A DNA stretch of 33,485 bases, from assembly GCA_016204385.1 (NCBI GenBank), contig JACQKW010000013.1:76507-109991 (forward strand), read 5' to 3'. This document shows, one piece after another, positions 1-33,485 of the stretch (position 1 is the stretch's first letter; every line of letters begins with the position of its first letter). The position numbers were made by a program, and so were the translations under genes. A model generated the notes under the pieces. It made no database searches and was not told the origin of the DNA. It saw nothing but the letters and a program-made list of their open reading frames with translations. The stretch is from Candidatus Liptonbacteria bacterium (GTDB lineage Bacteria; Patescibacteriota; Minisyncoccia; UBA6257; 2-01-FULL-56-20).

Positions 1-167
1 TTCCGCTCGATCGGCGCGTAGAAACGTCCGCTTGCAGTCCAATCGGCGTACACGATCTTTTTTCTCCCGTAGGGCCCCGCAAAATGAGCATCGTGCCCCA
101 CGATGTGTCTGCGAAAAGGATCGAAATATTTTTCCAGCTGATTTTCCCCGACAAAACGATGTGCCAC
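1..167 (-). CDS. class V aminotransferase / cysteine desulfurase-like, N-terminal part (cut by window edge)
   Basis: Only the first 55 codons are in the window. The translation contains FVGENQLEKYFDPF, then GPYGRKKIVYADWTASGR, the N-terminal signature of PLP-dependent class V (fold type I) aminotransferases related to cysteine desulfurases. The catalytic lysine would lie beyond the window, so activity cannot be judged. The reading frame is closed upstream by a TAG and has no ATG. The GTG at 167 is the best start and lies 12 nt after a TATACT box at 180-185. An ATG at 178 opens a different frame without homology and was not used. The exact substrate is unknown. Confidence 0.7.
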   Translation of the reverse strand, partial: MAHRFVGENQLEKYFDPFRRHIVGHDAHFAGPYGRKKIVYADWTASGRFYAPIER

Positions 168-179
168 CTTCTCGACATC

Positions 180-185
180 AGTATA
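180..185 (-). promoter_or_regulatory. -10 box of the aminotransferase gene
   Basis: TATACT on the minus strand, 12 nt before the proposed GTG start. No clear -35 element is seen. Confidence 0.45.
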
Positions 186-218
186 ACAAAGAAACTCCGA
201 TGGACGCGTAGCGTGTGC

Positions 219-908
219 CTATTCTCCGCATAAAATACCTATGACGATTCCCCCTTCCACGTGCGCATTACAGCCAAAAATATCGAGCGTGCGCGCGGTG
301 CACCTGCCGGTTTTTCGAATCTCCTCCCCCGACGCCACCCGCACCTTTTCGCCCTCCGTGAGTTCCGCAAAACAGTCGCCTTCGCACTCATCGCTCGAAC
401 GGCATGCCTTCCCTGCATCACGCGTCGGATAATTGCACTGTTCGACTTTCGTCGCTCCAAACTGCCCCCACTCCCCGCCCGCAGTCTCGCACTGCGCCTT
501 ACTGCCGAGACTTTCAATATACGAATTCGATGAACGGCACACCGAAACCACATAGTTGTCTATCACCGTGCCAAGCGCAAGTACCGAATCGCCGCTCTGC
601 ACCGAGATTCCATTCGCCTCAACCCGTGCATTCGGGCACGATACTCCTTCAACCAACGACTGGTACACCACGCTCACTTCCTGCTCGCCGTTGTGCAAAA
701 TGCGAAAGTGCGCGGGGTCGCCCGCGGGAGACCGCTCCCTCGCATTTTCAAGCACCGTGCCTCCCACGAGCGTCGTCGTTCCCACCGCCGTGAGCGGATC
801 TTTTTCCGCTTTCGGCTTCCCTGTTCGCCCGAAGAGCGCGATGAGCGCTGCCCCGACGATCAAAACCGCAACGACGGCGATGACCTTGGGGCTCGTTAAG
901 AATTTCAT
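219..908 (-). CDS. membrane-anchored or secreted Cys-rich hypothetical protein
   Basis: 229 residues. A single hydrophobic helix at about 8-26 (VIAVVAVLIVGAALIALFG) is either an uncleaved signal anchor or a signal peptide. Residues about 45-130 look beta-rich (GTVLEN...VLALGTVIDNY) and could be an OB-like fold, which is inference. The C-terminal 90 residues hold many cysteines (CETAGGEW, QCNYP, ACRSSDECEGDC, GRCTARTLDIFGC), spaced as in disulfide-stabilised extracytoplasmic modules. I recall similar Cys-rich domains in hypothetical proteins of Patescibacteria, but no function. The start is supported by a -10 box 5 nt upstream, implying a leaderless mRNA. Confidence 0.75.
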   Translation of the reverse strand: MKFLTSPKVIAVVAVLIVGAALIALFGRTGKPKAEKDPLTAVGTTTLVGGTVLENARERSPAGDPAHFRILHNGEQEVSVVYQSLVEGVSCPNARVEANGISVQSGDSVLALGTVIDNYVVSVCRSSNSYIESLGSKAQCETAGGEWGQFGATKVEQCNYPTRDAGKACRSSDECEGDCFAELTEGEKVRVASGEEIRKTGRCTARTLDIFGCNAHVEGGIVIGILCGE

Positions 909-913
909 CGAGA

Positions 914-919
914 ATTATA
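914..919 (-). promoter_or_regulatory. -10 box (leaderless) of the Cys-rich protein gene
   Basis: TATAAT on the minus strand, 5 nt from the ATG at 908, so transcription should begin at or near the start codon. Confidence 0.6.
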
Positions 920-983
920 TCCAGTGTATATGCCCTCCTGCGCGTGTCAACCCATCCGGGCGTGCGGCTCTGAATTCCCTATG

Positions 984-999
984 CCCCGCCTTGGCGGGG
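984..999. repeat. GC-rich hairpin in intergenic spacer
   Basis: CCCCGCC and GGCGGGG are separated by two bases in the 168-nt gap between divergent genes. There is no T-tract on either strand, so it is not an obvious terminator. Its role is unknown. Confidence 0.4.
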
Positions 1000-1031
1000 G
1001 CGCCGAAGCATCAAGTCGCGCTCGGCTCAAC

Positions 1032-1061
1032 TTGAACAGGTCTGCACACTGGGATTAGAAT
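1032..1061 (+). promoter_or_regulatory. sigma70-type promoter of the PH/AlbA_2 gene
   Basis: TTGAAC (1032-1037), an 18-nt spacer and TAGAAT (1056-1061). The predicted start of transcription near 1068 leaves a 5' leader of about 9 nt. Confidence 0.5.
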
Positions 1062-1076
1062 ATCGGCATACTCGAA

Positions 1077-2069
1077 ATGCACGATCCCCTCATTATCCGC
1101 AAAAGTCCCGTGGCGATCATTAAGAACCTGATCCTCGCGCAATTTCTCGCCACCGCCGCATACTTTCTTTTGGGATTGCTCGCCAACTACGGCGAGATCT
1201 ATCAGCGCTTGAATTTTTCCTCCTTCGCCTCCTACGAAGTCACAAAATTCGCGAGCATTATGGTTATCGAACTTTTACTCACCGCCTATATTTTTGCACG
1301 CTGGTTTCTTGCCACCTACCAAATAAATCCGAATGCGATCATCGTTGAGCGCGGCGTGTTGTTCCGAAGGCGGAAGGTCTCACCGCTCGCGCATCCTATT
1401 TCCGCCTCCTGCAGATACAGCGCGTTCTCGCAGCTCTTTAAGTACGGCACGCTCGTCATTCGCGACAATGCGATGAAAAAGCCCATCGTGCTCTCCCATG
1501 TGCCGAGCCCGAAAACGTATCTTCGGCTCATTATAGAGCAGGAACGCGAGAATGCGCACGACGCCATACACGCCGATTCTCCGGACATACGCGAACTGCT
1601 TCGCTCGCGCGAGCGGAAGAATCTTGAATTCAAAACCACGTTTCGATGGGATGTGCAGGAAGCAAAAGTAAATAAAAATCTCGAAAAAACCGTGATGAAG
1701 ACTATTGCGGCATTTATGAATTCGGAGGGAGGCCACCTGGTCATAGGCGTTGACGATGCGGGCGCGCTTGTCGGGCTCGCTTCGGATTATGCAACGCTCA
1801 AAAAACAGAACGCCGACGGATTCGAGAATCAATTTACGAATGTGTTCAAAGAAGTCGTCGGGCCAGAGCTTTATCGGTTTTTGAAACTCGATTTCCATAC
1901 GATCGACCAAAAAGAAATATGCGCCGTCCGCGTGGCGCCGAGCACGACGCCCGCGTACATGAAGACCGGAAATGAGGAGGTGTTTTACATCAGAACCGGG
2001 AACTCAACCACACCGCTCCAAGTGAGCGAAGTGGCAAACTACGTTAGGAGCAGGTGGAGGAAGTATTAG
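1077..2069 (+). CDS. membrane PH-like domain protein fused to an AlbA_2 (Schlafen-type) domain
   Basis: 330 residues. Residues about 18-38 and 58-80 form two membrane helices. They are followed at about 80-155 by a beta-rich region (NAIIVERGVLFRRRKVSPL, YGTLVIRD) typical of bacterial PH domains of the YdbS/bPH2 kind. Residues about 172-328 match the AlbA_2 / divergent AAA_4 family: ERKNLEFKTTFRW, KTIAAFMNSEGGHLVIGVDD, and FYIRTGNSTTPL near the end. AlbA_2 domains in other proteins bind nucleic acid or act in regulation; no catalytic residues are assigned here. A membrane-tethered, cytoplasmic AlbA_2 module is therefore predicted. Domain identity rests on motif recall; the biological role is unknown. 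Confidence 0.75.
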   Translation: MHDPLIIRKSPVAIIKNLILAQFLATAAYFLLGLLANYGEIYQRLNFSSFASYEVTKFASIMVIELLLTAYIFARWFLATYQINPNAIIVERGVLFRRRKVSPLAHPISASCRYSAFSQLFKYGTLVIRDNAMKKPIVLSHVPSPKTYLRLIIEQERENAHDAIHADSPDIRELLRSRERKNLEFKTTFRWDVQEAKVNKNLEKTVMKTIAAFMNSEGGHLVIGVDDAGALVGLASDYATLKKQNADGFENQFTNVFKEVVGPELYRFLKLDFHTIDQKEICAVRVAPSTTPAYMKTGNEEVFYIRTGNSTTPLQVSEVANYVRSRWRKY

Positions 2070-2078
2070 TTTTATCCG

Positions 2079-2149
2079 CGGGAGCTGGAGGAATCGAACC
2101 TCCGATCGCGGTTTTGGAGACCGCCGTTATACCACTTAACTAAGCTCCC
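2079..2149 (-). tRNA. tRNA-Trp (CCA anticodon)
   Basis: The minus strand folds as a cloverleaf with a 7-bp acceptor (GGGAGCT/AGCTCCC), anticodon loop CTCCAAA and T-loop TTCGATT. The anticodon CCA reads UGG. G73 agrees with the tRNA-Trp identity element. The 3' CCA is not encoded. It lies directly downstream of rpmG on the same strand. Confidence 0.93.
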
Positions 2150-2151
2150 CT

Positions 2152-2331
2152 TTATTTTCCCGTAAGTCTTGCTTCCTTGTGTATCGTATACTTCCGACAC
2201 CATGGGCAGAATTTTTTGAGCTCTATCTTCCGCTCCACTTTTTTCTTGTTCTTGCGCGTGTAGAAATTCACCCGCTTGCACACGGAGCATTTGAGCCGTA
2301 TTAAGTTTTCGGAACGCTTTGTTTTTGCCAT
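2152..2331 (-). CDS. rpmG: 50S ribosomal protein L33
   Basis: 59 residues beginning MAKTKRSENLIRLKC. It carries two zinc-knuckle pairs, CSVC and CPWC, as in the zinc-binding form of bL33, a component of the large subunit near the tRNA exit site. The open frame extends 38 codons upstream, but that extension reads through the tRNA-Thr gene and is not coding. The ATG at 2331 gives the family's normal length. The gene sits between tRNA-Thr(GGT) and tRNA-Trp on the same strand, so all are probably one transcript processed by RNases P and Z. Confidence 0.93.
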   Translation of the reverse strand: MAKTKRSENLIRLKCSVCKRVNFYTRKNKKKVERKIELKKFCPWCRKYTIHKEARLTGK

Positions 2332-2387
2332 AAATTTTAATGATACTGATTTCCTTATAAACCGCAAACACGCGCATAAAATTCGTG

Positions 2388-2460
2388 AGCCGATGGGCGG
2401 GATCGAACCGCCGACCTTGCGCTTACCATGCGCATGCTCTGCCAACTGAGCTACATCGGC
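2388..2460 (-). tRNA. tRNA-Thr (GGT anticodon)
   Basis: The minus strand gives acceptor GCCGATG/CATCGGC, anticodon loop ATGGTAA (anticodon GGT, reading ACC and ACU) and T-loop TTCGATC. The discriminator is U73 and CCA is not encoded. The first 10 nt overlap the end of the upstream ORF: the TAG at tRNA positions 8-10 is that ORF's stop codon. Confidence 0.93.
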
Positions 2461-3035
2461 AACATACTAACTAATAGGTTACGCAGCTTCTTATTGTTGT
2501 ATAAAACAGTGAGTATGCCGTATTGGCTCTTTTTTCGATACGTTCCGATCGAACCGGATATGGTAACGGTCGGCTTATAGAATTGCTGCTTCTTGATTTT
2601 AAGACTTTTCAACCAAAAGTCCATAGCTTCACGAACATCAATATCGGAGAAAATCTGAAGCCCGAAACGCATTTCCGATTTTCTAACTTGAAAAAACTTT
2701 TCCAAGAACTGAATGAATTTTCCGAGAAGTTGGGGATCGGTATTTCCAAGCCGCACAGAATATTTGTTTGCCTTTGTGCCTTCGCCCCAATAAAGTCCAA
2801 TGCCAAGCCCAAAAAGTTTTGCCTCCCTCATGGTGCGGGGCGCCCGAAAGGCAAAAGGATCTCCATTTGGATGATATTTTAAATACGCCGCATCGCTCCA
2901 AGACCTCGTGATCACATTATGCTTTGTCATCCAATACGCTACTTTATGCAACGAGCAGTCCAGCGCACGGGAGATATCTGTCATAGATTTTCCTTCTTTC
3001 AGATATAAATTTACTAACGTTTCTTTGGGTATCAC
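2451..3035 (-). CDS. helix-turn-helix / LAGLIDADG-like endonuclease family protein
   Basis: 194 residues. The N-terminus (residues about 12-40, SMTDISRALDCSLHKVAYWM) is a helix-turn-helix. Residues about 72-190 (LFGLGIGLYWGEGTKANK, FLEKFFQV, FYKPTVTISGS) resemble the LAGLIDADG homing-endonuclease-like fold in WhiA-type and stand-alone CPR proteins. That assignment is from motif recall. The start is GTG, 6 nt after a TATAAT. The gene is AT-rich compared with its neighbours, suggesting transfer. It runs into tRNA-Thr, whose TAG at positions 8-10 serves as its stop, so the transcript must also carry the tRNA. Whether it is an active endonuclease or a regulator cannot be told from sequence. Confidence 0.7.
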   Translation of the reverse strand: MIPKETLVNLYLKEGKSMTDISRALDCSLHKVAYWMTKHNVITRSWSDAAYLKYHPNGDPFAFRAPRTMREAKLFGLGIGLYWGEGTKANKYSVRLGNTDPQLLGKFIQFLEKFFQVRKSEMRFGLQIFSDIDVREAMDFWLKSLKIKKQQFYKPTVTISGSIGTYRKKSQYGILTVLYNNKKLRNLLVSMLPM

Positions 3036-3041
3036 GTCACA

Positions 3042-3047
3042 ATTATA
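3042..3047 (-). promoter_or_regulatory. extended -10 box (leaderless) before the LAGLIDADG-like gene
   Basis: TGATATAAT on the minus strand ends 6 nt before the GTG at 3035. It probably also drives the downstream tRNA-Thr and rpmG. Confidence 0.6.
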
Positions 3048-3141
3048 TCACGCTTGGTAAAGTACACCCATAGCAATATAGAGATCCACCCTACTTGACT
3101 GGAGCACAGCTTAGGGGCTCATAATTTAATGTACGAAACTG

Positions 3142-3166
3142 AGCCGAGGAGAGGAGTCGAACCTCC
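3142..3166 (-). tRNA. tRNA 3'-half fragment (T-arm plus acceptor strand)
   Basis: The minus strand reads GGAGG-TTCGACT-CCTCT (T-arm) followed by CCTCGGC and U73, exactly the 3' end of a tRNA. No matching 5' GCCGAGG was found within several hundred bases upstream. It is therefore a pseudo-tRNA, a remnant, or one half of a split or interrupted tRNA. It lies just 3' of the inverted repeat around tRNA-Thr(TGT). Confidence 0.55.
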
Positions 3167-3182
3167 AACCTTCGCTTTATCC

Positions 3183-3299
3183 CGATGTTCTTAGAATTTT
3201 GCCGGTCGGAGCCACCCCCGGGATTTGAACCCGGAACCTACGGTTTACAAAACCGTTGCTCTGCCGTTGAGCTAGGGTGGCAAAATTTTAAGAACATCG
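3183..3299. repeat. 21-bp inverted repeat enclosing tRNA-Thr(TGT)
   Basis: The left arm at 3183-3203 and the right arm at 3279-3299 are reverse complements at 20 of 21 positions. The right arm includes the first three bases of the tRNA. In RNA this would place the whole tRNA on top of a long stem. Confidence 0.8.
3210..3281 (-). tRNA. tRNA-Thr (TGT anticodon)
   Basis: The minus strand shows acceptor GCCACCC, here closed by GGGTGGC, anticodon loop TTTGTAA (anticodon TGT, reading ACA and ACG) and T-loop TTCAAAT. The discriminator is U73 and CCA is not encoded. It is flanked by the inverted repeat at 3183-3203 / 3279-3299. Confidence 0.93.
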
Positions 3300-3308
3300 A
3301 GGACTCTC

Positions 3309-3343
3309 GATATTGTAGCGAAATCTAAAATTCCGACAATATC
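3309..3343. repeat. small hairpin upstream of tRNA-Thr
   Basis: GATATTGT (3309-3316) and ACAATATC (3336-3343) are a perfect 8-bp inverted repeat with a 19-nt loop. No T-tract follows, so a terminator role is unsupported. Confidence 0.4.
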
Positions 3344-3373
3344 TGAGCAAAAGCGCCGTCCTGCCGTTGCCCG

Positions 3374-3407
3374 CCCCGTGCAAAAACGAAGTTTTTGCTT
3401 TACGGGG
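3374..3407. repeat. long intergenic hairpin
   Basis: CCCCGT-GCAAAAAC-GAA-GTTTTTGC-TTT-ACGGGG forms a nearly continuous 14-bp stem with a GAA loop. It lies in the 263-nt gap between tRNA-Thr and dnaE. Outside this hairpin, the smaller one at 3309-3343 and the dnaE promoter, I see nothing supportable in that gap. Confidence 0.6.
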
Positions 3408-3524
3408 GCTACTCCGGCGAGGAACGCGGATTACCTGACAGAGAAATCAATCCTATCTTATCGCAAAGCCCTTCACGATGGCAAATTTCTTGTGCCGCGC
3501 CTTTCTCTTATGAGACAATTTCCG

Positions 3525-3537
3525 TATACTTGAGGTG
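3525..3537 (+). promoter_or_regulatory. dnaE -10 box and ribosome binding site
   Basis: TATACT (3525-3530) is followed by GAGGTG (3532-3537), 7 nt before the ATG at 3545. The pair decides the dnaE start against longer in-frame extensions. Confidence 0.55.
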
Positions 3538-3544
3538 CACACAC

Positions 3545-6500
3545 ATGGAAAAATTCGTCCATCTCCATACGCATTCCCACTATTCGCTTTTGGACGGCCT
3601 TGCGAAAATCGACGAACTTGTCGCACGCACGAAAGCGCTCGGGATGAATGCGCTTGCCCTCACCGACCACGGCGTGCTCTACGGCGCGGTCGAATTCTAT
3701 AAAAAGGCGGTGAAGGCAGGCGTGAAACCCATCTTGGGCGTTGAGGCATACATCGCGACGTCGGACAGAAAGAAAAAAGAGCCGGGCGAGCGTTATTATC
3801 ACCTCATTCTTCTTGCGGAGAACAACGAAGGGTGGCGCAACCTGATCGAGCTGGTGACCAAAGCCCATCTTGAGGGCTTCTACTACAAGCCGCGCATGGA
3901 CAAGGAACTCCTTCGCGCGCACCATACGGGCCTTATCGCGCTTTCGGGATGCCTGGGAGGAGAGATAAGCCGCGCGATACTCGCGAACCGGTACGACGAC
4001 GCAGTCGCGATCGCCAAAGAATACGAAACTATTTTCGGGAAAGATAATTTTTTTCTTGAGATCGGCGATCACCCCCACATCCCCGAAACCATCACCGCCA
4101 GGAACGCGCTGGTACGCATCTCGAAAGAAACCGGCATTCCCCTCGCAGCGACGCAGGACATCCACTACGCACACCCGGAGGATTCCGAATATCACGACAT
4201 CCTTCTTGCGGTGCAGACCGGAAACCGCCTCACGGACGACGATCGCCTTACGCTCAAGGCGGATGATTTCTCGGTCACCTCTCCCGAACAGATGATCGCA
4301 AAATTCAGGGACGTGCCCGAGGCGATCATCAGCACGGTGAAGATCGCGGAGCGGTGCACGGTGGCGCTCGATCTCCACACGATACATCTCCCCGACTTTC
4401 CGAAACCCAACAACGAACCGCCCGATGAATACCTTCGCGCGCTTGTCGGTACACTCATAGAATTCCGATATCCGGGAGCGGCGCGCACGAAGGAGGTGCA
4501 TGAGCGCGTGGAGTACGAGCTCTCTATCATCAAGAAAACGGGCTTTGCCGATTACTTCCTTATCGTGCACGACCTCGTCGACTGGGCGAAGAAGCGCCGC
4601 ATCGCCGTGGGTCCGGGGCGCGGGTCGGCGGCCGGGAGCATCGTCTCGTACATCTTGCACATCACCGACGTGGACCCGTTGAAATACAATCTCCTTTTCG
4701 AGCGATTTCTGAACCCCGACCGCATTCAGATGCCGGATATAGATATCGATTTCGCCGACACGCGCCGCGACGAAGTGCTCGCGTACGCGATCGAAAAATA
4801 CGGCGCGGACCGCGTCGCGCAGATTATCACCTTCGGCACCATGGCGGCGCGGGCGGCAATTCGCGATGCCGGACGAGCGATGGGTTTGAGCTATGGATTT
4901 TGCGACAAAATCGCGAAGCTTATCCCTTTTAACCTCAAACTCGCCGATGCCATTAAAAAAGTTGGCGAGCTTAAGGAACTCAAGGAAAACGACGAGAACG
5001 CCGCGAAATTGCTTGAAGCGGCCATTCACCTTGAGGGAGTCGCGCGTCATGCGTCGGTGCACGCGTGCGGAACCGTGATCTCCAAGGAGCCGCTCACCCG
5101 CCACGTTCCCCTCCAGTTCGCCCCCCAAGGGCACGATACGGTCATCACCCAGCTTGAGATGCATTCAATCGAGGATCTTGGGCTCTTGAAAATAGACCTT
5201 TTGGGCCTCAAAAATCTCACCATCATTGAAGAGACCGTGCGCCTCGTGAAGGAGCTCTCGGGGAAAGATATCGTCATTTCAAGCCTCCCGCTCGACGATG
5301 AAAAAACGTTCGAGCTTTTGCGCCGCGGCGATACGACCGGGGTCTTCCAGCTCGAATCGTCAGGCATGAGGAGATATTTGAAGGAACTAAAGCCAACCGA
5401 GTTCGAGGACATCGTCGCGATGATCTCGCTCTACCGCCCCGGCACGCTCGATGCCGGCATGGTGCCGAAATACATCGCGCGGAAGCACGGGAAGGAGAGC
5501 GTAACGTATCTTTATCCGAAGCTCAAGCCGATTCTCGAGAAAACGTACGGCATCGCCGTGTATCAGGAACAGCTCATGGAAATCGCGCGGACGCTCGCGG
5601 GGTTCACGTTCTCTGAAGCGGACACGCTCCGGAAAGCGGTCGGAAAAAAGATCAAATCGCTCTTGAACGAACAATCCGAGAAGCTCATCGACGGCATGAT
5701 ACGGAACGGCATCACTCCCGCGAAGGCGAGGGAGATATGGGCGTGGTTCGAACCGTTCGCGCGCTACGGGTTCAACCGCAGCCACGCGGTCTGCTATGCC
5801 TTGATCGGCTACCACACCGCGTACCTTAAAGCGCACTACCCCGAAGAGTTCATGGCGAGTCTGCTCAATGCCGAATTAAACGATATCGAGCGCATCGCGT
5901 TTCTCGTGCACGAGGCGAAGCAGAATAGCGTCCCCGTGCTCCCGCCGGACGTGAACGCGAGCTTCGTGAAATTCACGCCCGACGGCAAGAAGATACGCTT
6001 CGGGCTTCTCGCAATCAAGAATGTGGGAGCGCAGATTACGAACGCGATTGTCGAAGAACGCGTGCGCGGCGGCCCATTTAAAGATTTCAACGACTTCCTG
6101 CTCCGCGTCCAACACAAAGATCTCAACAAAAAATCGCTCGAGAGCTTGATCAAATGCGGCGTCTTCGACTCACTCGGCGTGGAGCGCAACCAGGCGCTCG
6201 GAAGCCTCGACGACATCATCCGCGTGAACAGCATCGTGCGGCGGAATGCCGCGCAGAACACGAGCTCCCTTTTCGGGTCCTCAAACGGGCTCGGCGTAAA
6301 TTTCAAATTCCAAACCGCAACTGCGGCAAGCGCACAAGAGAAACTCGCGTGGGAGAAAGAGCTGCTTGGGCTCTTTATCTCCGATCATCCCTTGAACCGG
6401 TTCATGCACAAGCTCAAGGAATTAAAGGTGCGTTCCATCACCGAGGCGCGCGCGATCAAGAACGAACGCCTTCAATTCCGCATCGGGGGGCTCGTCTCGC

Positions 6501-6724
6501 GGATACAGCGAATCCTTACGAAGAAAGGCGATCCGATGATGTTCGTAAAGATCGAGGATTTCTCGCCCCAGCCGCTCGAGGTCGTGGTCTTCAACAGCAC
6601 GCTCAATAAAACGATGAGCACTTGGAAAGAGAATCAAGTGGTGCTGGTGCAGGGACGGATGTCGTGGAGAGACAACGAGCCCAAAATGATCTGCGAGAAC
6701 GCAAAAGCGCTCGAGGAATCTTAA
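3545..6724 (+). CDS. dnaE: DNA polymerase III subunit alpha
   Basis: 1059 residues; replicative polymerase of the C family. The PHP domain opens the protein (FVHLHTHSHYSLLDG, ALTDHG, about residues 4-50). The palm carries GPGRGSAAGS and the catalytic MPDIDIDF near residues 396-403. The helix-hairpin-helix region and a C-terminal OB fold (FRIGGLVSRIQRI, about residue 975 on) complete the core. It is somewhat shorter than the E. coli protein (1160), mainly at the C-terminus. The ATG at 3545 is preferred because it has a GAGGTG site and begins at the PHP domain; the frame stays open 50 codons further upstream without homology. It converges with lysS. Confidence 0.96.
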   Translation: MEKFVHLHTHSHYSLLDGLAKIDELVARTKALGMNALALTDHGVLYGAVEFYKKAVKAGVKPILGVEAYIATSDRKKKEPGERYYHLILLAENNEGWRNLIELVTKAHLEGFYYKPRMDKELLRAHHTGLIALSGCLGGEISRAILANRYDDAVAIAKEYETIFGKDNFFLEIGDHPHIPETITARNALVRISKETGIPLAATQDIHYAHPEDSEYHDILLAVQTGNRLTDDDRLTLKADDFSVTSPEQMIAKFRDVPEAIISTVKIAERCTVALDLHTIHLPDFPKPNNEPPDEYLRALVGTLIEFRYPGAARTKEVHERVEYELSIIKKTGFADYFLIVHDLVDWAKKRRIAVGPGRGSAAGSIVSYILHITDVDPLKYNLLFERFLNPDRIQMPDIDIDFADTRRDEVLAYAIEKYGADRVAQIITFGTMAARAAIRDAGRAMGLSYGFCDKIAKLIPFNLKLADAIKKVGELKELKENDENAAKLLEAAIHLEGVARHASVHACGTVISKEPLTRHVPLQFAPQGHDTVITQLEMHSIEDLGLLKIDLLGLKNLTIIEETVRLVKELSGKDIVISSLPLDDEKTFELLRRGDTTGVFQLESSGMRRYLKELKPTEFEDIVAMISLYRPGTLDAGMVPKYIARKHGKESVTYLYPKLKPILEKTYGIAVYQEQLMEIARTLAGFTFSEADTLRKAVGKKIKSLLNEQSEKLIDGMIRNGITPAKAREIWAWFEPFARYGFNRSHAVCYALIGYHTAYLKAHYPEEFMASLLNAELNDIERIAFLVHEAKQNSVPVLPPDVNASFVKFTPDGKKIRFGLLAIKNVGAQITNAIVEERVRGGPFKDFNDFLLRVQHKDLNKKSLESLIKCGVFDSLGVERNQALGSLDDIIRVNSIVRRNAAQNTSSLFGSSNGLGVNFKFQTATAASAQEKLAWEKELLGLFISDHPLNRFMHKLKELKVRSITEARAIKNERLQFRIGGLVSRIQRILTKKGDPMMFVKIEDFSPQPLEVVVFNSTLNKTMSTWKENQVVLVQGRMSWRDNEPKMICENAKALEES

Positions 6725-6760
6725 TGTCTCCGCACGCTAGGATTCGCTATTCGCGACTTG

Positions 6761-8206
6761 CTATTTCGGCCGCAGGAGGGGAAAAAGCGTCGTCTCCCGC
6801 ACGGGCTTATCCATAAGCACGGCAAAGAAACGTTCCGAGGCGCCGAATCCCGCCGCGGGGGGCATGCCATACTCCATCGCCGCAAGATATTCCTCGTCGA
6901 GCATCTGCGCTTCCTTGTCCCCCGCCTCGCGGAGCTTCATTTGCTCCTCGAACCGCGCGCGCTGGTCGAGCGGGTCGTTCAATTCCGAAAAACCTTTTCC
7001 GAGCTCGGTGCCGCACGCCATGATCTGCACGCGCTCAACTCGAGTAGGGTCGTTCGGAAGCCGTTTTGCCAAAGGTTCTATTTCCACCGGAGGGTTCACA
7101 AGAAACGTCGGCTGTATCAAATTCGGCCTCACGTTTTTCCTGTAGATGAGATCGATGAGCCGACCCTTGCCTAAGTTCCGCTCGGGCGTAAGGCCAAGCC
7201 CGCGCGCCTTTTCATATAATTCGTCCCGGGACGCCTTTGTAGGATCCAAACCGTTTGCGTCCCTGAACGCCTTCACATACTCCAGTTTTTTCCACTTCGC
7301 GCCCCAGTCAATCTTAGTCCCGCCGCACTCCGTCACCAGCCCTCCCGTCACCTTTTTAATGACAGCTTTATACATCTTCTCGAGCAGTTTCATGAGATCG
7401 CGGTAATCGTGGAACGCCCAGTAGAATTCGAGTTGCGTGTAGTCCTGAAGGTGCTCGCGGCTCACGCCTTCGTTCCTGAAAATTCTCCCGATCTCGAACA
7501 CTTTTTCAAATCCGCCGACGAGTAGTTTCTTGAGCGGCAGCTCAAGCGAGATGCGGAGGTAAAAATCGGAATCAAGCGCGTTGTAGTGTGTCACGAACGG
7601 TTCCGCCTCCGCACCGCCGGGCACCGTCTCAAAGACCGGCGCCTCGATTTCCAGGAAACCTTCCTTTTTGAGGTATGCGCGGGCCGCGTCCCAAAATATT
7701 GCTTTCTTGCGGAAAAGGTTTTTTATTTCATCGTTCGCAAGGAGGTCTAGATACCTCTGTCTATACCTCGTTTCTGTTTCTTCCACGCCATACCACTCGG
7801 TCGGGATCGGGCGAATGCTTTTTGCCGCAATGTGAAACTCCTTCACCTCCACGCTCTCCTGCCCTTTTTGCGTCTTGAAAAGCGGGCCGCTCACTGAAAC
7901 AAAATCACCGCGGTCGAGCACGTCTCTTAAAAACTCGAAATTCTTGAGGTTCTCTTTTTTGAAGACGCCCTGTATTTGCCCCGATTCGTCCTTTACGTCA
8001 ATAAAAATAACTCCTCCCTGATCGCGAATGCTCATCACGCGCCCCGCAAGCGCAACGGGCTTTTGTGATCCGCTAAGCGCCGCAAATTTTTCGAGCGCCT
8101 TGCCCACCGAAAACGACCGCGCGACCCGCGCAGGAAACGGATCGATTTTTGCCTCACTAATTTTTTTGAGCTTCCCTAACCGCTCATTCCGCAAATCGTC
8201 GAGCAT
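6761..8206 (-). CDS. lysS: lysyl-tRNA synthetase, class II
   Basis: 481 residues. The N-terminal OB fold (VALAGRVMSIRDQGGVIFIDVKD, about 50-72) binds the anticodon. The class II core shows motif 1 (ending EIEAPVFETVPGGAEAEPF), motif 2 (FRNEGVSREHLQDYTQLEFY) and motif 3 (GFGASERFFAVLMDKPVRET, then LFPLLRP). Motif 3 reads GASER where bacterial enzymes usually have G-I-D-R, but keeps the arginine that contacts ATP. It charges tRNA-Lys in the cytoplasm. The start is preceded by an extended -10 box 11 nt upstream, giving a very short leader. Its 3' end converges with dnaE with a 36-nt gap. Confidence 0.95.
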   Translation of the reverse strand: MLDDLRNERLGKLKKISEAKIDPFPARVARSFSVGKALEKFAALSGSQKPVALAGRVMSIRDQGGVIFIDVKDESGQIQGVFKKENLKNFEFLRDVLDRGDFVSVSGPLFKTQKGQESVEVKEFHIAAKSIRPIPTEWYGVEETETRYRQRYLDLLANDEIKNLFRKKAIFWDAARAYLKKEGFLEIEAPVFETVPGGAEAEPFVTHYNALDSDFYLRISLELPLKKLLVGGFEKVFEIGRIFRNEGVSREHLQDYTQLEFYWAFHDYRDLMKLLEKMYKAVIKKVTGGLVTECGGTKIDWGAKWKKLEYVKAFRDANGLDPTKASRDELYEKARGLGLTPERNLGKGRLIDLIYRKNVRPNLIQPTFLVNPPVEIEPLAKRLPNDPTRVERVQIMACGTELGKGFSELNDPLDQRARFEEQMKLREAGDKEAQMLDEEYLAAMEYGMPPAAGFGASERFFAVLMDKPVRETTLFPLLRPK

Positions 8207-8217
8207 AATATGAATTT

Positions 8218-8223
8218 ATTATA
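8218..8223 (-). promoter_or_regulatory. extended -10 box of lysS
   Basis: TGCTATAAT on the minus strand, 11 nt before the lysS ATG at 8206, immediately after the terminator of the upstream gene. Confidence 0.65.
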
Positions 8224-8228
8224 GCACG

Positions 8229-8255
8229 AAAAAATCAGCGCGGGTCGCGCGCTGA
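8229..8255 (-). terminator. Rho-independent terminator of the NUDIX gene
   Basis: On the minus strand TCAGCGCG and CGCGCTGA form an 8-bp stem with a 5-nt loop, followed by TTTTTT. It separates the NUDIX gene from the lysS promoter. Confidence 0.75.
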
Positions 8256-8346
8256 CTCAATGTTGGCAAAGAAAAAAAGATGAGATAAAACAAGACGGCA
8301 AGGGAAGCATTCCTCCGTGAAATTTTATGCACAGATAGTATCGAAT

Positions 8347-8781
8347 TTAATTACTTATCCCAAGTATTTTCCGCACGCCGGGGTCGAGATCGGTGGTGAT
8401 AAGTTTTTCGAGTTCCCCCGGTTTTATCCATTTAATTTCCCCGACTTCGTGCGGTTCCTGCGGCTCCGCAACCGGCTTCGGAGATACGAGCGAGCAAAGG
8501 TGATACACGACAAGGACAAGAAAATTGGGATGCACGCGCATGGAAATTTCCCGTTCCTGCTTTATTTCGTAGCCGGTCTCCGCAAGCACCTCGCGTTTCA
8601 CGCAGTCCGCGCGGCTTTCGTTTAATCGCTGTTTCCCGCCGGGAAACGCCCACGTAAGTTTGGTTCCGTCTCGGCCGTCTTCTTCTTTCACGCGCCGAAT
8701 CATCAGTACCTCGCCCCTATTATTGAACACCACGCCGAGGTTAATGAATTTTTGGCTCTCCTTCGGTGCGTCTTCAGACAT
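8347..8781 (-). CDS. NUDIX hydrolase
   Basis: 144 residues from the ATG at 8781. The Nudix box is present: GGKQRLNESRADCVKREVLAE continuing TGYEI, matching G-x5-E-x7-RE-U-x-E-x2-G with A in place of the first E of the usual EE pair. NUDIX enzymes hydrolyse nucleoside diphosphates linked to another moiety; the substrate here is unknown. The frame is open to 8931, but MSEDAPKESQ gives the normal family length, and TACAAT lies 8 nt before it, matching the leaderless pattern elsewhere. An alternative start at 8850 has a GAGG site and cannot be excluded. A terminator follows at 8229-8255. Confidence 0.85.
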   Translation of the reverse strand: MSEDAPKESQKFINLGVVFNNRGEVLMIRRVKEEDGRDGTKLTWAFPGGKQRLNESRADCVKREVLAETGYEIKQEREISMRVHPNFLVLVVYHLCSLVSPKPVAEPQEPHEVGEIKWIKPGELEKLITTDLDPGVRKILGISN

Positions 8782-8789
8782 CACGCTGG

Positions 8790-8795
8790 ATTGTA
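8790..8795 (-). promoter_or_regulatory. -10 box (leaderless) of the NUDIX gene
   Basis: TACAAT on the minus strand, 8 nt from the ATG at 8781; this supports that start. Confidence 0.45.
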
Positions 8796-8862
8796 ATACA
8801 TCTCCGGCCATTTGTCGAAGGCGTACACAACCGGTTGTCGAAATCATCATCCTGTCCTCTAT

Positions 8863-8900
8863 CCTCCATAGGCCTATTCGTACGAATAGGCCTATGGAGG
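8863..8900. repeat. 38-bp perfect palindrome
   Basis: The left arm 8863-8881 and right arm 8882-8900 are exact reverse complements, with core ATTCGTACGAAT at the centre. It lies between the ArsR-like gene and the NUDIX gene and has no T-tract. Confidence 0.9.
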
Positions 8901-8932
8901 AGCAAAACGAAAGTGTGTAGTCACATAGCACT

Positions 8933-9194
8933 TTAAAGCAACGTGAGGATAAATTTCGTCGGCTGTTTTTGGGAATTGTTTAAGCGATAAAATACCTGCA
9001 ATGCGCGCTGATCTTTATGAACGATATCGGCGACACCCAGGACGCCTAAATGTTTCGAGGTTGACCGGAACGATAACCTAATCGCGCCCGCAATCTCCCC
9101 CACCGAGGCCTCTCGATTCTCTTTCAGATATTTAAGAATGGCCAATCTTCTCTCGTTGGCAAGCGCTTTTAAAACTCTTTCTAACCCCCCGCAT
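8933..9194 (-). pseudogene. ArsR-family winged-helix regulator, apparently frameshifted near its start
   Basis: The frame encodes LERVLKALANERRLAILKYL followed by ASVGEIAGAIRLSFRSTSKHLGVL, the classic ArsR/SmtB winged helix-turn-helix, about 80 residues in all. No ATG or GTG exists in this frame, only a TTG at 9145 that would cut off helix 1. An ATG at 9194, 7 nt after a TATACT box, is one base out of frame because of a run of six G (plus-strand C at 9185-9190). With five G it would read MRG-LERVLKALANERR. It is therefore a sequencing error, a phase-variable or decayed gene, or a TTG-started short form. No metal-binding cysteines are seen. Confidence 0.65.
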
Positions 9195-9201
9195 GGCTTT
9201 C

Positions 9202-9207
9202 AGTATA
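9202..9207 (-). promoter_or_regulatory. -10 box (leaderless) of the ArsR-like gene
   Basis: TATACT on the minus strand, 7 nt before the ATG at 9194. Confidence 0.55.
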
Positions 9208-9231
9208 AACCATTCGAGCTCCCTATTCCAC

Positions 9232-9245
9232 TATTCGTACGAATA
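9232..9245. repeat. 14-bp palindrome with the ATTCGTACGAAT core
   Basis: TATTCGTACGAATA is its own reverse complement and carries the same core as the 38-bp palindrome at 8863-8900. It lies between the histidine kinase stop and the ArsR-like gene. Confidence 0.7.
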
Positions 9246-9282
9246 AGCCGATGGAGAAACAACGGCAAAAACTGGACCCGAA

Positions 9283-10893
9283 TCACGCCTTCTTGAGCTT
9301 GATCGTGAACCTGCTCCCCTTCCCCTCTCCTTCCGACTGCGCGGCGATGGTCCCTCCGTGGGCTTCGATAATTTTCTTCGCAATGAAGAGGCCGAGGCCA
9401 GTGCCCAAAATTTTTGCCTTCACTTTTTCGTCGCGCACAAATTCCTCGAAAAGATGCGTAAGCAACTCGGGACTCACGCCCCGGCCGGAATCCACAACCG
9501 AGACCGTAAGCCACTCCCCTTTCTCCGAGAGGAATACCTTTACGTAGCCGCTTTCGGTATATTTGATGGCATTGTCCGTCATGTTTTGAATCACCTGCTT
9601 CAACTTCTGCCGATCGGCATTCACAAGAGCGTCCGAGCGCGATTCAAAAGTAAACTCAAGCTTTTTCTCGTTTGCAAGCGGCTCGAGGCCAGACACCACG
9701 TCTTTCACGAGATCGGCAAGCTTCACCTTCTCGAACACATACTCCATTCTTCCCTCCTCCACGCGCCGCATGTCAAGCAGGGTATTGATAAGCGCGATAA
9801 GGTCATCGCTCGAACGCCTTATCTTCACCAACGTCTCGCGAACTTTGTCGCTTATCGGCCCGTAAATGCCCTCAAGAAGAATTTGCGCGAACCCCTTGAT
9901 TGCCGCAAGCGGCGATTTCACCTGATGCGACGCAAGCGAAAGCAATTGCGTCTTCGCGCGGCTCAAGTCCTCGAGCTTCACGTTGGCTACCTTCAATTGC
10001 TCATTCAGCCGCGCCAGCTCCTCGCGCTGTTCAACTTCGCGAAGCACGCTTTTGATGAGGAGGATGCCGAAAGAGAGCACGAGAAGAAAAACGCCAAATC
10101 GAAACACTAACTCTGTAGGGCTTTTTGAAAGTAGAACCTCGAAAAGCGTGACGACGGCTAAAATAAATGCGATACCCTCGGTCGCAATGACTTTGACGTT
10201 CAGTAGATGATATCGCGTAATCGCATAAGCAGTAAGCGCTACGAACGGAAACGTGAAGACGGCACCGAGAGGAATAAATCTCAACTTGTGAAAAAATAGC
10301 GGTAAAACCAAGTTAAATGCTATAAGCAACGAAAAAGTCACTAAGATCCCAATGAGAATAAGCCGGAATTGAACCTTTTCGATTCCTTTTGCTTGAATAA
10401 ATTTTTTGAACAAAACAAAAATGCCACCAAAAACAAGGTAAGCTGCAACGAGAGCGAACAAAAACATTCCTGGACCCCTGTCTGGGTCACTAACCTCACC
10501 AACAGGAGCTATCCTAACTATCTTAGAAAAAACAAGTGGTGTAAGAGTGACGACTGATGTCAAAATTACAATCGGGATCAAAACAAATCTATAACCACGG
10601 AAGAAATTTATATTCTCGTTTGGAAAAATAAGTAGCAGTCTAAATAAAGTAAAAGCATACCAAACTGAAATAAACAAATGTAATCTAAGATTCCATAGGG
10701 CGGCTCCCGGAGTAGTAAATCGTGAGTTTAAGTAATTAGAAATACCCCAAACAATAGCCACCATTGCAAAGGCAAGAAAAGCTTTATTCGTAGCGCTACG
10801 CCGATTACTAAAAAAAACAACAAAGCCCAAAATGCCAACTCCAGCAATTGCAATCCCAACTGATAGTAAATCAAGATTGACAAGTGGAATCAT
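9283..10893 (-). CDS. membrane-bound sensor histidine kinase
   Basis: 536 residues. The N-terminal half (about 1-285) has roughly eight hydrophobic segments, resembling the 7-TM histidine-kinase N-terminal module. A short coiled coil (about 285-315) leads to the dimerisation helix with SHQVKSPLAAIKGF, the phospho-acceptor being H323. The ATPase domain shows DNAIKYT (N box), DSGRGVSP (G1) and GTGLGLFIAKKI (G2). The SHQ variant of the H-box is known in other bacteria. It overlaps the upstream nitroreductase gene by 4 nt (ATGA), so the two are translationally coupled. The membrane half is AT-rich and the kinase half GC-rich, as if assembled from two sources. No partner regulator is adjacent; two lone receivers lie at 26.8-27.6 kb. 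Confidence 0.92.
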   Translation of the reverse strand: MIPLVNLDLLSVGIAIAGVGILGFVVFFSNRRSATNKAFLAFAMVAIVWGISNYLNSRFTTPGAALWNLRLHLFISVWYAFTLFRLLLIFPNENINFFRGYRFVLIPIVILTSVVTLTPLVFSKIVRIAPVGEVSDPDRGPGMFLFALVAAYLVFGGIFVLFKKFIQAKGIEKVQFRLILIGILVTFSLLIAFNLVLPLFFHKLRFIPLGAVFTFPFVALTAYAITRYHLLNVKVIATEGIAFILAVVTLFEVLLSKSPTELVFRFGVFLLVLSFGILLIKSVLREVEQREELARLNEQLKVANVKLEDLSRAKTQLLSLASHQVKSPLAAIKGFAQILLEGIYGPISDKVRETLVKIRRSSDDLIALINTLLDMRRVEEGRMEYVFEKVKLADLVKDVVSGLEPLANEKKLEFTFESRSDALVNADRQKLKQVIQNMTDNAIKYTESGYVKVFLSEKGEWLTVSVVDSGRGVSPELLTHLFEEFVRDEKVKAKILGTGLGLFIAKKIIEAHGGTIAAQSEGEGKGSRFTIKLKKA

Positions 10894-11969
10894 GTTTTTT
10901 GTTGAAGATCAATAATCTCTGGGGGGAGTTTCAGAGACTGTGCTGTTGGTGGATCCGCATAGCCAAGTCGAAACATAATAGGGATTGTTTCTCTTTCTAA
11001 TTTAAAAATCTGGCGCACTTTCTCATAAGACTCTTTAATCAACTCAACTTGTCTTGAGGTAAACGGTTCAAAATTCCCCGCAAAAATTCTCTGCATGAAA
11101 AATAATATGCCTGTCATCGGTTGAAAACTTAACCCTAACTTCGTTGCAGTAAGCCAAACTCGTTCCATTATTCTTCCGGCCGTTACGAAGTCACTATTTT
11201 TATTCCCGCGAACCGCCACGATACCGACCGCCGCAGACGAGTCATACACCTTACCATTTTGTTTCCAAACTGCTTTTGAAGCTCCAACTCTATTTAAAAC
11301 TTTTAAGATCGGCCAATGCCTAAACAACCTAAACGTAGCCCGTGCAGGCGGCGGCAGTTCAAGCGTTTTAATATCAAACCCTAGTTTCTTTTGCTGATTC
11401 TCTTCGTCAGTCCAGTTGATATGACTGAATAAAAAATCATGTATTGATTTATTCTCAAGAGCAAGTCGTTCGTTCATGCTCCCCACAAGAGATAAAACTT
11501 TAATATCCTCTCTTTTCCCCGTAAGCAACACGTTTCCTCCGACAATGTCGCCAGCGGAATGTAAAAGGGCGTGACACACTTCCTGTGCAAGCGGCGTTTT
11601 TTTGTACGGCTTGCGATTCGTTGCACGCTTGATGATATATTGGTAGAGTGGTTCGTCCTTAGGTTTTGATTCACTGAAGACGACAGTCGCCACAATGTCA
11701 GCGTCATTCCTGTCTGGAAACACTTCTATATGCCCCGGATAGCCGAGGGCAGCGGCAGCGATTGAAATGTTCTCAAGAAGCGCTCCATGGGCAACATATG
11801 ACCCTCTCTGTCGAAAATTGTAAGGCGATTGATCTCGTCCCGGAATGTTAAAGACATAGATCGTGTGCGCACGGACCCTGAATTTCCACGGCTGGCAATT
11901 TTCACCCGACGGCGCTTGCGCGCCGGCTTCGAGGATTTTTTGGATCACTTCGCGAGGAACAATCGTCAT
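10890..11969 (-). CDS. FMN-dependent nitroreductase-family protein (Acg / Rv1355c C-terminal type)
   Basis: 359 residues. The N-terminal motif (ILEAGAQAPSGENCQPWKF) is the FMN-binding signature of nitroreductases. Residues about 55-75 (GSYVAHGALLENISIAAAALG) continue the fold, and the length equals the longer Acg-like subgroup. Members use FMN for redox chemistry or flavin storage; the substrate is unknown. From memory it most resembles the nitroreductase half of Rv1355c-type ThiF-nitroreductase fusions, and a ThiF protein resembling the other half is encoded at 15238-16464. The ATG at 11969 is chosen over the TTG three bases earlier because the -10 box lies 7 nt upstream. It overlaps the histidine kinase start by 4 nt. 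Confidence 0.82.
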   Translation of the reverse strand: MTIVPREVIQKILEAGAQAPSGENCQPWKFRVRAHTIYVFNIPGRDQSPYNFRQRGSYVAHGALLENISIAAAALGYPGHIEVFPDRNDADIVATVVFSESKPKDEPLYQYIIKRATNRKPYKKTPLAQEVCHALLHSAGDIVGGNVLLTGKREDIKVLSLVGSMNERLALENKSIHDFLFSHINWTDEENQQKKLGFDIKTLELPPPARATFRLFRHWPILKVLNRVGASKAVWKQNGKVYDSSAAVGIVAVRGNKNSDFVTAGRIMERVWLTATKLGLSFQPMTGILFFMQRIFAGNFEPFTSRQVELIKESYEKVRQIFKLERETIPIMFRLGYADPPTAQSLKLPPEIIDLQQKT

Positions 11970-11976
11970 CAATTAC

Positions 11977-11982
11977 ATTATA
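11977..11982 (-). promoter_or_regulatory. extended -10 box (leaderless) of the nitroreductase-kinase operon
   Basis: TGCTATAAT on the minus strand, 7 nt before the ATG at 11969. Confidence 0.65.
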
Positions 11983-12013
11983 GCAGACCAGAGACAATAA
12001 GAGGAAGAAAGAT

Positions 12014-12043
12014 TTGACAAATCCACATAAAGCAGGATATTTT
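12014..12043 (+). promoter_or_regulatory. sigma70-type promoter of the nucleotidyltransferase gene
   Basis: TTGACA (12014-12019), an 18-nt spacer and TATTTT (12038-12043). The leader then carries a strong AAGGAGGT site just before the ATG at 12083. Confidence 0.65.
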
Positions 12044-12082
12044 AATTAGCTATTCACAACTTAAAAAGGAAGGAGGTTTCGA

Positions 12083-12808
12083 ATGCAAGCGATTGTGCTC
12101 GCCGGCGGCAAAGGCGAACGTCTGTGGCCATTGACTGCCACGCTCCCCAAGGCAATGATACCGATCCTCGGCAAACCGATCCTCTCCTACCATCTCAACT
12201 GGCTCCGCGGGGAGGGGGTGACCGATGCGGTGGTGGCGTGTGGAGACAAGTCAGAAACGATCATCGAGTACTGCCGGGAGAATCCCGTTCGTAATCTCCG
12301 CATTCGGTTTCTGATAGAACACGAACTCTTGGGACGAGGCGGCGCGACGCGAAAAGCCGCAGAACTTCTCCCGCTCCCCAACGAACCCTCAATCGTCTCT
12401 CAAGGCGACACCGTAAGCGATATGCCGCTACGAGAGGCGATGGAATCGCATCGTTCCTCCCTGGCAATACTCACCTTGATGCTCGTGCCGTACCGATCGC
12501 GCTTCGGAGTTGTCGAGATCGGAAACGATAACTTCGTCACGCGCTTCCGTGAGAAACCGCGGCTACCATACTGGGCGAATGCAGGTACCTTCATCGCCTC
12601 GCCGGAATTTTTCGCGTATCTCCCAACGAAAGGAGACGAGGATTCCACTATTGAACTCCTTGCTCGCGAACACCGGGTGATAAGTTTTCGCACTTCCCAC
12701 TACTGGCGTTCGATCGATCTGCAAAAAGACATCAGCGAAGCCGAGGCAGACCTTCGTCTCCCTTCGCTTCCTCACGAAGAATCTTACGATCCATCACGCC
12801 CCGCCTAA
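12083..12808 (+). CDS. sugar-phosphate nucleotidyltransferase
   Basis: 241 residues of the NTP_transferase fold. The pyrophosphorylase signature MQAIVLAGGKGERLWPLT and LPKAMIPILGKPIL open the protein and bind the NTP. SQGDTVSD (about residue 110) is the position of the metal-binding aspartate, and NAGTFIASPEF (about 170) is typical of mannose-1-phosphate guanylyl- and glucose-1-phosphate thymidylyl-transferases. It would make a nucleotide sugar for surface polysaccharide; the sugar cannot be told from sequence. It lacks the left-handed beta-helix tail of GlmU. It has its own promoter, a strong Shine-Dalgarno site and a terminator overlapping its stop codon, so it is a self-contained unit. Confidence 0.88.
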   Translation: MQAIVLAGGKGERLWPLTATLPKAMIPILGKPILSYHLNWLRGEGVTDAVVACGDKSETIIEYCRENPVRNLRIRFLIEHELLGRGGATRKAAELLPLPNEPSIVSQGDTVSDMPLREAMESHRSSLAILTLMLVPYRSRFGVVEIGNDNFVTRFREKPRLPYWANAGTFIASPEFFAYLPTKGDEDSTIELLAREHRVISFRTSHYWRSIDLQKDISEAEADLRLPSLPHEESYDPSRPA

Positions 12809-12824
12809 CACGGGGCTTATTTTT
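12798..12824 (+). terminator. Rho-independent terminator of the nucleotidyltransferase gene
   Basis: GCCCCG (12798-12803) and CGGGGC (12811-12816) form a stem with the TAA stop codon in the loop, followed by a T-rich tail. Confidence 0.8.
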
Positions 12825-13371
12825 TCCCCACAAGCGCGAGGAGAAGCGCAAGCATACTGCCAGCTACTTTGATTTCATTCTTGAGCATTTTTTTTATTAC
12901 CGTGTCCCTTCTCACAAGAAAAACGTCGATCGCTTCGGTTTCGTCCATTTTCGCTTTGGCTACTTGCGTTACGCCTTTCGCAAAAAAGATGTAGAGCCCG
13001 TTTCCTTTTTCTTTAGTAGGGTTTGAATAAAAAAAACCAAGTTGCTTCCATGTTCCGGCACCGTATCCAGTTTCCTCCGTCAATTCCCGCTTCGCTGCAT
13101 GAAGCGGCGTTTCATACTTATCAATATATCCCGCGGGAACTTCGAGAAGAATCTTCCCGGCGCCATGCTTATATTGCCGAACCAGCGGGATCTTACCATC
13201 TTTCGTGAGCGCCACAACCAAGACAATATCGGGAAACACCCCAAGAAAATAATCGTTGATTATTTTGCCAGGTGCGATCTTTACTCTATCTCGCCGGACC
13301 CTGTACCAGCGGCGGTCAAAAACCGTTTTTGAGCCGAGCAATTTCCAGCTATGAATAGATTTTTTCTCCAT
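12817..13371 (-). CDS. NUDIX hydrolase, ADP-ribose pyrophosphatase-like
   Basis: 184 residues starting MEKKSIHSWKLLGSK. The strand VRRDRVKIAPG..IINDYF and the block VPAGYIDKYETPLHAAKREL followed by TEETGYGAG give a full Nudix box G-x5-E-x7-REL-x-EE-x-G preceded by LLEVPAG, as in ADP-ribose/ADP-sugar pyrophosphatases. It would clear or recycle nucleotide-linked sugars. The ATG at 13371 is 7 nt after a TAGACT box; the frame extends further upstream into the ROK gene without homology. The start is 10 nt after the ROK stop, so it may also be read from that gene's transcript. Confidence 0.9.
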   Translation of the reverse strand: MEKKSIHSWKLLGSKTVFDRRWYRVRRDRVKIAPGKIINDYFLGVFPDIVLVVALTKDGKIPLVRQYKHGAGKILLEVPAGYIDKYETPLHAAKRELTEETGYGAGTWKQLGFFYSNPTKEKGNGLYIFFAKGVTQVAKAKMDETEAIDVFLVRRDTVIKKMLKNEIKVAGSMLALLLALVGKK

Positions 13372-13378
13372 GGTGATT

Positions 13379-13384
13379 AGTCTA
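13379..13384 (-). promoter_or_regulatory. -10 box (leaderless) of the ADP-ribose-type NUDIX gene
   Basis: TAGACT on the minus strand, 7 nt before the ATG at 13371 and overlapping the end of the ROK gene. Confidence 0.5.
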
Positions 13385-14206
13385 GCGTTGCATCGCGCGC
13401 CATGCAAATCCACCTATTAACGCGGCATCGCCGCCAAGTTTTCCCATAGCGAGCTGCGGCGGAGGCGTGACCAACACCATCGTGCGAAGCTTCCTCCGCA
13501 GTGCCGGCAAAAACTTTTCGAATCTCGCCGCGACCGGCCCTACCAAGACGACAATCTCGGGAGCCCAGAAAACGGCGACGTTGGCGAGGGCTTGCGCGAA
13601 CCGACGCACCGATCTCTTAAAGTAATCTTCCGAAAGTGTTTCCGGTTCGCGTCCGGTCAAAATCTTGAAGGCGCTGCCCGATATGAAGCTCTCGAACGAT
13701 CCCGGGGCTTTCCCGGGGAACAACGACTTTGTGAGTTCTAAAATTTGATGGCCAGGCTCGAAATTGAATTTCCCTCGGATAATTTCTTTATTTTTTATTA
13801 AAGCTCCACCTGCCCCTGTTGCAATACTCACCATCGCGACGCATGTAAAACCTCTCCCTGCCCCATGCACCGCTTCGCCGAGTGCCGCCAGCTCGACATC
13901 GTTGAAGAGACTTGCTTTAATTTTATGCGCGCGAAAATCGCGGACAATATCCCGCTTGGCGTAATCTTTGAGATTCAGTGGGTGAAGGAGTTTTCCGCTC
14001 GATACGTCGAATGGCGAAGCAATACCTACAATAAGATGACTGATCTTTTCCCTCCTAAAAAACTCGACAATAGCTTGAATCTCGTTTCCATAAATTTTCA
14101 GTGTTGGAAATTGAAACTTTTTGAAATCCGTCGCACTCCTGAAATGCCAACCAATTCTTGTATTACTCGCTCCGATATCAACAACGGCATATTTTGTGGT
14201 GTTCAT
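13382..14206 (-). CDS. ROK-family protein (sugar kinase or regulator-like)
   Basis: 274 residues from the ATG at 14206. The phosphate-1 motif VVDIGASNTRIGW and the later SIATGAGGALI place it in the ROK / actin-like ATPase family, with EPGHQIL at the usual metal-site histidine. The CxCGxxGC zinc motif of classic ROK kinases is missing, replaced by a region rich in F and S before SFESFISGSAF. There is no N-terminal DNA-binding domain, so a small-molecule kinase is likelier than a repressor. The open frame runs 78 codons further upstream but has low-complexity AT-rich sequence with no homology. It is followed by the NUDIX gene 10 nt later. Confidence 0.8.
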   Translation of the reverse strand: MNTTKYAVVDIGASNTRIGWHFRSATDFKKFQFPTLKIYGNEIQAIVEFFRREKISHLIVGIASPFDVSSGKLLHPLNLKDYAKRDIVRDFRAHKIKASLFNDVELAALGEAVHGAGRGFTCVAMVSIATGAGGALIKNKEIIRGKFNFEPGHQILELTKSLFPGKAPGSFESFISGSAFKILTGREPETLSEDYFKRSVRRFAQALANVAVFWAPEIVVLVGPVAARFEKFLPALRRKLRTMVLVTPPPQLAMGKLGGDAALIGGFAWRAMQR

Positions 14207-14323
14207 AAAAGTTTTTCGAAAATAATGATTTGGCAATTCATTTAACTCTTTGTAAACGTCGAAATCCGCATAGTAAATAATACCAGAAAGACTTGATTTG
14301 AAAAAATCGCTAGAAAATGTAAA

Positions 14324-15046
14324 ATGGAATTCTGCGCAATGATTGAGCATGAGAAAACAAGAATCAGTAAAAAGGTAGATATGCTTTGCATCCTTGGACG
14401 TGGGATTGAAAAGGTAGAGGAACAATGGATACCCACACAATACATCGCCCGTCGTTCAAAAAACAATGAACATCTTGGTATCCGTGCCAAGGAAATATCT
14501 GCAAACGATGATGATCCTCGAATCTTTATCGCTGGCGGAGAATGCAACGTCTTCGCGGCATCTGTACTTTTTAAGAGGTGGCAAGAAAAAGGAAGGGTGC
14601 CTCAAATCGTAACATTCGCTGCAGGGCGTCCTCCATATCTCTCGAAAGAATCTGATTCCACTCTTAGCGAGGGGAAAATTTTGAAAGAGTATTTTCTTGC
14701 CAGAGTAGATCTGGGAGAAACAAAAATTGTAGAACAATCACACAATCAGAACAGTTGGGACGATATCGTCGAAACGCTAGAATTAGCGCGAGTAAAAAAA
14801 TTAGCGACGGTATGCGCCATTACAGTTCTTGTTCATATTCCTAGATGTCGAGAAATCCTTAGGCAGGCTCTCCAGAAAAACCCCCAGTTTCGCTCGGTCG
14901 AAATGTATTTTTGTGCGTCTGAATTTGTACTTCTTGACCACTCGCCCAATTTCGCTTTTTTGTGGGATGCTATGATTTCTAAGGCTTTCGTGCGAACTGC
15001 TGACTATGAAAGACGAGCAATTAGAACATTAAAAGAGAGCGCCTGA
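14324..15046 (+). CDS. YdcF / DUF218-like protein (tentative)
   Basis: 240 residues, soluble, AT-rich. LCILGRGIE near residue 21, then RIFIAGGECNVFAASVLFKRW, and later IVEQSHNQNSWDDIVETLELA match the order of the YdcF/SanA (DUF218) pattern: a glycine-rich first strand, a GG motif, and E-x-S-x-N-T preceding a helix. Several consensus residues differ, so the assignment is tentative. DUF218 proteins are linked to cell-envelope functions and bind nucleotides such as SAM in one case. The ATG at 14324 or the one at 14339 could be the start. A stretch to 15121 after it has no supportable gene. Confidence 0.6.
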   Translation: MEFCAMIEHEKTRISKKVDMLCILGRGIEKVEEQWIPTQYIARRSKNNEHLGIRAKEISANDDDPRIFIAGGECNVFAASVLFKRWQEKGRVPQIVTFAAGRPPYLSKESDSTLSEGKILKEYFLARVDLGETKIVEQSHNQNSWDDIVETLELARVKKLATVCAITVLVHIPRCREILRQALQKNPQFRSVEMYFCASEFVLLDHSPNFAFLWDAMISKAFVRTADYERRAIRTLKESA

Positions 15047-15121
15047 AACAGAATTCCTTCGCGGGGAATCACCACCTTTATTATATATAGACCGAAGAAG
15101 GCCGCCGTAACACAACGTTAG

Positions 15122-15238
15122 TTATTCCATCCCAATTAATTTTAAGTATTTTTTTCTTTCGTTTCCCCGCGATTTTGCCGACGAATCATAGTCCGGCTCG
15201 AAGATTGCATCGAGATTCACGTCTAGTTTTCCATACAC
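15122..15238 (-). CDS. 38-residue ORF coupled to the ThiF-like gene
   Basis: The GTG start shares its first base with the TAG stop of the ThiF-like gene (TAGTG), the usual geometry of translational coupling. The product begins VYGKLDVNLDAIFEPDYDSS and ends KYLKLIGME, acidic first and basic later, with no cysteine. I do not recognise it. Because it follows a cluster of adenylating enzymes, a peptide substrate or carrier is one idea, but no homologue or leader motif is evident. It may equally be a chance frame. Confidence 0.35.
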   Translation of the reverse strand: MYGKLDVNLDAIFEPDYDSSAKSRGNERKKYLKLIGME

Positions 15239-16464
15239 TATAACCCAAATATTTTTCGGAATGCGTGCGCGGACTTAAGCCTGCTCTTTTTTTGCGAACG
15301 CGAGTTATAATTCGGCACCAACTTCTCATCCAGGGAAATCAGCGCACGATTTGACTCAAGCGGCTGCTTGTTGAGAATCTTCCGGACGCAATACGCCACC
15401 GCCGAACCGTTTAAGACTGCCGCACCGCCGAGCTGGGGCCACGACACAATGGTTTTCCCTATTTGCGGCATTGATTCCTGCACCCGCCGCGTCACGGTCT
15501 CCGGACCGATATGCCTCACAATGAGCTTCCCGATACCCATTTTGTCCAAATCAAGCAATTTTTTATATGCAACAGGTCCCATGCGGCCGTGAAAGAATTT
15601 TGTCCTTGGGTTGAGGTCATATCTTTCAATATCCACGACGCCGTTATCGCCGTTATCAGCAGCCATCACGATTGGCACTCTATACCGCCGCGCATATTCA
15701 CGGATGAGATATTTCATTGCGATGTTATCCAGCTCATCTACCATAATGTTCAGTTTCGGCGGACCTGCAAAAAATCTTTTGATGTTTTTTTCTGTCAATC
15801 CATCCGAAAACAACTCAATCCTTGCGTATGGATTAATCTCGTACATCTGGCGCGCGGTCATCTCGGCCTTGCCTAATCCCAAATTTTGAACACCCGCACG
15901 GACTCGGTTGGTATTCGACAGCGCCAGTCGGTCAAAGTCGGCAAGGCGCATGTGTTTTCCCCCTCCCTGTAGTGCAATCGTCAAAGCAACGCTGTTACCC
16001 ACGCTCAATCCTCCAATTCCGATTACTGCGTTGTAGAACTTCTCTTGCTCGGCGGCATTAATCAAATTTCTGTTGCGAGCCGTTCTAACCGATTGAAAAT
16101 CATGGTCTTCCAAAATGTGCACCGCCGAAGAAAGCCAGGGGTAGTAGACCCACCGGCCATACTCCCACAATGGGCGGTTTCTCGCTAGGTTACTGAAAAA
16201 CTCTGCAAATTTATCAGTAAAAACAGGATTAAAAACCAACTCCGGATTCTTGACCGCAAAAAGCTCGTGGAGCTGCTCCTTGTAATCGTCTATAACGTGT
16301 TGAATTTTGTCTGTCGAGAGCAACTTCTCAAAAACCCTCCTCTCTTTTGATCTCCTAAGATTAAAAATAACCGGCTTTGAAGTATCGGCATTCGCTGCCT
16401 TTTTTTTAAGAGATGAATGCAATATTTTTTCCGAACGACCAATCATGCCTATTTCTTTACCCAC
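15238..16464 (-). CDS. E1-like ThiF-family adenylating enzyme (resembles N-terminal half of Rv1355c-type proteins)
   Basis: 408 residues. An N-terminal region of about 145 residues (WEYGRWVYYPWLSSAVHIL, VRTARNRN) precedes a Rossmann domain with GIGGLSVGNSVAL, LADFDRLALSNTNRVRAG and LGKAEMTARQM, the nucleotide-binding and arginine motifs of ThiF/MoeB/E1 enzymes. The N-terminal block and LSVGNS form are, from memory, those of Rv1355c-family proteins, where a nitroreductase is fused at the C-terminus; here it is absent. No CxxC zinc pairs and only one cysteine (AYCVRK) are present, so a thioester mechanism is doubtful. It should adenylate a carboxylate of a peptide or small molecule. It overlaps the end of the PaaK-like gene by 16 nt. 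Confidence 0.82.
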   Translation of the reverse strand: MGKEIGMIGRSEKILHSSLKKKAANADTSKPVIFNLRRSKERRVFEKLLSTDKIQHVIDDYKEQLHELFAVKNPELVFNPVFTDKFAEFFSNLARNRPLWEYGRWVYYPWLSSAVHILEDHDFQSVRTARNRNLINAAEQEKFYNAVIGIGGLSVGNSVALTIALQGGGKHMRLADFDRLALSNTNRVRAGVQNLGLGKAEMTARQMYEINPYARIELFSDGLTEKNIKRFFAGPPKLNIMVDELDNIAMKYLIREYARRYRVPIVMAADNGDNGVVDIERYDLNPRTKFFHGRMGPVAYKKLLDLDKMGIGKLIVRHIGPETVTRRVQESMPQIGKTIVSWPQLGGAAVLNGSAVAYCVRKILNKQPLESNRALISLDEKLVPNYNSRSQKKSRLKSAHAFRKIFGL

Positions 16465-17963
16465 TTTTGCTTGATGCCGCGGCTGAAATGCAGCGGGTGC
16501 TCATAGGGCCAAAAAACGATTTTTGGCACCACTCCTTTTATCTTTCCGCTGTGGATCGCATGATATTCTGAGTTTCGCCGAAGCAGCGTGGCGACCACGA
16601 GATCCCTCGCGTTCTGCTCCAACTTCTTTAGGTCACGCGTTTTGACTTTCGGTTTGAGTTCAATGTTGATCTCCAAGTACTCAGTATAACTCCTGTCGCT
16701 TTTGATGCGAAGCGTGAACTTAGTGGTCACAAATTTCTCCAAAGAGTCGTGTTGTAATGCCTCGCGGATTTCCTCGGGATAGATATTCGCGCCCGATAGC
16801 ACAACAGAGAAATCGCTTCGCTCATAGACGTAGACAAACGGTAGTTTATAGATAACACGAGCCACCCCGACCTTCTCCCCTTCTTTCTCTAGTTTCACCC
16901 CATGCCTCTCCAGCATCTCCTTCACATCTGCAAAATTGAACGCGCCGCCGTGATCGCCAATCGAGTAGCGCACGAGCGGCAATGCGTTGTTGCCCGTAAG
17001 GATAATCTCCCCCTCCACTGCCTCAAAAGAGATGAAAAGCGGGTTGTACTGTGCAAGCGTAGGCGTCTTGTCGATACGACCGAAGACATCATTAAAAAAT
17101 TTGACATTGCGCATCGCGAGCCGGCGAATAAGAATTGAAATGGGCGTCTCCCACGCCATCGCGCCTATGTCCGCGGTGCCGTAGATGTTTAACGTATCAA
17201 GATAGAGGTTTTTGACCCCAGCTTTCTTTGTGATATGTTCACGAAACTTCTCCGTATAGGCCTCCGCCGCGGAGAACAAGCGTACGTTAAGCTTCCTAAA
17301 GTTGATCCCTTTCGCCGTCGCTTCATCAAGAATATCCTTCAAAAAAGGGGGGTATGCGACAATGATGGTCTCTTTATACTGTGGCGCGAGCCGCGTGAGG
17401 ACGTTCATTATCTCTGGCTTGTTAATCCCCGGCGTAACAATTGAAGCGCGGTAATTGGCACGCCTCGTTGCCATTTCAAAAGCTTGATATGTAATGAGCC
17501 CACCAATCCAAATCCCCATGCCAAAGCAGATCATTATGAGAACAGGACCTCCGCTCTCGTAGGAACTGTTCCGCAGAAACATCTCTGCCATCACGGAATA
17601 CTCCCAGTCCAATTGTTCACCGCGAGGAAAGTAGAAAGGGTCGCCGGTCGAACCAGAGGTTGAAGTCCACACAAGCGGCTTTTTCAAAGTGCCGTCCCAA
17701 CAAAGTTTTTCAAGCGGATACTTGCGCAAATAATTTTTCTTGCTGACCGGCGGAACAAATTGGAAGTCTTTGAATGTTTTAATTTTCGAAGGGTTGATCT
17801 TATGTTTCCGCAAAAAATCCTTGTACGCCGGCACGCGGCGCGCCGCCGCATGGAAAAGCCGGAGTGGCCGCCGTTCGCGTTCGCGCGACCAAAAACCGTC
17901 CTTCTTTGTTTTGATAAAACGAAGGATTTGTTCTGCCGAATGGATCGTGTCCAGAGAGTTCAC
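16449..17963 (-). CDS. PaaK / CapK-like adenylate-forming enzyme
   Basis: 504 residues. The phosphate-binding loop WTSTSGSTGDPF is that of the ANL superfamily, closest to phenylacetate-CoA ligase (PaaK) and CapK-type proteins. NIYGTADIGAMAWE and LVRYSIGDHGG fit the A5 and A7 positions, and VVLSGANIYPEEIREAL marks the C-terminal domain. It would activate an organic acid as acyl-AMP and pass it to a thiol or other acceptor; the acid is unknown. It overlaps the ThiF-like gene downstream and follows the dehydrogenase gene by 35 nt, so the three form an operon. Joint presence of two adenylating enzymes and an amino-acid dehydrogenase points to a modified amino or keto acid product. Confidence 0.87.
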   Translation of the reverse strand: MNSLDTIHSAEQILRFIKTKKDGFWSRERERRPLRLFHAAARRVPAYKDFLRKHKINPSKIKTFKDFQFVPPVSKKNYLRKYPLEKLCWDGTLKKPLVWTSTSGSTGDPFYFPRGEQLDWEYSVMAEMFLRNSSYESGGPVLIMICFGMGIWIGGLITYQAFEMATRRANYRASIVTPGINKPEIMNVLTRLAPQYKETIIVAYPPFLKDILDEATAKGINFRKLNVRLFSAAEAYTEKFREHITKKAGVKNLYLDTLNIYGTADIGAMAWETPISILIRRLAMRNVKFFNDVFGRIDKTPTLAQYNPLFISFEAVEGEIILTGNNALPLVRYSIGDHGGAFNFADVKEMLERHGVKLEKEGEKVGVARVIYKLPFVYVYERSDFSVVLSGANIYPEEIREALQHDSLEKFVTTKFTLRIKSDRSYTEYLEINIELKPKVKTRDLKKLEQNARDLVVATLLRRNSEYHAIHSGKIKGVVPKIVFWPYEHPLHFSRGIKQKWVKK

Positions 17964-17998
17964 TGCGCCCTAAGTATAGCAAAAATCATGCAGAGGCA

Positions 17999-19069
17999 CT
18001 ACTTTTTTCTACGCTTTCCGTTCTTAAAAATCCGCTCGGCAAGGCGATCCGCAACGTCGCTTGTTGGCTTATTAAGTTTCTCCGAAAGCATAATAATTTT
18101 CTTGGCGGTTTTTCGTATATCTTTAACCTTCTTGCGTACGCGCCGGCTGCTGTAACCGCGCTTATCAAGCTCGCTTACCACATTGATAAGACCGCCTGCG
18201 TTTGCCAAATAATCCGGAATATAGAGAATCCCCCATCCATGGAGACGCTCGCCGTCTTTCTCAGAGCTCAGTTGGTTGTTCGCACCGCCGCAGATAACCT
18301 GGCACCGAAGCTGGGGAATTGTTTTCTTGTTAAAATCCCCTCCGAGCGCGCACGGGGCATAGACATCAACGCGCTGGCGATGGATTTCCTTTGCTTCAAC
18401 GATTTTAATCCTCGGAAACCTCCTCTTTGCCGACCGAACGCGGTCCGGGTCGATATCGGCGCCAATGAGCGTCCCGCCGCGCCGGTAGAGAAGCTCACAA
18501 AGCGCGCCCCCGACTTTGCCGAGTCCCTTAACCGCGAAGGTGCGGCCGGTAATATCGGCATTGCCGAAAACGACCTCAAGACCTGCCTGCAGTGCAAAAA
18601 ACACTCCGAGCGCCGCCCACGGGCTCGGATCGCCGGCAAACTTTTCGCGCCCGATAATAAAGTGCGACTGGCGCGCAAGTACGCTGATATCATCCGGGGT
18701 TATTCCAACGTCTTCGCCCGTGTAGAAACTTCCCTCAAGCAAGTTGACTCGCTTTGCGTATGCAGCAAGAATTTTTCGCCGCCGCGGGTGGTGAGAGTTC
18801 GCAATAATCACACCCTTGCCGCCGCCATAGGGAACCCGCGCCAAGGCGCACTTATAAGTCATCGCCCGCGAAAGACGGAGTACGTCGCGGAAAGCTTCTT
18901 CCTCCGAGTCATAAGCCCAGTAGCGCGTGCCGCCGGTGGCCGGGCCTAAATTTGTGTTGTGAATCGCAATAAAGCTCTTAAGGCCGCTTTTCCTGTCAGC
19001 GGTAAAAGCAACCAGTTCGTGGTTGTCGAACTCCGGAAGCCTTGATGCATCCAAAAGAATCTTCTTCAT
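17999..19069 (-). CDS. Glu/Leu/Phe/Val dehydrogenase (leucine dehydrogenase-like)
   Basis: 356 residues. The substrate domain shows GPATGGTRYW, the lysine region MTYKCALARVPYGGGKGVI and TGEDVGITPDDI. The NAD-binding domain has VKGLGKVGGALCELL, and the coenzyme end CGGANNQL and PDYLANAGGLINV. This is the short leucine/valine/phenylalanine dehydrogenase type, which interconverts an amino acid and its 2-oxo acid with NAD. It is first in a minus-strand operon with the PaaK-like and ThiF-like genes, which may consume its product. A TGCTATACT promoter lies 39 nt upstream, back to back with the promoter of an ABC exporter. Confidence 0.9.
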   Translation of the reverse strand: MKKILLDASRLPEFDNHELVAFTADRKSGLKSFIAIHNTNLGPATGGTRYWAYDSEEEAFRDVLRLSRAMTYKCALARVPYGGGKGVIIANSHHPRRRKILAAYAKRVNLLEGSFYTGEDVGITPDDISVLARQSHFIIGREKFAGDPSPWAALGVFFALQAGLEVVFGNADITGRTFAVKGLGKVGGALCELLYRRGGTLIGADIDPDRVRSAKRRFPRIKIVEAKEIHRQRVDVYAPCALGGDFNKKTIPQLRCQVICGGANNQLSSEKDGERLHGWGILYIPDYLANAGGLINVVSELDKRGYSSRRVRKKVKDIRKTAKKIIMLSEKLNKPTSDVADRLAERIFKNGKRRKK

Positions 19070-19108
19070 TCAGATAGTGTCCGCATGGCGTATTCAACCA
19101 TCACCTTT

Positions 19109-19134
19109 AGTATAGCAGATTAAAGAAACGTCAA
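19109..19134 (-). promoter_or_regulatory. promoter of the dehydrogenase operon
   Basis: Extended -10 TGCTATACT (-10 at 19109-19114) with TTGACG at 19129-19134. The 14-nt spacer is short, but the extended -10 can compensate. The -35 lies 4 nt from the -35 of the divergent exporter gene. Confidence 0.55.
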
Positions 19135-19138
19135 TAAT

Positions 19139-19167
19139 TTGAGGCCCGGATAGGAACCTGATATAAT
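19139..19167 (+). promoter_or_regulatory. promoter of the ABC exporter gene
   Basis: TTGAGG (19139-19144), a 17-nt spacer and a perfect TATAAT (19162-19167), 11 nt before the ATG at 19179. Confidence 0.7.
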
Positions 19168-19178
19168 TTGCCCTTGCC

Positions 19179-20999
19179 ATGACTCCCGACGAAAAGAAAA
19201 ACAGGTTCTCGCTTGTTGCAATCCGGGAACTCATCCGAAATTCAAGGCGCGTCTTTCTTATCATCTGGAAGGAGCGGCGCGGGCTTGTTCTTGCGGTTCT
19301 CTCTGTCACGTTCCTCATCTCCGCGGCGCCGTTCCTCGTGTCCGGTTCACGCGGTTTTTTAATCAATGAACTCGTGCAAAGCGCTCAAGGATCAGTCTCG
19401 TCCACGCTTCTTCTTTCAATCGCTCTTTTCGCCGGCGCGCTCGTCATTACGCCGCTCTTCCGAATCTTTGAAGGTTATATGGGAAAGCTTTTCTCGTTCT
19501 TTTTGGACGAGAAATTCGAGATGCTCATCATTAAGAAAAAAGGAGATATTGACGTTTCCGTCCACGAAGATCCGCGCCACAACGACCTTTTTAATCGGGT
19601 CCAGGAAAACGGCGTGTGGCGGATTACGAACTTTACAGACCGGCAATTTTTCATCGTCCAAAACGCCGCCGAAACGGTGATTGCGGCGGTCATACTTCTT
19701 TTCGCCAACTGGTGGGTGTTTCTCGTGATTATGATCGCCGCGATCCCGGAACTCGTGACCGAGGTCCGCTACGGCCGGCAGGTGTGGTCAATTCACACGG
19801 GGAGAGCGGAGATACGCCGCAGGTATCACGACCTTCGCTGGCGATTCGACCGTCTCCCCTCTCTCGTAGAGTTAAAGCTCTCGCAAAATTTGCGGCACTT
19901 CACTTCCATCATCCGCGATCTCTTCAAAAGTTTTCAGGACGAAGAGAAAAAGGCAGAGCGAAAGAGGCTTGCGTGGGAATCGGCGACATTTTTGTTTTTG
20001 CAAGGGGCGATCATTTTTGCGAGCGTGTGGTTCATCTTCGAGGTTATGCGCGGGAAACTCCAAATCGGGACGTTCACCTTTTTTCTGGCTTCCGTCCTCG
20101 ATTTTCGCCAATCTCTTTCGGCGCTCTTCAGAAACCTTGGCCGGCAGCATCAGGATAATCTTTTTGTAACCGACGTATTCAAACTTCTCGATCTCTCGCC
20201 CGCGCTCGAGAAGCCAACCTCGGGAATTTCGCTTGATCCGCACCGCACGCCGGAGATCGTTTTTGAGAGGGTACACTTTCGGTACCCCGGCACAAAGGAA
20301 TACGTGCTCAAGAATTTCTCGCTCCGCATCGCGCCCGGAGAAAAACTTGCGCTCGTGGGCTCAAACGGCGCCGGCAAAACCACGCTCGTGAAACTCCTTT
20401 GTCGATTCTACGATCCGGACAAAGGAAGGATCTTAATCAACGGCAACGACATCAAAACGGTTGACCTCGAAAGCTGGTATCGCGAGCTCGGCGTGCTCTT
20501 TCAAGATTACGACAATTACCATTTCCTCGTGAGGGAATCCATCGCAATCGGGCGAAGCGGCGCAATGAGCTCGCTTGAAAAGGTAAAAGGCGCCGCAAAA
20601 GCGAGCGAGGCAGACACCTTTATCGAGGAATGGGAAAAAGCATATGAACAAATGCTCGGGAAGCAATTTACCGGCGGTATTGAGCCCTCCATCGGGCAAT
20701 GGCAGAAACTCGCGCTCGCGCGAACCTTTTACCGCGATCCCCAGGTGCTCATTCTCGACGAGCCAACTTCCTCCATTGACGCGGAAGCGGAAGCAAAAAT
20801 CTTCGATCGCTTGGAACAGCTCCCGAAAGATCGCACCGTGATCCTTATCTCGCACCGCTTTTCAACCGTGCGCCACGCGAACCGCATTTGCGTGATTAAA
20901 GACGGCCGCCTTGCAGAACTCGGCACGCATGCGGCACTTCTTAAGCGCGGGGGTACATACGCGCGCCTCTTCAAACTTCAGGCGCGGGGATACCGGTAG
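19179..20999 (+). CDS. ABC exporter, fused permease and ATPase
   Basis: 606 residues in one half-transporter. The membrane domain (about 35-330) has five to six helices (LVLAVLSVTFLISAAPFLV, TVIAAVILLFANWWVFLVIM, ATFLFLQGAIIFASVWFIF). The ATPase domain shows Walker A GSNGAGKT, Q-loop VLFQDYDNY, signature PSIGQWQKLALAR, Walker B VLILDEPTSSID and switch LISHRFSTV. The signature is PSIGQ in place of LSGGQ, a variant known among bacterial exporters. It should act as a homodimer exporting a lipid, peptide or metabolite. No N-terminal C39 peptidase domain is present. The divergent promoter suggests joint control with the dehydrogenase / PaaK / ThiF operon, whose product it may export. Confidence 0.92.
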   Translation: MTPDEKKNRFSLVAIRELIRNSRRVFLIIWKERRGLVLAVLSVTFLISAAPFLVSGSRGFLINELVQSAQGSVSSTLLLSIALFAGALVITPLFRIFEGYMGKLFSFFLDEKFEMLIIKKKGDIDVSVHEDPRHNDLFNRVQENGVWRITNFTDRQFFIVQNAAETVIAAVILLFANWWVFLVIMIAAIPELVTEVRYGRQVWSIHTGRAEIRRRYHDLRWRFDRLPSLVELKLSQNLRHFTSIIRDLFKSFQDEEKKAERKRLAWESATFLFLQGAIIFASVWFIFEVMRGKLQIGTFTFFLASVLDFRQSLSALFRNLGRQHQDNLFVTDVFKLLDLSPALEKPTSGISLDPHRTPEIVFERVHFRYPGTKEYVLKNFSLRIAPGEKLALVGSNGAGKTTLVKLLCRFYDPDKGRILINGNDIKTVDLESWYRELGVLFQDYDNYHFLVRESIAIGRSGAMSSLEKVKGAAKASEADTFIEEWEKAYEQMLGKQFTGGIEPSIGQWQKLALARTFYRDPQVLILDEPTSSIDAEAEAKIFDRLEQLPKDRTVILISHRFSTVRHANRICVIKDGRLAELGTHAALLKRGGTYARLFKLQARGYR

Positions 21000-21036
21000 A
21001 ACTTTGGCTTACCTCAAATTCAAGTTGTTCAAAAAC

Positions 21037-21504
21037 TTACCCGTGCTGTCGCCGAAGTTTGATGCCTTTGAAAATAATAATACCTAAACTGACAGCGAGA
21101 TAGAGGCCACTCACGAACCACGTGGTGATTTCTTTGTCGAACATGCCCGGGAAGAATCCGCCGCCGTCAGAGGGTGCAAATATAATAAGAGCAACTGCTA
21201 TCGGGAGATAGATTTTGGCGAATTTTTGCCAGGTGATGAAAATACTTTCGCCCACTAAAAGAAGAGCCAGAAAAATAACAATAATAGGTATCGAGCCAAT
21301 CAATAAAGGTTCACCAATATTTTCCATAATAGGATCTAGACAACCAATGGTAGGCGGATTGGTTATAGAGCCTAGATCTCCATAGTGATAAATGTATTCG
21401 GAACGACAAAGCGAAAATGCGATCGGATTAATAAGAACATAACCAACTAATAACCCAATAAATGATAGAACTAACGGAGTTATAATGGCTCGCTTTTTAT
21501 TCAT
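21037..21504 (-). CDS. small polytopic membrane protein, function unknown
   Basis: 155 residues, with four hydrophobic segments (IITPLVLSFIGLLVGYVLI, LLIGSIPIIVIFLALLLVG, IYLPIAVALIIFA, WFVSGLYLAVSLGIIIF). An extracytoplasmic loop holds two cysteines (SLCRSEY and TIGCLD). No family recognised. It is AT-rich and starts 7 nt after the end of the LCAT-like gene, but has its own -10 box 6 nt upstream. Confidence 0.7.
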   Translation of the reverse strand: MNKKRAIITPLVLSFIGLLVGYVLINPIAFSLCRSEYIYHYGDLGSITNPPTIGCLDPIMENIGEPLLIGSIPIIVIFLALLLVGESIFITWQKFAKIYLPIAVALIIFAPSDGGGFFPGMFDKEITTWFVSGLYLAVSLGIIIFKGIKLRRQHG

Positions 21505-21510
21505 TTTTTA

Positions 21511-21516
21511 ATTATA
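21511..21516 (-). promoter_or_regulatory. -10 box (leaderless) of the small membrane protein gene
   Basis: TATAAT on the minus strand, 6 nt before the ATG at 21504, overlapping the stop codon of the upstream gene. Confidence 0.6.
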
Positions 21517-24500
21517 CCAAAGTCAATTTTATTTGAGTAATGATCTGTATCAGCGCTTTGGCATCTTGGGTTGATATCCTTTGTTTTGTCTCATCCGCAT
21601 CATCATCTCCCTCTTCGGTATTGTTGAGATCGTCACCCTTTAATCGCTTCTGATTCCTCTTTATTTCCTTCTCAAGACGTTTGATTACTTTGTCGAACCG
21701 CATCGAAGCCTTTTCCGCTTTTCCGTCCCGTAGTTCTATACCAGCTTTTTCCGTATCTTTCATAAGTTTCTCAATAAATTTATGGTTGGCATCGAGAGAG
21801 TTTAAGACACGCACAAGTATCTCAAGTGAAATTTCTGCGTTTGCTCCTTCCATTGGATTCAACGCAAAATCAGTAATTCCGTCACCCTCGACATCTATTT
21901 CGAGTGCACTTGCCGTATCCGGCGTCTGAAGAGACATCACCGCCTTTGTCGTCGAAGCGACGGGGATATTGATATATGAAATAGTTTCGACTTCTTGATC
22001 ATCAAGAACTTCCTGTATCTCAAGCGTGAACGTTCCCAGAGCTTCTCCGTGAAGCTCCAGTAAATATCTGTCTTGTGTGTCTAAACTCGCATACTTTCCC
22101 TCGCCAAATAAATCAATAGAGCTATTTGGAATTTGTTCTTCGACAAGCTGTAAGTCAGATTTAGGATCCGGATTTTCAATCAAGCCGGTATGGTTTCCGA
22201 GGCTGTCGTAAATATCAATCAAAACTGGCGAGTGGACGCCGATACGCAAATTGTGCGCACCACCTGGTTTCGTAACGGTAATGTGTTGGGGTAGATTATT
22301 GAGGTCGACGCTGTTCTGTACAATATTTTGTATAAGTTCCTGAAGAGATTCTACTTCCATAATATCGCCGTGCGCCCTGTTTCTCTTGAATTGACCGATC
22401 TCATTGTGCTTTTGCAAGTTAACATAAAACACCTGTTCCTCCATCCCCGTCGCGCTCGGGATCACCACCGTGCCGTCGCCATCAGAGGTAAACCGCGGTC
22501 CATGATCAAGATTTTCTAAGCTGTGAAATAGACAGATGTCGCATAGATCGTATTCGATGCCGCGAACGGTATCCTTTCCCCAACCGGCAATTTGCACCAC
22601 CTCAATGCTTGGCGGCGGCACCCATGCATCAAGCAGATCGTGGACGACACTCGACGACACAAGCAAGCTTGGTTTCAAGACGTTTGGAACACGGAAGCTA
22701 TTCGGCGGCGGTTCCGTGCGACTCCCAGCATCTCCTGCAAGGAACATGCGAAAATCGCCAGCGGTGGTAATAGTTGTCCCCGCGCGCGCCGCGAGCTCCG
22801 GAATCCTGCGCACCTCATCGTCAAATTCAACGACCGGGTCGAGCACGCGATTGAAGTATTCCTCTGACGGCAGAAGGTTGTAGGCGCTCGCCATGTTCTC
22901 GCCAAGTTCACGCGCGGTTGACTTGCTCAAGAAAATGCCGAGCTTCTTTGGGATTTCCTGATCGTCCCCGTGGAGAAGCCCTGCGATCGCCGCGGGCGTG
23001 CCGAGCTGGGGCGAGGCAACCATAATCATGCGGTCAATGAGACGATCTTCCCCTAGGTCGCGCAATCTGTTCACGAGCACCTTCGCGAGCAGGCCGCCGT
23101 TGCTGTGCGTCACGAGCGTCACCTTGCCCGTAGCAGAAGAAGATGCGAGCGCCTCAATTTCAGCAATAAGGTTTTGTGTTCCGCTTTGAAGCTGAATACC
23201 ATTGTTTACGATATTTTCAAGCGGCATCCTCCAGTCATAGGGGAACGGTTTCCACGCGTTGATCACGCCATCGCTCACCATCGTGTCCATGGATGTAATG
23301 AAGTTTTTGTAAATATTGAATCCCACGAGGGGCTTTGGGCGGACTATGTTCGATTCATCAATGATGTCGCGCGCGTAGATAGCGGGGTCGAGGGGTTCCC
23401 CCTCGTCGTCAAGGAAAAGTTTTTGCACATCACCATTTCGGTTCGGTTCCCACAGCTGATTTTCAAAGATTTGCTGCTTATACAGCCGGCTCCCCATAAG
23501 TCCGGGCAGGAACGCCACGTTCGAAAATCTTTTCTTGGTTTCAAAGAAATACTTGGTCGAGTCATTGAGCGTGTACTGTCGCGCGAGAACGGCAACGGTG
23601 ACGTAATCGTCGGGCAGAAAGCCGCGCCGCATCACAGATTCAACGTCTCGGCGCTCGAGCAAACACAACAAGATAAACCGGTTGCAGCTGGTGAGAAGCC
23701 CGTTGAATGGAGTCCAAAGGTGAAATTGCCGTACCGGGAAATCGTAATGCCGGCCCCGCTCGACCTGGAAGTGGTGGGTCAGGACATCCGCATGAAAGAG
23801 ATTATTGTTTCCTCCCTCCTCGAAAATTGCGGAAATGTCCTTGTGAGGATCTGGCTCAAAGCGCGAAACAGAAGGAAGATCGGAGATGGCGCCATTCAAA
23901 CCTACGTGCAAAAAAATCTCTTTGTTTGGCCCCACCCAGTCGAAACCAAAGGTTAAATGTTCATTCGCGTCAAATCCCCATTTCACGTTCGTGTAGGGAA
24001 TGACGGGGAGGGGGTTCGCGGGCACCTGATAGAAATATTGTTCAAGATCGCTCATGCCAAGGAACGACGGCCTGGGAAAGGGGCGGGGAAGACTGGGGCT
24101 TACCATGAGCTGCACCGTGATAAAATCGACCGCGGCAAAGGAAAGTTTTTCCGGCGGCAACCCGGGGTTGATGTATGCCTTAATCAATCTTGGCAGCGCG
24201 CTGTTGAGATCGGGGTTATTGGGAAAACAAGGCCCCGTAAACCCGGAGGCAAAGGCACGTATCCCAAATTGGCCATAGTTGTCGTCGCCAAACGCGCTCC
24301 GCGGGTTGTAGAAATCACCGTTCAGCAATTCAGGAACGATTGCCCCCGTCGTCGTTGCGACCGGATTATACCGATTAAACCAGACAAGAATAGTGTCTAA
24401 AGAGCAAAGATCGGCAGGATTCGGGATACCCACCCAATGAAAGGAGAGGTAATCCCCGCCCTCGTCCTGGCCGAAGAAGACATTTTGGATATAGGGGTTT

Positions 24501-24595
24501 GCGGCGTGGGCGGAGGGTACGCGCGGCGAGAAAAAGAGAATGGCGACAATTCCCAAAACAAGGCATAGTGCCGACCGAGTGTTCAGAAATCCCAT
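21512..24595 (-). CDS. large secreted LCAT-like alpha/beta hydrolase
   Basis: 1027 residues with a signal peptide (LCLVLGIVAILFFSPRVPSAHA, cleavage likely after AHA). About 330 residues of beta-rich sequence with no recognised family come first. The hydrolase domain follows: FLPGLMGSRLY (oxyanion region, about 361), the nucleophile box VTHSNGGLL (Ser near 498), FTSDGDGTVVIPSA (Asp) and AHGDIMEV (His), the order seen in lecithin:cholesterol acyltransferases. It may cleave or transfer acyl chains on lipids outside the cell. The last 130 residues are charged helices, AT-rich relative to the rest, with no LPxTG or other anchor. The frame extends 10 codons upstream to a TTG overlapping the -10; the ATG at 24595 begins the signal peptide. 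Confidence 0.85.
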   Translation of the reverse strand: MGFLNTRSALCLVLGIVAILFFSPRVPSAHAANPYIQNVFFGQDEGGDYLSFHWVGIPNPADLCSLDTILVWFNRYNPVATTTGAIVPELLNGDFYNPRSAFGDDNYGQFGIRAFASGFTGPCFPNNPDLNSALPRLIKAYINPGLPPEKLSFAAVDFITVQLMVSPSLPRPFPRPSFLGMSDLEQYFYQVPANPLPVIPYTNVKWGFDANEHLTFGFDWVGPNKEIFLHVGLNGAISDLPSVSRFEPDPHKDISAIFEEGGNNNLFHADVLTHHFQVERGRHYDFPVRQFHLWTPFNGLLTSCNRFILLCLLERRDVESVMRRGFLPDDYVTVAVLARQYTLNDSTKYFFETKKRFSNVAFLPGLMGSRLYKQQIFENQLWEPNRNGDVQKLFLDDEGEPLDPAIYARDIIDESNIVRPKPLVGFNIYKNFITSMDTMVSDGVINAWKPFPYDWRMPLENIVNNGIQLQSGTQNLIAEIEALASSSATGKVTLVTHSNGGLLAKVLVNRLRDLGEDRLIDRMIMVASPQLGTPAAIAGLLHGDDQEIPKKLGIFLSKSTARELGENMASAYNLLPSEEYFNRVLDPVVEFDDEVRRIPELAARAGTTITTAGDFRMFLAGDAGSRTEPPPNSFRVPNVLKPSLLVSSSVVHDLLDAWVPPPSIEVVQIAGWGKDTVRGIEYDLCDICLFHSLENLDHGPRFTSDGDGTVVIPSATGMEEQVFYVNLQKHNEIGQFKRNRAHGDIMEVESLQELIQNIVQNSVDLNNLPQHITVTKPGGAHNLRIGVHSPVLIDIYDSLGNHTGLIENPDPKSDLQLVEEQIPNSSIDLFGEGKYASLDTQDRYLLELHGEALGTFTLEIQEVLDDQEVETISYINIPVASTTKAVMSLQTPDTASALEIDVEGDGITDFALNPMEGANAEISLEILVRVLNSLDANHKFIEKLMKDTEKAGIELRDGKAEKASMRFDKVIKRLEKEIKRNQKRLKGDDLNNTEEGDDDADETKQRISTQDAKALIQIITQIKLTLV

Positions 24596-24624
24596 ATGCG
24601 TACTCAAAGAGTAGCAAGGACGCA

Positions 24625-24630
24625 ATTATA
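24625..24630 (-). promoter_or_regulatory. -10 box of the LCAT-like gene
   Basis: TATAAT on the minus strand, 29 nt before the ATG at 24595. Confidence 0.45.
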
Positions 24631-24688
24631 CTTCAAATTCCCCGGCGGCACCTTGAGGGTTGCTCCGGCTCGAAGAGTAAGCCGGTGG

Positions 24689-24694
24689 TACACT
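24689..24694 (+). promoter_or_regulatory. -10 box (leaderless) of the methyltransferase gene
   Basis: TACACT is followed 7 nt later by the ATG at 24702, the same spacing as at the other leaderless starts. Confidence 0.45.
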
Positions 24695-24701
24695 AATGTC
24701 G

Positions 24702-25223
24702 ATGGGGCTTATAGTTACTTTCCTCTTATTCAGCACGGTTGCCGCTCTGGTTTTGAGAAATGCCTACATCGGCATCACCTCGGCGCCCTACGCGGGCACC
24801 CCCAAACGCGTCATCCGAAAAGCGCTTGAACTCGCAAACCTCAAACCGGGCGAGAAATTTTATGATCTCGGATGCGGAGACGGACGCGCGGTGATCATCG
24901 CGGCAAAGGAATTCGGCGCGCATGCGACCGGCTACGAGCTTTCGTGGCAGTGGTACCTCATTTCAAAACTCAAGCTCTTATTCTCCGGCGCACGGAACGC
25001 GGAAATTCAGCTCAAGAATCTCCACGCAGCGGACCTCCGCGATGCGGATGTGATATTCGTATGGCTTACGCCGAAGGCGTATCCAAAACTGGAGCGGAAA
25101 TTCAAAAACGAACTCAAAAGGGGGGCGCGTGTGGTCGCGTACTCGTCGCCGCTTCCTTTTTGGAATCCACGCCTCGTTGTCCCCTTCTCCGACACCTCTC
25201 GGCTGTTTCTTTACATAAAATAA
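24702..25223 (+). CDS. membrane-anchored class I SAM-dependent methyltransferase
   Basis: 173 residues. An N-terminal membrane helix (LIVTFLLFSTVAALVL) anchors the protein to the membrane. The Rossmann domain has motif I EKFYDLGCGDGRAVI, ATGYELSW (acidic loop after strand 2), NLHAADLRDADVIFVWL and a C-terminal SSPLPFW. It transfers a methyl group from SAM; no substrate-specific motif is seen. The ATG at 24702 is preferred over the one at 24696 because of its -10 spacing. It is divergent from the LCAT-like gene with about 105 nt between the starts. Confidence 0.82.
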   Translation: MGLIVTFLLFSTVAALVLRNAYIGITSAPYAGTPKRVIRKALELANLKPGEKFYDLGCGDGRAVIIAAKEFGAHATGYELSWQWYLISKLKLLFSGARNAEIQLKNLHAADLRDADVIFVWLTPKAYPKLERKFKNELKRGARVVAYSSPLPFWNPRLVVPFSDTSRLFLYIK

Positions 25224-25239
25224 TGGATCTTCATGGTAG

Positions 25240-25285
25240 TTGACGGGCTGCACGCCAAGTGGTAATCTCAAAATAGAGTGATAAT
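25240..25285 (+). promoter_or_regulatory. putative promoter region of the secreted-protein pair
   Basis: TTGACG (25240-25245) followed at 17 nt by TAATCT, and a separate GATAAT at 25280-25285. Which is used is not clear. Confidence 0.3.
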
Positions 25286-25330
25286 GGCTTGAAAACTTAA
25301 AAAGCTCGATTTCCTGAGGAGGGTTCCGAA

Positions 25331-26065
25331 ATGAGCTGTCTGCGTACCCCGCTTACTGCCGTACTGTTCGTCCTCGCGACGATCGCGTGCACGTCCGCGA
25401 AGGAGATCGCGGTACCCGTCGCGAAGAACTCCAAGGAGTTCAATGATCGCATCGAGATGGCCATCGCGATGCTGCCGCTCACGCCCGAGGAAAACAAGCT
25501 CGTGCGCGAGAAGCTCGCGCGGACGCCGATCCCTGCGTCTGTGGGCTATGTCGTGCGTGTTTTCGCGGACGACGGGCGAACTTTCGCAGGAGACACGTGC
25601 ACCAGGCATGTGGCTACTGCCGACAAGGTTGACGCGTACTACACTTCAGTCTGGAACGCCGCCGCGTATGCCATCGCGTCCCCGATTTCGCAGGGCAAGG
25701 CGATCACCGATGACCGCCTCAGCGAATGGCGCCGAGGAGTCGGCACTCCGTGGCTTGATTGCTCGGGCCTCGCGCTCGAACACTTCGGGTCCGTCATCAA
25801 AGACCCGAATTTCGATCCGATGGTCAAATCCTTGTGCAACGAGTTCATACTGCGCAAGGCGCTCACGAATCTCTGGATCACCGAGTCATGGGATGACCCG
25901 CTCCCGCCGCAGAGCGCGTGCGCGATGCACTGCGCTCCGAACACCGGGAAGGTAGTTCTCGCCTTGTTCGACGAGAGCCCGGAATCCCGCAGCTTCGACT
26001 ACGGGTTGAACTGCCGGCTCGATTGCCCACAGACCGTCGCGGCATCCACGCCGCAGAAGCAGTAA
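25331..26065 (+). CDS. secreted hypothetical protein with conserved-looking cysteines
   Basis: 244 residues. The N-terminus (TPLTAVLFVLATIACTSA) is a signal peptide; the C could be a weak lipobox (TIAC), otherwise cleavage after TSA. Cysteines occur in DTCTRH, LDCSGLAL, SLCNEF, SACAMHCAP and NCRLDC, consistent with disulfides outside the membrane. No family recognised. A strong GAGGAGGG site lies 7 nt before the ATG. Codon use is GC-rich and the gene shares these traits with the next gene, 27 nt downstream, so they form a two-gene unit ending in a strong terminator. Confidence 0.75.
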   Translation: MSCLRTPLTAVLFVLATIACTSAKEIAVPVAKNSKEFNDRIEMAIAMLPLTPEENKLVREKLARTPIPASVGYVVRVFADDGRTFAGDTCTRHVATADKVDAYYTSVWNAAAYAIASPISQGKAITDDRLSEWRRGVGTPWLDCSGLALEHFGSVIKDPNFDPMVKSLCNEFILRKALTNLWITESWDDPLPPQSACAMHCAPNTGKVVLALFDESPESRSFDYGLNCRLDCPQTVAASTPQKQ

Positions 26066-26092
26066 ACGTCTTCATTAGAAAGGAGGCCCCAC

Positions 26093-26650
26093 ATGAGGAA
26101 ACTGTGCGTCGCAGTACTCGCCGTGTCGCTGCTGTTCCTGCTCACGGGTCCGTCGATCGGAGCGCCCGCAAAGGCCGCCGGAACGTACGTTCCACCAAAG
26201 GGCGCGACCGTCATGAGCGAGAAGGGCGTGTTCGTCGAGGTGCCCGGCAGTAATGGGTACTGCGTGAACCTCGTGGTTGACACCCCGTCCGGACCTCAGG
26301 TCCTCTCGCTCATGGACAGATTCTCGCGGGCGCGCAATCTGCCCGTCTGGATGTTGAGGAGTAACCTTCGCTCCCAGCTCACGTTCCTCGCGATGCAGAT
26401 CGCCGATCCGGCGACAAGGCAATACGCTACCACTGCGGCGCAGAACGTGATCTTCACGGGCGAACCCCTTCCCGACGACGGACGGCTCTACACGCTCGCG
26501 AGCTGCGAGACAATAGACTGCGACCCCACGGTATGCCCTGGGCTGATCTGCAGCTCGGCCTGCTCGAACTGCCTCAAGGCTTTACCGAGAGGAGGGGGAG
26601 GCACCGGCGGCGGGCCCAACGGCCCCCCCGTCATGAAGGAAGAACCCTAA
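26093..26650 (+). CDS. secreted hypothetical protein with Cys cluster and Gly-rich tail
   Basis: 185 residues. Signal peptide (LCVAVLAVSLLFLLTGPSIG, cleavage probably after IGA). The C-terminal third holds ASCETIDCDPTVCPGLICSS followed by ACSNC, seven cysteines in about 24 residues, then a GGGGTGGGPNGPP tail. The cluster looks like a small disulfide or metal module; no family recognised. The AAAGGAGG site just before the ATG is strong. It is followed by a Rho-independent terminator at 26694. Confidence 0.75.
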   Translation: MRKLCVAVLAVSLLFLLTGPSIGAPAKAAGTYVPPKGATVMSEKGVFVEVPGSNGYCVNLVVDTPSGPQVLSLMDRFSRARNLPVWMLRSNLRSQLTFLAMQIADPATRQYATTAAQNVIFTGEPLPDDGRLYTLASCETIDCDPTVCPGLICSSACSNCLKALPRGGGGTGGGPNGPPVMKEEP

Positions 26651-26693
26651 GCCCAACGAAGTACGACGGGCTTACCGCACCGCAACACAACAC

Positions 26694-26727
26694 CCCACCG
26701 GGTCTTTACGACCGGTGGGCTTTTTTT
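26694..26727 (+). terminator. Rho-independent terminator after the secreted-protein pair
   Basis: CCCACCGG (26694-26701) and CCGGTGGG (26712-26719) form an 8-bp stem with a 10-nt loop, followed by seven T. Confidence 0.9.
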
Positions 26728-26787
26728 ACTTCAGCGCCGATTCAAGAATATCTTCTCCGCAAGCCGGTCCGCACCAGGCGTTGGGGT

Positions 26788-27213
26788 TTAGGGCCGTTTC
26801 TCCGCGGGTGTTGCGGGCCCCTTGCGCGCAAGCAACGCGTTCACTTTCTCAACGACGTGATTCAAATCGTCGGTTTTCTCAAGAAAATCGTCCATTCCAA
26901 GCTCCTTCGCAATGGTCGCCTTGTCTCCCGCGACCGCGGGCCACGGTTCCTTGAGGTTTGTGAGGAATGCAACCTTGAGCATTTTTGTCTTCGGGTTTTG
27001 CTTTATCTCGAGCGCAACGTCCGTGCCGGTCTCGTTCGGCATATGAATGTCCATGAGTACGAGGTCGGGAAGGAGTTCTCCCGCTTTCGCGACCGCTTCT
27101 TTGCCATTCCTCGCTACCGCCACTTCAAAACCCGCCGCCTTGAGTTTTGCCGAGAATATCTCCTGAAAATTTTTTTCGTCGTCAACGACAAGAATGAGCG
27201 GTTTTTCCCTCAT
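26788..27213 (-). CDS. stand-alone response regulator receiver domain protein
   Basis: 141 residues, a single CheY-like receiver. It has the acidic pocket VVDDEKNF, the phospho-acceptor D55 in LVLMDIHMP, threonine in FLTNL and the conserved lysine in FLEKTDD. The Pro/Ala/Lys-rich tail (GPATPAEKRP) has no output domain. It overlaps the upstream regulator by 4 nt (ATGA). No histidine kinase is adjacent; the sensor kinase at 9.3-10.9 kb is a candidate partner only by inference. It is likely a phospho-relay or protein-interaction switch. Confidence 0.92.
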   Translation of the reverse strand: MREKPLILVVDDEKNFQEIFSAKLKAAGFEVAVARNGKEAVAKAGELLPDLVLMDIHMPNETGTDVALEIKQNPKTKMLKVAFLTNLKEPWPAVAGDKATIAKELGMDDFLEKTDDLNHVVEKVNALLARKGPATPAEKRP

Positions 27214-27608
27214 GGCACGAGCGAGAGGAAATGCTGAATGTAGCTTGCGGTCGCATTAATATCTTCGCCTTTTTTTAAATATCCGATCGCGCCCACTTCG
27301 CGCGACAAGCGCCGGTTGATATCCTGCACCTCCGCGCGCGGGTCGCCCAATGCCGTAAGAAATAGCACCGGAATATTCTCGGTCGCCGCATTTTCTTTGA
27401 GCTTGATCAGGACCTCGACCCCGTTCATCTCGGGCATGTCCACGTCCATAAGAATAAGGTCGGGCTTCAAATCGCGCGCTTTTTTAATGCTTTCCTTTCC
27501 CCCCGATGCGACTTCAACTATATACCCTATCGCAGAAAGCTTCGCAGAAAAAATCTCCCGAAAATTCGGGTCGTCGTCCACAATTAAAATAAGCGGTGGA
27601 TTTGCCAT
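27210..27608 (-). CDS. stand-alone response regulator receiver domain protein
   Basis: 132 residues, a single receiver with IVDDDPNF, phospho-acceptor D55 in LILMDVDMP, FLTAL and the lysine in YLKKGED. It lacks a DNA-binding domain. It is clearly a paralogue of the next gene (REIFSAKLSAIGY versus QEIFSAKLKAAGF), so the pair arose by tandem duplication. It overlaps the downstream regulator by 4 nt. Divergent from the prfA leader ORF with about 44 nt between the starts. Confidence 0.92.
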   Translation of the reverse strand: MANPPLILIVDDDPNFREIFSAKLSAIGYIVEVASGGKESIKKARDLKPDLILMDVDMPEMNGVEVLIKLKENAATENIPVLFLTALGDPRAEVQDINRRLSREVGAIGYLKKGEDINATASYIQHFLSLVP

Positions 27609-27652
27609 TGCCTATATGATACTATACCTCACACGAAGGGTCATATTCAACC

Positions 27653-27718
27653 ATGGATAAAGTCATTCTTGAAATCAGAGCGAGGGCAAGCTTCGCTCCA
27701 GATGAATTGAATGGATAA
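27653..27718 (+). CDS. upstream ORF coupled to prfA, a partial copy of its start
   Basis: 21 codons beginning [12 protein letters not shown], closely matching the prfA start [12 protein letters not shown] at both protein and DNA level (27653-27686 versus 27711-27744). The stop TAA lies inside the prfA start region (ATGGATAA), so the two frames overlap by 8 nt. This looks like a decayed tandem duplication that may act as a leader peptide controlling prfA by re-initiation. Confidence 0.5.
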
Positions 27719-28445
27719 AATCATTATAGAAATTCGAGCTGGGGCGGGCGGCGACGAAGCCGCTATTTTTGCCGGCGATCTCGCGCGAATGTACACGAGA
27801 TATGCGGCGCGGCGAGGATGGAAATTTTCCGTCATCGACACGAACCACACGTCACTCAACGGTTTTAAGTCTTTTGTCGCCGAGGTGCAGGGCGAGGGAA
27901 CGGAGCGCGCGCTTCTGCACGAGTCGGGCGTGCACCGCGTGCAAAGGATACCCAAAACGGAAAAATCCGGCCGCGTGCATACCTCAACGGCGTCGGTCGC
28001 GGTGATTCCCGAAGTCGAAGCAAAGGAAGTGGCGGTGAATGCGGGCGACCTTGAAGTCACGTTCTCCCGCGCGGGCGGCCCCGGCGGGCAGAACGTGAAC
28101 AAGGTGGAGACCGCCGTGCGGATTCTCCACAGGCCCACGGGCATCGTCGTCTCATCGCGAGCCGAGCGTTCACAGCACGCCAACCGCGAGAAAGCAATGG
28201 ATGTTTTGCGCGCGAAACTGCATGAACTCCAACGCCATGCAAGCAGCCAAAACACCGCCGCCACAAGGCGGGAACAGATCGGCACCGGCGACCGTTCAGA
28301 AAAAATACGAACCTACAACTTTCCCGAAGACAGGATCACCGACCACCGCCTCGGAAAAAAATTCCACAATATCGAAAAAGTTTTAGACGGCGATCTTGAC
28401 CAAATGATAATCGCATTTTCGAAAATTCAGCCGAAAACCTCCTAA
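27711..28445 (+). CDS. prfA: peptide chain release factor 1, compact form lacking domain 1
   Basis: 244 residues against about 360 in typical RF1. [19 protein letters not shown] begins domain 2 directly; the roughly 100-residue N-terminal domain is absent. The codon-reading tripeptide is PKT ([14 protein letters not shown]), matching the RF1 P-x-T class that reads UAA and UAG, and the peptidyl-tRNA hydrolysis motif is [28 protein letters not shown] closes the family core. Domain 1 mainly contacts the ribosome and the PrmC/RF3 pathway, so the compact form should still terminate translation, which is inference. It overlaps the 3' end of the convergent NUDIX gene by 4 nt. Confidence 0.92.
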
Positions 28446-29062
28446 GCCCGAAGCCGTTTCTCGACTTCGGCAAGTTCATCCGAGATCCCGTCAATTAATT
28501 CATATTGCTTCGCCTCATCCGCGGTGACCCAAGCGTATTCGGTCAAATCTTTTGAAAGTTTCACTTCTCCGCCCTTATAGTTCGCCCAATATGAAAGCGT
28601 GACCACGGGATACCCGTCCGGCCGCACAAATACGAGATCGCAGAGATACTGCGGCCTTTCGATCTCGAGACCCACTTCCTCTTTCACCTCTTTTCGGAGG
28701 ACCCAATCCACCACGTTGTACCACTGGGGGTCGTCACTCCGCTCCTCCTTAGAAACCTCTCGGTTTCTAACACCGCTTCGCGGTTTTCCTACACGGGAGG
28801 AACCTTGTACTTTCCTCCCGACCCCTCCTTCGCCGTAATCGTCGTGATGACGATTACGGAATCCGCGCGGCAGGTGGTTATATTCGTGCATCACCAATTT
28901 CCCGCCTGGCACTGACCAATAATTCGGAAACGCCTTTTCGTGAGGCGCCCGTTTCGCAATCAAAAACTTTGGTTTACCCTGAGCGTTCGTCGAAGGGCCG
29001 TCCTTTACGATAATCGCGGTTGCCACCACAAAGTGAAGACGGGGATCACGTTCCATCGGCAT
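28442..29062 (-). CDS. NUDIX hydrolase with an in-frame hairpin-array insertion
   Basis: 206 residues. The Nudix fold is clear: [47 protein letters not shown], then [17 protein letters not shown] and [18 protein letters not shown]. The Nudix box is split after [15 protein letters not shown] by about 37 extra residues of unusual composition ([24 protein letters not shown]) before DDPQWYNVV. The DNA for this stretch (28749-28859, 111 nt) is four consecutive hairpins. The insertion sits in the loop between the glycine and the REV-EE helix, where related CPR NUDIX proteins already carry a short loop, so the enzyme may still fold. It is third in the aspS-ndk-NUDIX operon, 3 nt after ndk. Confidence 0.88.
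28749..28859. repeat. array of four hairpins inside a coding sequence
   Basis: Stems: 28749-28757/28762-28770 (9 bp, loop TCTC), 28772-28776/28780-28784 (5 bp, loop TTC), 28794-28802/28812-28820 (9 bp) and 28833-28843/28849-28859 (11 bp, loop GTGAT). All four are perfect. The total, 111 nt, is 37 codons, so the NUDIX frame is kept. Confidence 0.9.
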
Positions 29063-29065
29063 CGC

Positions 29066-29662
29066 TCAAAACATCACGTCTTCTTCGGCGCGCTTGTAAC
29101 TGTGAATCTCGTTTCCCACAAACCAATGCGCAAGTTCGTTCGCTGATTCCTCCGGCGATTCCGACGCGTGGACAAGGTTGCGCACCGCACGCTTGTCGGC
29201 ATTTGCAAGCGCAGGAGAATCCACCGAATAATCGCCGCGGATCGTTCCCATGTCCGCGAGATTCGGAAGCGTATTGCCGCAGATCTTCCGCACCATGTCA
29301 ATCGCGTGAATACCCTCAATCACTATCTTGACCACCGGCCCCGACGTCATATACTCGAGTATCCATTCTCTCACCATTGTCCCAATTTCAAAGGCGTCGG
29401 AAGTGCCGAGGGCTTCGCGGGGGTCAATGCCGTATTTTTCATACGTACCGAGGGTCTTCTGGCCAAGGCGCGCGATCCACTCCTTTGACTTCGGATAGTG
29501 GATGTCCATTTCTTCACGCGTCGCTTTGATCATGGTGAGCGCCACCACCTTTAATCCCCGCCGTTCAATGCGATTCACGATCTCGCCCGTAAGACCGCGT
29601 TTCACCGCGTCGGGCTTTACGATAACGACTGTCTTTTCTTCCTTTGGATGAATTTTAGCCAT
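29066..29662 (-). CDS. ndk: nucleoside diphosphate kinase (long form)
   Basis: 198 residues; transfers the gamma phosphate of ATP to NDPs through a phosphohistidine. TVVIVKPDAVKRGLTGEI is the N-terminal signature; the active-site histidine is in VRNLVHASESPEESA, the N-x2-H-x-S motif. An insertion of about 45 residues (KEWIARLGQKTLGTYEKYG through AFEIGTMVREW) separates the HYPK region from MTSGPVV, making the protein longer than the usual 140-150 residues. I recall long forms in other CPR and some archaeal lineages. It overlaps aspS by 8 nt at its start and is followed 3 nt later by a NUDIX gene: two nucleotide-handling enzymes with a tRNA synthetase. Confidence 0.95.
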   Translation of the reverse strand: MAKIHPKEEKTVVIVKPDAVKRGLTGEIVNRIERRGLKVVALTMIKATREEMDIHYPKSKEWIARLGQKTLGTYEKYGIDPREALGTSDAFEIGTMVREWILEYMTSGPVVKIVIEGIHAIDMVRKICGNTLPNLADMGTIRGDYSVDSPALANADKRAVRNLVHASESPEESANELAHWFVGNEIHSYKRAEEDVMF

Positions 29663-31052
29663 GCTTCTTTTTCGCTTTTTTTATTTCCAATCCAAGCTCG
29701 TCGAGCTGCCCCTTCGACACCTCGGAAGGCGCGTCCATGACGGACGTTCCTCCGCCGGAGGTCATCGGGAATGCCACGACCTCGCGGAGCGATTCTTCTC
29801 CTGTGAGAATCATTATAATGCGGTCGAGGCCGAGTGCAATGCCGCCGTGGGGCGGGGCGCCGTACCGGAACGCCTCGAGCATGTGGCCGAATTGTTTTTG
29901 AATGTCGGCTTTTTTGTGGCCAATGACCTCAAACACCTTCTCGAGCACCTCGGGCTTGCTCACGCGGATGCCTCCCCCGCCGATCTCGTAGCCGTTGCAC
30001 ACTAAATCGTACTGAAGCGAAACGAGTTTTTCCAAATCCTTTCCTTTGAGTAGCTTTTCCTCATCCTCGGGCTTGGGCGCGGTAAAAGGATTATGGGAAT
30101 ACGTAAGCGCGCCGGTTTTCTCGTCGCGGACGAACACGGGGAAATCTTTGACCCACGCAAGCCCGACAACGTCTTTGTCTTTCTGTTCCCGGGGGTCAAA
30201 TTTGTCCGCGCCATAGGTTTTGAGCGCTTCTTCGTAGCTTATCTTAGGGAGCGGCTTTTTGAGAATCCGTTTCCCAAAGCGCTCGAAGATCGAGATTACG
30301 AGTTCCTCTACGGCCTCCATCACATCCTCTTGTTCCACAAAACTCATCTCAATATCAATCTGCGTGTGCTCGAATCCCCTGTCCGCGCGGAGGTCCTCGT
30401 CGCGGAGCGCGCGCGCGATCTGGAAATATCGTTCAAACCCCGCGCACATCAAGAGCTGTTTGTACTGCTGGGGCGACTGCGGGAGCGCATAAAATTTCCC
30501 CGGCTCTAGCCGCGACGGCACGATAAAATCCCGCGACCCCTCGGGAGTGGATTTGGTGAGAAGCGGCGTCTCGATCTCGATAAATCCCCGCTCGCTCAAG
30601 TGTGCGCGCACGAATTGCGTGACGCGGTGGCGGAGTTCAATGTTGTGTTTAAGACGCTTCCGGCGCAGATCGAGGTAGCGATATTTGAGCCGCGATTCTT
30701 CGTTCACATCATATCCATCGCCCGTGACCGGAATGGGAAGCTCACCCGCCTTGCCCAAAATTTCGAGCGAACTTGCCTGTAATTCATATTCTCCCGTGGG
30801 AATCTTGTCATTTACCATCGCAGGCGGCCGTTTCTTTACCACTCCGCGCGCGCGGATCACATATTCGAGACGAAGGTCGGACGCCCCGCTTATGTTCGGC
30901 GAAAACACCACCTGCATCACGCCGCTCCTGTCGCGGAGATCTATAAAAATGATTTTCCCGTGGTCGCGACGCGCATCCACCCACCCCGCAAGTTCGACAG
31001 TATCGCCTTCTTTATGCACCGCGTCCCGCGCAAGCACTCTTCCTGATCGCAT
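29655..31052 (-). CDS. aspS: aspartyl-tRNA synthetase without the GAD insertion
   Basis: 465 residues, class II. The anticodon OB fold leads (VELAGWVDARRDHGKIIFIDLRDRSGVMQVVF). Motif 1 lies around GFIEIETPLLTKSTPEGSRDF, motif 2 is ARALRDEDLRADRGFEHTQID, and motif 3 is GIALGLDRIIMILTG. Bacterial AspRS (about 590 residues) carries a roughly 130-residue GAD domain between YGADKFD and WVKDFPVF; here only 15 residues remain. The enzyme should still charge tRNA-Asp; whether it also charges tRNA-Asn is unknown because no GatCAB or asnS is in view. It begins an operon with ndk and a NUDIX gene and is divergent from the MgtC-like gene. Confidence 0.96.
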   Translation of the reverse strand: MRSGRVLARDAVHKEGDTVELAGWVDARRDHGKIIFIDLRDRSGVMQVVFSPNISGASDLRLEYVIRARGVVKKRPPAMVNDKIPTGEYELQASSLEILGKAGELPIPVTGDGYDVNEESRLKYRYLDLRRKRLKHNIELRHRVTQFVRAHLSERGFIEIETPLLTKSTPEGSRDFIVPSRLEPGKFYALPQSPQQYKQLLMCAGFERYFQIARALRDEDLRADRGFEHTQIDIEMSFVEQEDVMEAVEELVISIFERFGKRILKKPLPKISYEEALKTYGADKFDPREQKDKDVVGLAWVKDFPVFVRDEKTGALTYSHNPFTAPKPEDEEKLLKGKDLEKLVSLQYDLVCNGYEIGGGGIRVSKPEVLEKVFEVIGHKKADIQKQFGHMLEAFRYGAPPHGGIALGLDRIIMILTGEESLREVVAFPMTSGGGTSVMDAPSEVSKGQLDELGLEIKKAKKKHG

Positions 31053-31056
31053 ATGC

Positions 31057-31062
31057 TATACT
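31057..31062 (+). promoter_or_regulatory. extended -10 box of the MgtC-like gene
   Basis: TGCTATACT with the -10 at 31057-31062, 15 nt before the ATG at 31078. It faces the aspS -10. Confidence 0.6.
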
Positions 31063-31066
31063 TTGA

Positions 31067-31072
31067 AGTATA
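31067..31072 (-). promoter_or_regulatory. -10 box of the aspS operon
   Basis: TATACT on the minus strand, 14 nt before the aspS ATG at 31052. With the plus-strand -10 it forms the inverted repeat TATACTT-TG-AAGTATA. Confidence 0.55.
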
Positions 31073-31077
31073 CGTGA

Positions 31078-31545
31078 ATGCTTGAGTTTTCTCAAATGGT
31101 GTACCAGCTCGTCGTCGCGCTTTTCTTGGGCGCGCTCATGGGGCTCGAACGCGAGATAATCGGAAAAGAAGCGGGAGTCCGAACCAACATGCTCGTTGCG
31201 GGCGGCGCGGCGATCTTTACGATGATCGCGCTTGCGCTCCCCGTTCAACTTGGAGAACTATACGGCAACACCGCGGACATCGCCGCGCGGAACAGCGGAT
31301 TCCTCACTATTATTGCAAACATCGTGGTCGGCATCGGATTTTTGGGCGCGGGCATCATCATCAAGACCCAGGAGCGCGTGCACGGACTCACGACCGCCGC
31401 AACCGTCTGGGCAACCGCCTCGATCGGCGTCCTCGCAGGCATGGGGCAGATCTCGTTCGCATTTGTCTCCACAATTCTCCTCGCCGGACTGCTGTACCTG
31501 CTTCGCGATTTTGACATCGCAAAAATTAAAGATCGCGAGCGATAA
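31078..31545 (+). CDS. MgtC/SapB-family membrane protein
   Basis: 155 residues with four to five hydrophobic helices. GALMGLEREIIGKEAGVRTN and the following AAIFTM match the MgtC/SapB signature, and IGFLGAGIIIKTQERVHGLT with AATVWATASIG is the second conserved block. MgtC in pathogens modulates ATP synthase and magnesium stress; the role of free-standing short members is not established. The C-terminal ACT-like domain of MgtC is absent. Its end overlaps the convergent glycosylase gene by 20 nt, and a terminator follows inside that gene. Confidence 0.9.
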   Translation: MLEFSQMVYQLVVALFLGALMGLEREIIGKEAGVRTNMLVAGGAAIFTMIALALPVQLGELYGNTADIAARNSGFLTIIANIVVGIGFLGAGIIIKTQERVHGLTTAATVWATASIGVLAGMGQISFAFVSTILLAGLLYLLRDFDIAKIKDRER

Positions 31546-32119
31546 GAAACCTCCGCGGTTTCGCCGCCCATTCGCTCCCCGCGTATGCCACTCCCACTCG
31601 GGGAGTTTTTTTTATTTTCGCGCGCGAAATGCGCACGCCTCGATCTTCTATTATCCAGAGTCCCGTGCGGCGCGAGGCAGGCAATCCATTTAAGCGCTTA
31701 TTGATGTGGAGTCTCTTGGCAAGTCGTCCGGGTCCAGAGATATGTTCGAGGTTCGAAACAAATGAAGCCGCCCGCCTTCGGCGAGGCTCGCCGTTCCTTT
31801 TTATTTTAACAACACTTCTGATAAGAACGGCGGCGGGATATCCGCGCTCGCGCGTCACGATGTTGAGCATCCAGTGCATGCCGTAGGTGAAATACACGTA
31901 CCAATGCCCCGGCGGCCCGAACATGGGCGCGTTCCGTTTTGTCTTGCCGCGCGAGGCGTGCGAGGCGCGGTCGCGGAAACCATCATATGCCTCGACTTCA
32001 GTGATCATATACGCTTGCGTTTTGGAGCGGAAGCGACGCACGAGAAATTTGCCAAGGAGATCTTTGGCAACCACACGCGTCGAACGTTTAAAAAATTGTC
32101 GCGGAAGAATTTTCGACAT
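31526..32119 (-). CDS. 3-methyladenine DNA glycosylase (AAG/MPG type)
   Basis: 197 residues, starting MSKILPRQFFKRSTRVVAKDLLG, the usual N-terminus of the family. ITEVEAYDG (catalytic Glu) followed by DRASHA, and MFGPPGHWYVYFTYGMHWML, ISGPGRLAKRL are hallmarks of the monofunctional alkyladenine glycosylase that removes 3-methyladenine and hypoxanthine from DNA, starting base excision repair. The ATG at 32119 lies 7 nt after TATGAT; the ATG at 32131 and the next in-frame one are upstream of this. It overlaps the MgtC-like gene by 20 nt at its end. A palindrome (TTTCGCGCGCGAAA) occurs within its 3' part. Confidence 0.93.
   Translation of the reverse strand: MSKILPRQFFKRSTRVVAKDLLGKFLVRRFRSKTQAYMITEVEAYDGFRDRASHASRGKTKRNAPMFGPPGHWYVYFTYGMHWMLNIVTRERGYPAAVLIRSVVKIKRNGEPRRRRAASFVSNLEHISGPGRLAKRLHINKRLNGLPASRRTGLWIIEDRGVRISRAKIKKTPRVGVAYAGSEWAAKPRRFLIARDL
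31590..31613 (+). terminator. Rho-independent terminator of the MgtC-like gene, inside the convergent gene
   Basis: ACTCCC (31590-31595) and GGGAGT (31601-31606) form a 6-bp stem followed by seven further T. It lies 45 nt after the MgtC-like stop, within the antisense of the glycosylase CDS. Confidence 0.75.
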
Positions 32120-32126
32120 CGCAAGC

Positions 32127-32132
32127 ATCATA
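32127..32132 (-). promoter_or_regulatory. -10 box (leaderless) of the DNA glycosylase gene
   Basis: TATGAT on the minus strand, 7 nt before the ATG at 32119. Confidence 0.55.
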
Positions 32133-32152
32133 CCATAGCGCCATATGATTAT

Positions 32153-32179
32153 TTGACGGTCAGCATATGATGTGATAAT
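32153..32179 (+). promoter_or_regulatory. promoter of the ClpP-like gene
   Basis: TTGACG (32153-32158) and an extended -10 TGTGATAAT ending at 32179. The leader carries GAGGAGG 6 nt before the ATG at 32229. Confidence 0.55.
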
Positions 32180-32228
32180 TTACGGCTAGCACAAGGACTG
32201 TACCTTTTACTCAAAGAGGAGGGTGCGA

Positions 32229-32756
32229 ATGCATCAAGTGCCAGCGGAACGAAGCATTGAGCTTGTGGGCGAAATCAATGCCGACGCCGTGAAGGGCATC
32301 ACGGCGAGGTTGCGGGAGCTCGTCGAGAAGGATCGGGAGGGCTGGATCAATTTTTTTATCAGTTCCCCCGGCGGAGACGGCAACCTGGGATTTGCGATCT
32401 GCGATCTTGTCCAATTCTTGAAGCCGAAGCTGCAGACCATCGCACTCGGTAGAGCCGATTCGACTGGAGTTGTAGTTTTCCTTGCGGGAGAATGCAGGGT
32501 GGTCGGCCCCTCGACCACCATGTTTCTCCACGATGTGGGGATCGAGCTCAAAAAGGAAGCGAGATTCACCTTTCTTCAACTCAAAACGCAAGTCCAAAAA
32601 TCCGAAGCAACCCGGCGTCGGTACTGCGATATCATCGCCGAGCGGACTGGCGGGAAGGTGAGCGCCGAGCGGGCACTGGAACTCATGCAAGCCGAAACGA
32701 CCCTCGACGCGGAGGCGGCGGTTGAACTCGGATTCGCCCACGAGATTCTCCGATGA
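32229..32756 (+). CDS. ClpP-like serine protease-fold protein
   Basis: 175 residues of the ClpP/crotonase-type fold: WINFFISSPGGDGNLGFAICD, the serine position in GRADSTGVVVFLAG, and the histidine in TMFLHDVG. In ClpP the third residue is an aspartate in RDRF, just before AEEAVEYG; here the aligned segment reads ETTLDAEAAVELG, so the Asp appears replaced by Glu. It may be a weak or altered protease, or a regulatory ClpP paralogue. No Clp ATPase is in the window. The ATG at 32229 is preferred to a GTG 6 nt earlier because of the GAGGAGG site. It has its own promoter and terminator. Confidence 0.87.
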   Translation: MHQVPAERSIELVGEINADAVKGITARLRELVEKDREGWINFFISSPGGDGNLGFAICDLVQFLKPKLQTIALGRADSTGVVVFLAGECRVVGPSTTMFLHDVGIELKKEARFTFLQLKTQVQKSEATRRRYCDIIAERTGGKVSAERALELMQAETTLDAEAAVELGFAHEILR

Positions 32757-32763
32757 AGTACCT

Positions 32764-32793
32764 GTGGCCGAACGTGATCGGCCACTTTTTTTT
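32764..32793 (+). terminator. Rho-independent terminator of the ClpP-like gene
   Basis: GTGGCCGA (32764-32771) and TCGGCCAC (32778-32785) form an 8-bp stem, followed by eight T. Confidence 0.92.
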
Positions 32794-32802
32794 CGAAACC
32801 AA

Positions 32803-32824
32803 AGCCCCGCTTTGCAGCGGGGCT
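32803..32824 (-). terminator. terminator hairpin at the 3' end of rnpB
   Basis: On the minus strand AGCCCCGC and GCGGGGCT form an 8-bp stem, followed by a weak T-rich tail. It sits back to back with the ClpP-like terminator. Confidence 0.6.
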
Positions 32825-32825
32825 G

Positions 32826-33182
32826 GTGGCAACTCATAAGCGGGATTCTGTTCCGCCGGTTGGCGGATGACGATAATTTATCTGGGCCCTTGATTGCTCG
32901 TGGGCTCGAGCGGCACTCTCCGACCTGAGGTCGGAGCACGGCCTTGCACCCGGTAAGGATTTAGCCGTTTCATCTCCGCGTTGTTATCCCTATCGCGGAG
33001 CTGGACCATCTACGTTGGGATTGGGGTCCCTCCGACGCTTTCGGGTCGGAGCGTTTCTGCTCGCACCTCTACGCTTACGCGCGGCAGCCGTTAGCTGCTA
33101 CCTTTGTCCCGCCAATGGCGGAACAGGTGTCCCGACTTTCCTCACCTTATTTTTCAATAAAGCGTAATCGCCCGAATTGCCA
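32826..33182 (-). ncRNA. rnpB: RNase P RNA
   Basis: The catalytic RNA that trims the 5' end of tRNAs. On the minus strand GAGGAAAGTCGGGAC near the 5' end and ACAGAATCCCGCTTATGAG near the 3' end are the two strands of the universal P4 region; the usual C-C-G-G-G-C/C-C-C-G-G pairing is here CGGGA/TCCCG, a matching covariation. P1 can form between 33174-33181 and 32828-32835. Length is about 357 nt, as in other bacteria. A strong promoter precedes it and a hairpin follows. The ends are estimates from the promoter and P1. Confidence 0.93.
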
Positions 33183-33188
33183 AGCGTA

Positions 33189-33218
33189 ATTATATCTCAA
33201 TTAAATTCCCAAAGTCAA
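33189..33218 (-). promoter_or_regulatory. promoter of rnpB
   Basis: On the minus strand TTGACT (33213-33218), an 18-nt spacer and TATAAT (33189-33194), giving a start of transcription near 33182. Confidence 0.8.
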
Positions 33219-33219
33219 G

Positions 33220-33247
33220 ATCGGCTAATTCGCGCGAATTAGCCGAT
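33220..33247. repeat. 28-bp perfect palindrome
   Basis: Left arm 33220-33233 and right arm 33234-33247 are exact reverse complements with core ATTCGCGCGAAT. It lies just upstream of the rnpB promoter. Confidence 0.9.
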
Positions 33248-33288
33248 AGAAAATGGTAACTTTACTTACGCGGCGCCGGTTTTTTCTT

Positions 33289-33330
33289 TTTCCTTATTTT
33301 CTTATTCGCGCGAATAAGAAAATAAGGAAA
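33289..33330. repeat. 42-bp perfect palindrome
   Basis: Left arm 33289-33309 and right arm 33310-33330 are exact reverse complements with core ATTCGCGCGAAT. It is the longest of four such elements in the window. It lies between rnpB and the RNase HI gene. Confidence 0.92.
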
Positions 33331-33346
33331 CGCTAACCGTTAGCTA

Positions 33347-33485
33347 TCAGTTTCGATCATCCAAGGCCTGATTCAACAATTTGTCCGCTATCTTATTTTG
33401 CTCCCGCGGGACGTGCTTAAAATCTATCTTCTTAAAATCTAATCGCAGATTCCACACCTCCAAAAAAAGCGGCTGTAAGTCGGGG
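33347..33485 (-). CDS. RNase HI-family protein, C-terminal part (cut by window edge)
   Basis: 45 residues before the TGA stop. IDFKHVPREQNKIADKLLNQ near the end is the C-terminal RNase H signature, where the aspartate of HVPRE-N-x2-AD completes the active site. RNase HI removes RNA from RNA-DNA hybrids such as Okazaki primers. The N-terminal three quarters lie outside the window, so other active-site acids cannot be checked. Confidence 0.8.
   Translation of the reverse strand, partial: PDLQPLFLEVWNLRLDFKKIDFKHVPREQNKIADKLLNQALDDRN

Follow-up and report, generated by a model that had tools for sequence, protein, structure and literature searches.

A candidate oxazolone-type biosynthesis operon linked to a 7TM histidine kinase in Patescibacteria

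Gene content of the locus

The window, by which we mean the whole stretch of 33,485 nt that was analysed, came from a genome of 605 kb (80% complete), whose close relatives carrying organism names were all Patescibacteria. On its minus strand lay an amino-acid dehydrogenase of the Glu/Leu/Phe/Val (ELFV) type, LeuDH/TrpDH-like (17999–19069; PF02812/PF00208), a PaaK-like acid-activating ligase of a divergent clade (16449–17963; 42 bits to FlxY), a ThiF-type cyclase (15238–16464) overlapping the ligase gene by 16 nt, and a 38-codon ORF (15122–15238) overlapping the ThiF gene by 1 nt. The initial annotation had named these three enzymes, all of which proved real, but had ended the operon at ThiF. 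The unit was found to be larger, as a flavin-dependent oxidase (FDO) of the nitroreductase superfamily (10890–11972, minus strand) and a histidine kinase with an N-terminal 7TM sensor (HisKA_7TM; 9283–10893, minus strand; PF16927, PF00512, PF02518) lay further on, behind a 3.2-kb insertion (11973–15121). That annotation had overlooked both the FDO, which defines the chemistry, and the kinase, which is the commonest partner. Two single-domain response regulators (26788–27608, minus strand; response-regulator profile matches), possible partners of the kinase, were located 16 kb from it. The response regulators of the loci are single-domain proteins with no output domain, an observation that counts against a signalling reading.

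The insertion splits the operon between the 38-codon ORF and FDO, placing the FDO gene 3.3 kb downstream of ThiF, and by Pfam it contained an NTP transferase (12083–12808, plus strand), a NUDIX protein (12817–13413, minus), a ROK kinase (13382–14440, minus) and a DUF218-like protein (14324–15046, plus). Relatives with a contiguous operon, L024, L025 and L032 among them, have no such block separating ThiF from FDO. The product of the 38-codon ORF aligned by tblastn to ThiF C-termini in six loci (L079, L057, L081, L058, L025 and L084), the best match being to L079 (54% over 37 aa, E 8e-7), and the ORF is accordingly a vestigial remnant, the leftover C-terminus of a replaced ThiF gene. This homology ruled out the ORF as a modified peptide, and no RiPP precursor peptide was recognised. 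The window ThiF shared 63% identity with those of L065 and L023 and 42% with that of L025, while PaaK and the kinase were both closest to L025 (58% each). This pattern is most simply explained by a recombination that gave an L025-like operon a different ThiF, probably with the tail of the old gene left in place.

An ABC exporter (19179–20999) is transcribed divergently from the minus-strand operon genes, 110 nt from LeuDH. The gene and its orientation were as first annotated, but it is not a conserved partner; an exporter was found beside none of the other operons in related neighbourhoods, which ruled it out as a member of the unit. The back-to-back promoters proposed for this interval stood in part, as the two -35-like boxes are 4 nt apart (19129–19134 and 19139–19144). 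Only the exporter-side promoter (TTGAGG-17-TATAAT) fits the sigma-70 pattern; on the dehydrogenase side the two boxes are spaced by 14 nt, and the scan did not call them.

Conservation and enzyme families

The ThiF and FDO of the window matched consecutive halves of NF005901 (the "Rv1355c family" of NCBIfam), ThiF at positions 4–349 (340 bits) and FDO at positions 373–714 (213 bits; 248 bits to PRK14851), the score of ThiF lying under the whole-protein cut-off because only half of the protein is present. In actinobacteria, the two are one protein, and they are also fused in the relatives L028 and L058. Rv1355c is TrzS, which performs the ATP-dependent cyclisation of N-acyl tryptophan and its O2-dependent desaturation to N-acyl tryptazolone, with the N-acyltransferase TrzA as partner; in M. 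smegmatis TrzS, D217 is required for cyclisation, which is abolished in the D217A variant (PMC12856293). Similar pathways using tyrosine or phenylalanine are those of TyzACB and OxzAB, and tyrazolones are made by TyzC/TyzB, homologues of FDO/ThiF (PMC10404671). The initial annotation had overlooked these published oxazolone pathways, in which the ThiF-FDO pair was already described.

The alignment of ThiF relatives showed R187, K199 and D246, in keeping with a TrzS/Rv1355c-type cyclase with its adenylation residues, to be invariant (56 of 56). D246 lines up with D202/D200 in the Rv1355c proteins of actinobacteria, and its equation with D217 of TrzS was made via these other actinobacterial homologues. 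In FDO, the residues of FMN-site (active-site) type S22, N25, Q27, P28, W29, R116 and R120 were invariant in 46 of 46. Equivalents of TrzS R540 and Q651 were mapped only via other actinobacterial homologues, and we make no claim on them because the likely counterpart of R540, FDO R169, varies.

At E 0.001, the family turned up in 25 of the 188 class genomes and in 81 of the 379 phylum genomes, of which ca. 46 gave clear matches to the ThiF half (E about 1e-45 or better). A neighbourhood survey of 63 non-redundant Patescibacteria loci, in which several gene absences fall at contig ends, placed near ThiF a PaaK in 49, an adjacent or fused FDO in 50 and a 7TM kinase in 52, the kinase being on the strand of ThiF in every case (52/52). 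In 21 of the 63, a response regulator lay no more than 8 kb from ThiF. Neighbouring core genes were separated by a median of 5 nt (≤60 nt in 164 of 189 gaps), and the usual contiguous order was LeuDH-PaaK-ThiF-FDO-kinase, as in L024. The three enzyme genes first noted do co-occur in other genomes, so the concern that they might never do so fell away.

The dehydrogenase matched a LeuDH structure (3vpx, E 2e-84) and, under the cut-off, the ScyB-like family NF035922 (327 bits); it would interconvert an amino acid and the corresponding keto acid. The ligase matched 2y4o (E 2e-7), and its score of 54.5 bits against TIGR02155, compared with an equivalog cut-off of 646.3, sets it outside the phenylacetate-CoA ligases; it is predicted to be PaaK-like only. 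Its Gly-rich loop (S103/G104/G107) and K498 were kept in 46 of 46. Among the 28 PaaK operons with one amino-acid enzyme, this was LeuDH in 16, an aromatic ammonia-lyase (HAL) in 10 and an aminotransferase (AT) in 2, and the three were mutually exclusive within an operon (28/28). In L062, LeuDH and PaaK form a single protein. The replacement of one enzyme by another, their exclusivity and this fusion suggest that the amino-acid enzyme supplies the acid that PaaK activates. The earlier proposal of biosynthesis from an amino or keto acid was supported in that LeuDH, PaaK and ThiF co-occur in many Patescibacteria, though not in its peptide and exporter parts.

A GNAT-type amino-acid N-acyltransferase (OxzA/TyzA/TrzA, FeeM fold; ACYLTRANSFERASE) was not found in the window. 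Profile searches with FeeM (PF21926) and with PF13444 each found nothing in 26 of 27 operon genomes, the source genome G000 included, although G000 is an incomplete genome (80%) and distant forms could escape these profiles. The locus would work in the manner of the acyl-oxazolone pathways but, as no GNAT was found, is not classed as a standard member. The fatty-acid ketosynthase PF00109 was not found in 24 of the 27 operon genomes and gave weak partial matches in the remaining 3. PaaK appears to stand in for the known GNAT acyltransferase, judging from gene content; it would then be a putative amide-forming enzyme, but it may make acyl-CoA and nothing more.

Four operons lacking PaaK carried instead a protein of ~350 aa (c12) that never occurred together with PaaK, and none of the four had LeuDH, HAL or AT (Fisher p 0.04). 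Exactly these four carriers had c12 among the 188 class genomes, and a phylum-wide search found none in 379 genomes, a sample that excluded the four. Pfam, NCBIfam and PDB gave no sequence match of c12 to an acyltransferase, and its profile matched the presumed TrzA neighbours over 22 residues only (E 0.07). Its structure model was poor (pLDDT 54), with nothing significant by Foldseek, and the 37 top-ranked matches of this low-confidence model were all N-acetyltransferases (Z 4.0–5.9), a hint only that c12 may be a GNAT-type acyltransferase. Proof of that role failed, given the lack of a sequence match to an acyltransferase and the poor model.

The 7TM histidine kinase

The kinase residues H323, N441 and D468 were kept in 38 of 38. 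In a single-sequence search, the operon kinase was the sole full-length match in 10 of 10 operon genomes, others aligning only in the kinase domain. The top 17 scores of the sensor profile all belonged to operon kinases, 8 of them from genomes outside profile building. The same profile found a relative in 110 of the 188 class genomes, which ruled out a sensor exclusive to the ThiF operon; because the family is common in the class, presence of the 7TM domain alone is not specific, and it also counts against the operon kinases being distinct that the best ThiF-negative sensor scored 186 bits where the weakest operon sensor scored 195. In the kinase tree, 19 of 20 non-operon kinases fell in one group, and the operon label required two changes, so that full monophyly of the operon kinases was not supported. 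Distance correlations between kinase and enzymes were modest (0.20–0.50) and confounded by shared descent, and an argument from co-evolution was dropped for these reasons. The sensor was modelled as a seven-helix bundle (pLDDT 82.6) with a helix arrangement resembling that of class C GPCRs (Z 16.2, 3.5 A, 219 residues), a likeness of shape and not of homology, as helical bundles easily score high.

Sixty 7TM kinases outside the operon were taken in order of sensor score, a ranked and not a random sample. A same-strand gene lay directly upstream in 58 of the 60, within 60 nt in 53, and contrary to the expectation of ordinary neighbours these were mostly small-molecule enzymes: acyl-ACP-reductase-like (13), UbiA prenyltransferase (6, with 1 more downstream), PlsC/methyltransferase/FeeM (5), methyltransferase (5), HAD (4), terpene-synthase-like (3, weak), thioester reductase (3), BioF/CqsA-like (2), KAS III (2) and a LuxI-like autoinducer synthase (1), others being unassigned and the names coming from one or few representatives per cluster. 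Ten control genes upstream of kinases without a 7TM sensor were generally not small-molecule enzymes; they included other kinases or GAF proteins, DNA polymerase I, a secretion ATPase, FIST, a repeat-containing surface-type protein, a weak peptidase match, one familyless protein and one methyltransferase.

Proposed pathway and alternatives

The reading that we lean towards, with a little more confidence than doubt, is that the locus makes an amino-acid-derived signal, an acyl-oxazolone or an open-chain relative, and senses it by a cognate receptor. LeuDH would act on a branched or aromatic amino acid to give a keto or enoic acid, a task that an aromatic ammonia-lyase or aminotransferase would take over in relatives. 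PaaK would then adenylate this acid or a different, scavenged one, with the acyl group passing to the amine of an amino acid, a step that would replace the acyl-CoA-dependent GNAT of the known oxazolone pathways. These two steps are suggested by gene replacement and exclusivity. ThiF would adenylate the carboxylate of the N-acyl amino acid and cyclise it to a 5(4H)-oxazolone, and FDO, the proposed desaturase, would desaturate the ring with O2, both steps being proposed because the enzymes are homologous to ones shown experimentally. Lastly, the 7TM histidine kinase would bind the product and relay to a single-domain response regulator. Oxazolone-type chemistry of the locus is moderately supported by these likenesses, while gene order is what points to a signalling role and to the kinase as putative receptor of the product. 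In favour of that role, the kinase is retained in eight PaaK loci that have no FDO, and most of the other 7TM kinases surveyed likewise stand behind a small-molecule enzyme, as the control kinases do not. Counting against this reading are the 21 PaaK operons with neither LeuDH nor ammonia-lyase and the uncertain supply of the O2 that FDO activity requires.

The product could also be a lipid of acyl-oxazolone or dehydro-amino-acid type that has a part in the envelope, in protection from stress or in action against the host, with the kinase regulating the operon from the state of the membrane or its lipids and not as a product receptor. We regard this as rather unlikely, albeit with points in its favour: for the oxazolones of Mycobacterium and Proteobacteria a link to stress is described but no proven part in signalling (PMC12856293), the 7TM sensors form a broad family, and the UbiA, PlsC and acyl-ACP reductase genes beside non-operon kinases could fit lipid homeostasis. 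However, the chemistry beside the kinases ranges over prenyl, LuxI-like and oxazolone types, which is more like the swapping of ligands than a response to one lipid state, and some of the partners resemble known autoinducer synthases.

It is improbable, in our view, that PaaK and ThiF serve a route without an oxazolone end. Such a route might, for instance, yield an open-chain dehydro-N-acyl amino acid or a lactone, or hand an acyl adenylate to another acceptor. Eight loci with PaaK, ThiF and the kinase yet no FDO would suit it, whereas ThiF is strongly conserved with the corresponding half of TrzS, in which the D217A change blocks cyclisation, and this argues for ring closure. Moreover, since oxazolones hydrolyse readily in acid (PMC12856293), their absence from extracts would be weak evidence for such a route. 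The view of the initial annotation, in which the divergent ABC transporter exports a modified amino acid or short peptide made by the locus, is very improbable, for although the exporter lies close to LeuDH, it does not recur beside related operons, and with the 38-codon ORF being a ThiF remnant a short-peptide product is largely refuted.

We also put forward tentatively, with somewhat more doubt than belief, that a single type of 7TM histidine kinase is paired in Patescibacteria with exchangeable small-molecule synthases, giving a whole family of modular signal systems. The window operon, with its oxazolone-type chemistry, would then be one of about ten such chemistries, built from amino acids and not from fatty acids, and would provide the first case of an oxazolone signal that has a receptor of its own.

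Comparison with known systems

TrzAS (Rv1356c-Rv1355c) of Mycobacterium and Rhodococcus shares with the window locus the ThiF cyclase and FDO of the NF005901 family and the same predicted cyclisation and desaturation. In the window, however, ThiF and FDO are separate genes, a PaaK and an amino-acid enzyme occur and not a TrzA-type GNAT, and a 7TM histidine kinase is linked where TrzAS has nearby c-di-GMP genes. TyzACB of M. tuberculosis and OxzAB of Pseudoalteromonas likewise have a ThiF and an FDO, separate in Tyz and fused in Oxz, acting on an N-acyl amino acid; they take their acyl groups from acyl-CoA, whereas most Patescibacteria here carry PaaK and are without the fatty-acid ketosynthase. 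The ammonia-lyase/PaaK-type pairing of 10 related operons is that of flexirubin FlxA (a Tyr ammonia-lyase) and FlxY (PaaK-like), with scores under the family cut-offs, although no polyene genes were seen in the operons, which have ThiF, FDO and the kinase instead. CqsA/CqsS and LqsA/LqsS also place a signal-making enzyme beside a multi-TM histidine kinase, a likeness of arrangement only, as their enzyme chemistry is other and the window kinase is a HisKA_7TM protein of predicted function. No earlier description of the locus was found in the open-access papers searched, subscription journals and preprints lying outside that scope. By its predicted enzymes, the locus is a new version of the oxazolone-type pathways to which a receptor-like kinase is linked.

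Oxazolones, bacterial lipids discovered only recently, have no established purpose, and the linkage of their enzymes to a membrane receptor kinase across a large part of the phylum offers a function that can be tested directly. If the proposed pathway is true, the assembly of N-acyl amino acids with PaaK and without a GNAT would be a novel route to these compounds, and ultra-small bacteria with few biosynthetic genes would retain the means to produce and perceive chemical signals, possibly directed towards kin or host cells. The conserved gene set suggests that the genome-poor, mostly uncultured Patescibacteria may have chemical signalling systems of their own.

Variation within and around the operon

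Among the oxazolone-type operons compared with the window, the LeuDH and PaaK were fused into a single protein at L062:5322-7862, and four loci carried a weakly methyltransferase-like gene, c15 (L023:12131-13039, L029:10571-11500, L039:7544-8470, and L079:10148-11059), positioned after the biosynthetic genes and before the kinase; c15 is possibly a tailoring enzyme. On Streptomyces plasmids (L048:6941-8739 and L051:6170-9084), the gene adjoining a ThiF of the same family encoded either a GNAT protein or else a beta-ketoacyl-ACP synthase 3, possible further acylation variants. In the window itself, positions 21512-24625 (minus strand) encoded a large, probably secreted protein of 1037 aa with an LCAT/lipase-like domain.

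Kinases outside the operon

Nearly all of the 60 HisKA_7TM kinases examined outside oxazolone-type operons (L132-L191, taken by rank of sensor score) were immediately preceded by a small-molecule enzyme gene, including acyl-ACP reductase, UbiA, PlsC, KAS III, BioF/CqsA-like, and thioester reductase types, among others; the coupling of a synthase with a 7TM kinase looks like a general pairing in Patescibacteria. In one Patescibacteria genome, the kinase lay 21 nt downstream of a LuxI-type autoinducer synthase homologue (L134:5006-5629; PF00765, E 3.5e-17). Five kinases had as upstream partner a 550-600-aa protein (L135:2636-4288 and four homologues) with no Pfam or NCBIfam match.

The aspartyl-tRNA synthetase gene aspS often lay just 3' of the 7TM kinase, in oxazolone-type (L028, L031, L034-L037, L039, and L040) and other cassettes alike (18 of the 60 non-operon loci). 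Judging from this recurrence, it is as if synthases were exchanged at a single chromosomal site.
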